From positions 186,001-250,000 of the forward strand of contig NZ_BMKK01000006.1 of NCBI RefSeq assembly GCF_014644295.1: 64,000 nt of DNA. The letters run 5' to 3'. The stretch comes from Emticicia aquatilis. Its GTDB lineage: Bacteria; Bacteroidota; Bacteroidia; Cytophagales; Spirosomataceae. The notes beneath the pieces were generated by a model. That model worked only from the letters and a program-made list of their open reading frames with translations. It did not search any database and was not told the DNA's origin. Made by a program: the position numbers and the translations under genes. Shown here piece by piece: positions 1 to 64,000 of the stretch (its first letter is position 1; each line of letters starts with the position of its first letter).

Positions 1-2
1 AA

Positions 3-296
3 ACGCAAATCGGAGATTTGAAGAAAGTGGGGAAGAATGCTTTGGTTATCGGAGGGGTGGTTCTAACGGCCTACGCTCTGACAGAATTACTTTTGCCTTC
101 GGCTAAACAAAAAATTTCGCTTGACCCTAAGCCAATCGTACAAGAAGAAGAAGACAACGACGAAGATTCTTTCGTATGGGCTGCTCTGAAAGGTGTTGCA
201 ACGTCGGTTTTGCTGACTATTGCAAAAAATAAACTTTTGGGAATTATAGATAATCTTACCACCGACGCAACCGAAAATGTCGAGACCAATTCTTGA
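3..296 (+). CDS. Small membrane-anchored protein, 5' end cut by window edge
   Basis: The reading frame is open to the left edge, so the start lies outside the window; the TTG at 18 is probably not the real start. A hydrophobic segment (LVIGGVVLTAYALTELLL) sits near the visible N-terminus, then an acidic stretch (QEEEDNDED) and a second moderately hydrophobic stretch (VATSVLLTIA). It looks like a small inner-membrane protein with a charged loop. I do not recognise the family. Its last 20 bases overlap the start of the next gene in another frame, so the two are probably co-transcribed and translationally coupled. Confidence 0.55.
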   Translation, partial: TQIGDLKKVGKNALVIGGVVLTAYALTELLLPSAKQKISLDPKPIVQEEEDNDEDSFVWAALKGVATSVLLTIAKNKLLGIIDNLTTDATENVETNS

Positions 297-1035
297 TAAA
301 ATAGTATCCAACAAGCAATTACAAAAGAAATCTTTGGCTGTTTTGCTCGACCCCGATAAAGTTGAGTTAAATTCTTTCGAGACTTTTTTATATGCTTGTG
401 CCGAAAACCGAGTAGATTATTTCTTGGTTGGCGGTAGCTTGATTACAAAAAACATCATGGGCGAAATGATTGTCGTCATTCGCCAAAAAACCAATATTCC
501 TGTCATTATTTTTCCAGGAAATAGCCTACACATTGAGCCAACGGCCGACGCTATTCTTTTACTGTCATTGATTTCTGGACGAAATCCCGATTATCTGATT
601 GGTCAGCACGTAATTGCTGCTCCACTGCTCAAACAAAGCGGTTTGGAGATTTTATCAACGGGCTATATGCTTATTGATAGCGGTCGCCAAACTACGGTTT
701 CTTATATCAGCAATACTACCCCGATTCCGCACGACAAAGCTGATATTGCAGTTTGTACGGCAATGGCGGGAGAAATGCTTGGTCAGAAATTGATTTATTT
801 GGATGGCGGAAGCGGAGCGATGTATCCTGTTTCGCCAAAAATGATTGAGAAAGTAAGCAAAAACGTGAGTTTACCGCTAATTGTTGGAGGAGGAATAAAT
901 TCGCCCGAAAAAGCTACCGCCGCTCTCGAAGCAGGAGCAGATATTATTGTGATTGGCAATGCCTTCGAGAAAAACCCTGCTTTACTTTCAGAAATTGCCG
1001 AAGCCGTTCAAACCTTTAATTTATCAATTGCTTGA
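277..1035 (+). CDS. pcrB: Geranylgeranylglyceryl/heptaprenylglyceryl phosphate synthase (PcrB/GGGPS family)
   Basis: Predicted TIM-barrel prenyltransferase joining a polyprenyl diphosphate to sn-glycerol-1-phosphate to make an ether-linked prenylglyceryl phosphate. Visible signatures run in family order: LLDPDK near the N-terminus, YFLVGGSLI, FPGNSLHIEPTADAILLLS, the central STGYMLIDSG region, YLDGGSGA, and the phosphate-binding VGGGINSPEKA plus GADIIVIGNAFE at the C-terminus. At 252 residues it has the normal length. Family knowledge: the Bacteroidota enzymes belong to GGGPS group II; the exact prenyl chain length and the physiological product cannot be read from sequence. It overlaps the upstream membrane gene by 20 bp and the downstream folK by 4 bp, so the three form an operon. 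Confidence 0.9.
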   Translation: MSRPILDKIVSNKQLQKKSLAVLLDPDKVELNSFETFLYACAENRVDYFLVGGSLITKNIMGEMIVVIRQKTNIPVIIFPGNSLHIEPTADAILLLSLISGRNPDYLIGQHVIAAPLLKQSGLEILSTGYMLIDSGRQTTVSYISNTTPIPHDKADIAVCTAMAGEMLGQKLIYLDGGSGAMYPVSPKMIEKVSKNVSLPLIVGGGINSPEKATAALEAGADIIVIGNAFEKNPALLSEIAEAVQTFNLSIA

Positions 1036-1523
1036 AACCCCATAAAATCTTTCTTGGCTTAGGTTCTAATTTAGGAAATCGAGAAGATAATCTCTCGACG
1101 GCACAAAAGTTAATTGAAGAAAAAGTTGGCAAAATTCGCTCGAAATCAAGTATTTATGAAACCGCTGCGTGGGGAATTACCGAACAAAATGCTTTTTTGA
1201 ACCAAGTTCTTGAAGTTGAAACCAAGTTTTCTCCAAGTGCAGTGCTTCATTTAGTGCTAAAAATTGAGAAAGATATGGGGCGAATTCGTGAAATCAAGTG
1301 GGGCGAACGAAGCATTGATATTGATATTTTGTACTACAACAACGAGATTATTTCTACCCAAAACCTCGCAGTTCCGCACCCATTTATTCAAGAACGAAAA
1401 TTTGTTTTAGTGCCACTTTGCGAAATCGCTCCAGCGTTTATTCACCCGAAGTTGAATCAGACAAATCTTGAATTACTCGAAAAATGTCGAGATTCGGGCG
1501 AGATAAAACAATATTGTCTGTGA
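1032..1523 (+). CDS. folK: 2-amino-4-hydroxy-6-hydroxymethyldihydropteridine diphosphokinase
   Basis: HPPK transfers pyrophosphate from ATP to 6-hydroxymethyl-dihydropterin in cytosolic folate synthesis. The 163-residue protein opens with GLGSNLGNRE, followed by YETAAWG and NAFLNQVLEVET, then the signature GRIREIKWGERSIDIDILYY with the paired Asp metal ligands, and the terminal VPHPFIQERKFVLVPLCEI block. The start is TTG at 1032, inside a TTGA overlap with the upstream stop; no ATG lies before the GLGSN motif, so coupled initiation is likely. The stop codon lies within a perfect 10-bp hairpin (1513-1536). Confidence 0.95.
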   Translation: MKPHKIFLGLGSNLGNREDNLSTAQKLIEEKVGKIRSKSSIYETAAWGITEQNAFLNQVLEVETKFSPSAVLHLVLKIEKDMGRIREIKWGERSIDIDILYYNNEIISTQNLAVPHPFIQERKFVLVPLCEIAPAFIHPKLNQTNLELLEKCRDSGEIKQYCL

Positions 1524-1536
1524 GGACACAGACAAT
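1513..1536. terminator. Hairpin over the folK stop codon (10-bp stem, 4-nt loop)
   Basis: A perfect inverted repeat, ATTGTCTGTG / CACAGACAAT, with an AGGA loop that includes part of the TGA stop of folK. No T-tract follows. It lies between folK (+) and the convergent methyltransferase gene (-), so it probably limits read-through or stabilises 3' ends. Confidence 0.6.
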
Positions 1537-1573
1537 GGCACAGGTGACTAAATATCAATTAAGTAAATATCTG

Positions 1574-1601
1574 TGGACTTATGGACTATTGACCATGGAC
1601 T
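1574..1601. repeat. Seven-nucleotide repeat array (TGGACTT/ATGGACT/ATTGACC type)
   Basis: Four consecutive heptamers: TGGACTT, ATGGACT, ATTGACC, ATGGACT. It is one member of a family of degenerate 7-nt arrays seen at several intergenic sites in this window. It lies in the 80-bp gap between folK and the convergent methyltransferase. Confidence 0.65.
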
Positions 1602-1603
1602 AC

Positions 1604-2347
1604 TTAATTCATAATGGCAGGTACTTTCTGAACCACAAAAATCATTCGGTCAGATTCCGCTACGTCGAAGGGTTGTAGGTCATAACTTCCATAAATTTCT
1701 TTGCAAGTCAATTCTGCCTTTCGGAAATAGTATCTAAAATCTTCACAAGTCAAAATCTTGACTCTCTCTTCAAAATGATGATGCTTATTTTCGTAGTCGA
1801 AATCAATATTTTTTACAATAAAACCATATTCGATTTTTTTTGTAATGACGAATTTTATGCCTTCAACTTCTTTTTCGTAGTATTTTGTTAAGTTTTTTAC
1901 GGCTTTGGCACTATTCATGTAATCGAGCACGAGTGTTCCGCCTGATTTTAAATTTTCGGCAACTGCTTTTATGGCTCGAAAATTGTCGTAGTTTTCTTCA
2001 AAATATCCAAAACTTGTAAATAAATTTAAGACAAAATCGAAAGAGTCAGCACGGAAAGTTTCACGCATATCATGCACAAAAAAATGCAAATTCTCACTGG
2101 CTGATTGATTAGCTGCTTTGATATTATTTTGAGATAAATCAATTCCAGTTACATCATAGCCCTTTGAATTTAGGTAAATAGCGTGACGGCCTTTTCCGCA
2201 GGCAAGGTCGAGAAAAGTATTATTTGGTGCAAAACCAAGCTGTTTTTCGAGATTATCAATGAGCATTTGAGCTTCTTCGTAGCTTCGGCTTTTATAAAGT
2301 TGATGATAAAAAGAAGTATCAAACCATTCTGCAAACCACTCTTTCAT
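1604..2347 (-). CDS. Class I SAM-dependent methyltransferase
   Basis: A 247-residue Rossmann-type methyltransferase. Motif I is clear: FLDLACGKGRHAIYLNSKGY followed by VTGIDLS (acidic end of strand 2), then FFVHDMRE and the strand-4 block FDFVLNLFTSFGYF. The N-terminus (MKEWFAEWFDTSFYHQLY) resembles a group of Bacteroidota methyltransferases of unknown substrate, so only the SAM-binding function is supported. A minus-strand promoter box lies at 2437-2444. It is transcribed away from the MORN-like gene and toward folK. Confidence 0.8.
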   Translation of the reverse strand: MKEWFAEWFDTSFYHQLYKSRSYEEAQMLIDNLEKQLGFAPNNTFLDLACGKGRHAIYLNSKGYDVTGIDLSQNNIKAANQSASENLHFFVHDMRETFRADSFDFVLNLFTSFGYFEENYDNFRAIKAVAENLKSGGTLVLDYMNSAKAVKNLTKYYEKEVEGIKFVITKKIEYGFIVKNIDFDYENKHHHFEERVKILTCEDFRYYFRKAELTCKEIYGSYDLQPFDVAESDRMIFVVQKVPAIMN

Positions 2348-2436
2348 TATCTTTATATCAATTTAGTACATTCGGAGTTGAGAGAAACTAAGCCCGAATT
2401 CAATTTTTTTTCAAATTTTCCGTTGTAAATAGAGTG

Positions 2437-2444
2437 CAAAATTA
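2437..2444 (-). promoter_or_regulatory. Bacteroidota -7 box (TAATTTTG) for the methyltransferase
   Basis: Read on the minus strand this is TAATTTTG, an exact match to the TAnnTTTG consensus for primary sigma in Bacteroidota. It sits about 90 bp before the methyltransferase ATG in the divergent gap. Confidence 0.5.
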
Positions 2445-2462
2445 CCATCATTATTATCGAAA

Positions 2463-3458
2463 ATGAAACTTTACCACAAAATATACCTATTAGCTTCGAT
2501 TTCATCATTTGTTCTGCTATCATTTTCAATGGCCGATGCCCAAACAAGTGATGCTGTACCAAAAGCAAAGCGTAAAGGAGATAAAGGTTATAAAAAAGAA
2601 ACGATTAAAGAAAAACTTGACAGACTTCCCGTTGGTGTGACCACACCAACGGCTTCGGCATCCTTGCCCGGAGGAAACAATATTTCGAGTGTTGATGATG
2701 CTAAAAAGTTTGCAACCGAAACGTTACCCGATTTAGGTCTAAAGCTCAAAAAGACCATAAAAGATGTAAAAAAGGAGATTAAAGGCTTGAAAAAGGAATT
2801 TAATGGCCGTGATTACGAAGGAATTAAGGTTGAAAAACAATTAATCAGACAGGGAACTGGCAATAATCTGACCTTTTTAGAGTTTTATACGCTCAAAGAA
2901 TTTACGCAACCAAATCCGTATAACAGACACTTATTTTGGTACGACCGCAAAGCCAATAGAATTGTGGAAGGTATCGGGCGAGACAGAGCTACGAATGATT
3001 TAATGCACGGACCGTATAAAAAATATTTGGGCGATTTGGTGGTTGAAGAAGGCTGGTATTATCTCGGAGCAAAAGATGGGCGTTGGGAATTATACGATAA
3101 AAATTACAATTTGCTGAATAAAGAATACTACGAACGAGGTTTCTACCAAGATTCTGAAATAAGTTACTACGACGAAAGCAAAACAAAAATCAAAGAAGTA
3201 AAACCCAAACTCTACGGAAAAGTAACAGGCGAATACCTAACATTTAATGAAAGCGGAACATTGGCCGAGCAAGGCATGATGGACGATAGCGTAAAAGTTG
3301 GTCGTTGGATTGAATATTACCCAACAGGCAACCGCCGCAAGAAAGAAACTCAGTACGGGAAAGATTGCTACGATAACGGCTTTGAATCGTACGTAGTTTA
3401 TGAATACGACGAAAAAGGGAAAATCACTTTTGAATCTCCAAAAATTAAGAAGAACTAA
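2463..3458 (+). CDS. Secreted MORN-like repeat protein
   Basis: 331 residues. The N-terminus (MKLYHKIYLLASISSFVLLSF, cleavage near ADA-QT) is a Sec signal peptide. A basic, lysine-rich linker follows (KAKRKGDKGYKKE), then a conserved-looking central domain. The C-terminal half carries tandem units with the pattern G-x-W-x-x-Y-D/Y (KDGRWELYDKNYN, VTGEYLTFNESG, KVGRWIEYYPTGN), typical of the MORN-variant/YwqK-type repeat superfamily. Proteins of this type are common in Bacteroidota; their function is unknown, and the 'antitoxin' label sometimes attached to YwqK is not supported here because no toxin gene is adjacent. Single-gene transcription unit followed by a heptamer array. Confidence 0.7.
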   Translation: MKLYHKIYLLASISSFVLLSFSMADAQTSDAVPKAKRKGDKGYKKETIKEKLDRLPVGVTTPTASASLPGGNNISSVDDAKKFATETLPDLGLKLKKTIKDVKKEIKGLKKEFNGRDYEGIKVEKQLIRQGTGNNLTFLEFYTLKEFTQPNPYNRHLFWYDRKANRIVEGIGRDRATNDLMHGPYKKYLGDLVVEEGWYYLGAKDGRWELYDKNYNLLNKEYYERGFYQDSEISYYDESKTKIKEVKPKLYGKVTGEYLTFNESGTLAEQGMMDDSVKVGRWIEYYPTGNRRKKETQYGKDCYDNGFESYVVYEYDEKGKITFESPKIKKN

Positions 3459-3464
3459 GTTTTA

Positions 3465-3492
3465 GTCAACCGACAACGGTAAACTGTCAACA
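3465..3492. repeat. Seven-nucleotide repeat array (GTCAACC/GACAACG type)
   Basis: Heptamers GTCAACC, GACAACG, GTAAACT, GTCAACA in register, starting 7 bp after the stop of the MORN-like gene. Same sequence family (reverse orientation) as the arrays near 1.6, 49.5 and 55.4 kb. Confidence 0.6.
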
Positions 3493-3552
3493 GAAATTTC
3501 TTTAATTTCAGAAAACAGTTGTGTCAAAATTAGTTTTTTTTATTTTTTTCTT

Positions 3553-3560
3553 TAATTTTG
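3553..3560 (+). promoter_or_regulatory. Bacteroidota -7 box (TAATTTTG) for aat
   Basis: Exact TAnnTTTG match 25 bp before the ATG at 3585. It contains the TTG at 3558 that could be mistaken for a start, so it decides the start of aat in favour of the ATG. Confidence 0.6.
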
Positions 3561-3584
3561 TTAGCATATAGCTACAACTATTTA

Positions 3585-4202
3585 ATGACAAAACTTACGC
3601 CTGACGACTTAATTTATGGCTATATAAATGGTATTTTCCCGATGGCAGATTCGGACGGGACGCTTTATTGGTATTCGCCCGACCCTCGTGCTATCATTCC
3701 GATTGATACCTACAAACCACCAAAATCGCTTCGTCCTGTACTCAACAAAAACTATTTTGAGATTCGCTTTAATCATAATTTTGAGGGGGTCATGCGTGGC
3801 TGTGCCGTTGCTCGAAGTGATTCGGACGATACTTGGATTTCAGAAGAAATCATTGATGCTTATACTGGCCTAAATGGTATGGGGCTGGCTCATAGTGTAG
3901 AGGCTTATTTAGATAACGAACTCGTTGGAGGGCTTTATGGCGTTTCTATCGGAGCAGCGTTTTTTGGTGAATCAATGTTTTATACCCAGCCTAATGCCTC
4001 AAAAGTGGCTTTTCATTATTTAATTCAGACCCTTCGCCAACAAGGATTCGAATTACTTGATACTCAATTCATTAACGATAATGTAAGGCGTTTTGGTGCT
4101 ATCGAAATTCCAAAATTTCAGTACCTCAACTTGCTCCGACAAGCCACTGCAAAAAAAGCCCGCTTTACTGAACTCGAAATCGAACATTTGTTTAATAGAT
4201 AA
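3585..4202 (+). CDS. aat: Leucyl/phenylalanyl-tRNA--protein transferase
   Basis: Aat adds Leu or Phe from aminoacyl-tRNA to proteins with N-terminal Arg or Lys, marking them for ClpS/ClpAP (bacterial N-degron pathway). With ATG at 3585 it has 205 residues, normal for the family. Signatures: the N-terminal LTPDDLIYGYINGIFPMAD, the WYSPDPRAIIPI block, WISEEIIDAY, HSVEAY followed by GGLYGVSIGAAFFGESMF, and LLDTQFINDNVRRFGAIEIP. A frame extension to TTG at 3558 would place the start inside the promoter box, so it was not used. A large nested palindrome follows the stop. Confidence 0.95.
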   Translation: MTKLTPDDLIYGYINGIFPMADSDGTLYWYSPDPRAIIPIDTYKPPKSLRPVLNKNYFEIRFNHNFEGVMRGCAVARSDSDDTWISEEIIDAYTGLNGMGLAHSVEAYLDNELVGGLYGVSIGAAFFGESMFYTQPNASKVAFHYLIQTLRQQGFELLDTQFINDNVRRFGAIEIPKFQYLNLLRQATAKKARFTELEIEHLFNR

Positions 4203-4218
4203 CAATTATTCAAATCTA

Positions 4219-4374
4219 TAGTCCGTAGGACTTTCATATTGGTAGCATAAAATCGAAAAAGTATAATTAGAATGCCGTAGGTATTCAACAAATAGGCGGT
4301 TTAGTTGAATACCTACGGCATTCTGATAGTTAACCCAATGATTGTTTCTACCAATATGAAAGTCCTACGGACTA
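4219..4374. repeat. Nested double palindrome (27-bp outer and 21-bp inner arms, both perfect)
   Basis: Outer arms 4219-4245 and 4348-4374 are exact reverse complements (TAGTCCGTAGGACTTTC at the left end). Inner arms 4269-4289 and 4304-4324 are also exact reverse complements (AGAATGCCGTAGGTATTC at the left end) around a 14-nt loop. The outer arm starts with its own small palindrome GTCC-GTA-GGAC, so cruciform or clover-like folds are possible. It fills the gap between convergent aat and dsbD, carries no coding sequence, and has the look of a non-autonomous REP/BIME-like or MITE-like element. Confidence 0.85.
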
Positions 4375-4429
4375 AAACCAGTTATTACTCCTCAATAATT
4401 TAATTGGAAAAATATCTAATAAAACATAA

Positions 4430-4466
4430 AAAAGCCTCAGCATTTATTGAAAATACTAAGGCTTTT
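4430..4466. terminator. Intrinsic terminator downstream of dsbD (likely bidirectional)
   Basis: AAAAGCCT ... AGGCTTTT inverted repeat flanked by A-rich and T-rich ends, 19 bp beyond the dsbD stop on the minus strand. Symmetric A/T tracts allow function in both directions. Confidence 0.7.
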
Positions 4467-4485
4467 CTAACTTGTTAGATATAAA

Positions 4486-5871
4486 TCAAGGCTTTTTATA
4501 ATTGCTGATTCCTTCGTCCAGAAACTTCAAAAATTCTTCTTTTGAAGTATAGCCAATTGGCTGCTTTACAATCAGTTTTCCGTTAGAATCTTCAATAACG
4601 TAGTACGGTTGAGCATTGTTGTTGTATTTTACAATTTCTAAATCCATATTTTTATCCCCTACTGTTACTTTCAATTCATCATCATATTTTGATGTATATT
4701 GTTTTTCTTTTGGAAGTTCCTTTTTGTCATCAACATACAAAGAAGCTATCACGAAATCATTTTTAAGTTTTTCTAAAACTTCGGGTTTTGGCCAAACATT
4801 TTCTTCCATCTTACGACAATTCGCACAAGCGTAGCCTGTAAAATCTATGAACAACGGCTTGCCAACTTCTTTCGAGTATGCAAGGGCATCATCATAATCA
4901 TAGAATCCTTTCAATTCGTGCGGTAAATCTCTGAGTTTAGAGCCATCCGCAACTGTTGTAGCGATTGTTTTAGGTGGTAATAGCCCCGATAATAAACTTA
5001 GTTCTTTTCCGTGCGAAACTCCAGGAATCATATACGCCGCAAATGCAAGGAATAAAGTTCCGAAAACTACTCTTGGAATGTTATATTTCTTCACTTTACT
5101 ATCTTTCGGAAGGCGAAGGATACCTAAAATATATAGTCCGATGGCAGCAAAAATGATTATCCAGATAACCAAGAAAGTGTTTCGAGAAATATAGTTGAAA
5201 TGATACGTAAGGTCGATATTACTTAAAAATTTAAGTGCTAAAGCAAACTCCAAAATTCCGAAAACGGCTTTCATTTCGTTCATCCAACCACCAGATTTCG
5301 GCAAACTTTTGAGCCACTGCGGAAACATCGCCAACGAAGTAAACACAATTCCAAATGGCAATCCGAAAGCCAACATTCCCCAAAGTGGTCGCCAAACCTC
5401 GCCTTTTGCCGCCATAATCAACAATGAGCCAACAAACGGGGCTGTACAAGAAAACGATACCACAACGAGTGTAAGAGCCATGAAGAAAATACCGACAAGT
5501 CCGCCTTTTTCTGACATTCTATCAATATTATTGACAACATTATGTGGCAGAACGATTTCAAAAGCCCCCAAAAGGGAAATTCCAAAAATGATAAAAATGA
5601 CAAAAAATATAAGATTTGGAATCCAGTGAGTACTTATGAAGTTGAGAAATGGAGCTCCGAAAACGGTTGCTACTAAACCTATTAGTCCGAAAACGAACAT
5701 GATAGAAAGTCCATAAAAAGTAGCTTTACGAGTTCCTTGCGATTGTTTCGTGAAGAAACTGACCGTCATGGGCATAATTGGATAAATACAAGGCATAAAA
5801 ATTGACGCAAAACCCGCCAAAAATGCCGTTAAGAGAAAACCGAGAAGTGATGTACTTTCTTGCATGAGCAA
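4486..5871 (-). CDS. dsbD: DsbD-type thiol:disulfide reductase (CcdA-like membrane domain plus thioredoxin domain)
   Basis: Carries reducing equivalents from cytosolic thioredoxin across the inner membrane to periplasmic partners. The 461-residue protein starts directly with the membrane domain: the FMPCIYPIMP motif (Cys28) and the second redox Cys in VVSFSCTAPF (Cys142) are both present, with about eight membrane helices to residue ~285. A C-terminal thioredoxin-like domain carries FIDFTGYACANCRK (Cys349/Cys352) and ends near residue 455. The N-terminal periplasmic DsbD-alpha immunoglobulin-like domain of classical DsbD is missing; an in-frame extension is not visible upstream. Either a short form or the alpha domain is encoded elsewhere. 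A stand-alone gene between hupE-like and the convergent aat. Confidence 0.85.
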   Translation of the reverse strand: MLMQESTSLLGFLLTAFLAGFASIFMPCIYPIMPMTVSFFTKQSQGTRKATFYGLSIMFVFGLIGLVATVFGAPFLNFISTHWIPNLIFFVIFIIFGISLLGAFEIVLPHNVVNNIDRMSEKGGLVGIFFMALTLVVVSFSCTAPFVGSLLIMAAKGEVWRPLWGMLAFGLPFGIVFTSLAMFPQWLKSLPKSGGWMNEMKAVFGILEFALALKFLSNIDLTYHFNYISRNTFLVIWIIIFAAIGLYILGILRLPKDSKVKKYNIPRVVFGTLFLAFAAYMIPGVSHGKELSLLSGLLPPKTIATTVADGSKLRDLPHELKGFYDYDDALAYSKEVGKPLFIDFTGYACANCRKMEENVWPKPEVLEKLKNDFVIASLYVDDKKELPKEKQYTSKYDDELKVTVGDKNMDLEIVKYNNNAQPYYVIEDSNGKLIVKQPIGYTSKEEFLKFLDEGISNYKKP

Positions 5872-5929
5872 TAAAAAATAGTGATTACGTTATTTATAAC
5901 ACAAAATCTGTGCAAAAGTGCTGACGAAC

Positions 5930-5957
5930 AATTAAGAATGTAGAATTAAGAATATAA
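5930..5957. repeat. Seven-nucleotide repeat array (AATTAAG/AATGTAG type)
   Basis: Heptamers AATTAAG, AATGTAG, AATTAAG, AATATAA in register within the 133-bp gap between the dsbD start and the hupE-like stop. Different sequence from the GTTGACT arrays but the same 7-nt period. Confidence 0.6.
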
Positions 5958-6004
5958 GTACCTGATAATAAGCACCTTAAAAGACTATCAAATTTATTTC
6001 TCCT

Positions 6005-6598
6005 TTAAAAATACCATTTTTCGGTCATGAGTTTGAAGGCTACTCCAGCCACAAAAGCAGATAAAATAAGATTCCAAGAGTGTTTTTTAATCTTGAAGCC
6101 ATCCAAAACCAAAAACGAAAGCGTAATCGCAACTGCCACAATGAGCAACTGCCCAAATTCGAGACCAATATTGAATGCTAATAATTGCACAACAATATTT
6201 TCGTTTTTTCCGAGAAGACTTTTCAGATAATTAGAAAAACCCATGCCGTGAATAAGACCAAACATCATGGCGAAAAAATAACGCACTCTCGAAAACTCTT
6301 CGGGGTCAAGAACGCTTTCGGTACTTCGGTGAAAGAAATTTGAAATACAAGTGAGTATAATCGTAACGGGAATCAAGAACTCAATTAAATCGGTGCTGTA
6401 ATCGATAAGTTCGAGAGCGGCCAACGCCAGCGTAATCGAATGCCCAATCGTAAAGGCCGTAACAAGATATAATATTTTTTGCCAGTCGGTAATTCTATAA
6501 ATCGCACAAAGAGCCACTACAAACAAAATGTGGTCGTAGCCATTTATATCGGTAATATGCTGATAACCAAGCTGTAAATAAATAAAAAACTCGCTCAT
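6005..6598 (-). CDS. HupE/UreJ family membrane protein
   Basis: 197 residues, about six membrane helices. Family hallmarks are visible: GYDHILFVVALCAIY in helix 1 region, TAFTIGHSITLALAAL, the central GLIHGMGFSNYL, and LAFNIGLEFGQLLIVA. HupE/UreJ proteins are known or proposed nickel/cobalt permeases; the conserved His and Asp residues that would bind metal (DHILF, GHS, IHG) are kept. No hydrogenase or urease genes are in the window, so the substrate here is uncertain. It may share a transcript with dsbD downstream (133 bp gap). Confidence 0.8.
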   Translation of the reverse strand: MSEFFIYLQLGYQHITDINGYDHILFVVALCAIYRITDWQKILYLVTAFTIGHSITLALAALELIDYSTDLIEFLIPVTIILTCISNFFHRSTESVLDPEEFSRVRYFFAMMFGLIHGMGFSNYLKSLLGKNENIVVQLLAFNIGLEFGQLLIVAVAITLSFLVLDGFKIKKHSWNLILSAFVAGVAFKLMTEKWYF

Positions 6599-6717
6599 GA
6601 TAGGGTTAGGTCATTATTTGAATCAACTCAAAAAGCAGTTGTTTTAATAGGATTTATCCAACAAAATTATAATATTTGTATTGATTGACTAAATTTACAA
6701 CGAAAAATCAGTAAACC

Positions 6718-7830
6718 ATGAGCATCAGAAAAAAAATCGGTTTTGCATGGGGCTACTCGTTTATCGCCTTCTTTCTTTTGGGCTATTATTATATCAGTCC
6801 CAATTGGACATTTTTTGTATTTATCTACGCCTATGGTTTGATTCCGATTCTTGACGAAATCGTAAGTCGAGACTCCCAAAACGCCAGCACCGAAGAATAC
6901 GAAAAACTTCTCAATGACCGCTATTTCGACGTTTTGGTCTATTCTCACGTCTATATTCAATATTTTATGCTTTTGTGGGGGTGTTATGTCCTTACGCACG
7001 ATGACCTCACTTGGTATCAAATTTTCGGTCTGATGCTTAGCCAAGGCGTTTATGCTTCTACCATCATCAACGTTGCTCACGAATTAGGCCACCGTAAAAG
7101 TGCAATTGCACAATTCCATGCCCGTGCCGCCTTGATTTCGGTTTGCTACATGCACTTCTTTGTTGAGCATAATCGTGGGCATCACACGCACGTAGCAACG
7201 CCCCTCGACCCCGCAACCGCTCGCAAAAACCAAACCGTTTTTGCTTTTTGGAAGCAAAGTATCGTTGGAGGTTTCAGAAGTGCGTGGAATATTGAGAAAA
7301 AGCTTCTTCAAAAAGAAGACAAACCGATTTGGAGCATTAATAATGAAATGATTTGGTCGGTTATATTGCCCATTCTTCTTTGCTATGTACTTGCAGTTTC
7401 ATTCAGTAAATCACAAGCAATTACGTGGATAGTCCCAACATTTTTTGCGGTGCAGAGCATAATTGCGATTTTATCTTTGGAATGTGTAAATTATATTGAG
7501 CATTATGGAATTTTGCGGAAACAGCTCGAAAATGGACGCTATGAGAAAGTAAATCCGCTTCATTCGTGGAATGCTAATCATTTTTATAGTAATCTGCTGC
7601 TTTTTCATCTGCAACGGCACTCCGACCATCATGCTTATGCAGCACGGCCGTACCAAGTACTTCGACATTTCGACGAAAGCCCTCAGCTACCTTTTGGTTA
7701 TACTATGATGATTTTGATGTCGCTCGTGCCACCCATTTGGTTTAGGGTAATGAATAAACGCTTAGAGAAATGGCAAAAAAACAGCGTTGATACCGAGCAT
7801 ATTATGAAAGTAGTAAAGCAGTTTGCTTAA
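6718..7830 (+). CDS. AlkB-type membrane fatty-alkane/alkyl monooxygenase (di-iron)
   Basis: 370-residue integral-membrane non-haem di-iron hydroxylase. All histidine boxes of the AlkB group are visible: HELGHR (residues ~121-126), HNRGHHTH (~151-158) and LQRHSDHH (~298-305), together with the NYIEHYG box (~260-266) between them. Several hydrophobic segments precede the first box (about residues 10-60 and 75-115). AlkB enzymes oxidise terminal methyl groups using rubredoxin electrons; no rubredoxin gene is adjacent, so partner and substrate (alkane, fatty acid or other) are open. The gene is divergent from hupE-like and ends 21 bp before a hairpin of the three-copy family. Confidence 0.85.
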   Translation: MSIRKKIGFAWGYSFIAFFLLGYYYISPNWTFFVFIYAYGLIPILDEIVSRDSQNASTEEYEKLLNDRYFDVLVYSHVYIQYFMLLWGCYVLTHDDLTWYQIFGLMLSQGVYASTIINVAHELGHRKSAIAQFHARAALISVCYMHFFVEHNRGHHTHVATPLDPATARKNQTVFAFWKQSIVGGFRSAWNIEKKLLQKEDKPIWSINNEMIWSVILPILLCYVLAVSFSKSQAITWIVPTFFAVQSIIAILSLECVNYIEHYGILRKQLENGRYEKVNPLHSWNANHFYSNLLLFHLQRHSDHHAYAARPYQVLRHFDESPQLPFGYTMMILMSLVPPIWFRVMNKRLEKWQKNSVDTEHIMKVVKQFA

Positions 7831-7850
7831 AAACGAGAGCTTATCATTTG

Positions 7851-7883
7851 AACGTCGGCATGGCTTCGAGCCATGCCGACGTA
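7851..7883. repeat. REP-like hairpin, copy 1 of 3 (15-bp stem, 3-nt loop)
   Basis: AACGTCGGCATGGCT - TCG - AGCCATGCCGACGTA; only the outermost pair is mismatched. It has the same architecture and a closely related sequence to the hairpins at 12103-12135 and 59763-59795. It lies between the convergent alkB-like and prfB genes and has no T-tract. Confidence 0.8.
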
Positions 7884-7901
7884 GGTCTGAACCACTAAAT
7901 A

Positions 7902-8976
7902 TTAATTCGCCATCAAATAACCTTTGATGAAATCATCAATATCGCCATTCAAAACAGCTTCAGTGTTTGATGTCTGAATATTAGTTCGGTGGTCTTTCAC
8001 TCGACGGTCATCTAATACATAACTACGAATCTGTGAACCCCACTCGATTTTCATCTTTCCAGCTTCGGTTTCGGCTCTTGCCGCATTACGTTTGTCAACT
8101 TCTAATTGATAAAGTTTCGAGCGAAGCATCTGCATTGCACGTTCTTTATTACCGAGCTGACTACGTTCAACCTGACAAACTACTACAATACCCGTTGGCT
8201 TGTGCGTGAGTTGTACTTTCGTTTCAACTTTATTAACGTTTTGTCCACCAGCACCGCCCGAGCGAGAAGTTTGGATTTCAATATCAGCATCACGAATTTC
8301 AATCGTAATCGTATCATCAACTAATGGCGATACAAAAACCGATGAAAACGAGGTATGACGACGAGCATTTGAGTCAAATGGAGATACTCGAACCAAACGA
8401 TGTACTCCGTTTTCTGACTTCAAGAAACCATAAGCCATTGGCCCATCAATTTGTAGCGAAACCGATTTTACCCCAGCCGTATCGCCATCTTGATAATCGA
8501 GTTCCGATACTTTATAACCTTTTTTATTGGCCCACATCATATACATACGCATGAGCATACTTGTCCAGTCTTGGCTTTCTGTTCCACCTGCTCCTGCATT
8601 TATCTCCAAAATGGCACTCATTTGGTCTTCTTCGTTCGAGAGCATTCGTTTTAACTCCAGCTCTTCGAGTATCGTTTCTACCTTTTTACCCTCTTCGTCA
8701 ACTTCTTCTTCGGTTACTTCGCCTCCTTCATAAAATTCATAAAGTGTTTCGAGGTCGCCGATGGCTGCATTGGCATTTTCGTAGCCAACAGTCCAACCTT
8801 TAAGCATACGTACTTGTTTCATTACGTTTTCTGCTTTGGCAGCATCAGTCCAAAATTCGGGTTGAGCGGTTTGTTGCTCTAAATCTTCGAGTTGTTCTTT
8901 CTTGCTATCGTAGTCAAAGATACCCCCTCAAGGCCGCTAATCTGGCCTTTAACTCCTTCAATTGTTCGGTAGTCAT
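7902..8976 (-). CDS. prfB: Peptide chain release factor 2 with programmed +1 frameshift
   Basis: RF2 ends translation at UAA and UGA. The gene starts at ATG 8976, reads 20 codons ([20 protein letters not shown]) and meets an in-frame UGA at 8916-8914. The classical slippery context is intact: a Shine-Dalgarno-like AGGGGG, then TAT CTT TGA C. A +1 shift at CTT (8919-8917) reads on as [10 protein letters not shown] and continues 337 codons, giving about 357 residues. The anticodon-like SPF motif is in [14 protein letters not shown], and the catalytic GGQ is in [11 protein letters not shown]. Frameshifting gives autoregulation by RF2 level. A minus-strand TAATTTTG box lies at 9035-9042. Confidence 0.97.
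8913..8930 (-). promoter_or_regulatory. prfB: Programmed +1 frameshift signal of prfB
   Basis: On the minus strand: AGGGGGTATCTTTGAC. The G-rich stretch acts as an internal anti-Shine-Dalgarno pairing site, CTT is the P-site slip codon, and TGA-C is a weak stop. This is the conserved RF2 autoregulatory site. Confidence 0.95.
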
Positions 8977-9034
8977 ATTATTTGTGAATGAATGATTTTG
9001 AGTAATGAGAAACGAATATTTCTCAAATGAGGTG

Positions 9035-9042
9035 CAAAATTA
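9035..9042 (-). promoter_or_regulatory. Bacteroidota -7 box (TAATTTTG) for prfB
   Basis: Reads TAATTTTG on the minus strand, 59 bp before the prfB ATG. The rest of the ~295-bp gap between prfB and the next gene is AT-rich. A weaker forward box (GAACTTTG, around 9190) may serve the small gene at 9272. Confidence 0.5.
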
Positions 9043-9271
9043 CTGATAATTGATTAGAAAACAGCGTATTAGATAAATAAAAGCACATTGATTTGATAAG
9101 AAGAGTTAAACTACGCATTTGAGGAAGCAAATATACCTGTTTGTAAAAAGGGGTCTTTATACGCTTATATACGATAAGGATTGTGTCGAACTTTGTCATA
9201 TCAAAAAAACAAGGAGAAAGCCGAAAATCCGAAACAGAGTAGGCAACATAAACCTTTAAACATTTATAGCT

Positions 9272-9610
9272 ATGGCACTTCAAACAGTAGGACAATTCAC
9301 TTTGAATCAACAAGGTGCGTATGTTGCAAGAACAGAATTTAAGTACATCGACATGAACAATGGAAACTCTGGAATGTCGAGCCAAACAGGCAATCAATTA
9401 ATCGACCAGTCGTACACAACTGACCCAGGAACATTGGGTGTGCCTGATGGCTCAATTGTTACTTTCTATCTATGGGTAATGGCAGGAAATGACGAGACTG
9501 CCACACAATCATTCATTTATCAATCAGGCAATCCTGCAACAGCCGTTTATATGTGCAATGGCACAACGCTTATTGGTGGCAAATTGCATTTTCAAGGTGT
9601 AACAAACTAA
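9272..9610 (+). CDS. Small Gln/Asn/Thr-rich protein of unknown function
   Basis: 112 residues, no signal peptide, no Cys pair (a single Cys in VYMCNGT), and a composition rich in Q, N, T, S, G and aromatic residues: MALQTVGQFTLNQQGAYVAR at the start, IVTFYLWVMAGND in the middle, GGKLHFQGVTN at the end. Alternating hydrophobic/polar residues suggest an all-beta sandwich, as in small lectins or pore-former-like folds, but I do not recognise the family and assign no function. It stands alone, with its own terminator at 9637-9672, between the divergent prfB and a convergent lipoprotein gene. Confidence 0.65.
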   Translation: MALQTVGQFTLNQQGAYVARTEFKYIDMNNGNSGMSSQTGNQLIDQSYTTDPGTLGVPDGSIVTFYLWVMAGNDETATQSFIYQSGNPATAVYMCNGTTLIGGKLHFQGVTN

Positions 9611-9636
9611 TATGATTGTTTAGCTCAAAAATCAAT

Positions 9637-9672
9637 ACAAGAGGTAGCCTTTAAACCAAGACTACCTCTTGT
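9637..9672. terminator. Bidirectional hairpin between convergent genes
   Basis: ACAAGAGGTAG / CTACCTCTTGT, a perfect 11-bp stem with a 14-nt loop, between the small gene (+) and the lipoprotein gene (-). There is no long T-tract, so termination efficiency is uncertain. Confidence 0.6.
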
Positions 9673-9681
9673 GGTATTACT

Positions 9682-10389
9682 TTACAAAGAAGCCTTTTCT
9701 CTAATCGAAACACTTATTTTATCATAATATAAAACACTCAAGCCTTCAAAACCAGAATCTGTACCTACACAAAGCCAAATCTCGCCTTTTTCATTTGGTT
9801 TTACTGTTACCAGTTTAGTTGTGTTATTACGATTTACGACCTTGAAACCTGGCTCCGATAGACCATTTGAGGCATCACCGATTGTTACAAGCTCTTTTCC
9901 TCCTTCCAATTGATTACCTTTGTCAAGATTGAACTTATAAAAATCGCCTTCTAAATACTTAGCTGGTTCTTTCGATGAAGCACCTGCTTTCACAAAAACC
10001 GAACTCCCTGGCGAACCACCAATTCCGATACTATTTGCATGAAAGTATGTACCGAGTTCAATATCAAAGAAAACTTCATACGTTTTTTTACTGTCTAAAC
10101 CGCTGATTTTTTTCTTTGCATACATAAACATATCATCGCTACGATTATGGCTCTGCACTCGCAAACCTTTTTTGGTTGAATCTGAAGGCATTTTTGCGAC
10201 AGCATACTTAAATTCTATCATACTGCTATCCATCGAAGTATTGTATTCGGCCAAATCTACGCTCCAGCCATCAAAACCATTCTCGAAACTCGAAACCACG
10301 CTCACGTTGTTGCTAACTTCGCTTTTATCACACGCCCACGCAAACACCATTGCCAAAGCAACACAACTATATAACATCCACTTTTTCAT
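9682..10389 (-). CDS. Lipoprotein with a carbohydrate-binding-like beta-sandwich
   Basis: 235 residues. The signal sequence ends in a lipobox (AMVFAWAC-DK), so the mature protein is lipid-anchored at Cys20. The body starts SFENGFDGWSVDLAEY, a pattern typical of CBM/galactose-binding-like beta-sandwiches (F-E-x-G-x-D-G-W), and continues with YEVFFDIELGT and YYDKISVSI at the end. Substrate unknown. A TGACCGGTCG palindrome lies 44-53 bp upstream of the start on the same transcript side, suggesting TetR-type control. It converges on the small gene at 9272. Confidence 0.7.
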   Translation of the reverse strand: MKKWMLYSCVALAMVFAWACDKSEVSNNVSVVSSFENGFDGWSVDLAEYNTSMDSSMIEFKYAVAKMPSDSTKKGLRVQSHNRSDDMFMYAKKKISGLDSKKTYEVFFDIELGTYFHANSIGIGGSPGSSVFVKAGASSKEPAKYLEGDFYKFNLDKGNQLEGGKELVTIGDASNGLSEPGFKVVNRNNTTKLVTVKPNEKGEIWLCVGTDSGFEGLSVLYYDKISVSIREKASL

Positions 10390-10432
10390 ACTTTATTGTT
10401 TTTAAAATTTGTTTTTATGTTGATTAATTTTC

Positions 10433-10442
10433 TGACCGGTCG
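10433..10442. promoter_or_regulatory. Palindrome TGACCGGTCG, possible TetR/AcrR-type operator
   Basis: An 8-bp perfect palindrome GACCGGTC, GC-rich in an AT-rich upstream region of the lipoprotein gene. GACCGGTC-centred sites are typical of TetR-family operators, but no TetR gene is in the window. The remaining ~300 bp up to the rpsL promoter hold no gene that I can support. Confidence 0.35.
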
Positions 10443-10743
10443 TAAAAAGAGATTCAGACTTTGAAGAATTGGTTGGAAGAAGAAATGATAAAAAACTATT
10501 GTAGAAACTCAGAAGAAACAAAATATTGAGCCTAAAAAACTGACTATCAGCCTCCTAATAACTGCTCTTATTAGTACTTTTTATCGAAAATAATATAAGA
10601 TTTTCTTAGATATTGATTTAGATTAAAACTGTCTTAGCCTATAAAATCCTATATAATAGCTTCAATTTTCAGCTTTTACAAACAAAAAACCAATAAATCA
10701 AGAATATCTCTAATAAAAGTTTTTCTTTTTAGAATAAAACCTG

Positions 10744-10751
10744 TACCTTTG
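10744..10751 (+). promoter_or_regulatory. Bacteroidota -7 box (TACCTTTG) for rpsL-rpsG
   Basis: TACCTTTG followed by CAGCC, an exact TAnnTTTG match 49 bp before the rpsL ATG. This form is typical of strong ribosomal-protein promoters in Bacteroidota. Confidence 0.7.
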
Positions 10752-10799
10752 CAGCCCTAATTGGAAATTAGTATCTAACGAAAACAATTTTTTAACAAA

Positions 10800-11210
10800 A
10801 TGCCTACTATACAACAGTTAGTAAGAAACGGCAGAGAACAAATGACTTGGAAATCTAAGTCTCCGGCGTTGGATTCATGTCCGCAACGTCGTGGCGTTTG
10901 TACTCGTGTTTACACTACGACTCCAAAGAAGCCAAACTCAGCACTTCGTAAAGTTGCTCGTGTTCGCTTAACAAATCAAAAAGAAGTAAATGCCTACATC
11001 CCAGGTGAAGGACACAACTTGCAAGAACACTCAATCGTATTGATTCGTGGTGGTCGTGTAAAAGACCTTCCAGGGGTACGTTACCACATCGTTCGTGGAG
11101 CGTTAGATACTGCCGGTGTAAACAACCGTAAGCAGAGCCGTTCTAAATATGGTGCTAAACGTCCTAAACCAGGTCAAGTAGCAGCTCCAGTTAAAGGAAA
11201 GAAAAAATAA
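10800..11210 (+). CDS. rpsL: 30S ribosomal protein S12
   Basis: 136 residues with the invariant S12 blocks: [67 protein letters not shown], and [19 protein letters not shown]. Lys in TTPKKPNSA and in GRVKDLPGV, where streptomycin-resistance changes occur in other bacteria, are wild type. It is the first gene of a two-gene str operon with rpsG 146 bp downstream. Confidence 0.98.
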
Positions 11211-11356
11211 TTTCCTGAAAAATAATTTCCAGTTGAAAGTTTTCGGTTAGAAGATTAACGTTCAGTTTTTCAATAATACAGCTTAACAACAGGGTAGTAA
11301 TCTCGGAGCAATCAGAGGTGAATTAGTTTTCAAGAACGAAACCTTATTTAAACAAA

Positions 11357-11824
11357 ATGAGAAAGTCAAAACCAAAAAAGCGTTACGTGCTTCCTGACCC
11401 AAAGTTCAGAGACGTAACTGTAACAAAATTTGTAAATAACTTGATGTATGACGGTAAGAAAAGTACTGCATACACAATTTTCTACGGTGCTTTAGAATTA
11501 GTTGAAGCTCGTACAAAAGAAAATGGCCTTGAGTTGTGGAAAAAAGCGTTATCTAACGTAATGCCAACAGTAGAGGTAAAAAGCCGCCGTGTAGGTGGTG
11601 CTACATTCCAAGTTCCAATGGAAGTACGTGCTGACCGTAAGCAATCAGTAGGTATGAAATGGTTAATTGGATATTCACGTAAGCGTGGTGAAAAAACCAT
11701 GACTGAGCGTTTAGCTGGCGAAATCATCGCTGCTGCTAAAGGTGAAGGTGCGGCAGTGAAGAAAAAAGATGATACGCACAGAATGGCAGAAGCTAACAAA
11801 GCATTCTCGCACTTCAGATTCTAA
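11357..11824 (+). CDS. rpsG: 30S ribosomal protein S7
   Basis: 155 residues, full length. Signatures: [74 protein letters not shown], and the C-terminal [15 protein letters not shown]. It nucleates assembly of the 30S head. In most bacteria fusA and tufA or rpsJ follow; here a strong terminator and then a convergent exoprotein gene follow, so the str operon ends at rpsG. Confidence 0.98.
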
Positions 11825-11857
11825 TTCAGACGAAAGTCAGTTTAAGGATTCAATATA

Positions 11858-11897
11858 TAAAAAGCCGCAAATGCTAAAAAGTATTTGCGGCTTTTTT
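11858..11897 (+). terminator. Strong intrinsic terminator after rpsG
   Basis: AAAAAGCCGCAAAT / ATTTGCGGCTTTTTT: a G+C-rich stem with an A-tract before and a T-tract after, 33 bp beyond the rpsG stop. Confidence 0.9.
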
Positions 11898-11940
11898 GCG
11901 TTTGCTGGGTTTGTGAAGCTATCAAAATAAAAGTGGTTAT

Positions 11941-12071
11941 TCATTGCCGTCTGCTTTAGCTGACGGATACTTGTAAGAAATCAAATTTGACTTTAGTCTA
12001 AATTAATGGTTTGACTAAAGTCAAATTTATTGTTTTTTCAGCAATCCGTCAGTTAAAACTGACGGCAATGA
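11941..12071. repeat. Nested double palindrome (28-bp outer arms, 16-bp inner arms)
   Basis: Outer arms 11941-11968 and 12044-12071 match as reverse complements at 25 of 28 positions; inner arms 11983-11998 and 12013-12028 are perfect (AAATTTGACTTTAGTC / GACTAAAGTCAAATTT). Each outer arm also folds on itself (CCGTCAGT-TAAA-ACTGACGG in the right arm). The layout, though not the sequence, copies that of 4219-4374. It lies between rpsG and the convergent exoprotein gene. Confidence 0.8.
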
Positions 12072-12102
12072 TTTTTTGTAATTATTTCTTTTCGGCAAAA
12101 AC

Positions 12103-12135
12103 AACGACGGCAAGGTTCAAAACCTTGCCGTCGTT
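12103..12135. repeat. REP-like hairpin, copy 2 of 3 (15-bp stem, 3-nt loop)
   Basis: AACGACGGCAAGGTT - CAA - AACCTTGCCGTCGTT, a perfect stem. It lies 25 bp beyond the stop of the convergent minus-strand gene. It is related to 7851-7883 and 59763-59795, with compensating A/T changes in both arms. Confidence 0.8.
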
Positions 12136-12160
12136 AAATGAAATTTATTACGAAAAAAGA

Positions 12161-15100
12161 TTATCGAATCATTTCATAATCTTTAAACATACTCAGCTTC
12201 ATTGATTCTACTTTCTTTCTGAAATCGACCCAGTTGCTTGCAAAGAATGAATTTATTTTGGCAATTGATTCTCTTGTAAGGCCATCAAATTGTTCTAAAA
12301 TGATTGATTCGGTTTTTGATGGCGAAGACTGGCGATTGCCCAAATACATCATTAACTCTTGAGCTTTTGTAAGTGGAGTTACTCTGTACGGGCGTCCATA
12401 ACCTTGTTTTTCGAGTGGTTTTGCCACAATTAGCTCTTTTTTCGCTTTGATTGTATCTTGAACAGCTTTTATTTGCTTTCTGAAATCTTCCATTTCTTTA
12501 CCTTCACTATCTTTTATCTGATTCAATAATTTTTCTGTAACATCATTGGCTTCGGTGAGGCGGTCGGTTGCTTCGGTGAGTTTAGCTACGTTCACTTTTA
12601 GGCGTTCGTAAATATCTCGTTTAGCTACTTCTGCACTGCGGTCGAAATTATATCTTGGGTCAGGTTTTACGTTTATGTAAGTCGAATCTTTTTGGTCGCC
12701 AAAACTTAATACTACTTTATATTTACCTGGCAAAACATTAATTCCACTTGGTTCGGCAGCTCCTTTTTTGGGTTTTTGAGCATTTGGATAACGAATGCCC
12801 TTTTCGGTCAAATTCCACGTGATGCGTTGCATTCCCGAAGTATCAGGCACACTAAATAAAGTACGAATCTGTTTGCCTACTTCATCATAGATTTTTGCAT
12901 AAACTGTATCGTATTTGATACTTGGCGTTTTTGGAGTAGACACATCTTTTTTATCTTCTTTTTTCGGAACATTCACAAAATAACTAATTCTTGCACCTGC
13001 TGCACGATTTTCGCCTTCGTACATTCCATCACCGATTGTGTTGTAGCCAATTTGTGTCGAAAATTCTACTAAATAAGCATCAGGAGAATCAAAAGCTATC
13101 AGTTTTTGGTCTAAAACCTTCGTAGAGGCTTGAGCAACTTTACGAAGTGGGCGAATATCATCTAAAACATATAAAGCACGACCAAAAGTACCAACCACTA
13201 AATCAGCTTCACGCTCTTGAATCGTTAAATCCATTGTCGAAACCGATGGTAGGCCCGCTTTCCACTGTGTCCAAGTTTTTGCTTCGTCAACACTTACCCA
13301 AAGGCCGTGTTCGGTACCGCAGAACATTAAGTTTGGTGTTGTTGGGTCTTGCAAGAAACAAAGAGCATAGCCACGCACTTTGTTTTCGTCAACGATACGC
13401 TCCCAATTTTGACCAAAATCTTTCGTGCGGAAAACATACGGAGCAAAATCTCCTTGACGATAATTATTAACAGTCACGAAGGCTTCGCCAGCATTATATT
13501 TGGATGCTTGAATCTGACAAATCCATCCTTCTTTCGGAAAATTTCTGATTTTTGAAGTAAGATTCGACCAGTTTTTGCCAAAATCTCTCGTTAACTGCAC
13601 ATTTCCATCATCAGTTCCTGCCCAAAGTACGCCTCTTTCTTTTTGAGACGGAGCAAGCGTAAGAATTGTATTGTGGTTTTCTGCCGAGGTAATATCAAGC
13701 GAAAGTCCACCGCTTTGGTCTTGTTTTTGTTGTTCTGGATTATTGATTGTCAAATCGGGCGAAATAATATCCCAAGTCAAACCTTTATTTTGACTTTTAT
13801 GGACAAACTGACTTCCGTAGTAAATCGTCCCTTTTTCAAATGGGTCTTGAGCAATTGCAGCATTCCAATTGAAACGCAAACGACTTTTAATATCTACTTG
13901 TGGCGGACGAATCATAGTAGATTGTCCAGTTTTAGTATCATATCTGCCCAAAAAACCACCTTGCGACATGGCGTAGCCATAACGAGCATCTTCGGGGTCA
14001 GGCATAACATCGAATCCATCACCACCATTGACTGAAAGCCAACTGTAATTTCTGATTCCGCCTTCTTTCCAAGTGTATGCTGGGCCTTGCCACGAACCAT
14101 TATCTTGCAAGCCACCATAAATATTATACGGAATTTCGTTATCGACATTTACGTGATAGAATTGTCCTAAAGGTAAGGCTTCGGCAAAAGTCCATGTTTT
14201 ACCTCTGTCTCTCGAAATCGAAACGCCGCCGTCATTTCCGTTAATAATAAAATTATTGTCTTCGGGATGAATCCAGATTGCGTGGTGGTCAGCGTGAGCT
14301 TGGTCAAAAGTAGCAGTAGTTTTGAACGATTTTCCGCCATCTTCACTCACCGAAATTACTTGATAAAGACTATAAAGTCGATTTTCGTTCTTTGGGTCGC
14401 ATAAAATATCATTGAAATAAAACGGGCGATTTGTTACGTCTTTTGGGTCTTCATTTACTTTTTCCCATTTCATACCACCATCATCGGAGCGATAAAGTCC
14501 ATTTTTGGTCGCTTCAATCAACGCATACACACGATTTGGATACGAGCGACAGCTCGCCAAACCAATTCGACCATAATCACCTTCGGGTAAACCATCAGTT
14601 TTAGATAGTTTCTTCCAGTTTTTTCCAGCATCGTATGTTACATAAAGTCCTGAACCTTCACCGCCCGATTTGAAATCCCATGCGGTGCGTTTGTGTTGCC
14701 ACATTGCCACAAAGAGTTTATTCGGGTTTTTGGCATCCATAATCATATCGGCTACACCCGATTTTTCGTTCGTAAACAATACTCGCTGCCAAGTTTCGCC
14801 GCCATCGGTGGTTTTGTAAACGCCACGTTCTTGTTGTTCGGCATAAGGATTTCCGATAACTCCCGCATAAATTACATTCGGATTCGTAGGGTCAATCAGA
14901 ATGCGATGAATATTGCGAGTTTTTTCAAGTCCCATCAATTTCCACGTTTTACCGCCATCAAGCGATTTGTAGATTCCTGCTCCTAAATTAATTGAGTTTC
15001 GAGGATTTCCTTCACCAGTTCCTACCCAAACCACCGAAGGGTTTGATTGTTGAATGGCTATCGAACCAATGTTTTGCAATGGCATATCATCAAAAATAGG

Positions 15101-15337
15101 CTGCCATTTTGTGCCACCATTTTCGCTTTTCCAAACGCCACCCGATGCCGAAGCAGCATAAATGATATTGGGGTTTTCCCAAACGGCATCAACAGCAGTG
15201 ATTCGACCAGACATTACGGCTGGGCCAATACTACGAGCCTTCATTTTCTTGAATAAATCGGTGTTGAGTTTTTGGGCAAAAGCTGCCGTAGAGAGCAAAG
15301 TGATTAGGAAAAAACTCAGAAAGTAGTTTTTTTTCAT
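12161..15337 (-). CDS. Secreted VPS10/sortilin-like multi-BNR beta-propeller protein
   Basis: 1058 residues with a Sec signal peptide (MKKNYFLSFFLITLLSTAAFA-QK). The first ~730 residues carry many BNR/Asp-box repeats: SENGGTKWQ, SLDGGKTWK, TTDGGETWQ, SDDGGMKWE, SEDGGKSFK, SRDRGKTWT, as in VPS10-domain and 'glycosyl hydrolase' propellers of Bacteroidota. A beta-rich domain follows (KIYDEVGKQIRTLFSVPDTS ... ITWNLTEKGIRYP, resembling FlgD/Fn-like folds), then an alpha-helical C-terminal tail (~900-1058) that may be coiled coil. No catalytic Asp/Glu/Tyr set of a sialidase is evident, so an enzymatic activity is not claimed. Likely outer-surface or periplasmic. Confidence 0.8.
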   Translation of the reverse strand: MKKNYFLSFFLITLLSTAAFAQKLNTDLFKKMKARSIGPAVMSGRITAVDAVWENPNIIYAASASGGVWKSENGGTKWQPIFDDMPLQNIGSIAIQQSNPSVVWVGTGEGNPRNSINLGAGIYKSLDGGKTWKLMGLEKTRNIHRILIDPTNPNVIYAGVIGNPYAEQQERGVYKTTDGGETWQRVLFTNEKSGVADMIMDAKNPNKLFVAMWQHKRTAWDFKSGGEGSGLYVTYDAGKNWKKLSKTDGLPEGDYGRIGLASCRSYPNRVYALIEATKNGLYRSDDGGMKWEKVNEDPKDVTNRPFYFNDILCDPKNENRLYSLYQVISVSEDGGKSFKTTATFDQAHADHHAIWIHPEDNNFIINGNDGGVSISRDRGKTWTFAEALPLGQFYHVNVDNEIPYNIYGGLQDNGSWQGPAYTWKEGGIRNYSWLSVNGGDGFDVMPDPEDARYGYAMSQGGFLGRYDTKTGQSTMIRPPQVDIKSRLRFNWNAAIAQDPFEKGTIYYGSQFVHKSQNKGLTWDIISPDLTINNPEQQKQDQSGGLSLDITSAENHNTILTLAPSQKERGVLWAGTDDGNVQLTRDFGKNWSNLTSKIRNFPKEGWICQIQASKYNAGEAFVTVNNYRQGDFAPYVFRTKDFGQNWERIVDENKVRGYALCFLQDPTTPNLMFCGTEHGLWVSVDEAKTWTQWKAGLPSVSTMDLTIQEREADLVVGTFGRALYVLDDIRPLRKVAQASTKVLDQKLIAFDSPDAYLVEFSTQIGYNTIGDGMYEGENRAAGARISYFVNVPKKEDKKDVSTPKTPSIKYDTVYAKIYDEVGKQIRTLFSVPDTSGMQRITWNLTEKGIRYPNAQKPKKGAAEPSGINVLPGKYKVVLSFGDQKDSTYINVKPDPRYNFDRSAEVAKRDIYERLKVNVAKLTEATDRLTEANDVTEKLLNQIKDSEGKEMEDFRKQIKAVQDTIKAKKELIVAKPLEKQGYGRPYRVTPLTKAQELMMYLGNRQSSPSKTESIILEQFDGLTRESIAKINSFFASNWVDFRKKVESMKLSMFKDYEMIR

Positions 15338-15426
15338 GTTTGTCGAAGGGTTTTTAAGTGTATTGAAAAGGTAAAATAAACTTCAAATGTCAGAAAATGC
15401 AAAAGTTGAGATGAAAAGGCTATTTT

Positions 15427-15508
15427 TTACCACTAAGGCACGAAGGACATAGAGTTTCACTGAGAAAAAGCTCCGTGTTTCTTCGTGTCCTCCGTGCCTC
15501 TGTGGTAA
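15427..15508. repeat. Imperfect inverted repeat between lipB and the BNR protein gene
   Basis: TTACCACTAAGGCACGAAGG at the left and CCTCCGTGCCTCTGTGGTAA at the right pair with a few mismatches and continue inward as GGACATAGAG / CTCCGTGTTTCTTCGTGTCC. The arms also show a 7-nt period (GCACGAA, GGACATA). It probably acts as the lipB terminator, since it starts 5 bp beyond the lipB stop. Confidence 0.65.
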
Positions 15509-15512
15509 ATCC

Positions 15513-16229
15513 TTATGCAAACTCCATTTCAAAAAGGCGACCTAAATGTCCTTTTAGCTTTGTTCCAACTTCTTGCACATCAAGCAGTTTTCCGAGTTCG
15601 GTGGCCATTGAGGTTACGGCTTTGTCGTCTATTCCACATGGAACAATATTCTGAAAATAATTCAAATCGGTGTTTACATTCAAGGCCAAACCGTGCATCG
15701 TTACCCAACGACTCGATTTTACGCCCATTGCACAGATTTTTCTTGGATTTTTCTGCTCGATTGCATCAAGCCAAACGCCAGTTAGACCATCTATTCTTCC
15801 CGCTTCGATTCCATAATCAGCCAAAGTCAGAATTACGCCTTCTTCCAAAAAACGCATATAGCGATGAATATCAGTAAAGAAATTCTCTAAGTCCAGAATC
15901 GGATAGCCGACCAGTTGCCCAGGCCCGTGATAGGTAATATCTCCGCCACGGTTAATTTTATAGAATTTTGCTTCTTTTTCCTGCAAACCTTCTTCATTGA
16001 GCAAAAGATTATCTATTTTTCCGCTTTTCCCGAGCGTGTAAACGTGCGGGTGTTGACAAAAAAGCAAATAATTAGGTGTAGTTTTTTGCTCTTCGGGGGC
16101 TATTCCTCGGTTGGCAACTTTAATATCTATGATTTCAGCGAAGAGTTTTTCTTGCGTATCCCAGCCTTCTTGGTAATCAATCAGACCTAAATCAATAAAC
16201 TGTACTGTTTTATTAAGATTATTATTCAT
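15513..16229 (-). CDS. lipB: Octanoyl-[acyl-carrier-protein]--protein N-octanoyltransferase (lipoate synthesis)
   Basis: Moves octanoate from ACP to lipoyl domains. With ATG at 16229 (MNNNLNKTVQFIDLGLIDY) it has 238 residues; the longer frame to 16265 overlaps the divergent GNAT gene and adds unrelated residues. Visible signatures: RGGDITYHGPGQLVGYPILDL, the catalytic-lysine block MGVKSSRWVTMHGLALNVN, and the catalytic-cysteine block IVPCGIDDKAVTSM. The lipoyl synthase gene lipA is not next to it. The start lies 20 bp from the divergent GNAT start, so their promoters overlap. Confidence 0.95.
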   Translation of the reverse strand: MNNNLNKTVQFIDLGLIDYQEGWDTQEKLFAEIIDIKVANRGIAPEEQKTTPNYLLFCQHPHVYTLGKSGKIDNLLLNEEGLQEKEAKFYKINRGGDITYHGPGQLVGYPILDLENFFTDIHRYMRFLEEGVILTLADYGIEAGRIDGLTGVWLDAIEQKNPRKICAMGVKSSRWVTMHGLALNVNTDLNYFQNIVPCGIDDKAVTSMATELGKLLDVQEVGTKLKGHLGRLFEMEFA

Positions 16230-16237
16230 CAGTTTCG

Positions 16238-16245
16238 TAACTTTG
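16238..16245 (+). promoter_or_regulatory. TAACTTTG box just before the GNAT gene
   Basis: An exact TAnnTTTG match ending 4 bp before the ATG at 16250. If it is used, the transcript would be leaderless or nearly so; it could also be chance. Confidence 0.35.
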
Positions 16246-16249
16246 TGGC

Positions 16250-16714
16250 ATGAACACCAATGCAAATGTAATTATTCGTGAAGGTACAATTGCCGAATGT
16301 ATTGAGATTTCTGAAAAAATACCCGAATTTTCGAGTGGAAATCACAGCGAAGAAAGCTACCTCCAACGATTATCAAACACACAATACTTGATTTTAGTTG
16401 CCGAAAAAGACCAGCAGGTCGTAGGCTTCAAGGTCGGATATGACCGCTATCAAGATGGTAGTTTTTATAGTTGGCTCGGTGGAGTTTTGTCCGAAAACCG
16501 AAAAGAAGGAATTGCTGCCCAATTGGCAAATGAGCAAGAGAAATGGGTTTCTGAACAAGGTTTTAGTTCGATTACGCTCAAAACTCGCAATCGTTTCGGA
16601 GCGATGCTGATTTTTGCCTTGAAAAATGGCTTTTTAATTGAAAATATAGAGATAAAGGAGAATGCTGAAGATAACAGAATTATTCTCCGAAAAATGTTAA
16701 AAATAGATAAATAG
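16250..16714 (+). CDS. GNAT family N-acetyltransferase
   Basis: 154 residues. The GNAT core is visible: an N-terminal NVIIREGTIAECIEISEKIP, a central YLILVAEKDQQVVGFKVGYD strand pair, the acetyl-CoA loop region in LGGVLSENRKEGIAAQLANEQEKW (R/Q-x-x-G-x-A pattern), and a C-terminal SSITLKTRNRFGAMLIFALKNGF. Substrate unknown. It starts 20 bp from the divergent lipB and is followed 8 bp later by def, so the two are likely co-transcribed; a role near the ribosome is possible but not shown. Confidence 0.8.
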   Translation: MNTNANVIIREGTIAECIEISEKIPEFSSGNHSEESYLQRLSNTQYLILVAEKDQQVVGFKVGYDRYQDGSFYSWLGGVLSENRKEGIAAQLANEQEKWVSEQGFSSITLKTRNRFGAMLIFALKNGFLIENIEIKENAEDNRIILRKMLKIDK

Positions 16715-16722
16715 TAAAGAAG

Positions 16723-17298
16723 ATGATATACCCAATTGTTGCTTACGGAGACCCTGTTCTGAGAAAAGAAGCCCGTGATATTGTGCAAGGAGAAATAGAC
16801 GTTAAGAAATTAGCGGCCGATATGTTTGAAACCATGTACGCTGCATCGGGAGTTGGCTTGGCGGCTCCGCAGATTGGCATGGATATTCGATTTTTTGTGG
16901 TTGATGGGACACCTATCAACGAAGGTGCAGAAACCGAAGAAGACATTGACCCATCATTGATTGATTTCAAGAAAGTGTTTATCAATGCCGAAATCATTGA
17001 AGAAGATGGCGACGAATGGGCTTATGAAGAAGGTTGTTTGAGTATTCCTGGGGTAAGAGCTGATGTTTATCGCCCAGAGTTTGTTACGATTCGTTATTTT
17101 GATACCGATTGGGTAGAACATACTGAAACTTACGAGGGTTTGGCAGCAAGAATTATTCAGCACGAATATGACCACATTGATGGTATTTTGTTTACTGACC
17201 ACCTGACATCGTTGAAAAAACAAATGTTGAAGAAAAAACTCACCAATATCACCAAAGGTGATGTGGATATTGAGTATCGAATGAAGTTTCCGAAGTAA
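16723..17298 (+). CDS. def: Peptide deformylase
   Basis: Removes the formyl group from nascent N-termini. 191 residues with the three family motifs: GVGLAAPQIG (motif 1), EEGCLSIPG (motif 2, metal-ligand Cys) and RIIQHEYDHIDG (motif 3, HExxH with two His ligands and catalytic Glu). N-terminus MIYPIVAYGDPVLRKEA is canonical. Lies 8 bp after the GNAT gene, with a palindromic repeat 4 bp after its stop. Confidence 0.96.
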   Translation: MIYPIVAYGDPVLRKEARDIVQGEIDVKKLAADMFETMYAASGVGLAAPQIGMDIRFFVVDGTPINEGAETEEDIDPSLIDFKKVFINAEIIEEDGDEWAYEEGCLSIPGVRADVYRPEFVTIRYFDTDWVEHTETYEGLAARIIQHEYDHIDGILFTDHLTSLKKQMLKKKLTNITKGDVDIEYRMKFPK

Positions 17299-17302
17299 AA
17301 TT

Positions 17303-17387
17303 ATAGAACGCTGATAATTATGATTTTTATGATTCGTTAAGATTTTATCATAAACTACCATAAAAATCATAACAATCTGTGTTCTAT
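17303..17387. repeat. Inverted repeat of ATGATTTTTATG type between def and the amidase gene
   Basis: Outer ATAGAAC / GTTCTAT and inner TTATGATTTTTATG / CATAAAAATCATAA arms, both perfect, 85 bp in total. AT-rich, without a terminal T-tract; it may terminate def transcripts or belong to the same class of intergenic palindromes. Confidence 0.65.
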
Positions 17388-17406
17388 TTTAATTTAAAAT
17401 CAGCAA

Positions 17407-18198
17407 ATGTCAGAAAATAGCAGCCAAAATCTAAGAATTTCGTTGGTTCAGACGAATCTCCATTGGGAAAACCCAACGGCGAACTTGGCTATGCTTGAAG
17501 AAAAAATTTTTGACATTGATGAATCGACTGATTTAATCATTTTGCCCGAAATGTTTACGACTGGCTTTTCGATGAAAGCCGAGCAGTTTGCCGAACCTAT
17601 GAACCTCACAACAACTCGTTGGATGAAGCAAATGGCGGCACAAACTGGGGCGGTCATTACGGGAAGTGTGATTATTAAGGAAGGAGAAAATTACTATAAT
17701 CGCTTGCTTTGGGTCACTCCAGAAGGTGAAGTTGATACCTATGACAAACGCCACCTGTTTAGAATGGCGAAAGAAAATGATGTATATGCCGAAGGCACTA
17801 AGCGACTCATCAAGACAATTAAAGGCTGGAAGATTTGTCCGCTTATTTGTTATGATTTACGTTTTCCAGTTTGGAGCAGAAACGTTAATCTCGACTACGA
17901 TTTATTGATTTACGTAGCCAACTGGCCTCAAGTGCGTATGTATCCGTGGGATTCTCTTTTGGTGGCTCGTGCCATCGAAAACCAAAGTTATGTGGTAGGT
18001 GTAAATCGTGTGGGCGAAGATGGTAATGGTTTTCCGCATTCGGGCAATTCGGCTGTCATTGATTTTACAGGAAAAGTACTTTTCCGTGAAATTGATAACG
18101 AAGTTATTCACCACCACACACTCGACCGCTCTTCGCTCGATGAGTTTCGCCAGCGTTTCCCTGCTTATTTAGATGCTGATAGTTTTGTGATTGGGTGA
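17407..18198 (+). CDS. Omega-amidase / nitrilase-superfamily amidohydrolase (YafV-like)
   Basis: 263 residues with the complete nitrilase catalytic triad: Glu in LIILPEMFTTGF, Lys in TYDKRHLFRM, Cys in CPLICYDLRFPVW. The F-(S/T)-M-x-A block after the Glu and the DKRHLF block match the YafV/Nit2-like branch, which hydrolyses alpha-ketoglutaramate and alpha-ketosuccinamate to clean up transamination side products. That specific substrate is an inference from family. The stop lies only 9 bp from the stop of the convergent oxidoreductase. Confidence 0.88.
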   Translation: MSENSSQNLRISLVQTNLHWENPTANLAMLEEKIFDIDESTDLIILPEMFTTGFSMKAEQFAEPMNLTTTRWMKQMAAQTGAVITGSVIIKEGENYYNRLLWVTPEGEVDTYDKRHLFRMAKENDVYAEGTKRLIKTIKGWKICPLICYDLRFPVWSRNVNLDYDLLIYVANWPQVRMYPWDSLLVARAIENQSYVVGVNRVGEDGNGFPHSGNSAVIDFTGKVLFREIDNEVIHHHTLDRSSLDEFRQRFPAYLDADSFVIG

Positions 18199-18207
18199 TT
18201 ACCTCAA

Positions 18208-19155
18208 TCAAACAACTTTTATAGAAACACTTCCCACTTTCATGCCTTTCTCGACGTATCGGTGTGCTTCGGCAACCTCCTCTAAACTATACTGTCTATC
18301 AATTATGGCACGCAAATGCCTTTTTTCGGCTAAATCTTTGAAAAACTCTACTTGTTCTTTCGTGTCTTTCGGAATCGGGAAAATAATTTTCTTGGTAAAA
18401 AGTGGCAAATAGACATTCTGAGATAAATACCCCAGTTCGGTCGAAAAGTATGTGCCGTTTTCTTTCAACAGTTTTTTGCACTTGAAAAACGAACTTTTGC
18501 CAACGGCATCAAAGACCAAATCAAACTTTTTATCGGTATCCGTAAAATCTTCTTTCGTATAATCTACCACAAAATCAGCTCCGAGAGTCTTGGCCAAAGC
18601 GAGATTTTTAGTATCGGTTACGGCTGTTACCTCCGCTCCGAAATATTTGGCCAACTGCAAACCCGAACTACCAATTGAGCCAGAAGTACCATTGATAAGT
18701 ATTTGGGTAGTTTTATCAATCTTGAATTTTGTTAGATAATTCAGAGCTAAATATGGGCCTTCACCAATACAAGCGGCTTCGTAGAAATTGAAGTTTTTGG
18801 GTTTAAGAGCAATAGAAGCACTTTCGGGTATGGCGAGGTATTCGGCGTGAGTGCCAAAGGTTGAAGTACTTAGTCCAAATATTTCATCTCCGACTTTGAA
18901 TGACTTTACGTTTTCGCCGATTTGCTCAATAACTCCCGCAAATTCGCTACCGAGTGTATGAAATCTTGGTTTAAAAAGTCCCGTAAATAATCTTGAAATA
19001 AAATATTCGGCAGAACGCAAACCCGTATCAGTTCGATTGACGGTTGTTGCATAAATTTTCACCAAAACTTCATTAGGCTTTGGCATAGGTTTCTCAATTT
19101 CTTGTAGTTTAAGTACATCAGCCGAGCCGTATTCAGTATTTATAATAGCTTTCAT
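18208..19155 (-). CDS. Zinc-independent MDR oxidoreductase (quinone-oxidoreductase-like)
   Basis: 315 residues, medium-chain dehydrogenase/reductase fold. N-terminal GroES-like half: MKAIINTEYGSADVLKLQEI, NEVLVKIYATTVNRTDTGLR, GSEFAGVIEQIGENV. The NAD(P) Rossmann half has ILINGTSGSIGSSGLQLAKY (modified GxGxxG-like) and VVDYTKEDF. Structural and catalytic zinc ligands of alcohol dehydrogenases are absent, so a quinone/enone reductase role is more likely than alcohol oxidation. Monocistronic, converging on the amidase gene with a 9-bp gap. Confidence 0.85.
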   Translation of the reverse strand: MKAIINTEYGSADVLKLQEIEKPMPKPNEVLVKIYATTVNRTDTGLRSAEYFISRLFTGLFKPRFHTLGSEFAGVIEQIGENVKSFKVGDEIFGLSTSTFGTHAEYLAIPESASIALKPKNFNFYEAACIGEGPYLALNYLTKFKIDKTTQILINGTSGSIGSSGLQLAKYFGAEVTAVTDTKNLALAKTLGADFVVDYTKEDFTDTDKKFDLVFDAVGKSSFFKCKKLLKENGTYFSTELGYLSQNVYLPLFTKKIIFPIPKDTKEQVEFFKDLAEKRHLRAIIDRQYSLEEVAEAHRYVEKGMKVGSVSIKVV

Positions 19156-19260
19156 AATCTTGTTTTTGATTCAAAACAAAAGCTAAGCAGCAAAATAAAC
19201 CACCAAATATTGACAAAAGGTAATAAAAGACTTTATTAGGATAAAATATAGGTAGAACCC

Positions 19261-19938
19261 TCACGCCGCCACAAAAAAATCCTGCACTTCGTGGGGTTGT
19301 ACTTTTATGACATTGGCCAACACCAAAACTATTAAAGTCCGAGAAGCTACTTTTCGTGGAATATTAGCAATGCTGGCGTAGGTATCTACCGTAATAGTTG
19401 GGTTTTCGGCCAAATATTTCATCAAAATTCGTTCTTTTTCTCCGTAATTAAACTTGATATTCAAGCCTTTTCGCTCGCCTTTCAGAATTTCTCGCATTTC
19501 TTTGCTGGCTTGCACTGAGCGGTCGGCTACACGTACATACGCCCGACGGTTTTCGGCAATCCCATCTAAATCTACGTAGTGTGGCTTAAACGGACTTTTC
19601 TGAATATCATAAATTAAAACCTCTCGCTCGCCCTCAACAATTAGGCGTTCGAGATGATAATCAATGGCAGGATAAATGTATTTTTCGATGGCTTTTTGCA
19701 GAATATACTCATCTTCATCGGGAAATTTCAAGCCTTTTATGCTCTTGTCATCGCCGATGCCCACAATCAATTTTCCACCATCGGTATTGGCGAAAGCGAC
19801 CATTTCCCTGACAATCTTCTCAGGGTGATTGGTTTTTAGTTTAAATTCTACGAACTTGTTTTCGCCGTGGCGAACCAGTTCTTTTAGTACCCGTAAATCA
19901 ATTTTTGACTGTTGGGTTGGTTGGTAATCCACCATCAT
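19261..19938 (-). CDS. AlbA_2/Schlafen-like ATP-binding-type domain protein
   Basis: About 226 residues from ATG 19938 (MMVDYQPTQQSKIDLRVLKE); an upstream in-frame ATG at 20037 would add a Lys/Phe-rich stretch that looks non-native, so the shorter start was chosen with moderate certainty. The AlbA_2 (Schlafen) core is clear: ENKFVEFKLKTNHPEKIVRE, MVAFANTDGGKLIVGIGDD, and later AYVRVADRSVQASKEMREIL. A C-terminal winged-helix-like segment follows (ERILMKYLAENPTITVDTYA). Such proteins are proposed DNA/RNA-binding regulators or nucleases; the role here is unknown. Confidence 0.75.
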   Translation of the reverse strand: MMVDYQPTQQSKIDLRVLKELVRHGENKFVEFKLKTNHPEKIVREMVAFANTDGGKLIVGIGDDKSIKGLKFPDEDEYILQKAIEKYIYPAIDYHLERLIVEGEREVLIYDIQKSPFKPHYVDLDGIAENRRAYVRVADRSVQASKEMREILKGERKGLNIKFNYGEKERILMKYLAENPTITVDTYASIANIPRKVASRTLIVLVLANVIKVQPHEVQDFFVAA

Positions 19939-20124
19939 TTCTCGAATGATTGGGTTATGGTTCTTTACAGCAGTCTTGTGTGGTGGAAAGAACGTAAAAA
20001 TCTTTTTTAAAAATATAGCTTTTGCCTTGATTATCAAAGAACCTCAACAAAATTTTCAAGTATTTAACACTTATTAGAATAAATAGTTTAAATTCGTCTG
20101 TTTTGTTTTCAACCCAATCAAACT

Positions 20125-21126
20125 ATGAAAAAAATTTTATTCTTGTCCTTATTCTCTATGAGTACTCACATTATTACTGCCCAATCAAAAACTATTGGTA
20201 AAATCGACCGTTATGATGCCGCCTTAGACAAAATCTTAGATGCGAACACCAAAATTGAAGTTTTGGGCGAAGGTTTCATTTGGTCGGAAGGCCCTGCTTG
20301 GGTAAAAGATGGCGAATATCTGTTGTTTTCGGATGTACCAGCCAATACGATTTATCGCTGGAAAAAAGGCGAAGAAATTACTGAGTTTTTAAAACCTTCG
20401 GGCTATACTGGAATTCCACCATACAGCGACGAACCTGGGAGTAACGGATTGATTATCAATCGAGTAGGAAATTTAGTTTCGTGCGAACACGGTGACCGCC
20501 GATTGGCAGAAATGCCATTAACTTTTGGCGGAAAACGTACATTGACCGATAATTATATGGGGAAACGCTTCAATAGCCCAAACGATGTGGTACAGAAATC
20601 GAACGGAGATTATTATTTTACCGACCCTCCTTATGGTTTACGCCAAAAAGAAGATGACCCAAGTCGTGAAACGCCACTTTTTGGCGTTTATAGAGTTGAT
20701 AAAACTGGGAAAACGACATTAATTATTGAGGATTTAACTCGCCCGAATGGTTTGGCATTTTCGCCCGATGAAAAAACACTTTACGTGGCACAATCTGACC
20801 CTGACCGTGCATATTTAATGGCTTATCCTGTTTCTGTTGATGGTAAAGTTGGAAAAGGACGAGTTTTCTACGATATGACTTCAATGGTAAAACAAGGACT
20901 AAAAGGCTTGCCCGATGGACTAAAAATTGATAAAAAAGGGAACATTTTTACGACAGGGCCAGGAGGAGTCTTGATTTTATCGCCCGAAGCTAAATTATTG
21001 GGAAGAATTGATACGGGCGAAGCAACGGCCAACTGTGCGTTCGGAAACGATGGTTCGGTGCTTTATATTACGGCCGATATGTATTTGCTAAAAGTACAAA
21101 CTCAGACAATTGGCAATGGTTTTTAA
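20125..21126 (+). CDS. Secreted SMP-30/gluconolactonase-family lactonase
   Basis: 333 residues, Sec signal peptide (MKKILFLSLFSMSTHIITA-QS). Six-bladed propeller of the SMP-30/LRE family: EGFIWSEGPAWVKDGEYLLFSD, FNSPNDVVQKSNGDYYFTDP, RPNGLAFSPDEKTLYVAQSD, LPDGLKIDKKGNIFTTGPGG. Metal-ligand positions appear kept (Glu in SEGPAW, Asn in SPNDV, Asp in LPDGLK). It probably opens sugar lactones such as gluconolactone in the periplasm. A gluconokinase-like FGGY gene is in the same window but 41 kb away. Confidence 0.85.
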   Translation: MKKILFLSLFSMSTHIITAQSKTIGKIDRYDAALDKILDANTKIEVLGEGFIWSEGPAWVKDGEYLLFSDVPANTIYRWKKGEEITEFLKPSGYTGIPPYSDEPGSNGLIINRVGNLVSCEHGDRRLAEMPLTFGGKRTLTDNYMGKRFNSPNDVVQKSNGDYYFTDPPYGLRQKEDDPSRETPLFGVYRVDKTGKTTLIIEDLTRPNGLAFSPDEKTLYVAQSDPDRAYLMAYPVSVDGKVGKGRVFYDMTSMVKQGLKGLPDGLKIDKKGNIFTTGPGGVLILSPEAKLLGRIDTGEATANCAFGNDGSVLYITADMYLLKVQTQTIGNGF

Positions 21127-21130
21127 ACAT

Positions 21131-21172
21131 TTGTGCCACACCTTATTGAATTAATAATAAGGTGTGGCACAA
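21131..21172. terminator. Bidirectional terminator (perfect 17-bp stem)
   Basis: TTGTGCCACACCTTATT / AATAAGGTGTGGCACAA around an 8-nt loop, followed by TTTT within the next few bases, exactly between the convergent lactonase and M16 genes. Confidence 0.85.
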
Positions 21173-21188
21173 AATTTTGATTTTATTC

Positions 21189-22472
21189 TTACTTCCCTCC
21201 TACTACCACTTCGCATAGTTCTTCGGTTTTGAGATAATTATTGACTATTTGCATCACATCTTCGGCCGAAACTGCATTTACTTGCTGAATATAATTTTGG
21301 TAAAAATCGCTCGGCAGGTTTTCTAAAATCACTACTTTTTGGCGGTCAGCTACCTCAAATGGTGTATTCAATGAACCGACAAACGAGCCAATCATATAAT
21401 TTTTGGCAGTTTCGAGTTCGTTTTCTGAAATTTGTTCGGTTTGTAGGCGAACAATTTCTTTGTGAATCTCGTCAATAGTTTGTTGAGTAAACTCCTTTTT
21501 TACATCGGTTCCGATAATCAAATAACCACCTTCTTTTTGCGGAATCAACGATGATGAAATACCGTAGGTAAAGCCTTTTTCTTCACGGATATTCTTCATT
21601 AATCGGCTGCCAAAGTACCCACCAAAAATTGTATTTGTAACTATAAACTTGAAAAAATCGGGGTGCGAACGATTGAACAATTTTCTTCCAACTCGAATTG
21701 AAGATTGTAAGTTTTCAGAGCGACTAACAAGTAGGTTTTCGCCAACTTTTGGAGTTTCAGGAAATTTCTCTTCTAATTTTTCTGGTGAACCTGCTGGAAT
21801 TTGCCCAAAACTTTCGTTCAAGGCTTTTATTTCTTCTTCACCGAAATTTCCTGATAAAAAAATCGTGAATGATTTTCCACTTATTTGTTTTGCATAAAAC
21901 TCACGAACTGCTTCGGGTATAATATTCTCGATAATGGCTTGATTGACCGATTTTCCGTAAGGATGATTAGCACCAAAAATCTGCTCTCTGAAAGTTTGGC
22001 TGGCCACAAAAGCGGTTTTTTCGAGATTAACTTTTAGGGTTTGTGAAGCAATATTTCTTTGCATTGAAAACTCAGCTTCGGGAAAAATCGACTCCGAAAT
22101 CATTTCTTTGAGCATCGGCAAAAGTTTTGTCAGATGCTTGGTTAGTCCATGAACCGTAATAGCCAAACGCTCGAACGATTGTGTGATTTCGGTAAAAGCA
22201 CCAAACTGGTCGAAAAACTCGCTAATTTCGGCGGCTTTATAATTTTTTGTGCCTTCAGTAAGCATTTTTGAAACAAAGAGAGATTCTCCGCCAATGGCAT
22301 CGAATTTACTACCCGCATCAAAAATCAATTCCAAACGCATTACTGGCTGCTCGCCTGCACGGATTGTATAAAGTGGAATGTTATTATCAAGATTTATCTT
22401 TTCAGCAGTCGGAATATTTACGTGTTCTACTTTCCTTGATGGTGGAGCAATGGTTCGGTCTAAAATCATCAA
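21189..22472 (-). CDS. M16-family peptidase-like protein lacking the zinc motif
   Basis: 427 residues, two-lobed M16 fold: AEKINLDNNIPLYTIRAGEQ, RLELIFDAGSKFDA in the first lobe, and VGRKLFNRSHPDFFKFIVTN, GGYFGSRLMKNIREEKGFTY, GISSSLIPQKEGGYLIIGTD in the second. The R/Y pair of the C-terminal lobe (REEKGFTYGISS) is kept. The HxxEH zinc motif, expected where the sequence reads GGESLFVSKMLTEGT, is absent: no His-x-x-Glu-His. So this looks like the inactive partner chain of a heterodimeric M16 enzyme, but no active partner gene adjoins it. Preceded by degP 156 bp upstream. Confidence 0.85.
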   Translation of the reverse strand: MMILDRTIAPPSRKVEHVNIPTAEKINLDNNIPLYTIRAGEQPVMRLELIFDAGSKFDAIGGESLFVSKMLTEGTKNYKAAEISEFFDQFGAFTEITQSFERLAITVHGLTKHLTKLLPMLKEMISESIFPEAEFSMQRNIASQTLKVNLEKTAFVASQTFREQIFGANHPYGKSVNQAIIENIIPEAVREFYAKQISGKSFTIFLSGNFGEEEIKALNESFGQIPAGSPEKLEEKFPETPKVGENLLVSRSENLQSSIRVGRKLFNRSHPDFFKFIVTNTIFGGYFGSRLMKNIREEKGFTYGISSSLIPQKEGGYLIIGTDVKKEFTQQTIDEIHKEIVRLQTEQISENELETAKNYMIGSFVGSLNTPFEVADRQKVVILENLPSDFYQNYIQQVNAVSAEDVMQIVNNYLKTEELCEVVVGGK

Positions 22473-22562
22473 AAATCTATTTATAATTTATCGAATATGG
22501 TGTCAGTGAAAACGCTGACGTAAATGTATAGCTAAAAAGTAAAATTTCAGCCTTCTACATAG

Positions 22563-22610
22563 AAAAACGCACTTATGAAGATAAAAGTTTATCGACACAA
22601 GTGCGTTTTT
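22563..22610 (-). terminator. Terminator after degP
   Basis: AAAAACGCACTT / AAGTGCGTTTTT, a perfect 12-bp stem with A-tract and T-tract ends, beginning 19 bp beyond the degP stop on the minus strand and before the M16 start. Confidence 0.8.
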
Positions 22611-22628
22611 ATTTACTCTCAACTATAT

Positions 22629-24161
22629 TTACTCTAAACTCAATCCGTAGCAGGTCGTACGAGCCGAACTTTGGTAAGTTCCGCAAATCATTACGCCTTC
22701 TTCTTCATTTTCTTTGGCTTCTTTGATGGCTGCCTTGAAATCATTTGCCGAATTGATGCGTTTGTCGCCCACTTTCATAATTACGAAACCTTCACGCATT
22801 TGTGTATAATCAGCAATATCTCCTTCGTAGATTTTCTTCACCATTACTCCACCCTGAATACCCATGCGTTGCTTGTCAGTTGATGAGAGTTCGGCCAATT
22901 CTACGCCTAATTTTTCAAGAACTTTGCTTTCTGAAACGATGTTATTTTTCACGATGTCTTTTCCACCATCACGATTGCGAAGCGTAACCTCAAAGTCTTT
23001 CAACGAACCATTGCGATTAACCGTTACACGAGTTGACTCACCTGGACGTTTACGGCCTATCATTTCTTGTAATTTCGGGCCGCTCTTAGTATCCATTCCA
23101 TCAACTTTCACAATTACGTCACCTTTTTGGATACCCGCTGCTTTTGCTGCACCATTTTCTACTACATCGGCTACGTAGATACCTTCATCGGTTTTGGTTT
23201 TAAATTCTTCGGCTTTTTTGCCGTCTAATTCAACCAAATTGATACCCAAATATCCACGTTGTACGTTTCCGTATTTTACAATATCTGCAGTTACTTTTTT
23301 AACGATTTCAGAAGGCACTGCAAACGCATAACCTGCATAAGCACCATTAGGGCTGGCAATGGCTGTGTTGATGCCAATTAATTCACCTTTAAGGTTTACC
23401 AAAGCACCACCACTATTACCAGGGTTTACGGCCGCATCAGTTTGGATAAACGACTCAATCGCATCGCTGGTGCGTTGATTACCACTTTCGCCATAACGAC
23501 GATACATTTGTTGTTGCTGTTTTTCGGCCAAAATACCAATACTACGTCCCTTTGCACTTACAATACCCGCCGTAACTGTCGATTCTAAGTTAAACGGATT
23601 ACCTACTGCTAATACCCACTCCCCAACTTTAACGTTATCAGAGTTAGCAAAAGTCATTGCTGGGTGCTTACCACCTTCGATTTTGATAACTGCTATATCG
23701 GTTGAAGGGTCAGTTCCGATGATTTTTGCAGTATAAGATTTGTGGTCAGATGTTACAACCTCTAATTCGGTAGCACCTTCTACTACGTGATTGTTAGTTG
23801 CGATATAGCCATCGTTGGTAATAATAACTCCCGAACCCGATGATTCTTGTTGTTGATTACGAGGCTGTCCGAAAGGATTTTCGCCACCAAAGAAATCATC
23901 AAAAATAGAGCGTTGCTGAGATACAGCTCGTACTGATTTTGCTTTGATATGCACCACCGAAGGTGTTGAGAGTTCGGCAGCATAAGTAAAGTCGCCCGGT
24001 ACACCTGCTGGGCCATCATAGTTTGCTAAGCGTGCGAGTGAAGGTTTTGAGGCTTCATTAAAAATTACGTCATTGCCCTGCAATCCGAGCAAGTGATAAC
24101 CTCCAATCGTGGCGATACTGCTCAATACAGCAATACCGATGGTTTTTACTGTGTTATTCAT
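22629..24161 (-). CDS. degP: Periplasmic serine protease Do/HtrA (DegP/DegQ-like)
   Basis: 510 residues. N-terminal membrane-anchor/signal (TIGIAVLSSIATIGGYHLLGL), then a trypsin-like domain with the catalytic triad His125 (TNNHVVEG), Asp155 (STDIAVIK) and Ser250 (NPGNSGGALV). Two PDZ domains follow, the first starting near RGYLGINLVELDGKKAEEFK, the second near KLGVELAELSSTDKQRMGIQ. It degrades or refolds misfolded envelope proteins. The regulatory Q-linker at ~205-230 contains QQQQMYRRYGESG. Two candidate TAnnTTTG boxes lie upstream on the minus strand (24388-24406). Confidence 0.92.
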   Translation of the reverse strand: MNNTVKTIGIAVLSSIATIGGYHLLGLQGNDVIFNEASKPSLARLANYDGPAGVPGDFTYAAELSTPSVVHIKAKSVRAVSQQRSIFDDFFGGENPFGQPRNQQQESSGSGVIITNDGYIATNNHVVEGATELEVVTSDHKSYTAKIIGTDPSTDIAVIKIEGGKHPAMTFANSDNVKVGEWVLAVGNPFNLESTVTAGIVSAKGRSIGILAEKQQQQMYRRYGESGNQRTSDAIESFIQTDAAVNPGNSGGALVNLKGELIGINTAIASPNGAYAGYAFAVPSEIVKKVTADIVKYGNVQRGYLGINLVELDGKKAEEFKTKTDEGIYVADVVENGAAKAAGIQKGDVIVKVDGMDTKSGPKLQEMIGRKRPGESTRVTVNRNGSLKDFEVTLRNRDGGKDIVKNNIVSESKVLEKLGVELAELSSTDKQRMGIQGGVMVKKIYEGDIADYTQMREGFVIMKVGDKRINSANDFKAAIKEAKENEEEGVMICGTYQSSARTTCYGLSLE

Positions 24162-24387
24162 GTGTTTTATGCCGTTGTTTTACAGTTAATATTTTATTTA
24201 CCTAATCGATTTTCAAAGCAGTTACTGGAAAATAGTTTATTCAAAAAGTTGCTTACCAAGTGTAGAATAATCATTCTTCGTAATCTACAATCTTATATCA
24301 GTAACTTATCTTATATTTCAATTATTTGTAATGTTTCTTCAAATAGTTTTGTGTTTATAACGAAATCAAGTCCGTTTTTGTTTCATG

Positions 24388-24406
24388 CAAATTTAACGCA
24401 AAAGTA
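24388..24406 (-). promoter_or_regulatory. Two overlapping-region -7 boxes for degP (TAAATTTG, TACTTTTG)
   Basis: On the minus strand, TAAATTTG (24395-24388) and TACTTTTG (24406-24399) both match TAnnTTTG, about 227-245 bp before the degP ATG, implying a long leader. The gap 24162-24608 otherwise holds only the terminator and hairpin near 24.55 kb. Confidence 0.4.
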
Positions 24407-24531
24407 TTGATGTAAATTCGGGTATTTGATGAATTTTAACAAATTTTAACTGAAAAAGTAAGTTGCGTTGGATAACCGAATCTTATTGCGTTATGAACGG
24501 TTATTTTAAGGAATAACGTTTTATCAATGCA

Positions 24532-24568
24532 AAGGGCAAAATACAAAGTAGATTTGCATTTTGCCCTT
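24532..24568. terminator. Terminator downstream of hsp20
   Basis: AAGGGCAAAAT / ATTTTGCCCTT, a perfect 11-bp stem, about 40-75 bp beyond the hsp20 stop on the minus strand. Confidence 0.65.
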
Positions 24569-24580
24569 ATTTTAATGTTT

Positions 24581-24602
24581 GAACGGGTCTTTCAACCCGT
24601 TC
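24581..24602. repeat. Short hairpin GAACGGGT-CTTTC-AACCCGTTC
   Basis: An 8-bp stem with a 5-6-nt loop, 7 bp past the hsp20 stop. It shares the '-GGTT/AACC-' closing style of the other intergenic hairpins here (26658-26720, 42220-42240) but a different stem. Confidence 0.5.
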
Positions 24603-24608
24603 TATCAA

Positions 24609-25034
24609 TTATGCAATTTCAATCAAGCGAGGCTCTTTTGGTTTTGCTTCTTCTTTTTTAGGAAGTTCTAAGCCTAAGATACCGTCGTTGTAGGTAGCTA
24701 CGATTTTTTCGCTATCTACAGTTTTTGGTAATGTAAACGAACGCTTGAATGTGCTGAAATTAAACTCTTTGCGAGTGTACTTTCCAACAGTCTCGGTGCT
24801 TTCCTCTTTTTTCTCAGTCGAGATAGTTAAAATATTTTCGTGAACGTTTACTTTAAAATCTTCTTTCTTCAAACCCGGTGCCGCTAATTCGATTTTGAAA
24901 GCTTCTTCACTTTCGATAACATTTACTGCTGGAAACGAATGTGTGTGTGCAGGAGCTACACGCTCGAAGTCATTTAAAAAACTACCTAATACTGCTGGGA
25001 AAACTGGTGCGAAATTTCTTACTAATGTTGCCAT
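24609..25034 (-). CDS. Hsp20/alpha-crystallin small heat-shock protein
   Basis: 141 residues, ATP-independent holdase chaperone in the cytosol. The alpha-crystallin domain spans about residues 36-130: VNVIESEEAFKIELAAPGLK, KEDFKVNVHENILTIS, and the A-x-x-x-n-G-(I/V)-L core in VATYNDGILGLELPKK near the C-terminus. The C-terminal extension carries PRLIEIA, a match to the IxI-like assembly motif (LIEI). Single gene. Its leader contains two hairpins that could be regulatory. Confidence 0.92.
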   Translation of the reverse strand: MATLVRNFAPVFPAVLGSFLNDFERVAPAHTHSFPAVNVIESEEAFKIELAAPGLKKEDFKVNVHENILTISTEKKEESTETVGKYTRKEFNFSTFKRSFTLPKTVDSEKIVATYNDGILGLELPKKEEAKPKEPRLIEIA

Positions 25035-25070
25035 GATTTTTATTGATTTTAATGTTTGTTTCTTTTTTAT

Positions 25071-25164
25071 GCCACACCGTTGTGGCGACGCAAACTTTTT
25101 ATCAATTTGTGTACCAGTTGAATTTTTCGGACTTTTTGACCGATTTCTGCGTTTTTGCAGAAAT
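25071..25164 (-). promoter_or_regulatory. Hairpins upstream of hsp20
   Basis: Two small inverted repeats lie upstream of the hsp20 ATG: GCCACA-CCGT-TGTGGC at 25071-25086, 36-52 bp from the ATG, and ATTTCTGC-GTTTTT-GCAGAAAT at 25143-25164. They could be part of a structured leader, but I see no ROSE or fourU element that covers the start site. Confidence 0.25.
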
Positions 25165-25251
25165 TTAAAATGACAAAATGTCTTGTTTGTGATTTTTCAG
25201 ACTGACTCAACGGCAGAAATGGGTAATTAGCTCGAAATGCCTAAAAACAAA

Positions 25252-25279
25252 AAAGGATTTGACCAAAGCCAAATCCTTT
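25252..25279. terminator. Terminator after the haloperoxidase-like gene
   Basis: AAAGGATTT / AAATCCTTT with A-rich and T-rich flanks, 24 bp past the stop of the minus-strand gene at 25303. Confidence 0.65.
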
Positions 25280-25302
25280 CTATAATTTAAAGAAATCTAT
25301 GC

Positions 25303-26628
25303 TTATTTTTTCGCTTTCTGAATAACCAATTTGCCAATTTCTCTACCAGCTTTTAGTCCTTCGTCACAAGCCGAACGGAAGTGAATACCACCATACACAC
25401 GACTAATAGATGCCTGTTCAGCTGCTTCATTGAAAGACTTAAACTGTCCAACACCATGACCAAATTTCGCTTCGGTAGAATCTGTAAAAGCTACATTTCC
25501 ACCGAATAACTCAGTAAGAACTTCGGCCGATGCTCCCGAAATCGTACTGTGTCCGCTTGTATATTCTGGGAAAGGTGGAGTTTGTAAAAATGGCACCCAT
25601 TTGGTATCTACACTGGCATTGATAATAGTTTCGGGACGGATTTTGTGAAAACGGTATTTTGTTTCCCAACATTGAATGAAAGCATCACGCAAAGCCATCG
25701 AAACCAATAGATATGCTTGTACTGATTTGGCAAAATCTACTTTCTTATCTTTACAAACTGTTTTTACGATAGCCAACCAGTGTCCACCCGGGGTCATTTT
25801 TTTATCGGCAAACATTACGTGACCTTGTACGTTCATCACAAAAGCGTTATCGTCCCAGAACCATGCAATGCGTTTTTCTTCTTCTGAAAGTTTATTTCCA
25901 ATTTCATAAACCTCGGTTACTTCTTTCATAAATGGACTGGTTTTGGCCAAATCATAAGAAAATGGCGGCGGTGGCAAGAACTGCGAGGACGAATCAATAA
26001 TCATCGGTCTGATTTTGCCCCAATTGGGCTCAATGGCATCGGCATACGATGGCGGAGTTGGAGTCCATGTACCAGGTTTGTTTTGTAAAGTATAGCGTAA
26101 ACCACGAGTCTGTGGGTAATTATCTTTCTTTGCATAAGCCAAAACAGCTTTTCCGACTGCCGCTCCGTACGCTACCGAACGCTCAATAACTTCGCTTGGC
26201 ACACCTGCTGTTTCAAATTTCTTATCAAGAGCTTTCTCGAAAGCATCATATTTTTCAACCGAAAACGTAAGGCCACGGGCAACTGTCATGAAAGCCTTGA
26301 TACTTGCCAATTGGTGGCAATATTCTTTTCCTGCTTCAATTTTTGGGACTTCATTAAAATCTTTTACTCGACCAACCATCGAAGGCATATCTTTTTCGCC
26401 AGAAACGAGAGCTTCATAACCAGCTAAATTTGCATACGAATAAATACGGCTCGCCACTGGTGGAGAAAAAATATCATGTACGATTACATCGGTAAGCTGA
26501 TTGACGCAATCATGATAAAAATCGGGATTATTTACTAACGGAGTATATTCGGCCGATGTTTTTTGCTTACAGCCATTGGCAAACAAAACAATCAATACGA
26601 GCGTAAGCAAGTGTTTAAGAGGTTTCAT
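25303..26628 (-). CDS. Vanadium-dependent haloperoxidase/PAP2-like lipoprotein
   Basis: 441 residues with a lipobox (VLFANGC-KQ), so it is probably an outer-membrane or periplasmic lipoprotein. The vanadate/phosphate pocket of the VHPO-PAP2 superfamily is complete: KYRFHKIRPET (KxxxxxxRP), PPFPEYTSGHSTISG (SGH) and SRVYGGIHFRSACDEG (SRxxxGxHxxxD). The long N-terminal helical region (about residues 30-290) fits the bacterial VHPO family rather than simple PAP2 phosphatases. Whether it binds vanadate and oxidises halide or acts as a phosphatase cannot be told from sequence. A TATTTTTG box lies at 26729-26736. Confidence 0.82.
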   Translation of the reverse strand: MKPLKHLLTLVLIVLFANGCKQKTSAEYTPLVNNPDFYHDCVNQLTDVIVHDIFSPPVASRIYSYANLAGYEALVSGEKDMPSMVGRVKDFNEVPKIEAGKEYCHQLASIKAFMTVARGLTFSVEKYDAFEKALDKKFETAGVPSEVIERSVAYGAAVGKAVLAYAKKDNYPQTRGLRYTLQNKPGTWTPTPPSYADAIEPNWGKIRPMIIDSSSQFLPPPPFSYDLAKTSPFMKEVTEVYEIGNKLSEEEKRIAWFWDDNAFVMNVQGHVMFADKKMTPGGHWLAIVKTVCKDKKVDFAKSVQAYLLVSMALRDAFIQCWETKYRFHKIRPETIINASVDTKWVPFLQTPPFPEYTSGHSTISGASAEVLTELFGGNVAFTDSTEAKFGHGVGQFKSFNEAAEQASISRVYGGIHFRSACDEGLKAGREIGKLVIQKAKK

Positions 26629-26657
26629 CTTCTAAAAAATGTAAATGGTTAAGTAGT

Positions 26658-26720
26658 TGTAGGACAGGTTTTTAACCTGTCAATATAGTTTTATTTAACA
26701 GGTTACAAACCTGTCCTACA
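26658..26720. repeat. Nested palindrome with GACAGGTT/AACCTGTC units
   Basis: Perfect 14-bp outer arms TGTAGGACAGGTTT / AAACCTGTCCTACA. The left half folds by itself as GACAGGT-TTTTA-ACCTGTC and the right half as ACAGGT-TACAA-ACCTGT. This double-unit style repeats that of 4219-4374 and 11941-12071. It lies in the leader of the haloperoxidase-like gene. Confidence 0.7.
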
Positions 26721-26728
26721 TAAAAACA

Positions 26729-26736
26729 CAAAAATA
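26729..26736 (-). promoter_or_regulatory. Bacteroidota -7 box (TATTTTTG) for the haloperoxidase-like gene
   Basis: Reads TATTTTTG on the minus strand, 101 bp before the ATG. If used, the nested palindrome at 26658-26720 would be transcribed as a 5' leader structure. Confidence 0.4.
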
Positions 26737-26791
26737 CATGGTTTTTTTTAGAATCTTTTGTTAAAATTCTATTTTACTGGAAAATTACTAC

Positions 26792-28117
26792 TCAAAAAAT
26801 AACCAAAAACTTACTGCCCTCACCTACTTTAGAAATTACCTTCAGATTACCTCCATGAATTTGCATAATTTGCCGAGAAAGACTCAAGCCAATACCCGAA
26901 CCAGTCTTTTTGGTCGTATAAAAAGGAATGAAAATCTTTTCGATAGCTTCGGGTTCAATACCACTTCCATTATCTGACACCTCTATAAACCTCTGATTAT
27001 CAGACTGATATATTGATATTTTTATTTCTGGATTTAATTTATTTTCTACAGCTTCAATGGCATTTTTCATGAGATTAATCAAAACCATGTCAATCTGTTC
27101 GTTATCTACGATGAGCGAAAAATCTTGTTTTATGTTGGTTTGAAGGCTGATTCCTTTGGCTTTTATCTGAGGTAAAATTAGATTTGTGAGGTTTCCGACA
27201 AGTTGTTTGGCGGTAGTTTCGGTAAAAACTGGTTTCGGAATTGTAGTAAATTCTCGATAAGCATTCACAAAATTCATGATGCCTTTACTACGGTTTTCGA
27301 TGGTCTGGAGGGCTTCTTTCAAATCATCGACGGTTTCTTTAATTTCCGTTTTTTCGGATAAATCTATTTCTATAATTTCTCGCATCGTACTGGCCAACGA
27401 AACTATTGGCGTGACGGAGTTCATAATTTCGTGACGAAGCACTTTTGTGAGGTTTTGCCACGCATCGAGTTCTTTTTCTTGTAGCTCGGACTGAATGTTT
27501 TGTAGCGAAACCAGTTTTATAACTCTTCCACGAAGACTAACGGTCGTAGAGTTTATCGTGATTTGCTGTTCGTTGGAGGTTATATAAAGTGTTTTACCGC
27601 CCGAAGGCAAATCTTTTAGGATTTCGTAAAGCCCGATATGTACGCTATTGCTCAATTCTGAAATATTACGAAGCCTGTAAATACCTAAAGTACGAAAAGC
27701 GGCATTATTTATCAATTCGATTTTGCCAGAAGCATCAAACGAAAGTAAACCCACATTTACGTGCTGAACTATGGTATTTATATAATGTAGATTGGCTTCT
27801 TTTTCGGCACGAGCTTGGCGGAACGCATCTAAAACTCCATTAAGTTGGTTGTTTACTTCCTCAAAACTTTTGCCCAGTTTATTATCGGCTCTGAATTTTA
27901 CGGCAAAATCGGCGTAGCGAACCGATTCAAAGAAACGTGCCAGTTTTCGATTGACTGATGTGACATAACTGAATAGCAAGTAAAAACTAATTGCTATTCC
28001 GACCAGAATAAAAAACGACAAAAACCACTGTTTTTGTAGCACAAAGTACGCAAAAGCGGCTAATAGTAATGTCAGAATGGTCAATCTCCAAAGTATTCCA
28101 ATCGAAAAATGTCTCAT
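26792..28117 (-). CDS. Sensor histidine kinase, NtrY-like
   Basis: 441 residues. Two N-terminal membrane helices (ILWRLTILTLLLAAFAYFVL and FFILVGIAISFYLLFSYV), a HAMP/linker region, a PAS-like segment (LHYINTIVQHVNVGLLSFDA), the H-box HEIMNSVTPIVSLAS, N-box QIDMVLINLMKNAIEA, G1 VSDNGSGIEPEAIEKIF, F-box FIPFYTTK and G2 GSGIGLSLSRQIMQ. NtrY-type kinases usually sit beside an NtrC-like sigma-54 regulator; here none adjoins it, so it is an orphan in this window. Signal and partner unknown. It is divergent from padR. Confidence 0.9.
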   Translation of the reverse strand: MRHFSIGILWRLTILTLLLAAFAYFVLQKQWFLSFFILVGIAISFYLLFSYVTSVNRKLARFFESVRYADFAVKFRADNKLGKSFEEVNNQLNGVLDAFRQARAEKEANLHYINTIVQHVNVGLLSFDASGKIELINNAAFRTLGIYRLRNISELSNSVHIGLYEILKDLPSGGKTLYITSNEQQITINSTTVSLRGRVIKLVSLQNIQSELQEKELDAWQNLTKVLRHEIMNSVTPIVSLASTMREIIEIDLSEKTEIKETVDDLKEALQTIENRSKGIMNFVNAYREFTTIPKPVFTETTAKQLVGNLTNLILPQIKAKGISLQTNIKQDFSLIVDNEQIDMVLINLMKNAIEAVENKLNPEIKISIYQSDNQRFIEVSDNGSGIEPEAIEKIFIPFYTTKKTGSGIGLSLSRQIMQIHGGNLKVISKVGEGSKFLVIF

Positions 28118-28304
28118 ATATTTTGTCTGTAAAATTGAAAAATGGAGATTTAGGATGTTGATTTTCTATAAACTAAAGCAAAAAGAGTCAATAATAGCAA
28201 AATTTCCATCCTCAAAAATACAAGTTTTATACATTCTTTTTACCACTCATCAGAAAATCAAAAAGTTTTTAACCAAGTATCTTGCATTGCATAGTACCTT
28301 ATTA

Positions 28305-28312
28305 TATCTTTG
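28305..28312 (+). promoter_or_regulatory. Bacteroidota -7 box (TATCTTTG) for padR-pspC
   Basis: Exact TAnnTTTG match followed by TAGC, about 89 bp before the padR ATG, with a TTG at 28282-28284 at suitable -33 spacing. Confidence 0.6.
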
Positions 28313-28400
28313 TAGCGTCATCATCAGAAAGCTGTTGTTGATACTAAAGAAAACTTAAACTTTTTAAATTCCCCCTTTTGAAAGATAAGGGATTAAAAAT

Positions 28401-28730
28401 ATGGATTTAGAAAATGCCCAAGTGCAGATGCGGAAAGGGATTTTGGAGTACTGCATTCTGCATATAATTTCGAGGGGTGAAATTTATGCCTCCGAAATTC
28501 TCTACGAACTTATCAACGCCAAAATAATGGTTGTTGAAGGCACGCTTTACCCTTTATTGACTCGTCTGAAAAACGCAGGCTTGCTCGACTATAAATGGGT
28601 AGAATCAACTTCTGGCCCACCACGTAAATACTACGTATTGACTGATACAGGGCTAATGTTTTTAGAAAACTTGAACAATACTTGGAACGAACTTTCGGAG
28701 TCCGTTACGACAATTATAAGCAAGAAATAA
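28401..28730 (+). CDS. PadR-family transcriptional regulator
   Basis: 109 residues. Winged-helix PadR core: MRKGILEYCILHIISRGEIY, ASEILYELINAKIMVVEGTL, YPLLTRLKNAGLLDYKWV, GPPRKYYVLTDTGLMFLENL (the G-P-R-K-Y-Y wing). PadR proteins repress by binding a palindrome and are often autoregulated. It is followed 105 bp later by the PspC/GIN-domain gene, a pairing common in Bacteroidota, so it probably controls that envelope-stress protein. Confidence 0.92.
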   Translation: MDLENAQVQMRKGILEYCILHIISRGEIYASEILYELINAKIMVVEGTLYPLLTRLKNAGLLDYKWVESTSGPPRKYYVLTDTGLMFLENLNNTWNELSESVTTIISKK

Positions 28731-28835
28731 TTAAAATCTGATTTCGAGCTTTCAGTTTTATTCACTCGAAATCACCTAATCTAATTACCCTAAATCAAGC
28801 ATCTAACAGCGAACGATTTTTTTATCAATAAGACA

Positions 28836-31343
28836 ATGAAAAAGACTATACAAATAAATATAGCAGGCATGGTTTTCAATATCGAAGAAGATGCCTACGA
28901 AAAACTAAACGCCTACTTAGCCTCAATTAAACAATATTTTGCGTCGTATGAGGGTAGTCAGGAGATTGTTTCTGATATCGAAGCACGTATTGCCGAAAAA
29001 TTCTGGACAAATCAAAAATCTGATAGCCAACCTGTTATTACGTATGAAGGCGTAAACGACCTCATTAAATCAATGGGTAGTGTATCTGACTTTGAGGCAA
29101 TCGAAGAAGAAGAAGATTTGAAAAACACTGCACAATCAACAGCGAACAATACTCAATCGACATTTAGCAGTCAACAGTCAACAGCAGGAAGCCAAGAATC
29201 GGATAGTAAAGCAACTCAACCAAAACGCCTTTATCGTGATGTAAAACGCAAAGCATTGGGCGGGGTTTTGGCAGGCTTGGCACATTATTTCAATATTGAT
29301 GTGGTTTGGGTCAGAATTATATACTTGTTGTTATTCTTAGGCTTACCGCCAATTGATGACGACCTCGGGCCAATTTCAGGTTTTGTTTTCTTAGCATATT
29401 TTGTTTGTTGGGTTGTTTTCCCGCCAAACTTCAACCTCGACGAAGACAAGAAAATCAAGAAATTCTACCGTGATAATGATAACAAAGTTTTAGGTGGTGT
29501 GTGTAGTGGTTTAGCTGCTTATTTTGGAGTTGACATTACCGTTATTCGTTTGCTTTTCGTGTTGAGTGTGTTTTTATTCGGAACGGGCTTCTTGGCTTAC
29601 ATTATCCTCTGGATTGTAGCACCAAAAGCCCAGACCCTCACACAAAAAATGGAAATGAAAGGTGAGCCAGTTACGCTTTCTAATATCGAAACCAATATCA
29701 AAGAAAGTATTAATGTTGATAAAAACGCCCCAGAAAACGCCCTTACCAAAATCCTTTTATTCCCTTTCCGCTTAGTCGGTATAGTTATCAAGGCTTTGGG
29801 TGAAGTGTTAAAACACCTCGGGCCAGTTGCCAGAGTTTTGGCAGGCATAATGCTGATGCTTTTCTCTTTAGCAATGATAGTTGGCGTTGTTGCAGCAGTT
29901 GCGGCATTCTTTGGTGTCGCATCGGGTATTGAAGGAACTGAGTTTTTTGACCGTAGTCCGTTCAAAATCTTCTCGCAAGACATTCACCCAATGACAGGTT
30001 TCTTTGCTTTCTTGGCAATGTTTACACCTTTCTTGGCTCTTTTGCTTACAGGTTTGACCTTACTTTCAAATAGAAGAATTGGGAATCGTAATTTTTGGAT
30101 TTCATTATTAGGTCTTTGGTTAGCTGGGTTGATGGGAACAGGTATTTTAGCTACAAAATACGCCTTGAATTTCAAGAAAAAAGGTCGTTTTGAACAAACT
30201 AAAAACTTCCCCTACACGCTTTCAGGACAAACATTGGTACTTGATGCCAATAATAACCAAGATGATGATTTCGAGGAATTCCAAATTAGAGAAGACGTCG
30301 AAGTAAACTTAGAGGGCTATGAAGGCACTGATTTGAAACTCGAACAACGTTTTGAATCTTCTGGACCTACAAAAGCTGAAGCCGAAGCCAATGCGAAAAA
30401 TATTTTGTATAATGTCATACAAAAAGATTCATCTCTTTCATTCGACCAAAAGATTTCGTTACCAGAGAAAGCTCGCTTCCGTGGACAAGACCTTCACATG
30501 ACGCTCTATGTTCCTTACGACAAGCCTTTCAAAATCACAAAGTCATTCTATCATAGTGTGTATCGCCATGATTGGGGAAACAAAAATTTTGAACTTGACG
30601 GTGACGATGTTGATAAATACACTTATGTAATGAAACGTGACTCGGGTATGGTCTGCCGTGATTGTCCAAAACTAAGCGACGAAGAACGTGAGGCACTTAG
30701 AGATAATCGATACGATGACGACGATGATTCGGCCTTTGATTATGGTGTTTTTGAAGAAAAAGGTCAGCATGAAAAGAAATTTGAGTTAAGCGGCTTTGAT
30801 AAAGTAGAAGTGGGAGGTGCATTTATCGTGACGATTCGTAAAGGTAGCTCATTTGAAGTAATAGCAGATACCGACGACCAAAGCGATTTAGATGATATTG
30901 ATTTTGAAATTCGTAATAATACCCTCGAAATCGGTCATAAAGACAAGTTTTCGTTTAGTAGAAGAAACGAAACCGTTAGAATCAATATCACGATGCCATC
31001 GCTCGAAGGGCTTGATATTTCGGGAGCATCGACCCTAAAAGTCATTGGTTTCAAAGATAAAAACAAAGACTTAGATATTCAGTTATCGGGTGCATCAAAA
31101 GCTGCCATTGATGTAGAAGTTCGCAAAATCGAATTCGATGCTTCGGGTGCTTCAAAAGCAGACTTGAGAGGCTCAGCCGAAAGAGTAAACATGGATATTT
31201 CGGGAGCGTGCCACATTGATGCTAAACGCATGGAAATCAACCAAGCCAGAGCCGATGCCAGCGGAGCAAGTCATATTAGTTTCGGAAAAGTAAAAGATTT
31301 CGACTCAAATACAAGCGGAGCAAGCAAGATTAGCAGAGAATAG
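28836..31343 (+). CDS. PspC-domain protein with two PspC domains and a C-terminal GIN-type (DUF2807) adhesin-like domain
   Basis: 835 residues. A cytosolic N-terminal part (1-105) precedes a Ser/Thr/Gln-rich linker (about 97-125) written by a 7-nt DNA repeat. Two PspC units follow: RDVKRKALGGVLAGLAHYFN to WVVFPP (~132-200) and RDNDNKVLGGVCSGLAAYFG to IVAPKA (~208-270). More membrane helices lie at ~305-445. The periplasmic/extracellular C-terminus (about 640-835) is a DUF2807/GIN beta-helix with repeated SGAS motifs: LDISGASTLKV, IQLSGASKAA, FDASGASKADL, MDISGACHID, ADASGASHIS. PspC domains usually sense membrane stress, but the signal here is unknown. Likely regulated by PadR. Confidence 0.88.
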   Translation: MKKTIQINIAGMVFNIEEDAYEKLNAYLASIKQYFASYEGSQEIVSDIEARIAEKFWTNQKSDSQPVITYEGVNDLIKSMGSVSDFEAIEEEEDLKNTAQSTANNTQSTFSSQQSTAGSQESDSKATQPKRLYRDVKRKALGGVLAGLAHYFNIDVVWVRIIYLLLFLGLPPIDDDLGPISGFVFLAYFVCWVVFPPNFNLDEDKKIKKFYRDNDNKVLGGVCSGLAAYFGVDITVIRLLFVLSVFLFGTGFLAYIILWIVAPKAQTLTQKMEMKGEPVTLSNIETNIKESINVDKNAPENALTKILLFPFRLVGIVIKALGEVLKHLGPVARVLAGIMLMLFSLAMIVGVVAAVAAFFGVASGIEGTEFFDRSPFKIFSQDIHPMTGFFAFLAMFTPFLALLLTGLTLLSNRRIGNRNFWISLLGLWLAGLMGTGILATKYALNFKKKGRFEQTKNFPYTLSGQTLVLDANNNQDDDFEEFQIREDVEVNLEGYEGTDLKLEQRFESSGPTKAEAEANAKNILYNVIQKDSSLSFDQKISLPEKARFRGQDLHMTLYVPYDKPFKITKSFYHSVYRHDWGNKNFELDGDDVDKYTYVMKRDSGMVCRDCPKLSDEEREALRDNRYDDDDDSAFDYGVFEEKGQHEKKFELSGFDKVEVGGAFIVTIRKGSSFEVIADTDDQSDLDDIDFEIRNNTLEIGHKDKFSFSRRNETVRINITMPSLEGLDISGASTLKVIGFKDKNKDLDIQLSGASKAAIDVEVRKIEFDASGASKADLRGSAERVNMDISGACHIDAKRMEINQARADASGASHISFGKVKDFDSNTSGASKISRE
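29129..29187 (+). repeat. Heptamer array inside a coding region (CAGTCAA units)
   Basis: CAGTCAA occurs in tandem at 29168-29181, and the surrounding DNA (CAATCAACAGCGAACAA, AATCGACATTTAGCAG) is degenerate copies of the same 7-nt unit. Translated in the PspC gene it encodes the Ser/Thr/Gln-rich linker. The same heptamers appear again right after this gene's stop (31343-31370). Confidence 0.6.
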
Positions 31344-31370
31344 ATGGTCAATGGTCGACAGTCAACAGCA
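31343..31370. repeat. Seven-nucleotide repeat array after the pspC gene
   Basis: ATGGTCA, ATGGTCG, ACAGTCA, ACAGCAG in register, starting at the stop codon end. Same family as 1574-1601, 3465-3492 and 49476-49503. Confidence 0.6.
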
Positions 31371-31403
31371 GTTTATTTGATTGTTAGATTATTTAGAATA
31401 AAG

Positions 31404-31442
31404 AAATGAGTGAATAAGCCATCAAGCATTATTCACTCATTT
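31404..31442. terminator. Bidirectional terminator between pspC gene and mutarotase gene
   Basis: AAATGAGTGAATAA / TTATTCACTCATTT, a perfect 14-bp stem with an 11-nt loop, between convergent genes. Confidence 0.75.
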
Positions 31443-31445
31443 TGC

Positions 31446-31784
31446 TTATTGATTGGTTAGTTTAAATATTTGTTTCATCAACATCCATTTTTCACCTGGT
31501 TTGGCCATTGGTAGGGCTTGTTGGAATTTCCACACAAAAGCCTCCCATTCTTGTACTTTAGGATTGTTGGCGTCCATTTCTGATTTTCTATCAAACGAAA
31601 AATCATCTTCGGTTTCCATAATCATAAACAACCGATTTCCGATTCGGTAAATTTCCATTTCGGTGATGCCTGCATCAGTAATGCTCTTGGCAATTTCATC
31701 GGCGATGCGTTCGTGTAATTTTTCATATTCGGCAATCAGAGTTGGGTCGTCAACTAAATCAAGAGCAAGCGTATAACGTTTCAT
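31446..31784 (-). CDS. L-rhamnose mutarotase-family protein
   Basis: 112 residues, ferredoxin-like dimeric alpha/beta-barrel of the RhaM (DUF718) family, which interconverts alpha and beta anomers of L-rhamnose. Visible signatures: MKRYTLALDLVDDPTLIAEY, the ITEMEIYRIGNRLFMIMET core, and WEAFVWKFQQALPMAKPGEK, where the W-x-x-(F/Y) pattern near the C-terminus is typical. In Bacteroidota, members also serve fucose or other deoxy-sugars. No rhamnose or fucose genes adjoin it, so the substrate is open. Confidence 0.82.
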   Translation of the reverse strand: MKRYTLALDLVDDPTLIAEYEKLHERIADEIAKSITDAGITEMEIYRIGNRLFMIMETEDDFSFDRKSEMDANNPKVQEWEAFVWKFQQALPMAKPGEKWMLMKQIFKLTNQ

Positions 31785-31935
31785 CGTGAAAAAATGGGGG
31801 AGTTTTTGAATAAAATTTCAGATATAATTAATTGATAATCAGAGTTTTTATGATTGAGTAGAAATGTTTTTTAGTTTTCCTACAATATTTTTCGTAAAAA
31901 ACGTTTGAAATTAAATAGATTTTTTCGTTATTTCA

Positions 31936-31965
31936 TTTGAGAAGTAAATTTTTGTTATACTTTTG
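31936..31965 (+). promoter_or_regulatory. Complete Bacteroidota promoter (TTTG-18 bp-TACTTTTG) for the DUF2795 gene
   Basis: TTTG at 31936-31939 and TACTTTTG at 31958-31965, spaced by 18 bp, then GCAGCC and the ATG 42 bp later. This is the best textbook Bacteroidota promoter in the window. Confidence 0.75.
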
Positions 31966-32006
31966 CAGCCTTAAATTTTTTGTAACACTAAAAAGGAATA
32001 AAGACT

Positions 32007-32228
32007 ATGTATTGGACACTCGAACTTGCGTCGTATTTGGAGGACGCTCCGTGGCCCGCTACAAAAGATGAGTTGATAGATTTTTCGATTCGTTCGGGAG
32101 CACCCATTGAAGTTATTGAAAACCTACAAGAACTTGAGGACGACGGACAACCGTACGAGAGCATTGAGGAGATTTGGCCAGATTACCCGACCAAAGATGA
32201 CTTTTTCTTTAATGAAGATGAATATTAA
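32007..32228 (+). CDS. DUF2795-family small acidic protein
   Basis: 73 residues (MYWTLELASYLEDAPWPATK ... DFSIRSGAPIEVIENLQELE ... FFFNEDEY). Strongly acidic C-terminus and a compact helical core. This is a near-universal small protein of Bacteroidota; family function is unknown. A strong promoter and a terminator directly after it mark it as a single, probably abundant transcript. Confidence 0.88.
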   Translation: MYWTLELASYLEDAPWPATKDELIDFSIRSGAPIEVIENLQELEDDGQPYESIEEIWPDYPTKDDFFFNEDEY

Positions 32229-32273
32229 ACAGAGTTTCTGATTCGGTAGCGTATTCGGATTTTTATTTATTTC

Positions 32274-32306
32274 AAAGCAACAGTTAGCCTTTCTAATTGT
32301 TGCTTT
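32274..32306 (+). terminator. Terminator after the DUF2795 gene
   Basis: AAAGCAACAGTTAG / CTAATTGTTGCTTT (one G-U pair) followed by GTTGTTT, 45 bp after the stop. Confidence 0.8.
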
Positions 32307-32337
32307 GTTGTTTCTACACCTTAACTTCCTCTCACTC

Positions 32338-33156
32338 ATGAATATTCTACAAATTTTTATCGGGATTTTGGTTTTGGCTTTGATTGTTTTTGCTTGTTTA
32401 CCCAAGAAAAAAGCCAAAGAATATACTCTTCGATATGACATCAGTAAGCCCAATAACAAAATGGAAATGCCTCAAAACTTAAAAGAGATTTCTGGCTTAT
32501 CGTTCTACAAAGAAAATCAGCTTGCCTGCGTAAACGACGAAAAAGGCACAGTTTTTATCTATGATTTGGCCTTGCAAGAGGTTGTAGAAACCATTGATAT
32601 TGGCAAAAACGGCGACTACGAAGGTATCGAGGTGGTTGATGATGAGATTTTTATCATGAAAAGCAATGGTAAAATCAAAGGTTTCAAAATCAGCGATGGC
32701 TCAGAAAGAAAAATTGATTGCTCGGATAAAGACGTAAAAGAATACGAAGGACTGAGTTATCATCCACAAACCCGAAGCCTTTTACTCGTAACGAAAGAAA
32801 AAGACAAGGATAAAAACGATAAAAAGACCATTTATGCTTACTCATTAACTACCGAAAAGTTCGAGAGATATCTGACTATTGATGAAGACATGATAAAAGG
32901 CAGCGATGGCAAGAAAGCTTTTGCACCATCGGGTATTGCTATACACCCAGTTACGGGCGAAATTTTTGTGATATCTTCACAAGGCAAAAAACTCTTAATT
33001 TTATCCCCCAAAGGAGAAAAAAACACCCTCATCGAACTCGACCCCGAGAGTTTCGTTCAGCCCGAAGGAATTTGCTTCACACCCAACGGAGATTTATATA
33101 TTTCGTCAGAAGGGTCAGATTCAAACGGTTACATTCTAAAATTTTCTTATTTTTAA
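32338..33156 (+). CDS. SdiA-regulated-type beta-propeller protein
   Basis: About 272 residues from ATG 32338 (MNILQIFIGILVLALIVFAC); a frame extension to 32305 runs into the terminator and was rejected. The signal anchor ends in FACLP, a possible lipid-attachment Cys. Propeller blades are visible: LKEISGLSFYKENQLACVND, DYEGIEVVDDEIFIMKSNGK, EYEGLSYHPQTRSLLLVTKE, FAPSGIAIHPVTGEIFVISS, VQPEGICFTPNGDLYISSEG. This matches the SdiA-regulated (YjiK) domain family, function not known. It lies upstream of the rhodopsin gene but with a 181-bp AT-rich gap. Confidence 0.85.
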   Translation: MNILQIFIGILVLALIVFACLPKKKAKEYTLRYDISKPNNKMEMPQNLKEISGLSFYKENQLACVNDEKGTVFIYDLALQEVVETIDIGKNGDYEGIEVVDDEIFIMKSNGKIKGFKISDGSERKIDCSDKDVKEYEGLSYHPQTRSLLLVTKEKDKDKNDKKTIYAYSLTTEKFERYLTIDEDMIKGSDGKKAFAPSGIAIHPVTGEIFVISSQGKKLLILSPKGEKNTLIELDPESFVQPEGICFTPNGDLYISSEGSDSNGYILKFSYF

Positions 33157-33337
33157 TTAAATTTTTTGTATTGGTTTCTTACGGAAAGAATTTGGCTATT
33201 TATCAATATTTTATTAGAATAATACAATTTCAAATTTTAAAAAGACAACATTTGTTTAGTTTTCAAAACAAAACGTTAAACAAAAATACAAACGTTCTGT
33301 TGTAATTGTATTGTTCAACTTAAAATAATAATACCCA

Positions 33338-34090
33338 ATGTACTCTCTATTCCTAAACATCGTCAATGTTGACGGCAAAGACCCAGTTTCATTTACATTC
33401 TTCACAGGTTACATGGCAATGCTCGCCGCATCAGTATTTTTCTTGTTTGAAAGAGGAAGTGTTGATGGCAAATGGAAAACCTCTCTTTTAGTTTCAGGAT
33501 TAATCACTGGTATCGCAGCGGTTCACTATTACTACATGAGAGATTTCTACGGAGCAACGGGCGAAACCCCAGTAGCTTTGCGTTACATCGACTGGACGCT
33601 CACAGTGCCTTTGATGTGCGTTGAATTTTATTTATTACTCAAGCCAGCAGGTGCAAAACCAGCTTTCATGTGGAAACTCATAGTAGCATCAGTATTGATG
33701 TTGGTAGCGGGTTACATCGGTGAAGCTTTCAATCCAACGGCCTCAACAAGTCACTCTGTAATTTGGGGTGTGATTTCATCTCTCGGTTATGTTTATGTAC
33801 TTTATTCGGCATGGGCTGGCGAGGCAAAGCAATTAGCTGCTTCTTCAAACTCTGATTCAGTAAAGTCAGGAATTCAAGCACTGGCTTGGTTCGTATTGGC
33901 TGGATGGGCGATTTACCCAATCGGCTACATGGCTGGCCCTGGTGGTTGGTTAGGACCAGATGGTGCAGGTTTGTTTCAAACAAAAGATTTGAACTTATTT
34001 TATAACATTGCCGATGCAATCAATAAAATAGGTTTTGGTTTGGTGGTTTATAACATTGCAACTACTGAGTCTAAAAAAGCTTTCGCTTAA
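33338..34090 (+). CDS. Light-driven proton-pump rhodopsin (proteorhodopsin/xanthorhodopsin group)
   Basis: 250 residues, seven membrane helices. The retinal Schiff-base lysine is Lys230 in DAINKIGFG (helix G). The helix-C motif RYIDWTLTVPLMCVEF holds Asp85 (proton acceptor), Thr89 and Glu96 (proton donor), the DTE pattern of outward proton pumps. His63 in helix B (AAVHYYYMRD) stands 22 residues before Asp85, as in proteorhodopsin's His75-Asp97 complex. The position matching the colour switch (proteorhodopsin 105) is Met93, which favours green absorption. It is followed by a hairpin and the Blh retinal-forming oxygenase gene, giving a self-sufficient light-pump module apart from carotenoid supply. 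Confidence 0.95.
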   Translation: MYSLFLNIVNVDGKDPVSFTFFTGYMAMLAASVFFLFERGSVDGKWKTSLLVSGLITGIAAVHYYYMRDFYGATGETPVALRYIDWTLTVPLMCVEFYLLLKPAGAKPAFMWKLIVASVLMLVAGYIGEAFNPTASTSHSVIWGVISSLGYVYVLYSAWAGEAKQLAASSNSDSVKSGIQALAWFVLAGWAIYPIGYMAGPGGWLGPDGAGLFQTKDLNLFYNIADAINKIGFGLVVYNIATTESKKAFA

Positions 34091-34101
34091 AATGATTTAA
34101 T

Positions 34102-34139
34102 ATTCTGCCCGAAAATCTACTATGGTTTTTGGGCAGAAT
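34102..34139 (+). terminator. Terminator or attenuator between rhodopsin and blh
   Basis: ATTCTGCCCGAAAA / TTTTTGGGCAGAAT (one G-U pair), followed by GCTTTTCTC. It sits 12 bp after the rhodopsin stop and 57 bp before blh, so much of the transcription may stop here and rhodopsin can exceed Blh. Confidence 0.7.
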
Positions 34140-34195
34140 GCTTTTCTCTCTCTTCGTACAATCAGTTTCTTTTTTCTGCTAAATACTCAAAACTA

Positions 34196-35128
34196 ATGAG
34201 AATAATCCTCTTGTTTGTAGGCTTTGCTATGCTGTTTGTGCATCATTATATTCAGCCTATTTCGGTAGAAGGCCAATTTTTGGCGTTTGCAACTGGTATT
34301 TTATTTCTGGGCATTCCGCACGGAGCGGCCGATTTATTGGTAGCCAATCAGAATGCCAATAGTGAGAAAAAACGCTTTTCGATGTTATTCTTTTTTACCA
34401 ACTACTTAGGCAGACTCGTTGGTTTTGGTGCAATTCTTTGGTTTTTTCCTTTGATTGGAAATATTCTGTTCATCTTCCTTGCGGCCTATCATTTTGGCGA
34501 AACTGATTTGCATCGCTTCAGAACTGACACTCTTTGGGGTAAGATTTTGGTTATGAACTACGGCTTGGTTATTTTAAGCATAATTCTGATGCCTAACTTT
34601 AATGAAGTTCGACCGATACTTTTACTCTTCAAAGCTGGTTTTGATAATTTGGCATTTATCAATTGGCTTGATTCGCACCGAATCGGCTTGATTTTCTCGG
34701 CAGTTGTCTTATTTTTATTAAGTGTGACTATTTATTTCAGTAAAAACAAAGAGCTTGCTTTTTCTGAAAACAGGTATTTCTCCATACAGTTTCTGCTGAT
34801 TTTGGTCATCCTATACAATCTTCCGATGGTGCTGGGCTTTACTTTTTATTTTGTAATCTGGCATTCTACTTTATCACTCAAAAATATCACTTCTTATCTC
34901 CGAAAAAATAGCAACTTTAATACAGCCAACCGAGTTATTCGGCAAATTGTATTTTACAGTCTATTGGCCATCGGCGGAATTTTGATTTTTGGCTTTACGG
35001 GCTTTATGTTTATCAATAATAATGCAATAATGGCGTACAGTTTTCTGGGGCTTGCCGTTCTGACTGCTCCGCACATGCAAGTCATGCACGATATGTACCA
35101 CAAAATTCGGCTCAATCAAAACGCCTGA
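34196..35128 (+). CDS. blh: Brp/Blh-family beta-carotene 15,15'-dioxygenase
   Basis: Splits beta-carotene into two retinal molecules, the chromophore for the upstream rhodopsin. 310 residues, multi-pass membrane protein. Conserved iron-ligand histidines are visible in four places: LGIPHGAADL, AAYHFGETD, FVIWHSTLSL and TAPHMQVMHDMY. The genetic neighbour (rhodopsin 105 bp upstream) strengthens the call. Cells need beta-carotene from crtE/B/I/Y genes that are not in this window. Confidence 0.93.
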   Translation: MRIILLFVGFAMLFVHHYIQPISVEGQFLAFATGILFLGIPHGAADLLVANQNANSEKKRFSMLFFFTNYLGRLVGFGAILWFFPLIGNILFIFLAAYHFGETDLHRFRTDTLWGKILVMNYGLVILSIILMPNFNEVRPILLLFKAGFDNLAFINWLDSHRIGLIFSAVVLFLLSVTIYFSKNKELAFSENRYFSIQFLLILVILYNLPMVLGFTFYFVIWHSTLSLKNITSYLRKNSNFNTANRVIRQIVFYSLLAIGGILIFGFTGFMFINNNAIMAYSFLGLAVLTAPHMQVMHDMYHKIRLNQNA

Positions 35129-35185
35129 ATGCAATCTTGATTTGTTTTTGTACTTTTACCAAGTAAACTTCAAAAACAATCAATT

Positions 35186-37318
35186 ATGAGAATAATTCTA
35201 ACCCTTATCTTCATTTCAAACTTAGTTTTTGCCCAAGTTGGCAAAGAAAAAGTATTAGTAACAGACCTCACCCGAATCAAACAAATTGGCTCTATCAACA
35301 TCGCTCCCGATGGAAAAAAAGCCATTTACTCGCTCCGAACTTCCGAACCAAGCGAGGAAAACAAGCTCGAATATGAGTATCGTACCCATTTGTTTTTAAC
35401 AGATTTTCAGACAGTTAGACAGCTTACTCGTGGAGTTGAAAGTGTAAATAATGGTGTTTGGTCACCTGATAGTAAACAAATTGCATTTGCAAGATATACG
35501 AAAGGTAAATCTCAGATTTTTGTTATGCCGCTTGATGGTGGCGAAGCATTTCAGCTAACTGATTCAAAATATGGTGCTTCAAATCCGAACTGGTCGAAAG
35601 ATGGTTCAAAAATCTCATTTAGCGTGGGGCTTTCTCTGACCGAACTTTTGAAAGATTCTGTCCTGAATCCATCGAAAGGCGTTCCTGTGTGGTCTTTAGA
35701 AAAGCCTGGTTTTGCAAAAAATGAGTTTTTAAAACCCGCCAAAGGCGTGAAACCAAATCCCGATGGTACAATCGAAGAAATTAGAGCGTATTTAGAGAAA
35801 GACGTCGAAGATAAAAAAGCGAAAGTCATCAATCGTCTTACTTTTCAAGGTGAAGCTACTACTCAACCAGAGTTGAATTTCTCGCATATCTACACAATCG
35901 AAGTGAAAGAAGGTGCAAAAGCCACGCCTCTTACTACGGGTTTCAGGAGTTATGGCGGTGGAGCATGGCTACAAGATGGACAAATTGCGGTACAAACGGC
36001 TCTTGACTCACTACTCCACCCAGACCGTGAACAAGATAATAGAGTTTTGGTAATGAACCCAGATGGCTCGAATCGTAAGACCATTTTAGGTGAAAAAGGA
36101 AAATCGTTTGGCGGAGTAACGTGGTCGCCTGACGGAAAAAGCATTGTTTACACAAAATCTAACTCGCAAGGTGTAAATATTGGCGAATTATATATTGCCA
36201 AAGCCGATGGGTCGAATCCACAATTAATTAAGTTTGACCGTTCGGCGAGTGGACTAACGTGGTCGAAAGACATGAAATATGTTTATTTTACAGCACAATC
36301 AAACGGTGGACAGCCTATTTATAGAATTGATGTTGCAAGTAAAAAAGTGGAGCAGCTAACTGATTTTGATTCGGGAATTTTAGGTTTTGATTTATCGGCC
36401 GATAAAATCCTTTATTCAAAAACTGAAGTTGCCAATCCAAACGAGCTTTATGTAGCCGATTTGCAGATGAAAAATCCTGTAAAATTGACTTCGGTAAATG
36501 ATTGGGTAAAAAACAAAGCATTGAGTTTTCCAGAAAAACGAATCTATACCAACTCAAAAGGCCAGAAAGTAGAATATTGGATAATGAAGCCAACTAATTT
36601 AGAAGCGGGCAAGAAATATCCACTTTTATTGAATATGCACGGCGGTCCAACTGCCATGTGGGGACCAGGCGAGTTTTCGATGTGGCATGAGCATCAGTAC
36701 TTTTGTTCACAAGGCTACGGCGTGGTTTATGCCAATCCACGTGGTTCGGGCGGTTACGGTTTAGACTTTATGCGTGCTAATATCAAAGATTGGGGAACTG
36801 GGCCAACGGAAGACGTTCTCGCTGCCGCAACTGATGCCGCCAAGGCTTCGTGGGTGGATACTTCTCGTCAAGTTATCACTGGTGGCTCTTATGCGGGCTA
36901 TCTGACCGCTTGGATTGTTGCTCACGACCACCGTTTTAAAGCAGCTTTTGCTCAGCGTGGCGTGTATGACCTTACGACATTTTTAGGCGAAGGAAACGCA
37001 TGGCGTTTGATTCCGAGTTATTTCAATTATCCTTGGAATGATATACAAGAAAAAGTCTTAGAGACCAATTCTCCTTATACATTCGTTGACAAAATTCGTA
37101 CGCCATTGCTCATCAAACACGGCGAAAATGACCTTCGCACGGGCGTAATTCAGAGCGAAATGATGTATAAATCAATGAAAATAATGGGCAAAGAAGTAGA
37201 ATATGTAAGAATGCCAGGAGGCACGCACGAACTTTCACGCACAGGAAATGTTCGTCAAAGAATCGACCGAATGCTACGCATTTATGAATTTTTTGAGAGA
37301 TTTGTTGGAAAGAAGTAA
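35186..37318 (+). CDS. S9-family prolyl-oligopeptidase-type peptidase (DPP/ACP-like), secreted
   Basis: 710 residues with a Sec signal peptide (MRIILTLIFISNLVFA-QV). N-terminal WD40-like TolB-type propeller blades: VWSPDSKQIAFARY, NWSKDGSKISFSVG, TWSPDGKSIVYTKS, TWSKDMKYVYFTAQ. The C-terminal alpha/beta-hydrolase has LLNMHGGPTAMWGPG (oxyanion HGGP), the nucleophile Ser in ITGGSYAGYLTAW, Asp in KHGENDLRTGV and His in PGGTHELSRTG. It is likely a periplasmic dipeptidyl- or acylaminoacyl-peptidase in peptide use. Confidence 0.9.
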   Translation: MRIILTLIFISNLVFAQVGKEKVLVTDLTRIKQIGSINIAPDGKKAIYSLRTSEPSEENKLEYEYRTHLFLTDFQTVRQLTRGVESVNNGVWSPDSKQIAFARYTKGKSQIFVMPLDGGEAFQLTDSKYGASNPNWSKDGSKISFSVGLSLTELLKDSVLNPSKGVPVWSLEKPGFAKNEFLKPAKGVKPNPDGTIEEIRAYLEKDVEDKKAKVINRLTFQGEATTQPELNFSHIYTIEVKEGAKATPLTTGFRSYGGGAWLQDGQIAVQTALDSLLHPDREQDNRVLVMNPDGSNRKTILGEKGKSFGGVTWSPDGKSIVYTKSNSQGVNIGELYIAKADGSNPQLIKFDRSASGLTWSKDMKYVYFTAQSNGGQPIYRIDVASKKVEQLTDFDSGILGFDLSADKILYSKTEVANPNELYVADLQMKNPVKLTSVNDWVKNKALSFPEKRIYTNSKGQKVEYWIMKPTNLEAGKKYPLLLNMHGGPTAMWGPGEFSMWHEHQYFCSQGYGVVYANPRGSGGYGLDFMRANIKDWGTGPTEDVLAAATDAAKASWVDTSRQVITGGSYAGYLTAWIVAHDHRFKAAFAQRGVYDLTTFLGEGNAWRLIPSYFNYPWNDIQEKVLETNSPYTFVDKIRTPLLIKHGENDLRTGVIQSEMMYKSMKIMGKEVEYVRMPGGTHELSRTGNVRQRIDRMLRIYEFFERFVGKK

Positions 37319-37327
37319 CTCTCTTTT

Positions 37328-37391
37328 GTTCCCTTCGACTACGCTCAGGGAACGAGCCACAAAAAAAGCCGAGGCAAAACCTCGGCTTTTT
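37328..37391. terminator. Two hairpins between convergent S9 peptidase and DUF2911 genes
   Basis: First, GTTCCCT / AGGGAAC (37328-37334 and 37347-37353) around TCGACTACGCTC. Second, a classic terminator AAAAAGCCGAGG-CAAAA-CCTCGGCTTTTT (37363-37391) with tracts on both sides, so it can serve both genes. Confidence 0.85.
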
Positions 37392-37412
37392 ATTACTACA
37401 CTTACCTAAACC

Positions 37413-37898
37413 CTAAAACTCCATAGGTACGCTCACACTCGTCGTATCCCAGGAAATGGTTAAAGTCTTGTCGTCAGTAGTGATTGTTAGTTTCTCTACT
37501 ACGTCTTTTAATGTCTTTACAGGAACCGTAACTTCGGCTACGTTTTTATCTTTAATTTTATCGTATCCATAAGCTCCCCATTGTTTTAATTCGCTATTCA
37601 AGATGATAGTCCATTCTTTTTCGCCTAATTTAGAGAATAAAGAATAAGTACCTGCTTTCACAGATTTACCACCAAATTTTACATCTTTTTTGAAAGTGAT
37701 TTCGGTTGCTTCATTAGCTCCAGTACGCCATACTGTTCCGAATTTTTCTAATCCACCAAAAACCACACGGCCTTTTTTAGAAGGTTGACCGTAAGAAACT
37801 TTTACATTTGCACTTTCAGCAGAAACTCTTGGGCTTTGTGCAAAAGTTAATGTGCTAATTGTGAGCAATAAAGAGAAAAAGAATAATACTTTTTTCAT
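37413..37898 (-). CDS. DUF2911-domain secreted protein
   Basis: 161 residues, Sec signal peptide (MKKVLFFFSLLLTISTLTFA-QS). The DUF2911 body is clear: SANVKVSYGQPSKKGRVVFG, FGTVWRTGANEATEITFKKD, VKAGTYSLFSKLGEKEWTII. All-beta fold, function unknown; common in Bacteroidota. The C-terminus ends TTSVSVPMEF. Stand-alone, convergent with the S9 peptidase. Confidence 0.88.
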   Translation of the reverse strand: MKKVLFFFSLLLTISTLTFAQSPRVSAESANVKVSYGQPSKKGRVVFGGLEKFGTVWRTGANEATEITFKKDVKFGGKSVKAGTYSLFSKLGEKEWTIILNSELKQWGAYGYDKIKDKNVAEVTVPVKTLKDVVEKLTITTDDKTLTISWDTTSVSVPMEF

Positions 37899-37993
37899 AA
37901 AAATAATATAAGATTGAAAATGTTGATTTAATACTATAAACGCTAAACTTTAGATTTTAGTTTGAAGCAATTGCAATATTTCTATTCAACGGC

Positions 37994-38731
37994 TTACTCT
38001 TTTACTTTTTCGGCAAAAAGCTTGGCCATTTCTCGTGGGTTGGTTGGCTCTGGATTTACTTTATCCGACTCCAACAAACCATCACGCAAACGAATGATTC
38101 GGTGCGAATATTTGGCAATGTCTTCTTCGTGCGTAACCATTACGATGGTATTTCCTTTGGAATAAAGTTGGTCGAATAACTCCATGATTTCATAAGAAGT
38201 ACGAGTATCTAAGTTACCCGTTGGTTCATCGGCCAATAGAATACTTGGGTCATTCACTAACGCACGGGCAATGGCTACACGTTGACGCTGCCCACCCGAA
38301 AGTTCGTTTGGTTTATGATGGGCTCTATTATCAAGACCCACATTTTTGAGGGCAAGCATGGCTTTTTCTGTTCTCTGCGATTTGGTGTATCCCGCATAAA
38401 TTAAAGGCAAAGCCACATTTTCGAGGGCTGATTGACGAGGAAGCAAGTTAAATGTCTGAAAAACGAAACCAATTTCTTTATTTCGGACTTCAGCCAGTTC
38501 ATTTTCGCTCATGCGACTTACATCATTGTTGTTCAAAACGTAGCGTCCGCCCGTTGGGGAGTCCAAACAACCAATAATGTTCATCAATGTAGATTTACCC
38601 GACCCAGAAGGCCCCATAAATGCTACATATTCACCTTTATCGACCGAAATCGTAACCGATTTTAAGGCGTCAATAATTTCGCTACCCATGATGTAGCGTT
38701 TTGAAATATTGGTTGTTTCGATAATTTTCAT
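37994..38731 (-). CDS. ABC transporter ATP-binding protein, LolD/MacB type
   Basis: About 245 residues from ATG 38731 ([20 protein letters not shown]). The longer frame to 38797 would translate an 8-bp repeat in the leader and was rejected. Walker [12 protein letters not shown]-loop [10 protein letters not shown], signature [15 protein letters not shown], Walker [14 protein letters not shown]-loop [10 protein letters not shown]. LolD/FtsE/MacB-type ATPases drive lipoprotein release or efflux with an FtsX-like permease; no such permease adjoins it here. The upstream neighbour is a large membrane-TPR protein. Confidence 0.9.
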
Positions 38732-38744
38732 GAGAAGAAATGTT

Positions 38745-38786
38745 GAATGAGTGAATGAGTGAATGAGCGAATAACTTTCACTCATT
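38745..38786. repeat. Tandem 8-bp repeat (GAATGAGT) with an inverted end
   Basis: GAATGAGT, GAATGAGT, GAATGAGC, GAATAACT in tandem (38745-38776), then TTCACTCATT (38777-38786), which pairs with AATGAGTGAA. It lies in the leader of the ABC ATPase gene, 14 bp before its ATG, between it and the TPR gene stop. Confidence 0.7.
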
Positions 38787-38814
38787 TTACTATTCAATAT
38801 CCAAAGATATTATT

Positions 38815-41397
38815 CTATTCAAAACCATCCTTTGTTTTTTCCATCAATGCTTTTTGGGCTTGATAGATGGAAAGAAATGCTTGATAATCGGCAGGGCTAC
38901 TTAGCTGTTGTACTTTTGCCAAACCATCAGCTACGTAGTCGGTCAAGCCAATTCTGAGCGATTGTAGTGTGTATAACTTCCAAATTTCGGCGGAAGTATC
39001 GTTTAATTCGGCTGCTCGGAAAACGAAATTATAGGCATCGTTGGGCTTTTTGAGTGTATTGTTATAAAAATCAGCGACTTTACTCAAAACATAAGGATTT
39101 AGTGGATTTTCCTGCAAAACCTTATCAAAGTCAGCTTTTTTAGTTAAAGCAGTTTTAAATAATTCCTCCGCTTTAGCTTTTTGAAAATCGGCAATTGTTT
39201 GTTGATAATTTTGTTTTTGCAAAACTTCTACTGACGAAACATCTCCAGCTTTACTGAGAAGTTCTACCGCTTTATCATACACGCCTTGTTGCAAAAACCA
39301 CATTCCAGCTACTTGATTATATAAAGGTTTGTGTTTGGTCGAATCATTAGCCAAAACCGCCAGTTGTTTCAATCCTTCAAGTTTATTTTCACTGAAATAA
39401 TTTCGACAAGAAATAGCAAATTCTAAATCTTCAAAGAAATCGTTGTTTACTTCCTTTCGCTGAATATTCTGCAAATCTTTGCTTGAATACGGAAACATGG
39501 TATTATTAAATGAAGACAAATTATAAAGCAATGCAAATTGACTTACGTTAATGGCAGAATCTTTTGTTAATTCGATATTTGTCGTTGCCTGCACCAGTAA
39601 AATTTTATCGGCAGCAGCCCTATTTGCACGAAGACTCATGCTTTTTGTTGCTCGATTATCTCCTCCGAGTTTTGGATTTGATGCCTTTAATGATTTGTAA
39701 AGAGAATCTTTTTCTCCATATTTTAATTGATAAGCTAACAAATTAGATTCCGCCAAATCGCAGTCAGAGCAGTTAGTTTTTGCCAGATTCAGATAATAAA
39801 AAGTTGAATCAAGCACTTTTGTTTTTTCGTAGAGATACGCAATGTTGGTCAAAAGTTGTTGGTTCTGCGGGAATTTACTCACGCCTTCACGCAACGTAAA
39901 AAGAGCATCAAAAAACATATCTTTTTCCTGCAAAACCTTACTCAAACCCGCATACGCAAACGGACTGGCATTTTTTTCTAAAGCATTTTTCAGAAATAAG
40001 CCTGTATTTTCTTTATCGCCATTTTTTAGAGCCAACGACGCCAACGCATAATTTGATTTATGGTTACGAATATCAAAATGCAATGCTTCTTTGTAAAATG
40101 TCTCAGCGGCCTGAAAATCTTCGGTGGCTGTATAATAATCGGCAATGGCATTATAGTAGCCAGCTTTGGTTTGGAAGTAATTATTATAATTTTTGAACGA
40201 AATCAGCATGAAAACCAAAATTGCCGCCGCCATTCTAAAAAGTAGCAATTCATAAAACTTTGGTTTGTAAATCACTTTATGCACTTCCAAACCTTTTTGA
40301 AGTGGTTGCGTAAAGTTTATCAATACATAAAAGAAAAAGCAAAGCCCCATCGCTACATGAGCATACGAGATAAAATCCTCGAAAGCTTCAATGAGTGGGT
40401 CGTTGGCGGTTGCGTAAGCGTAGCCAATTGTAGCGGTGGTGATAATGGCCAAACCCAAATAAAACCACGAGCCAATGCTACGAAAATCAAAGAAATTCGA
40501 TTGCTCAGAATAATCTCTGAAACCCCAAATTCCTAAAATCATAGAAATGCCAAAAAGAGCTACGGGATTTATTGAAATCATATTCCAATCGATATACTGC
40601 GATTTTTCGAGGTAAATTAAAAGAACATTGAGCAAATAAATACTCGAAATTGCCAAGAACGAAGGAATATGATTGCGATTTTTCACGCCAGAATTTGATA
40701 CCACCCAAACCAAACTTGCCGAGATTTCGTGAGCAACCAATAAGATAAAAATTGTTGATAGAATAATTGCTGAAAGCAATCCATAAGAAAAAACTGCCAA
40801 ACTTGGATTGGCTGCTTTTGCCGTAAAACCAATCAAGGCAGCGGCTGCTACACTCAAAACAAGAAAAGCTAAGAATCTTTTCAGGGCATTGATTTGAGGA
40901 GCAAATGTGTTGAAGTAAAAAGCCAAACCGGCAAACGCACCAAAAGCCACCAAAAATGGCAGCTGATTGACCGAGTTAAAGACAATTTCGAGATGAAAGG
41001 TTATCAGAATACCTGCCAGTAGAACCATTCCACCCAAAAACCAATAACGACTCATACCCGAAAAAGCACTTAATAGCAAATTCAGACCTAAGATAAACAA
41101 TACCGCAAAAGCATGATTTGCCCAAAGGTTAATATCCATCATCGAAGCGAGATAACGCTCTTTAACAATATAAGCATTTCCGTTAATGGTAAACTTTAAT
41201 TGGCCATCCGAGAAAGTATCCAAAACGGCAGGAATTTCGTCAAGCTCGCTCAGAATATCCCAATGAATGACATTTTCTAATCCTTTAAACCAATAAAAAG
41301 AAAGTAATAGAATTGAGGTGAAAAGTATCGTAAGAATAAAAACAAAGCTAAATCGTTCATTTTTAGGCCAGTTTCGCCAAAAAAAGAGTTTTTGCAT
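38815..41397 (-). CDS. Large membrane protein with C-terminal TPR-like domain
   Basis: 860 residues. About ten hydrophobic segments are spread over the first ~410 residues (for example FSFVFILTILFTSILLLSFY, HAFAVLFILGLNLLLSAFSG and MISINPVALFGISMILGIWG). The C-terminal half (~425-860) is helical with TPR-like units: YYTATEDFQAAETFYKEALH, ASLALKNGDKENTGLFLKNA, and YNQVAGMWFLQQGVYDKAVE. I do not recognise the family. The downstream LolD-like ATPase gene starts after a repeat, so the two may be an operon with an atypical partner for the ATPase. Confidence 0.7.
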   Translation of the reverse strand: MQKLFFWRNWPKNERFSFVFILTILFTSILLLSFYWFKGLENVIHWDILSELDEIPAVLDTFSDGQLKFTINGNAYIVKERYLASMMDINLWANHAFAVLFILGLNLLLSAFSGMSRYWFLGGMVLLAGILITFHLEIVFNSVNQLPFLVAFGAFAGLAFYFNTFAPQINALKRFLAFLVLSVAAAALIGFTAKAANPSLAVFSYGLLSAIILSTIFILLVAHEISASLVWVVSNSGVKNRNHIPSFLAISSIYLLNVLLIYLEKSQYIDWNMISINPVALFGISMILGIWGFRDYSEQSNFFDFRSIGSWFYLGLAIITTATIGYAYATANDPLIEAFEDFISYAHVAMGLCFFFYVLINFTQPLQKGLEVHKVIYKPKFYELLLFRMAAAILVFMLISFKNYNNYFQTKAGYYNAIADYYTATEDFQAAETFYKEALHFDIRNHKSNYALASLALKNGDKENTGLFLKNALEKNASPFAYAGLSKVLQEKDMFFDALFTLREGVSKFPQNQQLLTNIAYLYEKTKVLDSTFYYLNLAKTNCSDCDLAESNLLAYQLKYGEKDSLYKSLKASNPKLGGDNRATKSMSLRANRAAADKILLVQATTNIELTKDSAINVSQFALLYNLSSFNNTMFPYSSKDLQNIQRKEVNNDFFEDLEFAISCRNYFSENKLEGLKQLAVLANDSTKHKPLYNQVAGMWFLQQGVYDKAVELLSKAGDVSSVEVLQKQNYQQTIADFQKAKAEELFKTALTKKADFDKVLQENPLNPYVLSKVADFYNNTLKKPNDAYNFVFRAAELNDTSAEIWKLYTLQSLRIGLTDYVADGLAKVQQLSSPADYQAFLSIYQAQKALMEKTKDGFE

Positions 41398-41412
41398 AAT
41401 TATATCAAGAGT

Positions 41413-41428
41413 TTTTCCACGTGAAACA
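41413..41428. promoter_or_regulatory. parS-like ParB binding site
   Basis: TTTTCCACGTGAAACA matches the chromosomal parS consensus TGTTnCACGTGAAACA at 15 of 16 positions (G2 is T). It lies in the divergent gap between the membrane-TPR gene and psd, 6 bp from a perfect DnaA box. In bacteria parS clusters near oriC, so this window may lie in the origin-proximal part of the chromosome. Confidence 0.6.
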
Positions 41429-41433
41429 CCAAC

Positions 41434-41442
41434 TTATCCACA
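41434..41442 (+). promoter_or_regulatory. DnaA box TTATCCACA
   Basis: Exact match to the strong DnaA box. Only one copy is present here, so it is not an origin by itself, but its closeness to the parS-like site is noted. A single chance copy also occurs inside manC (49849-49857). Confidence 0.45.
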
Positions 41443-41503
41443 GCTTTTGCACACGCATTATAAATATTTGAGCCGTGAAGATAACGTAAAAACATTGTTT
41501 GAT

Positions 41504-41511
41504 TATATTTG
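41504..41511 (+). promoter_or_regulatory. Bacteroidota -7 box (TATATTTG) for psd
   Basis: Exact TAnnTTTG match 30 bp before the psd ATG. Confidence 0.6.
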
Positions 41512-41540
41512 CGGTTCTAAAAAACTAAACAGCTCAGAAA

Positions 41541-42200
41541 ATGACACTTCATAAGGAAGGCACAGGAACGATTTCATTGACAATTATTGGACTATTGGCA
41601 GCTAATGCGGCTTTAAGATATTTTTTACCCGAACAAGAAATTTTACACACATTGTTGCTCGTCGTGAGCTTATTCCTGTTTGTGATTGTGGTTCAATTCT
41701 TTCGCAAACCAACTCGCACCACTGTTAAAAATCCCAAACACGTGATAGCTCCTGCTGATGGCAAAGTTGTGGTAATTGAAGAAGTTGTAGAAACTGAATA
41801 CTTCAAAGGCCCACGTCGCCAGATTTCGATTTTCATGTCGCCACTCAATGTGCATATCAACTTTAACCCGATTGCTGGAATTGTTACTTACGCCAAATAT
41901 CACGCTGGTAAATACTTGGTTGCTTGGCACCCAAAATCAAGCACCGAAAACGAACGCACGACAATCGTCGTGAAACACCACAACGGCACAGAGGTTTTGT
42001 TCCGCCAAATTGCTGGGGCTTTGGCTCGTAGAATTTGCTGGTACGTGAAAGAAGGACAAGCCGTGGAGCAAGGTTCGGAATTTGGTTTTATCAAATTTGG
42101 TTCAAGAATTGACATTTTCTTGCCATTAGATGCAAAAATCTTAGTCAATATCGATGATAAACCAGTTGGTGGTGAAACAGTAATTGCAGAATTAATGTAA
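41541..42200 (+). CDS. psd: Phosphatidylserine decarboxylase (short, archaeal-type)
   Basis: Turns phosphatidylserine into phosphatidylethanolamine. 219 residues with N-terminal membrane helices (about 10-55: TISLTIIGLLAANAALRYFL, LLLVVSLFLFVIVVQFF). The catalytic core has IAPADGKVVVIEEV, FMSPLNVHINFNPI and the self-cleavage site FGSR near the C-terminus (FIKFGSRIDIFLPLDAKI), where Ser becomes the pyruvoyl group, so the chain matures into beta and alpha subunits. It probably forms a unit with yraN 48 bp downstream. Confidence 0.93.
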   Translation: MTLHKEGTGTISLTIIGLLAANAALRYFLPEQEILHTLLLVVSLFLFVIVVQFFRKPTRTTVKNPKHVIAPADGKVVVIEEVVETEYFKGPRRQISIFMSPLNVHINFNPIAGIVTYAKYHAGKYLVAWHPKSSTENERTTIVVKHHNGTEVLFRQIAGALARRICWYVKEGQAVEQGSEFGFIKFGSRIDIFLPLDAKILVNIDDKPVGGETVIAELM

Positions 42201-42219
42201 GACATTTTACACTTTCTGA

Positions 42220-42240
42220 GGGCAAGTTAGAAACTTGCTC
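42220..42240. repeat. Hairpin between psd and yraN
   Basis: GGGCAAGT-TAGAA-ACTTGCTC, an 8-bp stem with one G-U pair, immediately before the yraN start (42248). No T-tract, so transcription into yraN can continue. Confidence 0.5.
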
Positions 42241-42247
42241 TACAACA

Positions 42248-42598
42248 ATGGCAGAACACAACGAAACGGGCAATAAGGCCGAAGCTATGGCGGCCAAATT
42301 CTTGGAAAAGAAAGGTTACGAGATTCTCGACCAAAACTACACGCATGGAAAAGGCGAAATAGATATTGTGGTTCTGAAAGATGGCTGGTTAGTTTTTGTA
42401 GAAGTTCGGGCGAGGTCAGAAGTTGCTCATGGCTTTCCCGAACAAACTATCTCGAAAAACAAAGCCAGTCTTATTATTAAAACTGCCGAAAACTACATTT
42501 ATGAGCATGATTGGCACGGAAACGTTCGTTTCGACATCATTGCTATAACCGTGGGCGAGAAATTTGAAATTATGCACTTTGAAGATGCGTTTTTCTAA
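42248..42598 (+). CDS. yraN: YraN/UPF0102 family nuclease-fold protein
   Basis: 116 residues, restriction-endonuclease-like fold. Signatures: GNKAEAMAAKFLEKKGYEIL, YTHGKGEIDIVVLKDGWLVF, VEVRARSEVAHGF, and the C-terminal VRFDIIAIT. The GEIDIVV...VEVR pattern matches the Asp/Glu nuclease core of the family; the biological role of UPF0102 is unknown. It follows psd closely and precedes the shared upstream element of the TonB receptor. Confidence 0.9.
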   Translation: MAEHNETGNKAEAMAAKFLEKKGYEILDQNYTHGKGEIDIVVLKDGWLVFVEVRARSEVAHGFPEQTISKNKASLIIKTAENYIYEHDWHGNVRFDIIAITVGEKFEIMHFEDAFF

Positions 42599-42628
42599 AT
42601 TTTGATTTATTTCACTCCATTATCTGCT

Positions 42629-42698
42629 AAGTTTATTCTTCAAAAACAGGCGTTTGTCTGAAAACGCTAATCTAAGGAGGTTTTCAAAAATAAATTTG
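42629..42698 (+). promoter_or_regulatory. Shared operator block plus -7 box (TAAATTTG), TonB receptor copy
   Basis: A block beginning AAGTTTATTCTTCAAAAACA at 42629 is nearly identical to that at 44919. The TAAATTTG box (42691-42698) follows the CAAAAACA point by exactly 50 bp. The same geometry occurs before the gene at 45040, so both may bind the same regulator, possibly the LytTR protein encoded at 47807. Confidence 0.7.
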
Positions 42699-42720
42699 TG
42701 TCATCAAAAAACACAAATCA

Positions 42721-44895
42721 ATGAAAAAGCTATTACCTCTCTTTTTATTCCAACTCTTATTACTTTCAACGCTTTTTGCCCAAACAACCATCAAAGGCAA
42801 AGTAACCGACCGCAAAGGAGAAGCCCTGCCGAGTGCCAATGTTTTCGTAAAAGGCAGCTACGATGGTGCAACCAGCGATTTAGATGGCAATTTCACGTTC
42901 AAAACTTCTCAGAAAGACACCGCAACGATTTCGGCAAGTTTTGTGGGCTACGAGCCTTTCGAGCAAAAAATAAAACTGGATAAACCAATCGTAGAAGTAA
43001 GCATCAAGTTAGAAGAAGCCATGAATGTGCTGAATACCGTCACGATTACGGCAGGAACTTTCGAGGCCTCAGATAGCAAAAAAATGGTTATGCTAAAACC
43101 GCTCGATATTGTAACAACCGCAGGTGGTGGAGCAGATATTACGGCCGTAATGCAGCTTTTGCCAGGTTCGCAACGAGTGGGCGAGCAAGAAGGGCTTTTT
43201 GTGCGTGGAGGTTCGGCCAGCGAAACAAAAACCGTGATTGATGGCATGATTGTGCAGAATCCGTTTTTTAGTAGTACGCCCGATGTGCCACAACGTGGAC
43301 GATTCACGCCTTTTATGTTTAAAGGAACCGCTTTTAGCACGGGTGGGTATTCGGCACAATATGGTCAGGCTCTTTCGTCGGTGCTTTTATTGCAAACCAA
43401 AGACAAAACCGATAATGCCAGCGGTTGGAATCTGAATGCCAATATGGCGGGTATCGGAGCAACTTACACGCATAAAGGCAGTGTTTCGGGGTCAGTTTAT
43501 TACAGCAATCTTTCTCCTTACTTCAATCTGATTCAGTCGAATATCATTTTTGATAAAATGCCGCAAGGTTTTAGCACTTCGCTAACGGTCAATGAAAATC
43601 TGACTAAAAATAGTTCGTTGAAAATCTACGGAACTTATACCGATAATCAATCTACGATTTTGTTTCCATCTTATGAGGAAGTTGGCACAAAGTATAGATT
43701 TGACCTGAAAAATCGCAATGTTTTCACGAATGGAAGCTATCAAGTAAATTTTGATGAAGGACGTTGGATTTTACAAACTGGACTTTCGTACAGCCATAAT
43801 ACTGATAAATTAACAATCGGAGGCAACGCAGGCGACCGCCTCGATGAGCGTACACAGGTGCGAGCAGTAATGACTCGCCTATTTGGAAGGAATAATGCCA
43901 GTTCGGTTCTGTTTGGCACAGAGTTTCACGCCATAAAAGTCGGAAATGTTTATAATCAGTATGATTTTAGGTTGAATGAAAATTATGGAACGGCTTTCGT
44001 AGAAACTGAACTCTACATCACACCAAAATTGGCAGGAAGATTTGGTTTACGAAGCGAATACACGAACGTGATAGATAAAGCCAATATTGCTCCTCGAATC
44101 TCTTTGGCCTACAAAACGGGTCAATATAGTCAAGTTTCTTTGGCGGCGGGGCAGTTTTATCAAACTCCAGAGAAAAACTATCTTTACCTCAATCAAAACT
44201 TAGATTTTGAGTTGGCTAATCACTTGATTCTGAATTATCAAATCATCAAAAACGACCGTACATTTCGAGTTGAGGCTTTTAGAAAAGATTATAAAGATTT
44301 AGTACGAGAATACACAACTTTCTACGACCCAAACCCATATCGTTTCCCGATTGGAAAAACCGATAATAGCGGGTTCGGCTACGCTCAAGGCTTCGATGGA
44401 TTTTTTCGAGACAAGAAAAGCATCAAAAATGGAGATTTTTGGTTCACTTATTCTTTCTTGGATACCAAACGCTTATTCAGAAATTATCAGCAAGAAGCTA
44501 CGCCAACTTTTGCTTCAAAACACAATTTTAGCGTGGTTTATAAACAATTTCTTGAAAAAATCAGCACAAACGTTGGTGTAACATTCACGCATACAAGCGG
44601 GCGACCAAACTATGATTTTGCTACCACGTCGTTTTTGCCAATTTATATGAAACCGTATCAAAACGTGAGCCTTTCGGCGAGTTATATAAAAGTGATTAAA
44701 GGCAATTTTGTGGTATTTTATGCGTCATTGGATAATATTTTTGCTCGAAAAAATGTGTTTGGCTACCGTTATTCGGCCGATGGCAAACAACGTTTTGAAG
44801 TAACTCCACCAGTTTACAGAACATTCTTTTTGGGAATTTCGATGAATCTTTCAAAACAACTCAGTAAACCAAAAGAAGCTGATTTAGAAAATTGA
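42721..44895 (+). CDS. TonB-dependent outer-membrane receptor with CarboxypepD_reg-like N-terminus
   Basis: 724 residues with a Sec signal peptide (MKKLLPLFLFQLLLLSTLFA-QT). A CarboxypepD_reg-like domain comes first (TTIKGKVTDRKGEALPSANV, FVKGSYDGATSDLDGNFTF), then a plug (GLFVRGGSASETKTVIDGMI, TGGYSAQYGQALSSVLLLQT) and a 22-strand-type barrel to the C-terminal FLGISMNLS. No SusD gene follows, so it is not a full Sus pair; the substrate could be a peptide, metal chelate or cofactor. It is the first gene of the receptor-TPR-kinase-regulator cluster. Confidence 0.88.
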   Translation: MKKLLPLFLFQLLLLSTLFAQTTIKGKVTDRKGEALPSANVFVKGSYDGATSDLDGNFTFKTSQKDTATISASFVGYEPFEQKIKLDKPIVEVSIKLEEAMNVLNTVTITAGTFEASDSKKMVMLKPLDIVTTAGGGADITAVMQLLPGSQRVGEQEGLFVRGGSASETKTVIDGMIVQNPFFSSTPDVPQRGRFTPFMFKGTAFSTGGYSAQYGQALSSVLLLQTKDKTDNASGWNLNANMAGIGATYTHKGSVSGSVYYSNLSPYFNLIQSNIIFDKMPQGFSTSLTVNENLTKNSSLKIYGTYTDNQSTILFPSYEEVGTKYRFDLKNRNVFTNGSYQVNFDEGRWILQTGLSYSHNTDKLTIGGNAGDRLDERTQVRAVMTRLFGRNNASSVLFGTEFHAIKVGNVYNQYDFRLNENYGTAFVETELYITPKLAGRFGLRSEYTNVIDKANIAPRISLAYKTGQYSQVSLAAGQFYQTPEKNYLYLNQNLDFELANHLILNYQIIKNDRTFRVEAFRKDYKDLVREYTTFYDPNPYRFPIGKTDNSGFGYAQGFDGFFRDKKSIKNGDFWFTYSFLDTKRLFRNYQQEATPTFASKHNFSVVYKQFLEKISTNVGVTFTHTSGRPNYDFATTSFLPIYMKPYQNVSLSASYIKVIKGNFVVFYASLDNIFARKNVFGYRYSADGKQRFEVTPPVYRTFFLGISMNLSKQLSKPKEADLEN

Positions 44896-44918
44896 TAGTT
44901 TTCACTCTTCCAAAAACG

Positions 44919-44988
44919 AAGTTTACTCCTCAAAAACAAGCATTCGTCAGAAATCAGTATTTCAGCAATAAAAGTCCACATAACTTTG
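44919..44988 (+). promoter_or_regulatory. Shared operator block plus -7 box (TAACTTTG), TPR-like gene copy
   Basis: AAGTTTACTCCTCAAAAACA at 44919 pairs with the block at 42629 (most positions identical over about 40 bp). TAACTTTG (44981-44988) lies exactly 50 bp after the CAAAAACA start. A further CAAAAAC at 44911, 20 bp upstream, gives a tandem-like arrangement. It shows that the true start of the next gene is ATG 45040, not the TTG at 44986 inside this box. Confidence 0.7.
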
Positions 44989-45039
44989 AGTCAACAAATC
45001 AGAAAAGCTATTTTTTTAACATTCAAACAATCAATCAAA

Positions 45040-45678
45040 ATGAAACGTATCTTATTTGTAATCAGCCTATTAACATTGGTAATTACCGAAACTTTTGCTC
45101 AAAACCCTGCCTACATTTCAGCAATGGAAAAAGCTGTCGGTTTGCTCAGCGAATTTGAAAACACTGAGAATAACAAGCAAGCCGTTAGCCAATTAGAACG
45201 CATCGCTGCTGCCGAACCCAAAGAATGGTTGCCAAATTATTGGGCGGCTTATGGCTTAGTAAACTTAAATTATGCCGAAACCGATGCCGATAAAAAAGAC
45301 ATCATTTTAGAAAAAGCCGAAAAATTTGCCGCAGCAGCCGAAAAGCTTCAACCCAACAACGACGAAATAGAAGTGCTTAAAGCCTACATTGCCAGTGCAA
45401 GAATGGCGGTTTCGCCACAAGACCGTTGGCAAAAATATGGTGGAATCGTAGGAACGGCTTTACAAAACGCAGCTAAGTTAAACCCTGAAAATCCAAGAGC
45501 GGCTTTATTGGCAGGACAAGGCGTCTTTTATACTCCAGAAGCTTTTGGTGGTGGAAAGAAAAAATCAGAGCCGATTTTACAAGATGCCATCAATAAATTT
45601 GCGAAATTCAAACCCGCATCGAGCATTGCACCAAACTGGGGCGAAAGAGTTGCTAAATGGATGCTTTCTCAGATATAA
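45040..45678 (+). CDS. Secreted helical-repeat (TPR-like) protein
   Basis: 212 residues from ATG 45040 (MKRILFVISLLTLVITETFA-QN, signal peptide). The mature protein is all-helical with TPR-like spacing: YISAMEKAVGLLSEFENTEN, VSQLERIAAAEPKEWLPNYW, EKAEKFAAAAEKLQPNNDEI, GTALQNAAKLNPENPRAALL. No catalytic motif is visible. It is followed 2 bp later by the beta-helix/LytS kinase gene and shares an upstream element with the TonB receptor, so it probably belongs to the same envelope-sensing unit. Confidence 0.75.
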   Translation: MKRILFVISLLTLVITETFAQNPAYISAMEKAVGLLSEFENTENNKQAVSQLERIAAAEPKEWLPNYWAAYGLVNLNYAETDADKKDIILEKAEKFAAAAEKLQPNNDEIEVLKAYIASARMAVSPQDRWQKYGGIVGTALQNAAKLNPENPRAALLAGQGVFYTPEAFGGGKKKSEPILQDAINKFAKFKPASSIAPNWGERVAKWMLSQI

Positions 45679-45680
45679 AA

Positions 45681-47810
45681 ATGAACTCATTTGCAACACA
45701 CATTAAAGAAATCAACGTTGAAGGCATAAAAAACCTTCAACTGTTGACTTTCGCTGGTGACATCGAACTCATCGGAACAGAGGAAAATATCATAAAAATA
45801 GAAATTTTTGCCTCTGTCAGAAGTTGGATGACATTATTTCTGAATAGTGAAAGATTAGATTCGATTGATTCAGAAATTAACCCTGTAAGCATCGAAACAA
45901 TCGGTGAGACACTCCATATTCTCTCAAAACCCAATTATTTTCACCCATATAACTGGATTAATTTTCAGAAAACTTCTTTCCGAATTTCATTACCAAAGCA
46001 CATTTTGGCAAATACTAAGACTTACGGAGGAAATATTTACTTAAAAAATCTCGACTCCAATCATATTTTCACGACTTGGGGTGGAAAAATACTGATTAAC
46101 GACTCTAAAGGTATTTTTCGAGGTAAAACAATGGGAGGAAACTTAGAAATCAATAATTGCGATGCCAATATTGATGCTAAAACTTGGGGTGGAAAAGTGC
46201 TTTTATCTGAAAACGACGGCGATATGGTTGTAAAAACCCTCGGCGGGAATATTCAGATAAAAAACCAAAAAGGGAAAGTTCATGCCAGTACGTCGGGCGG
46301 GAATATTTTGGGCGAAGGATTGAAAGGAGAACTTCAATGCTCAACTTGGGGCGGAAACATAAAACTTTACGGTATCGAAGGCGATATTGGAGCAAACACC
46401 AAAGGCGGCAATATAGAGGCCGAAGTAAAAGCTGTCAATAAGTATATTTGGCTCGATACGGCAGGCGGAAATATCAGCGTAGCATTACCTCTGCAACAAT
46501 CGCTTGACTTAGATATTTCCAGCTCAAAAGTTACAGTCCCACTACTTTCAAATTTTGAGGGTTTTAAAACCCAAGACCAACTCGTAGGGAAACTCAATGG
46601 CGGTGGACCAAAAGTTTTGGTAAAAGGAACGGGTGGAAATATCAAAATTTTACCCGAATTACAAAAATTCGATAAGGTAAAAGATAGTTTTATCAAACGC
46701 CAAAGCCCAAGTATTGACACAAATTATGTGGCACTCAGCTTCGGCAACTTCATTTTGGGTTTATTTTTCTGTTTATTACTTACTTACGGCCTAAGTAGTA
46801 TTGTGTATTTTACGTTTCAGAATATCGACACGAAAATAAACCCTCAGAACGCTTTAACTAACATCGAAAAAATTGTTTTCCTATCAAATATTGCTAACGG
46901 ATTGAGTTCACACGGGGCTGTTACAACGTTTATTCAGTTATTGGATAAGAGAATTTACCAAAATTGGCTTAAATACCTTATTATCATTGCTTTTACGCTC
47001 ATTTTGATTGAATTTTCTCAGATTTTATTAGGTATTTTTTCATTGAGTTATGCCGATTTAGTTGCTTACAACCGAGATTTTAAAACTCCCGATGGCACAT
47101 TCAATGTAAATCGAATTTATTCGTTGATTCCGCTGATTGTCAGTTGTTCTTATTTCTATTACTGGCAACATACTCGACAAATCACACGAAAGATTTCGGA
47201 GCAGGAATATCAACTACTCAACCTCGAAAAACTCAAAACAACCGCCGAACTTGGGGCTTTGCAGGCACGTATAAATCCACATTTTTTATATAATTCACTC
47301 AACAGTATTGCAAGTTTGGTTCATTCCGACCCCGATAAGGCCGAAGAAATGACAATTTTATTATCGAAGTTTTTTAGATATACCACCGACCGTAACAACG
47401 AACATTTTTGTAGTGTCTCCGACGAACTTGAGGTAGTAAAAACCTATCTTTCAATCGAGCAAGTGCGTTTTGGTGACAGGCTAAAATTTTCAACCGAACT
47501 GGATAAAAGCCTTGAAGATTTTCAGATTCCGAGGTTTTTATTACAACCTTTGGTCGAAAATGCTATCAAACACGGTATAGCGAAGGTTTCGGGCGAAGGA
47601 AAAATTGAAGTAAAAATCTACCAAAAAGACGAATCAATTATTCTTTCGGTACATGATTCTGGAAAACCCTTTCCAGAAGAAATGGCTTCAGGCTACGGAC
47701 TCCGCAGTATCAACGAAAAACTCAGATTAATTTACGGCAAAAATGCTCATCTGGAAATTCAGAATGATAAAACATATAAGGCGGTAATAATTACGATAAA
47801 GAAAAAATGA
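45681..47810 (+). CDS. Fusion: beta-helix (DUF4097/GIN-like) extracytosolic domain plus LytS-type histidine kinase
   Basis: About 709 residues from ATG 45681 (MNSFATHIKEINVEGIKNLQ), 2 bp after the previous stop; ATG 45657 is an alternative. There is no classical signal peptide. The first ~330 residues hold at least eight G-G-N/K-I turns about 20 residues apart (TYGGNIYLKN, TWGGKILIND, TMGGNLEINN, TWGGKVLLSE, TLGGNIQIKN, TSGGNILGEG, TWGGNIKLYG, TKGGNIEAEV), a right-handed-helix or DUF4097-like repeat. Several membrane helices follow (about 355-490), then a LytS/YehU kinase: ARINPHFLYNSLNSIASLVH, PRFLLQPLVENAIKHGIA, GYGLRSINEKL. It should phosphorylate the regulator encoded next. Confidence 0.82.
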   Translation: MNSFATHIKEINVEGIKNLQLLTFAGDIELIGTEENIIKIEIFASVRSWMTLFLNSERLDSIDSEINPVSIETIGETLHILSKPNYFHPYNWINFQKTSFRISLPKHILANTKTYGGNIYLKNLDSNHIFTTWGGKILINDSKGIFRGKTMGGNLEINNCDANIDAKTWGGKVLLSENDGDMVVKTLGGNIQIKNQKGKVHASTSGGNILGEGLKGELQCSTWGGNIKLYGIEGDIGANTKGGNIEAEVKAVNKYIWLDTAGGNISVALPLQQSLDLDISSSKVTVPLLSNFEGFKTQDQLVGKLNGGGPKVLVKGTGGNIKILPELQKFDKVKDSFIKRQSPSIDTNYVALSFGNFILGLFFCLLLTYGLSSIVYFTFQNIDTKINPQNALTNIEKIVFLSNIANGLSSHGAVTTFIQLLDKRIYQNWLKYLIIIAFTLILIEFSQILLGIFSLSYADLVAYNRDFKTPDGTFNVNRIYSLIPLIVSCSYFYYWQHTRQITRKISEQEYQLLNLEKLKTTAELGALQARINPHFLYNSLNSIASLVHSDPDKAEEMTILLSKFFRYTTDRNNEHFCSVSDELEVVKTYLSIEQVRFGDRLKFSTELDKSLEDFQIPRFLLQPLVENAIKHGIAKVSGEGKIEVKIYQKDESIILSVHDSGKPFPEEMASGYGLRSINEKLRLIYGKNAHLEIQNDKTYKAVIITIKKK

Positions 47811-48559
47811 AAACTATACTCATCGACGACGAACCGCTGGCAATCGGACGGTTAAAAAGACTTTTGGGCAAATTTGAAGATTTTGAAATAATTGCCGAAG
47901 CAAAAAACGGACACGAAGGACTCGAAAAGATAACTTCTCTCAAACCCGATGTGATTTTTTTGGACATCGAAATGCCTGAAATGACTGGTTTTGAAATGCT
48001 TGCTCAGCTTGATTTTATGCCTTTAGTGGTTTTTGCAACTGCTTACGACCAATATGCCATTAGAGCGTTTGAAGAAAATTCGATTGATTATCTATTGAAA
48101 CCAATTGAAACTGAACGCTTAGAAAAGACCGTTGAAAAACTGCGTAAATTAAAGTCAAACACGAGCGATAGCTCCATGAATAATAGTCTTTTACAGTTAA
48201 TTGAGCAATTCAAGCCTAAGAAAGACATTCATTCAATTTCGGTGAAATCGGGCGAGAAGATTTTGTTTATTCCACTAACAGAAATCAGCTTTTTTGAAGC
48301 CGAAGACAAATACGTTTTCTTGAATACGACCGACGGAAAGCAATATTTGACCAATTATACAATAGCTTCATTGGAAGAAAAACTACCCGAAAATTTCACG
48401 AGAGTTAGTCGCTCATCAATTATTAACTCTCTGCTAATCAAAGAGTTGCAGAAATATTTTAGCGGAAAATATTTGGTAATTATGCGAGATACAAAAGCTT
48501 CAAAAATAGAAACTGGCTCAGCTTATGGAGAAAATTTGAAGAAGTTGATGGAGATTTAA
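47807..48559 (+). CDS. LytTR-family response regulator
   Basis: 250 residues. N-terminal receiver: MKTILIDDEPLAIGRLKRLL (DD pair), phospho-acceptor Asp in KPDVIFLDIEMPEMTG, conserved Thr/Ala in VVFATAYDQYAIRAF and Lys in IDYLLKPIETERL. The C-terminal LytTR DNA-binding domain starts near SISVKSGEKILFIPLTEISF and includes FTRVSRSSIINSLLIKELQK. It overlaps the kinase by an ATGA junction, so the pair is translationally coupled. LytTR proteins bind tandem direct repeats; the shared 50-bp-spaced operator blocks upstream of 42721 and 45040 are the best candidate targets. Confidence 0.93.
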   Translation: MKTILIDDEPLAIGRLKRLLGKFEDFEIIAEAKNGHEGLEKITSLKPDVIFLDIEMPEMTGFEMLAQLDFMPLVVFATAYDQYAIRAFEENSIDYLLKPIETERLEKTVEKLRKLKSNTSDSSMNNSLLQLIEQFKPKKDIHSISVKSGEKILFIPLTEISFFEAEDKYVFLNTTDGKQYLTNYTIASLEEKLPENFTRVSRSSIINSLLIKELQKYFSGKYLVIMRDTKASKIETGSAYGENLKKLMEI

Positions 48560-48644
48560 TTTAGACAAGAGATATTAGACAAAGGACAAGAGAAAAAAGT
48601 AAAAATAGTTTACTCTATCTCATGTCTTTTGTCTCTTGTCTAAA
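48560..48644. terminator. Bidirectional hairpin with 7-nt repeats after the LytTR gene
   Basis: Perfect 13-bp arms TTTAGACAAGAGA (48560-48572) and TCTCTTGTCTAAA (48632-48644). The left side shows heptamers AGACAAG, AGATATT, AGACAAA, GGACAAG. It separates the convergent LytTR and FrnE-like genes. Confidence 0.7.
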
Positions 48645-48652
48645 ATCTATAA

Positions 48653-49348
48653 TCAACAATTCTTCCCATCCACATCGCAAACCTCGCCAACAGCTTCAAC
48701 TGGTGGCATTTCGGCAGCAACTTTATTTAATGTATCCAAAAATACGCTCGTCGGTTGAGCTCCACTGATGGCGTATTTATTATTCAAGATGAAAAATGGT
48801 ACACCAGAAACACCTAAATTCTGAAAATGCTTGATTTCCTGCGTAACGTGATAAGTGATTTCTTCATTAGCCAAAATGCCTTCAGTTTTTTCACGATTCC
48901 AGCCAAAATCTTCCATGAAAGCAATGAGTTGCTCTTTCTCAGAAAAATCAATACCGTCTGTAAAATATGCTTTGAAGAACTTTTCTTCTAACTCAATTTG
49001 AGTTCCTTCTTCACGGGCAATGTGTAGCATTTTATGTAAAGGAATGGTATTGATGGCTTTAGGCATTTTATCAAAATCAAACTTGATGCCTGCTTGCTCG
49101 CCCACTCCTACCACACGCTGAAACATTGGCTCGATACGCTCTTTACTGCCAAACTTATTGAGGAAGTATTCTTCTTTATCAAGCCCTTCGGCTGGAATCG
49201 TTGGGTCAAGTTGGAAAGGATGCCAAGTAATCTCAACTGGCTGACTATCAAATCTTTCGAGGGCTTTTTCTAAATGTTTTTTTCCGATATAACACCACGG
49301 ACACGCCACATCAGATACTATATCTATTTGCAAAGGTTTGTTGCTCAT
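48653..49348 (-). CDS. FrnE-like DsbA-family oxidoreductase
   Basis: 231 residues without a signal peptide. The redox motif is CPWC in VSDVACPWCYIGKKHLE, followed by the helical insertion (about 40-165) typical of the FrnE/YwbO group, and the cis-Pro region GVSGVPFFILNNKYAISGAQ. It ends with a second Cys pair, VCDVDGKNC. It is probably a cytosolic thiol-disulfide isomerase or reductase; substrate unknown. Confidence 0.88.
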   Translation of the reverse strand: MSNKPLQIDIVSDVACPWCYIGKKHLEKALERFDSQPVEITWHPFQLDPTIPAEGLDKEEYFLNKFGSKERIEPMFQRVVGVGEQAGIKFDFDKMPKAINTIPLHKMLHIAREEGTQIELEEKFFKAYFTDGIDFSEKEQLIAFMEDFGWNREKTEGILANEEITYHVTQEIKHFQNLGVSGVPFFILNNKYAISGAQPTSVFLDTLNKVAAEMPPVEAVGEVCDVDGKNC

Positions 49349-49403
49349 TCTGTATAATTGTTTTTCAAATAAAACCTACGAAGCCAAAATTTGGTTCAAA
49401 AAA

Positions 49404-49427
49404 AGGGGTTCGATTAATCGAACCCCT
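49404..49427. terminator. Perfect 24-bp palindrome terminator before the FrnE-like gene
   Basis: AGGGGTTCGATT followed directly by its reverse complement AATCGAACCCCT, preceded by an A-tract on the plus strand (T-tract on the minus strand). It sits downstream of manC and probably ends its transcript. Confidence 0.75.
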
Positions 49428-49475
49428 CTATAAATATTTTGTAAACTCTTGACTAAAATCGTATTAGACGACTCT

Positions 49476-49503
49476 GTGGACTGTTGACCGCAAACTGTTG
49501 ACT
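49476..49503. repeat. Seven-nucleotide repeat array (GTGGACT/GTTGACC type)
   Basis: GTGGACT, GTTGACC, GCAAACT, GTTGACT in register, ending 2 bp before the manC stop (49505). Same family as 1574-1601. Confidence 0.65.
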
Positions 49504-49504
49504 A

Positions 49505-50572
49505 CTATACAAACTCTTTGCCTTTTGCACCAGCCGCTGCCACAAATTCTTTTACTTTTTGTTCGTCTTCTTTTTTGCAAATCATTAGTGCATTGTCAAA
49601 TTCTGCTACAATGTATCCATCCAAACCACTCACAACAACTAAGCGTTCTTTCGGCGTTTTTATGATGCTGTTTTTCGTATCATAGAGCATTACATTGGCA
49701 TCAATGGCATTTTCGTTTTCATCTTTATCGGATATTTCATAAAGCGATTTCCACGTACCCAAATCTGACCAGCCAATATCAGAAAGCACTACAAAAACAT
49801 TTTCGGCACGCTCCATAATACCGTTATCAATCGAAATGTTTTTGCATTGTGGATAAGCCCTATTCAATGCTTCGGCTTCTCTTTCGGTGTAATAATCAGC
49901 TTTAATTTCTTCAAAAGCTTCTGCCATTTCGGGTAAGAAGGCCTCAAAGCATTTCTTTATAGCATTCGCATTCCAAATAAAAATACCAGCGTTCCAAACA
50001 AACTCACCACTTTCTACAAATTTCTTTGCCCACTCTAAGTTTGGTTTTTCGGTAAAAGTAACTACACGCTTGATATCACCCTCTGACTCCGAAAACTGGA
50101 TATACCCATAACCAGTATCGGGACGGGTTGGATTTATACCAAGCGTAACTAATACATCATTTTTAGCTGAGAAGTGCAACGCAATGCTAATTCTTTTGCG
50201 GAATTCCTCTTCTTTCAAAATAATATGGTCAGCAGGAGCAACAACAATATTAGCATTCGGATTCTTCGACCCAATTTTATAACAAGCATACGCAATACAC
50301 GGAGCTGTGTTTCTACGGCTTGGTTCAAGTAAAATTTGGTCGTCACTTAAATACGGTAGTTGCTGCTTTGTTATATCATAATACTCTTTACTTGTAACAA
50401 TATATATATTTTCTTTAGGACAGATACCCTCGAAACGCTCTACCGTTTGTTGAATCATTGTTTTCCCAATACCCAGCACATCGTGAAATTGTTTTGGGTT
50501 TGTGCTTCGACTAAACGGCCAGAACCTTGTTCCGACACCTCCAGCCATAATAACTACGTAATTATCGTTCAT
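49505..50572 (-). CDS. manC: Mannose-1-phosphate guanylyltransferase
   Basis: 355 residues. Forms GDP-mannose from mannose-1-phosphate and GTP. Nucleotidyltransferase signatures: VIMAGGVGTRFWPFSRSTNP (GGxGTR), PKQF, then VAPADHIILKE, VTFTEKPNLEWAKKF, WNAGIFIWNANAIKK and SIDNGIMERAENVFVVLSDI. It lacks the cupin isomerase half of bifunctional ManC/AlgA enzymes, so it is single-function. GDP-mannose feeds glycan and GDP-fucose synthesis. Confidence 0.93.
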   Translation of the reverse strand: MNDNYVVIMAGGVGTRFWPFSRSTNPKQFHDVLGIGKTMIQQTVERFEGICPKENIYIVTSKEYYDITKQQLPYLSDDQILLEPSRRNTAPCIAYACYKIGSKNPNANIVVAPADHIILKEEEFRKRISIALHFSAKNDVLVTLGINPTRPDTGYGYIQFSESEGDIKRVVTFTEKPNLEWAKKFVESGEFVWNAGIFIWNANAIKKCFEAFLPEMAEAFEEIKADYYTEREAEALNRAYPQCKNISIDNGIMERAENVFVVLSDIGWSDLGTWKSLYEISDKDENENAIDANVMLYDTKNSIIKTPKERLVVVSGLDGYIVAEFDNALMICKKEDEQKVKEFVAAAGAKGKEFV

Positions 50573-50614
50573 TGATTAAAATGTATCTTTTACTGGCTTT
50601 TCGATACTTCTTTA

Positions 50615-51655
50615 TTATTGTTTGAGATATGTTTCTAAACGTAAAGCTACATTTTCTCTGATGTTCATCCAAAAAAGATTTATATCAGCAATATGCCATA
50701 CTTTAAGGTTAATAAAGATACGCCCTTTAATGTATGGTTTATTTATCCATAATACTCCTTGATGATTCTGAGCATCGGCAGCTTCTTTAACGAATGTAAA
50801 CTTATAACCAACTCCACCTTTATTGAGTTCTTTTGGTGCAAACTCTTCGTCCAACTTCCATGTAAGTGGATTTGTGCTTACAGCAGTATTAAGTCCATTG
50901 TTATAATATTCGGGCAGATAATTGCGTGCAAAGGTATTCCACGATACAAATCCACCTATTTCTTCAGCCGATTTGCTTGGTTTGATATTCTCAAATGTAT
51001 CCGGCTGTGTTGCAATTCCAATTAAATATGCTTCTACCAATTGTTTTTGAAGTGGTTTTCCATCAAAAAACTCTTTCAAAAGTCTTTTGGCATGAACCGT
51101 TCCTTGGCTATGCGATGCAATAATTATCGGCCGACCTTGATTCCAGTTTTTTAGGTAATATTCAAATGCCGCTTTAATATCAGCGTATGCTAAATCTAAG
51201 GCTTGCTTTTTATCGTCGGCGTTGGGTGTCAGAAAAGAATAATAATGTGCCTGACGGTAACGAGGTGCATATATTTTCCCAGAACCATTAAAAGCAGAAG
51301 CTTGATTTAGAATCGTTGAGTTATCTGTTTTTTCATTTAGTTCAACATCATTCACATCGGCGTTCCACTGATATTGATTTTTGGGTTCGTATGTAAATGT
51401 CGTCGGATGCAAAAAGAATACATCGGCTTTCGCATCTTTCTGATTTTCAATCAGATTCGACTTCAAGGGTGTTTTGTCTGCTTTATCCTCAATAGTTGGT
51501 AAGGCAGCCCATGCACTATTTTGTGTATAATCTGGTGCAGGTGGTGTAAATTGAGGATTAAAATGCCCTGTTAGAGTAACTGTATTTTGAGCTACTATTT
51601 TCTCAGAAAAAATCAGCAAAAAATAAAATAAGGATAGAAAAATCATCTTTCGCAT
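50615..51655 (-). CDS. DUF3089-domain secreted alpha/beta-hydrolase-like protein
   Basis: 346 residues, Sec signal peptide (MRKMIFLSLFYFLLIFSEKIVA-QN). DUF3089 body: ADVFFLHPTTFTYEPKNQYQ, APRYRQAHYYSFLTPNADDK, the hydrolase-like nucleophile motif IIASHSQGTVHAKRLLKEFF (G/S-H-S-Q-G), and the C-terminal KVWHIADINLFWMNIRENVA. Family function is unknown, but the SHSQG motif and fold point to a lipase/esterase-like activity. It lies downstream of a minus-strand box (51750-51757) and upstream of manC. Confidence 0.82.
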   Translation of the reverse strand: MRKMIFLSLFYFLLIFSEKIVAQNTVTLTGHFNPQFTPPAPDYTQNSAWAALPTIEDKADKTPLKSNLIENQKDAKADVFFLHPTTFTYEPKNQYQWNADVNDVELNEKTDNSTILNQASAFNGSGKIYAPRYRQAHYYSFLTPNADDKKQALDLAYADIKAAFEYYLKNWNQGRPIIIASHSQGTVHAKRLLKEFFDGKPLQKQLVEAYLIGIATQPDTFENIKPSKSAEEIGGFVSWNTFARNYLPEYYNNGLNTAVSTNPLTWKLDEEFAPKELNKGGVGYKFTFVKEAADAQNHQGVLWINKPYIKGRIFINLKVWHIADINLFWMNIRENVALRLETYLKQ

Positions 51656-51749
51656 TATATATGATTATTTTTTGTTAAAATTGTATGATTTTGATACAAA
51701 CTACTAATAGTATGCTTGCATATTATTATTTTCTTTTCTATGTTTGACA

Positions 51750-51757
51750 CAAAATTA
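51750..51757 (-). promoter_or_regulatory. Bacteroidota -7 box (TAATTTTG) for the DUF3089 gene
   Basis: Reads TAATTTTG on the minus strand, about 95 bp before the ATG, in the divergent gap with the large TonB receptor. Confidence 0.45.
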
Positions 51758-51786
51758 CGTTTTGTTAACCACTAACCAATATTCTC

Positions 51787-54700
51787 ATGTACAAACTTTC
51801 CGTTAAAAAATGTTTGCTCGGAATATGCTGCTTACTAATAACTCAGCTTTCCTTTGCTCAAACAAAAGTGTCTGGAACCGTTACCGACGCTAATACCAAA
51901 GAGCCGCTCATTGGGGTTAGTGTGCAAGTAAAAGGCAAAGTGATAGGAACAATCACCAACTCAAAAGGTGAATTTGCGTTCAATGTTTCAACTCCACCTC
52001 CATTTTCGATAGTAATTTCCTCTGTAGGATATGAAAGTCAGGAAGTGAGTGTATCTGGCAATTCAGCCTCTATCAATATTGCTCTTAAAGAACAAGCTGT
52101 TTTAGGCCAAGAAGTAGTAGTTTCTGCTTCAAGGGTTGAAGAATCTGTTTTGAAATCGCCGGCGGCTATCGAAAAAATGGATATTCGCACGATTCGTGAA
52201 ACAGCCTCACCGTCATTCTATGACGCCCTCGCCAACATGAAGGGTATCGACATGACAACGCAAGGCTTGTTGTTTAAATCTATCAACATGCGTGGTTTTG
52301 GTGCCACAGGTAACCCTCGTACTGTGCAAATGATTGACGGTATGGATAACCAAGCTCCAGGCTTGAACTTCCCAGTTGATAATATCGTGGGTATGCCTGA
52401 GCTTGATGTTGAAAATGTTGAGGTTTTACCAGGTGCAGCATCTGCTCTTTATGGCCCAAATGCTATCAATGGCTTGGTATTAATGAACAGCAAAAGCCCA
52501 TTTTTGTATCAAGGTTTGAGTGCAACACTCAAAGCAGGTGTAATGAGTGCAAGCAACCGAGACGTGGTAAATACGCCTATGACAGACTTCTCGATGCGTT
52601 ATGCTAAGGCTTCAAAAAACAACAAATTTGCGTTCAAAGTAAACTTAGCTTACATCACAGCTAAAGACTGGCAAGCAACCAACTACTCTAACCTAAACCT
52701 TGGTGGAGTAGAAAATGGAACAAGAGGTGCTGGTGTAAAAACAGATTATGATGGTATGAACATCTACGGTGATGAGGTTCAAGCCAATATGACTACTGTT
52801 GCTAATGGTTTAATTGCTGCAAAATTGTTGCCTTCAGCAGCTTTAGCTTTAGTGCCAAATGTAAATGTTAGTAGAACCGGTTTCTTGGAAAAAGATATGG
52901 TTGACTACAACACAAAAAGTTTTAAAACTAACTTGGCTGCTCACTATCGCATCAACGAAAAAGTAGAATTAGTAGGTCAAGTAAATTATGGTTACGGTAC
53001 AACCGTTTATACTGGTACTGGCCGATATTCACTCCGTAACTTTAACTTAACACAAGCTAAGCTTGAATTAAGAGGTGATAACTTCACTTTAAGAGCATAT
53101 ACAACTCAAGAGCGTTCGGGTCAATCATATACTGCAGGTTTGGCAGCGGTGGCAATGTTGAATAGCATTAAACCTCACGCTACATGGTTTGGTGAATACG
53201 TTGGGGCTTTTGTGGCTGCACGTAGTGCTGGCCAATCAGAAGAACAGGCAGGTATTGCAGCAAGAGGTGTTGCTGATAAAGGCATGCCAACTCCTGGAAC
53301 AGCAGAATATACTACATTGCTCAATAAATTCCGTGATGCAGCCATTGTTGATGGCGGTGGTGCTTTCTTAGATAAAACTAATATGTATCATGCAGAAGGA
53401 GTTTATAACTTCAAAAATCAAATCAAGTTTGTTGATTTATTAGTTGGAGCAAACGTTCGTCAATATAGCTTACGCTCTAACGGAACGTTATTCGCAGATA
53501 AAAAAGAAGGTCGTTCGGGTACTATTCCAATCAACGAATACGGTGCTTTTGCTCAAGCAGCTAAAAGCTTATTCAAAGACCACTTGAAATTATCAGCTTC
53601 GATTCGCTACGATAAAAGCCAAAATTTTGATGGCTTCTTTACTCCAAGATTATCAGCAGTTGCTTCGTTTGGTCAACAGAACTTCAGAGTATCATACCAA
53701 ACTGGCTATCGTATTCCAACAACTCAAAACCAATACATTGATTTGAGAACACCATCTGGTACTTTGATTGGTGGACAACCAGAATTTGATACAAGATATA
53801 ACTTAGCAAACGGTGTAGATTTAGCTACTTTGACAGATTTTTCAAGAAATCCTTCAAAATATATCACTGCTGATGTTTTAGCCAAAGCACAAGCTTATGC
53901 AACTGCGGCTGTAACAGCACAAGCGACACCGCAAATTACAGCGGGTGTAAATGCTGCGATTCAACAAAGTGTATTACAAGCAGTTACTGCTGGTGCTACT
54001 CAACAAATCCAAGCGGGTGTATTAGCAGCTGTTACTCAACAAATTACAGCAGGTGTAACGGCTCAAGTAAATGCAGCTGTTGCAGCAGGACAATTAGCTG
54101 CGTCGGCAGCTGCTGCAGCTATTCAAGCTGGTGTGGCTCAACAATTAGCATTACCTGCTACACAAGCGACTATCCAAGCTTCGGTTCAACAACAATTAGC
54201 ATTACCTGCTACACAAGCGGGCATTCAAGCTGGTGTTGCGGCTAACTTACCAGCTGCTATTGCTGCCAATTTCCAACCAGCATTCAATGCTGAATTAGCA
54301 AAAGCTCTTGCTGCTAACGTACCGGGTGTAACAGCTCAAGTTGCTCCTGCTTTTGGCTTAGCTGCTTTACCTAAATATAAAGCTGCTGCTTTGAAACCGG
54401 AAAAAATCTCATCTTACGAAATTGGTTACAAAGGTTTAATTGCTAAGAAATTATTCATTGACTCGTATTTCTATACAAGTAAATACACCAACTTCATTGG
54501 TGGAACTGCGATACTTGTACCAACCGCTGCTGCTGCTCCAGGTTTACCAATCGAGTCTGGTCTTAGTGGGGCTTCTACTCGTTCGGCATATTCACGTGTG
54601 GCAAACTCTAAAGAAAAGATTACAGCTAACGGATTTGCTATCAGCGGAAATTATTCTTTGTCAAAAGGATTTAATGTTGGTGTAAATTATGCTCAAAATA

Positions 54701-55089
54701 ACTTAAAAGGCTTTACTGCAAGCCCAGAGCAACAATATGCTGGCTATAACACACCGAAAAATCGTTATAACTTGAGCTTTGGTAAACGTTTGAATAGCGG
54801 TGATAAATTTGGTTTCAATGTAAATCTAAGACACCAAGATGAGTTTGTATGGCAAGCAAGTTTCAACCAACCAACTACAACTGGGGTTGCTTCATTTACA
54901 AACACAATCGTACCAGCTGTAACAACATTTGACGCTCAAGTAAGCTATAAATTAGCTTCGATGAAATCTATCATCAAATTGGGTGGAACAAATATCGGTG
55001 GTAAACCATACATTCAAGCCTTTGGTAGTGCAGCGGTTGGCTCAATGTATTACGTTGCCATTACATTCGACGAATTATTGAATAAATAG
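51787..55089 (+). CDS. TonB-dependent receptor with a long Ala/Gln/Val-rich barrel insert
   Basis: 1100 residues, Sec signal peptide (LLGICCLLITQLSFA-QT). CarboxypepD_reg-like domain: TKVSGTVTDANTKEPLIGVS, SKGEFAFNVSTPPPFSIVIS. Plug: SPAAIEKMDIRTIRETASPS, INMRGFGATGNPRTVQMIDG, VEVLPGAASALYGPNAINGL. The barrel is interrupted near residues 695-860 by an alanine-, glutamine- and valine-rich stretch with repeated ITAGV/IQAGV/QQLALPATQA units, then resumes with LKPEKISSYEIGYKGLIAKK. A second, smaller insert (about 445-530) is also Ala/Gly-rich. The insert is open and in frame, so it is expressed. Substrate unknown; no SusD-like gene follows. Confidence 0.88.
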   Translation: MYKLSVKKCLLGICCLLITQLSFAQTKVSGTVTDANTKEPLIGVSVQVKGKVIGTITNSKGEFAFNVSTPPPFSIVISSVGYESQEVSVSGNSASINIALKEQAVLGQEVVVSASRVEESVLKSPAAIEKMDIRTIRETASPSFYDALANMKGIDMTTQGLLFKSINMRGFGATGNPRTVQMIDGMDNQAPGLNFPVDNIVGMPELDVENVEVLPGAASALYGPNAINGLVLMNSKSPFLYQGLSATLKAGVMSASNRDVVNTPMTDFSMRYAKASKNNKFAFKVNLAYITAKDWQATNYSNLNLGGVENGTRGAGVKTDYDGMNIYGDEVQANMTTVANGLIAAKLLPSAALALVPNVNVSRTGFLEKDMVDYNTKSFKTNLAAHYRINEKVELVGQVNYGYGTTVYTGTGRYSLRNFNLTQAKLELRGDNFTLRAYTTQERSGQSYTAGLAAVAMLNSIKPHATWFGEYVGAFVAARSAGQSEEQAGIAARGVADKGMPTPGTAEYTTLLNKFRDAAIVDGGGAFLDKTNMYHAEGVYNFKNQIKFVDLLVGANVRQYSLRSNGTLFADKKEGRSGTIPINEYGAFAQAAKSLFKDHLKLSASIRYDKSQNFDGFFTPRLSAVASFGQQNFRVSYQTGYRIPTTQNQYIDLRTPSGTLIGGQPEFDTRYNLANGVDLATLTDFSRNPSKYITADVLAKAQAYATAAVTAQATPQITAGVNAAIQQSVLQAVTAGATQQIQAGVLAAVTQQITAGVTAQVNAAVAAGQLAASAAAAAIQAGVAQQLALPATQATIQASVQQQLALPATQAGIQAGVAANLPAAIAANFQPAFNAELAKALAANVPGVTAQVAPAFGLAALPKYKAAALKPEKISSYEIGYKGLIAKKLFIDSYFYTSKYTNFIGGTAILVPTAAAAPGLPIESGLSGASTRSAYSRVANSKEKITANGFAISGNYSLSKGFNVGVNYAQNNLKGFTASPEQQYAGYNTPKNRYNLSFGKRLNSGDKFGFNVNLRHQDEFVWQASFNQPTTTGVASFTNTIVPAVTTFDAQVSYKLASMKSIIKLGGTNIGGKPYIQAFGSAAVGSMYYVAITFDELLNK
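53875..54366 (+). repeat. Low-complexity Ala/Gln/Val repeat region within the TonB receptor gene
   Basis: Imperfect units such as TPQITAGVNAAIQQ, TQQIQAGVLAAVTQ and QQITAGVTAQVNAA recur. An exact 30-bp DNA repeat starts at 54139 and again at 54190 (CAACAATTAGCATTACCTGC at each left end), so one 17-residue unit was duplicated recently. The pattern of A, Q, V and small residues favours amphipathic helices rather than barrel strands. Confidence 0.8.
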
Positions 55090-55110
55090 TCAATAGACGA
55101 CGGTCGGTAG
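55089..55110. repeat. Seven-nucleotide array at the end of the TonB receptor gene
   Basis: GTCAATA, GACGACG, GTCGGTA after the stop codon. Degenerate member of the GTCAACA family; low repeat number. Confidence 0.4.
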
Positions 55111-55183
55111 TTTATTAAATTTAGCTTCTATCGACTGATAAACGATTTTATTAATTTTCATAATTTTCTTTGGTTTAAGTCAG

Positions 55184-55213
55184 AAAAGAGCTTCCATTTG
55201 GAGGCTCTTTTTT
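55184..55213 (+). terminator. Terminator after the TonB receptor gene
   Basis: AAAAGAGCTTCC-ATTTG-GAGGCTCTTTTTTT, with a clear T-tract, 95 bp after the stop. Confidence 0.8.
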
Positions 55214-55250
55214 TGTTTGATAGAATCTTAGAATATTTATGTAAATCAAT

Positions 55251-55258
55251 TACCTTTG
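55251..55258 (+). promoter_or_regulatory. Bacteroidota -7 box (TACCTTTG), candidate icd promoter
   Basis: Exact TAnnTTTG match, but about 210 bp before the icd ATG, which implies a long leader. A heptamer array lies in this leader. Confidence 0.45.
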
Positions 55259-55352
55259 TGGCGGTAAAAAATTATTCATGTCAATTAAGGAATAAAATGG
55301 TGTTTTAGATGTCAAGAAGGAAGAACGTTGAGGTTTTTGAGATAATTAAAAA

Positions 55353-55386
55353 CTATTGACGATGGACTATTGACAGTTGACTACTT
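55353..55386. repeat. Seven-nucleotide repeat array (CTATTGA/CAGTTGA type) in the icd leader
   Basis: CTATTGA, CGATGGA, CTATTGA, CAGTTGA, then CTACTTT, in 7-nt register. Same family as 1574-1601 and 49476-49503. It sits between the -7 box and the icd start. Confidence 0.65.
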
Positions 55387-55467
55387 TATTATTCCTTGTT
55401 ATCGCCCCAAGACAATGAAATTAATATAAACTCAGTCTCCTCTTTGGGGTAAGGAGCATTTGGAAAA

Positions 55468-56700
55468 ATGGCAAAAATCAAAGTAGCAAATCCAGTAGTT
55501 GAGTTAGATGGCGACGAAATGACTCGTATCATTTGGCGATTTATCAAAGAAAAATTAATTCTTCCTTACCTTGATGTTGATATCAAGTACTATGACCTCG
55601 GAATCGAGTATCGTGACGAAACAAACGACCAAGTAACAATTGATTCGGCAAATGCAATCAAACAATATGGCGTTGGTATCAAGTGTGCAACTATCACACC
55701 TGACGAAGCTCGTGTAAAAGAATTTAACTTAAAACAAATGTGGAAATCACCAAATGGAACTATCCGTAATATCTTGGATGGTACTGTTTTCCGTGAGCCA
55801 ATCGTTTGTCAAAACGTTCCTCGTTTGGTTTCAAACTGGACTTCTCCAATCATCGTTGGCCGTCATGCTTTCGGTGACCAATACCGTGCAACCGATTTCG
55901 TTGTAAAAGGTGCAGGTAAATTAACAATGAAATTTGAAGGCGAAGACGGAACTGTACAAGAATACGAAATCTACAACTACAAAGGTGGTGGTGTAGCAAT
56001 GGGTATGTACAACACCGACGAGTCAATCCGTGGATTTGCTCACTCGTGTTTCAATGTAGCATTAAACAAAAAATGGCCTTTGTATCTTTCTACAAAAAAT
56101 ACAATTTTGAAGAAATATGATGGTCGTTTCAAAGATATTTTTGAAGAAATCTATCAAACAGACTACAAAGCTAAGTTTGAAGCAGCGGGAATCGTTTACG
56201 AACACCGTTTGATTGACGACATGGTTGCTTCTGCTTTGAAATGGAATGGTTCATTCGTTTGGGCTTGTAAAAACTACGACGGTGACGTTCAGTCTGACTC
56301 AGTAGCACAAGGTTTCGGCTCACTTGGTTTGATGACATCGGTACTCGTTACGCCAGATGGCCAAACAATGGAAGCAGAGGCTGCTCACGGAACAGTAACT
56401 CGTCACTACCGTGACCACCAAGCTGGAAAACCAACTTCAACAAACCCAATTGCTTCTATCTTTGCTTGGACTCGTGGTTTAGAGTTCCGTGGTAAATTAG
56501 ATGGCAACCAAGAGTTAATTGATTTCTGCCAAGCTTTAGAGCAAGTTTGTGTTGAAACAGTTGAATCGGGTAAAATGACTAAAGATTTAGCTGTTTGTAT
56601 TCACGGAAACAAAGTGACTCACGGAGAGCATTATCTTTACACAGAAGAATTCTTAGAGGCTATCGACCAAAATTTAAAGGCGAAATTAGCTGCAAAATAA
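55468..56700 (+). CDS. icd: NADP-dependent isocitrate dehydrogenase (eukaryote-like, type II)
   Basis: TCA-cycle enzyme, isocitrate to 2-oxoglutarate with NADPH. 410 residues: [40 protein letters not shown] (isocitrate binding), [35 protein letters not shown] (metal-ligand Asp), [40 protein letters not shown] (NADP-binding). The sequence groups with the homodimeric mitochondrial/cytosolic type found in several Bacteroidota, not the E. coli type. Confidence 0.96.
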
Positions 56701-56726
56701 TAATAAACCCCTCTATAAAAACCCAG

Positions 56727-56760
56727 ATGCCTCGACTGTAACGGTTGGGGCATTCTTTTT
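56727..56760 (+). terminator. Terminator after icd
   Basis: ATGCCTCGAC-TGTAACG-GTTGGGGCAT with G-U pairs, followed by TCTTTTTTG, 27 bp after the stop. Confidence 0.75.
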
Positions 56761-56823
56761 TGTGGTTGTGGTACGAAGTTTGTTGCATTTTTCGAAAAAT
56801 AATCTTCCGCAACCGAAGTAAAA

Positions 56824-58701
56824 ATGAGGTTTCTTCTGCTAATCATATTTTTGGCTTTCCAAACATTGTCATTTTCCCAAAACTTAGCCATCCATTGGCA
56901 AAAAAGTTTGGGTGGAAAAAACAATGAATATGCCTACGCCAGTACACCAACAACCGATGGAGGTTACGTAATTGTCGGTTCGACGAATAATAATAAAGAT
57001 GGTGATGTACCTGCCTCAAAAGCTTTCAGTGGTGCTGGTGGAAGCGATATTTGGGTAGTAAAACTCAATAATTGGGGCGAAATCGAATGGTCTAAGACCT
57101 TTGGTGGCACAAAAGATGATGTTGCAACCGATGTTTTGGAAACAAAAGACAAAGGAATTTTACTCGTTGCTACAACAAGTTCTACAGATGGCGAAGCCGC
57201 AGGAAATGGTTCTCGTGGAGGGCTAATTTTACTGAAACTAAAAACAGATGGCTCAATAGAATGGCGAAAAGTAATAGCCAGTGGATATAGTGTTGGCGAA
57301 ATATCTTTTGCCAAAGCCGATGCCAATTCAAAACCTACAATCAAACCAACTGCTGACGGCGGATATATTCTCGGAGCTACCATTAACCCTATCAATACAA
57401 CCGATTTTTGGCTATCGAAACTCAACTCAAATGGCGATATTCAATGGACAAGAACCTATGGGAGTTCTTCCAATGATTCGATGAATGAAGTCATTGCTTG
57501 TGCAGATGGCGGTTTTCTGATGGTTGGTGGAACTGAAGGTTCTAATTTCGAAATATCAGGGGCTGGAAAAGGTTTTATTGACTTTTGCATCATGAAAACC
57601 GATGCTACTGGCCGACTGCTATGGCTAAGAGCTTTGGGCGGTACTAATTTAGATATTGCTTATGCAGCCGTCGAAACTTCTGACAATGCCTTTATAATTG
57701 TGGGAGAAACCAATTCTACCAATGGTGATATGACTCCAAATTTGGGTCAAAAAGATGGCGTTTTAGTAAAATATTCAGCTACCGAAGGTAAATTGCTTTG
57801 GAAGATATTGACGGGCGGAGACGACATTGATGGTTTATATACCATCAAGAAATCAAGCGAGGGCAAGGTCTTTGCGATGGGAATTAGCAGTTCGGTGATA
57901 GGAAAAGTAAAGCCAAATGGACCAGTAGGCGATGTTTGGTTAGTAAACATCGAAAATTCGGGTTTAATTAATAATCATACAATGTTCGGCGGAGCCGACT
58001 CTGACATTGCACGTGGAGCATTTCCGACCGCCGATGGTGGCTTTATTATTGCAGCCAACTCAGACTCAGTTGATGGAGATGTGAGCGAAAACAAAGGCGG
58101 AACAGATTTCTGGGCCGTAAAGGTTGGAAATCAACTTCCTGCTGAAATAAAAACATATGGTGCAAGCCTTACTCCCGAACAATATGTAAAAGTTGCTTGG
58201 GAAACCTCGACCGAAATACAATCTAAAAATTTCATTGTTGAGCGAAGCATAGACGGCATCAAATTTAATGTCATGAGCCAAATAGCTGCTTCCATCAATT
58301 CAAGTACAAAGAAATCTTATTCTTACATCGACCAAAAACCGTTTTTAGGTAAAAACTATTACCGTTTAAAGTTCTCTGATGCTGTTGGGAAGGAATTTAT
58401 CTACAAAACACTCACCGTAACGGTTTCTGTTCTCAGTACAGAACCAAATATCTCGGCACAAAAGGTTAAGATTTCTCCGAACCCAGTTGATAATGAAAGT
58501 TTTTTAATCGAGACATTTGATAAACCAATATCTCAAATTCAATTATTAAACATCATCGGCTTACCTGTTCCTATCGAAAGCATTGTCATTGATAATCAAA
58601 AAACACAAATCTTATTACCGAACGAAATCAATGCGGGTTTATACTTTCTCGTTTTGGAGATGGGAGAAACCAAACTCACCGAAAAAATAATTATCCGATA
58701 A
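56824..58701 (+). CDS. Secreted beta-propeller-type protein with T9SS type A sorting domain
   Basis: 625 residues, Sec signal peptide (MRFLLLIIFLAFQTLSFS-QN). Seven or more blade-like repeats with the pattern D-G-G-Y/F-(I/L)-x-(V/L)-G-x-T-x-S-x-D-G-D/E: TTDGGYVIVGSTNNNKDGDV, TKDKGILLVATTSSTDGEAA, TADGGYILGATI, CADGGFLMVGGTEGS, TSDNAFIIVGETNSTNGDM, TADGGFIIAANSDSVDGDV. The C-terminus (about 540-625) is a type IX sorting domain: KISPNPVDNESFLIETF, IQLLNIIGLPV, LPNEINAGLYFLVLEMGETK, KIIIR. So it passes Sec and then the type IX system to the cell surface or medium. Function unknown. Confidence 0.87.
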   Translation: MRFLLLIIFLAFQTLSFSQNLAIHWQKSLGGKNNEYAYASTPTTDGGYVIVGSTNNNKDGDVPASKAFSGAGGSDIWVVKLNNWGEIEWSKTFGGTKDDVATDVLETKDKGILLVATTSSTDGEAAGNGSRGGLILLKLKTDGSIEWRKVIASGYSVGEISFAKADANSKPTIKPTADGGYILGATINPINTTDFWLSKLNSNGDIQWTRTYGSSSNDSMNEVIACADGGFLMVGGTEGSNFEISGAGKGFIDFCIMKTDATGRLLWLRALGGTNLDIAYAAVETSDNAFIIVGETNSTNGDMTPNLGQKDGVLVKYSATEGKLLWKILTGGDDIDGLYTIKKSSEGKVFAMGISSSVIGKVKPNGPVGDVWLVNIENSGLINNHTMFGGADSDIARGAFPTADGGFIIAANSDSVDGDVSENKGGTDFWAVKVGNQLPAEIKTYGASLTPEQYVKVAWETSTEIQSKNFIVERSIDGIKFNVMSQIAASINSSTKKSYSYIDQKPFLGKNYYRLKFSDAVGKEFIYKTLTVTVSVLSTEPNISAQKVKISPNPVDNESFLIETFDKPISQIQLLNIIGLPVPIESIVIDNQKTQILLPNEINAGLYFLVLEMGETKLTEKIIIR

Positions 58702-58746
58702 AACGTTTTTTGCTTAATTTCGTTTCTCAAAAGAAACTGATTTAAG

Positions 58747-59736
58747 ATGAAAAAAAATATTAAGTGGGGAATTATTGGCGTAGGAAAAATTGCTGAAAAG
58801 TTTGCAACCGATTTAAAGTCAGTAAAAAACGCCCAACTCCATGCTATTGCATCTTCTTCCTCGCTCGAACGAGCCAAAGACTTTGCCGAACGCTACGATG
58901 CTCCCTATTTCTACGATTCTTACGAGAGTATCTTTCAAACGCCTGATTTAGATGCCATTTACATCGCCACACCACATACTTCGCATGCCGAGAATACACT
59001 TTTGTGCTTAAAGCATAAAGTGCCTGTTTTGTGCGAAAAACCATTTGCTATGAATTTAAAGCAAGTGCAAACAATGGTGGAAGCGGCCCGTGAAAACGAT
59101 ACTTTTTTGATGGAGGCGATGTGGACACGATTTATTCCAGCGATTCAGAAAACATTAGATTTAATTGCCGAAGGACGCATCGGAAAAGTAAGAAATGTAC
59201 AAGCTGACTTTGGTTTCAATGCTCCTTTTTTACCAGAAAAACGTTTACTAAATCCTAATTTGGGTGGTGGGGCTTTGCTTGATATTGGCATTTATCCAGC
59301 TTATTTAAGTCTGCTTTTATTAGGCTATCCTTCTGATATTCAAGTAATTAGTAATTTTGGAGAAACAGGAATCGACGAAACAACAAGTTTTGTGTTAGGT
59401 TATAAAAACGAAGCAACTGCCAATTTAAGTTGTACGCTCAAAGCACGTACGCTCACCGAAGCCTTGATTTATGGCGAAAACGGTTACATTCACATCGAAG
59501 GTCGATTTATGGAAGCGAAGCGAATTACGCTTTTTGAGACAGATAAAAAGCCAGTGAAATTCAATTTTCCACGAAAAACTTTTGGTTATAATTTCGAGAT
59601 TGAAGAAGTAAGTCAGTGTGTGCGAGAAGGAAAAAAGGAAAGCTCGAAAATGCCACTTTCGATAAGCGTAAAGCTGATAAGTCTGTTAGATGAAATCAGA
59701 CAAAAAGCAGGAATTATTTACGAAGGGATAGACTGA
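58747..59736 (+). CDS. Gfo/Idh/MocA-family NAD(P)-dependent oxidoreductase
   Basis: 329 residues. N-terminal Rossmann fold IKWGIIGVGKIAEKFATDLK (GxGxxA), then ASSSSLERAKDFAERYDAPY, DAIYIATPHTSHAENTLLCL and CEKPFAMNLKQ (the E-K-P motif). The C-terminal substrate domain includes LLDIGIYPAYLSLLLLGYPS (D-x-G-x-Y/H). This branch often acts on inositols or trans-dihydrobenzenediol-like substrates; the actual substrate is unknown. Single gene, convergent with ndk. Confidence 0.9.
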   Translation: MKKNIKWGIIGVGKIAEKFATDLKSVKNAQLHAIASSSSLERAKDFAERYDAPYFYDSYESIFQTPDLDAIYIATPHTSHAENTLLCLKHKVPVLCEKPFAMNLKQVQTMVEAARENDTFLMEAMWTRFIPAIQKTLDLIAEGRIGKVRNVQADFGFNAPFLPEKRLLNPNLGGGALLDIGIYPAYLSLLLLGYPSDIQVISNFGETGIDETTSFVLGYKNEATANLSCTLKARTLTEALIYGENGYIHIEGRFMEAKRITLFETDKKPVKFNFPRKTFGYNFEIEEVSQCVREGKKESSKMPLSISVKLISLLDEIRQKAGIIYEGID

Positions 59737-59762
59737 AAAACTAATTTTTATCGCAGTGGTAG

Positions 59763-59795
59763 AACGTCGGCATGGTTTTGAACCATGTCGACGTT
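59763..59795. repeat. REP-like hairpin, copy 3 of 3 (15-bp stem, 3-nt loop)
   Basis: AACGTCGGCATGGTT - TTG - AACCATGTCGACGTT, one G-T pair. Like copies 1 and 2, it lies between convergent genes (Gfo/Idh/MocA and ndk), here 22 bp before the ndk stop. TAG lies directly upstream (GTAG at 59759-59762). Confidence 0.8.
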
Positions 59796-59816
59796 AAATT
59801 CTGTAACTATTTATAA

Positions 59817-60236
59817 TCAATATTGCTCAATAGCTCCAAAGAAAAACGAGCCTTCGATAGCCGCATTTTCGTCAGAATCTGAACCGTGAATGGCATTTTC
59901 GCCCATTGATTTTGCATATTTTTTACGAATTGTTCCTTCTTCGGCATTCGCTGGATTTGTTGCACCAATCAATGCACGGAAATCAGCTACTGCGTTTTCT
60001 TTCTCCAAAATCATCGGAACGATTGGGCCAGACGACATCATTTCGCATAATTCGCCATAAAAAGGTCTTTCTTTATGTACTTCATAGAATTTACCTGCTT
60101 GTGCTGCTGATAATTGTGTTTTTTTCATTGCCACGATTCTGAAACCTGCCGCCTCAATCATCGCCGTAATTCCACCGATGTGGTTATCCGCCACAGCGTG
60201 TGGCTTAATCATGGTGAATGTTCTGTTTGTTGCCAT
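59817..60236 (-). CDS. ndk: Nucleoside-diphosphate kinase
   Basis: Balances NTP and dNTP pools. 139 residues: [20 protein letters not shown] at the N-terminus, [20 protein letters not shown] (Kpn-like region), [20 protein letters not shown], and the active-site histidine in [21 protein letters not shown] minus-strand TAATTTTG box lies at 60267-60274. Confidence 0.96.
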
Positions 60237-60266
60237 GTGTAATAATATTTTGTTTAATATTTTTTA

Positions 60267-60274
60267 CAAAATTA
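60267..60274 (-). promoter_or_regulatory. Bacteroidota -7 box (TAATTTTG) for ndk
   Basis: Reads TAATTTTG on the minus strand, 31 bp before the ndk ATG. Confidence 0.6.
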
Positions 60275-60323
60275 CTTATTTTTCTTTGAAAATAGACATC
60301 AACCGCCATTTTATCAAAGACCA

Positions 60324-61184
60324 TCAGAGAGACTTTAGAATTGCCTCTTTTATTAGCTCAGGATTTGACCAAGGTACAAAGTGATTCATATCATCTTTCA
60401 TCCATATCTGTATGCTTGATGAATTTATTAGCATTTTTTGGGCAAATTTGGCATTATCAGGATGCACTAAAACATCTTTTCCGCCTTGTATTAAGATTGT
60501 AGGCTGTTTAATATTTTGCCAAAAAGGAAGCATTAACTCTAATTCTTCTTTTAAATACAAGATTTCATAATTAGACGCTCTAAACGAACGAGGAATGAAA
60601 TATCTAAAAAAAACCGAGTTTAATATGTAACGATACCAACGAGGCGGCTCAAGGGTTGGGTCGATTGAAGGAGCGACAAAAACCAAGTTATCAATCAGTT
60701 CTGGATGGTCAATAGCCATTCGGGCAATCATTGGCCCACCCAACGAATGTCCAACCAAAATAAGTTTTTTAGTTTTTTGCCTGTATTTTTCTACAATTGG
60801 CTTCAGATACGCCGCTTGCCGCTCTAAAGAACTTTCACCGTTTCCTAAACCCGAAAAACCAAAACCAACTCTATCGACCGATACCATTTTTACTTTTTGA
60901 AGCAATTCGTTATCTTTCATAAAACCACTAAAGGCACTCCACGAACCGGGCGAACCATGCACGAAAAAAACTGTAGGAAGTGAATCTTTTCCTATTTCAG
61001 CATAATTGATTTCTCTACCCAAAACTTTGATTCGATGCTCAGTTGGCTTGAAAGTAGTATTTTTAAACTGTTCATCAATATCCGCCTTACTCAACCGAAA
61101 AGTCATACAGCCCGAAAATAATTGTGCAACGCTCAAGATAGTAAAATAACTAACTATCAGACGTTTGGTTGTTTTTTTGAGCAT
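60324..61184 (-). CDS. Alpha/beta-hydrolase lipoprotein
   Basis: 286 residues. The signal sequence ends in a lipobox (AQLFSGC-MT), so it is lipid-anchored. The hydrolase fold: TVFFVHGSPGSWSAFSGFMK (oxyanion), nucleophile Ser in LVGHSLGGPMIARMAIDHPE, Asp in ILIQGGKDVLVHPDNAKFAQ, His in MKDDMNHFVPWSNPE. Substrate unknown. It starts 5 bp after the NagX-like acyltransferase stop, so it shares its transcript. Confidence 0.88.
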   Translation of the reverse strand: MLKKTTKRLIVSYFTILSVAQLFSGCMTFRLSKADIDEQFKNTTFKPTEHRIKVLGREINYAEIGKDSLPTVFFVHGSPGSWSAFSGFMKDNELLQKVKMVSVDRVGFGFSGLGNGESSLERQAAYLKPIVEKYRQKTKKLILVGHSLGGPMIARMAIDHPELIDNLVFVAPSIDPTLEPPRWYRYILNSVFFRYFIPRSFRASNYEILYLKEELELMLPFWQNIKQPTILIQGGKDVLVHPDNAKFAQKMLINSSSIQIWMKDDMNHFVPWSNPELIKEAILKSL

Positions 61185-61189
61185 TTATA

Positions 61190-62461
61190 TCAAACCTTAA
61201 ATATCATCTTTTTCCTATCGAAAAGTACCAAAATCACAAACCAAATCACTAAGTAAGTCAAAGCCCCCGCCAAAGAAGCGTTTTTGGGTTCGGTAAAAAA
61301 TGGCTCAATCCAATGACTATAAAGCCAAGAAACCAAACCAGCGGTAGGGTTTTCAAGGTTTTCGGGTTGAGCGATTTTTATCATATTCAAAACTCGTGGA
61401 ATAATTCCCGAAAAGAAAAAAACCAGCATCGGATTCACGCCAAAAATCACAAAAGGTTTTGTCCAAGCATTTACTTCGAGAACATCAATCACAAAATACA
61501 ATGCTCCGAGTACCATCAAGGCTATTCCTGCGGCATAACATACATACGAACTCGTCCACAAAGCTTTGTTTATCGGAAAAACATCATTCCAAAGTATGCC
61601 AATCATTACACCCACAACACCTGCTGATAGCAGATAAACAGCTTTTTTGTTTTTTGGAAAATCATTTGTGAGCAATTTTCCTGTGAAAACACCCGCTAAG
61701 CCAGTTCCGATGGCTGGTAATGTACTTAAAATACCTTCTGGGTCCCAAGTTTTTGAAGTTACCCAAAGATGCCCCGACAACAAATAATTGTCAAGCCAAG
61801 CAGCAAGGTTTGTTCCTTTTTCAAAGTTAGCAGCTCCCACATTTGGTACATCAACGAGAGCCATCAAAGCCCAATAGCCCAACAAACACGCCAAACCAAT
61901 AATAATTTGCACAGTTGTATTGGTTGTGGCGTAAATAATTGAAACAATCAGATAAACAATGGCTATTCGCTGCAAAACCCCAGGAATTCTGACCGAAGCA
62001 AAATCTTCAAAACCTCCAAAACACAAAATCATCATTAAAGCAAATAGACCAACAGCCACGTAAAGTTGCTTTTTTCGGTCATATTCACCGAGTAATAAGA
62101 CCGTTATGATAGCCGTAAAAACCAAACGAACAAGCATCAAAGGCACTCCTTCGAGCGAGCCAAGATGGATTTTTGAGAAGAAATTGAGTGATAAACCCAA
62201 CAAAAATATTCTTAATGCACGAGTAATGATTCTTTCTAAAACTGACCCATCAAACTTTTTGACTGGCATAGAAAGCACCGTTGAAATGCCAACAATGAAG
62301 AGGAAAAACGGAAAAACTAAATCGGTTGGCGTACATCCATGCCATTCGGCGTGTTCGAGTGGGGCGTAGATATGTCCCCAGTCACCTGGGTTATTTACGA
62401 TAGTCATGAGCATGATGGTCATGCCTCTAAAAACGTCAATTGAGGTCAGGCGTTCTTTCAT
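61190..62461 (-). CDS. NagX/DUF5009-like membrane acyltransferase (heparan-alpha-glucosaminide N-acetyltransferase-like)
   Basis: 423 residues, about ten membrane helices. The N-terminus MKERLTSIDVFRGMTIMLMT and the block AEWHGCTPTDLVFPFFLFIV match the NagX/YeiB-like family: D-V-F-R-G and the H-G-x-T-x-x-D-L motif. Members acylate sugars such as glucosamine, with the human homologue being HGSNAT. It lies 37 bp after the FGGY kinase stop and 5 bp before the hydrolase gene, forming a likely sugar-related operon. Confidence 0.85.
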   Translation of the reverse strand: MKERLTSIDVFRGMTIMLMTIVNNPGDWGHIYAPLEHAEWHGCTPTDLVFPFFLFIVGISTVLSMPVKKFDGSVLERIITRALRIFLLGLSLNFFSKIHLGSLEGVPLMLVRLVFTAIITVLLLGEYDRKKQLYVAVGLFALMMILCFGGFEDFASVRIPGVLQRIAIVYLIVSIIYATTNTTVQIIIGLACLLGYWALMALVDVPNVGAANFEKGTNLAAWLDNYLLSGHLWVTSKTWDPEGILSTLPAIGTGLAGVFTGKLLTNDFPKNKKAVYLLSAGVVGVMIGILWNDVFPINKALWTSSYVCYAAGIALMVLGALYFVIDVLEVNAWTKPFVIFGVNPMLVFFFSGIIPRVLNMIKIAQPENLENPTAGLVSWLYSHWIEPFFTEPKNASLAGALTYLVIWFVILVLFDRKKMIFKV

Positions 62462-62498
62462 TAATGCTTAGGGTTTGTTGATTTTTCCCGAAAGATAA

Positions 62499-64000
62499 TC
62501 AATCGCCTTGATTTTGTTGTAATTCCGCAATCAAATCAAACTCTTCTTCGAGTTTATAGCTTAATCGTTCAAAAATTGCATAAAATTTCTGGTATTTCTG
62601 GTGATTTTCTCGGTTGGGTTGATAAACAATAGAAGACTGAATCGTTTTGGCAGCATCGGCCAAACTACTAAAAACCCCCATTTCGGTCAAAGCCAGCATT
62701 GCAGCACCTACATTAGCACTATCTGGGTTATCATTAACATTTACCTGAATACCAAACATATCAGAAATAATTTGCGACCAAAGTGGCAAGGTTGCAAACG
62801 TGCCATTTACATATAAATTGTCAATTTTTCGATGAGATTGTAGCAATTTGCCGATACTGTAAATCTCAAACAAAATACCTTCAATAGTTGCACGCACAAA
62901 ATGCTGTTGTTCATGAGTAATATTTATACCAAAATAAACACCCCGAGCGTTGGCATTCCAAAGTGGGGCTCTTTCACCCAATAAATAGGGTAAAAAAAGC
63001 AATCCGTTTGCTCCTGCCGATACTTGTGCTGCTTCTTTGAACAAATCGTGAATAGTGTCTTCAAAATCAAGGCCATTATTGAAATGACCAAATTGCCGAG
63101 CAAACCACTCGAAAGCTACACCACCATTATTAGTGGGGCCTCCCGAAATATAATGACCTTTATCAAGAATATAATTAAAAAAACGTTGTTTTTCGTCATG
63201 TAAAACTTCTTTTCCTGCTACCCTTACGGCACCACTTGATGTTATCGAAATGGTGGCTTGTCCTTCTCCGAATACACCAGAGCCAAGAGTTGCCAGACAA
63301 CCATCGCTACTACCAATTATTATTTTTGTTTTATCAGAAAGTCGTAGGGATTTTGCCAAAGCAGGTCGAAGTCGAAGCTCAGAATTAAAAATTGAAGTTG
63401 GCTGAGAGAGTTGACTACTTGAAATACCAGCAAAATTCAAGGATTTTTGTTCCCAAGCTAACTCATGAATATTGAATAGTCCAGTGGCCGAGGCAAGGCT
63501 GTAATCAATTAGATATTCGCCCGTAAATTGATGTAAAATATACTCTTTTAGCGAGATAAATTTACTCGTTTTGGCAAAACGCTCTGGGTCATGATTTTTT
63601 ATCCAAGTTATTTTGGCCAAAGGCGACATCGGGTGAATCGGTGTCCCCGTAGCTTTATAAATCTCAACTCCCAATGCTGAGTTTTTTAGTTCGGTTGCTT
63701 CTTTACTCGCTCTATTATCGGCCCAAATGATAGCATTTCCTAATGGCACACCGTTTTTATCAATCGGCAAAACACTGTGCATTGACGAGCTAAAAACTAT
63801 TGATAAGACTTTATGCTTTTTGGTAAAAGCTGGGTCGTTGAGCAAGCCTTTCAAGACAAAAAGAACCGTTATAAAAACCTGTTCGGGGTCTTGTTCGCTA
63901 TTATCGGGTTGGGCGTGAAAAGTCGGATATGTGCCTTTTCGGGCAGCAATTTGTTTGCCCTTTAGGTCAAAAGCAATAACTCGTACTGCTGTTGTTTCGA
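62499..64000 (-). CDS. FGGY-family carbohydrate kinase, gluconokinase-like, 5' end outside the window
   Basis: The frame is open to the right edge: before residue 1 of the visible 451-codon part it continues upstream as ETTAVRVIAFDLKGKQIAAR, part of the N-terminal FGGY phosphate-binding region. So the TTG at 63854 is not the true start and the gene is clipped. Signatures: SIVFSSSMHSVLPIDKNGVP, IIWADNRASKEATEL, TGTPIHPMSPLAKITWIKNH (typical of gluconokinases), SSDGCLATLGSGVFGEGQAT, GLLFLPYLLGERAPLWNANA. The Asp-Gly in GSSDGC fits the catalytic base. Probable substrate gluconate. It heads an operon with the NagX-like and hydrolase genes. Confidence 0.85.
   Translation of the reverse strand, partial: ETTAVRVIAFDLKGKQIAARKGTYPTFHAQPDNSEQDPEQVFITVLFVLKGLLNDPAFTKKHKVLSIVFSSSMHSVLPIDKNGVPLGNAIIWADNRASKEATELKNSALGVEIYKATGTPIHPMSPLAKITWIKNHDPERFAKTSKFISLKEYILHQFTGEYLIDYSLASATGLFNIHELAWEQKSLNFAGISSSQLSQPTSIFNSELRLRPALAKSLRLSDKTKIIIGSSDGCLATLGSGVFGEGQATISITSSGAVRVAGKEVLHDEKQRFFNYILDKGHYISGGPTNNGGVAFEWFARQFGHFNNGLDFEDTIHDLFKEAAQVSAGANGLLFLPYLLGERAPLWNANARGVYFGINITHEQQHFVRATIEGILFEIYSIGKLLQSHRKIDNLYVNGTFATLPLWSQIISDMFGIQVNVNDNPDSANVGAAMLALTEMGVFSSLADAAKTIQSSIVYQPNRENHQKYQKFYAIFERLSYKLEEEFDLIAELQQNQGD

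Follow-up and report, generated by a model that had tools for sequence, protein, structure and literature searches.

Twin three-repeat elements in a kinase–LytTR gene cluster of Emticicia aquatilis are probable operators of the cluster's own response regulator

Direct-repeat LytTR operators and the Emticicia cluster

LytTR regulators that act on direct repeats use operators with repeats of about 8-11 bp and spacers of 10-13 bp, as described in two papers (PMC4847170, PMC11347149). The operators of RcoM1 and CoxC contain three 8-bp direct repeats, TTCNNGCA / TTNNNGCN (PMC11347149). YpdA/YpdB (PyrS/PyrR) of E. coli has a LytTR response regulator, as does the cluster described here, and the work on YpdB recognizes a site A and a site B as repeats of GGCATTTCAT (PMC4847170). 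The fragment of the E. coli yhjX promoter that covers the bases footprinted with YpdB (PMC4847170) contains TTCATTCC, TTCATTCC, and TTCATGCC at exact 21-bp steps. In E. coli K-12 (locus L277, upstream of yhjX, minus strand) the third repeat, TTCATTCC, lies 21 bp upstream of the two recognized sites; the main text of the YpdB paper never uses the word 'third' (PMC4847170). The Toastrack/DUF4097 domain is described as adjoining two-component or LytTR proteins in Lia/PSP-like stress-signalling neighbourhoods (PMC11237479). Our literature search, which covered some papers in part, found none defining the operator of a Bacteroidota LytTR two-component system.

We analysed a 64,000-nucleotide stretch of the E. 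aquatilis genome, which we call the window. It contains, in order, a UPF0102 gene and genes for a TonB-dependent receptor, a TPR-like protein, a DUF4097/Toastrack histidine kinase, and a LytTR response regulator. The receptor (42721..44895, + strand, as for all features with coordinates in the cluster) is 724 aa long and has a CarboxypepD-regulatory-like domain, with a plug match slightly under the Pfam cut-off. The TPR-like gene (45040..45678) opens a second unit and encodes a 212-aa protein that is apparently secreted, having a signal-like N-terminus, and that had no match in Pfam or NCBIfam. It is overlapped by the kinase gene (45657..47810, with a possible alternative start at 45681), which is predicted to encode a PF06580 His_kinase-family protein (2.6e-28) with an N-terminal DUF4097/Toastrack domain, qualifying as a kinase partner. 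The response regulator (47807..48559), the presumed binder, contains a receiver domain (PF00072, 4.2e-21) and a LytTR domain (PF04397, 1.6e-21), the composition of a two-component LytTR protein. Inspection by eye also picked out, at 51787-55089 of the window, an ORF that resembles a TonB-dependent receptor and includes a long repetitive stretch rich in Ala, Gln, and Val.

LytS proper is defined by a LytS-type membrane sensor domain (5TMR). This domain was not found in the kinase at E 0.001, where PF06580, DUF4097, and HATPase_c alone were reported. The first-pass annotation of this DNA had spoken of a LytS/LytTR cluster, which is correct for the PF06580 kinase and the LytTR regulator and loose for the name LytS. 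The regulator reached 177.3 bits against the BtsR equivalog NCBIfam NF008677, below its curated cut-off of 246, and aligned to YpdB over 232 residues with 28% identity (E 6e-32). In the window, Toastrack forms the N-terminus of the kinase and the cluster also carries a TonB-dependent receptor; neither feature figures in the part of the source that describes the Lia/PSP-like neighbourhoods (PMC11237479).

Two blocks of common geometry in the window

The receptor gene and the TPR-like gene are each preceded by a block that includes a near-identical 20-mer, located at 42629 and 44919 as first reported. The CAAAAACA within it starts at 42641 and 44931, and the -7 boxes each begin 50 bp further on, so that the equal spacing claimed for the two sites is present. 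Their likeness had been put at about 40 bp and is longer than that: the blocks form a gapless alignment of 107 bp with 67 identities, which takes in a common TTTCACTC upstream and GTCWGAAA downstream. A tandem CAAAAAC does lie at 44911, but the pitch of the repeat is 21 bp rather than 20 bp.

All three half-sites of the element described below are present in both blocks. On the receptor side, R1 TTCACTCC at 42611..42618 was located with the matrix, backed by a comparison of R1 offsets at sites elsewhere, and R2 TTTATTCT at 42632..42639 and R3 TTTGTCTGAAA at 42653..42663 were located with both pattern and matrix. The -7 box TAAATTTG (42691..42698) begins 38 bp downstream of the first base of R3. 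On the side of the TPR-like gene, R1 TTCACTCT (44901..44908, matrix), R2 TTTACTCC (44922..44929, pattern and matrix), and R3 TTCGTCAGAAA (44943..44953, pattern and matrix) are followed by the -7 box TAACTTTG at 44981..44988, again 38 bp from the R3 start. TAnnTTTG is the -7 box of the Bacteroidota housekeeping promoter, and both window boxes match it in 8 of 8 letters. The spacers and the gap between R3 and the box, 53 columns in all, are 45% identical between the two blocks; the same columns are 25-49% identical between receptor-type and TPR-type sites across the genus.

In the 6.75-Mb genome, the 20-mer has exact matches at the two window places only; at up to three mismatches it has 28 matches versus 19 in the reversed control, numbers that are not far apart. 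The R2-R3 pattern TTYAYTCY-N13-TTYGTCWGAAA also matches exactly at the two window sites only and has a single 1-mismatch place (C3:428556). With up to three mismatches it gives 178 matches versus 115 in the reversed control, again not far apart, and a wider regulon in this genome is not supported at the level of exact matches to this pattern. A genome search for the block in front of TAnnTTTG boxes, proposed in the first-pass annotation, had a similar outcome: TTYGTCNGAAA-N27-TAnnTTTG matches exactly at the two window sites only, both of them in front of genes, with four 1-mismatch places and, at up to two mismatches, 90 matches versus 38 in the control. These patterns were modelled on the two window sites themselves and therefore tests elsewhere weigh more. 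When a matrix was trained without the own genus, the window sites scored 50.8 and 39.2 and were the top two places in the 64 kb; the next best place scored 4.3, and the maximum over 50 first-order Markov windows was 10.5. The likeness of the twin blocks is more than chance.

The element in related genomes

We aligned 46 sites, consisting of the two window sites, 26 picked by eye from matches with up to four mismatches, and 18 exact-core loci. In the selection by eye, 28 of 74 match rows from 32 scanned sequences were kept. The 46 dropped rows, among them a 1-mismatch match within the kinase gene of L095, were judged to lie inside genes or to be without promoter context. All matrix scores rest on this selection of 46 sites, and the sites from other genera were partly chosen by likeness to a pattern derived from the own genus, which keeps the tests from being fully independent.

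The aligned sites contain three same-facing half-sites 21 bp apart, with the consensus TTYAYYCC for R1, TTYACTCC for R2, and TTCGTCRGAAA for R3, two 13-bp spacers that each have an A/T-rich centre, and a TAnnTTTG box that begins 38 bp downstream of the R3 start. Between the end of R3, GAAA tail included, and the box lie 27 bp. Mean information is 0.67 bits for R1, 1.23 for R2, 1.47 for R3, and 1.33 for the -7 box, compared with about 0.27 for the spacers and 0.02 for the gap between R3 and the box. Other conserved single columns are an A located two bases ahead of R2, a T located 15 bp past the R3 start, and CA at 49-50. Over 13 genera, conservation falls in the half-sites, the A-tracts of the spacers, the -7 box, and these few isolated columns. 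We rejected CAAAAACA as a binding core; it is the A-tract in the second spacer, a stretch that across the 13 genera is A-rich and less conserved than R2 and R3.

R1 is the weakest half-site, with at least six of eight letters in 10 of the 29 exact-core sites. It played no role in finding these 29 sites, where -21 was the best of 53 upstream offsets for R1 (mean of 4.93 matches out of 8, versus 2.48 with an SD of 0.49 at other offsets). At its fixed column, the -7 box has at least seven of the eight letters of TAnnTTTG in all 46 aligned sites (8/8 in 28, 7/8 in 18). TTTG is exact in 43 of the 46, and the next best offset has 4. The Bacteroidota housekeeping promoter also has a -33 TTG element. 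A conserved -33 element was not found between R3 and the -7 box in the 46 sites, because this gap shows almost no conservation; it holds no more than a stretch rich in T, 15-18 bp past the R3 start, whose best column reaches 0.76 bit.

Repeats of 8 bp with 13-bp spacers fit the layout of direct-repeat LytTR operators. The YpdB half-site TTCATTCC resembles the TTYACTCC found here, both systems have direct repeats with a 21-bp pitch, and the yhjX fragment shares the third repeat with the window-type element. YpdB is a distant relative of the window regulator, and therefore the shared half-site could partly be coincidence; its target, a transporter gene, lies at another place in the genome, whereas the window elements are local to the cluster. 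RcoM1 and CoxC operators likewise have three same-facing half-sites about two helical turns apart. However, these regulators are one-component CO sensors from Proteobacteria, CoxC represses, and the ends of their half-sites differ from those in the window. No TTCNNGCA or TTNNNGCN half-site occurs in the consensus of R2 (TTYACTCC) or R3 (TTCGTCRG).

A stricter R2-R3 core pattern, drawn from the first loci and fitting only the TPR-side site of the window, was run on 222 genomes of the family. It gave 29 exact matches in 26 genomes from 9 genera and none in the reversed control. By comparison of positions, 24 of the 29 share a contig with the kinase-LytTR pair and are within 10 kb of it. Of the 222 genomes, 148 have a kinase match at 1e-70, and all 26 with the exact core belong to these. 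In the own genus, five of six genomes with such a kinase match have the exact core and none of the five without it does. In g33 and g21, two genera that were unexamined when the pattern was made, 12 of 12 matches lie within 10 kb of the pair. Five exact cores are away from the pair and may reflect either trans regulation or chance: those of G121 and G152 each stand in front of another homolog of the receptor, on a contig other than that of the pair, and those of G158, G164, and G168 stand in front of other genes. Genus g8 had no exact core in 48 genomes, and many kinase-bearing genomes were likewise without one. At the level of the order, the strict core was found in 2 of 291 genomes, both inside the family.

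With matrices that excluded the genus of each locus, the top score was at least 24 in 36 of 40 loci, compared with a highest reversed-sequence score of 8.1. The 40 loci were hand-chosen, leaving out L263, L264, and L267, which have an exact core and no cluster homologs. A search with the single kinase sequence against named relatives confirmed no locus, and an alignment query for the kinase gave 80 loci, the majority matched over the kinase core only. For three further sets of loci (L064-L066, Dyadobacter, and L186) the matrix did not leave out the locus's own genus. There was no convincing element at the paralogous pairs L064-L066 (best scores 7.4 to 10.9, controls up to 4.3). Three Dyadobacter loci (L184, L185, L188) keep the spacing from R3 to the box with the upstream half-sites out of register, and they score only 8.8 to 14.1. 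In Splendidivirga corallicola (L186), two weaker elements at 5815 and 6854 score 34.7 and 28.1 (control -1.4) and keep the R2-R3-box spacing. They precede two small genes, lipoprotein-like by eye, and a related kinase-regulator pair.

The order of receptor, TPR-like, kinase, and regulator genes recurs in several genera, and the element regularly precedes the receptor gene where a receptor is present. In four members of the genus, the receptor and TPR genes are 4 to 6 kb apart with the element at both promoters. The TPR gene has an element in eight clusters (the window, G001, G004, G006, G007, L109, L110, and L265), and in all eight the gap between receptor and TPR genes is at least 132 bp. Ten clusters have the element at the receptor only, two of them weakly (L107, 13.5; L274, 8.2). 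Seven of these have gaps of 20 to 95 bp (L101, L102, L107, L108, L262, L268, L274), the exceptions being L092 (158 bp), L097 (302 bp), and L271 (1123 bp). L091 and L096 score below zero, and their contigs end within the receptor gene. In L059, L095, and L103-L106, receptor and TPR genes were not found by the kinase and the element precedes the kinase gene. In L093, L094, and L098-L100, it precedes a short gene overlapping the kinase start, and no adjoining receptor or TPR genes were found. In L265 (G152:C32) the receptor-TPR pair is on a contig other than that of the kinase-regulator pair and has twin elements; this arrangement away from the kinase suggests that the receptor-TPR pair of G152 is regulated in trans.

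Several additional features were seen at these loci. L103 has a distant receptor-like match about 7 kb upstream, and several g33 loci have the element followed by another small gene. In L059 (G003, own genus) no receptor was found by the kinase and the TPR gene match is to the last 34 residues only. The N-terminus of the kinase is Toastrack/DUF4097 in the window (45657-47810) and consists of Pfam pentapeptide repeats in two Dyadobacter species (L184, 7644-9089; L188, 7290-8738), where a kinase and a LytTR protein of similar kind lie downstream. A gene for a divergent HTH-like regulator (MNRIDRLMAIVTTLQS...) adjoins the TPR promoter in G001 (L060), G004 (L061), G006 (L063), and G007 (L148).

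Regulation by the LytTR protein

In the first-pass annotation, the LytTR protein was proposed as the binder of the block, with the receptor and the rest of its own operon under its control. Our comparative evidence supports this. Even where genes have been rearranged or the receptor and TPR genes are absent, and in different genera, the element is still found close to the kinase-LytTR pair, and its half-sites share letters and pitch with the E. coli YpdB sites in yhjX. The element resembles the repeats of yhjX and of RcoM1/CoxC, and the regulator aligns to YpdB, which is why we expect the element to work like a LytTR operator. Both blocks are very probably operators of the LytTR regulator whose gene lies some 3 to 5 kb further downstream, activating both units, and we strongly infer that the cluster's own LytTR protein is the binder. 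The layout of the element and its conservation are observed, whereas activation rather than repression, dependence on phosphorylation, and the place where transcription starts are points that we infer. Activation would be expected because the element lies just behind a promoter that has no -33 element. Molecules of the phosphorylated regulator would be arrayed along a single face of the DNA, the 21-bp pitch being two helical turns, and the molecule bound at R3 would lie immediately behind RNA polymerase, where it would substitute for a weak -33 contact. The receptor gene and the TPR-like-kinase-regulator operon would then be switched on together in a positive feedback loop.

The LytTR protein could instead bind the blocks and repress both units, with release upon kinase activity. 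There is a precedent in CoxC, a LytTR regulator with triple direct repeats that acts as a repressor (PMC11347149). However, the CoxC operator overlaps the -35 box, and the same source, where it deals with LytTR regulators generally, says that most bind upstream of that box and activate. In the family studied here, the position of R3, 27 bp short of the -7 box with no conserved -33 element, suits an activator, leaving repression improbable. Less probable still is that another DNA-binding protein uses the blocks and that the LytTR pair is a co-regulated passenger. The HTH regulator genes beside the TPR promoter in four genomes would offer such a protein, but no such gene is among the ORFs of at least 80 aa listed at 36000-54000 of the window, the element remains near the kinase-LytTR pair where the rest of the neighbourhood is altered or lacking, and half-site and pitch match a LytTR operator. 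The near-identical 20-mer could in principle stem from recent duplication, or belong to a dispersed repeat that plays no part in regulation, but we consider this very improbable, given just two exact copies in the genome, an identity outside the half-sites that lies within the range of the genus and lends no support to recent duplication, and conservation over 13 genera that picks out half-sites, A-tracts, and box.

Activation of both units by the cluster's LytTR protein, our preferred reading, also permits a broader and more tentative proposal. Three phased half-sites, rather than two, might be the functional unit of a wide range of LytTR response regulators that includes E. coli YpdB. In this family, operator, regulator, and -7 box could form a fixed cassette with an exchanged sensor (Toastrack in Emticicia, pentapeptide repeats in Dyadobacter), the protein bound at R3 replacing the -33 element at an exact spacing.

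The comparison suggests that the E. coli YpdB promoter holds an unremarked third repeat inside the footprinted fragment. What may interest specialists is that the geometry is fixed, that there is a third half-site, and that the sensor part is exchanged while the regulator and the promoter end are kept. For the family, the finding is an exact candidate operator with fixed promoter spacing in several genera, whose predicted regulon would be largely the cluster itself.
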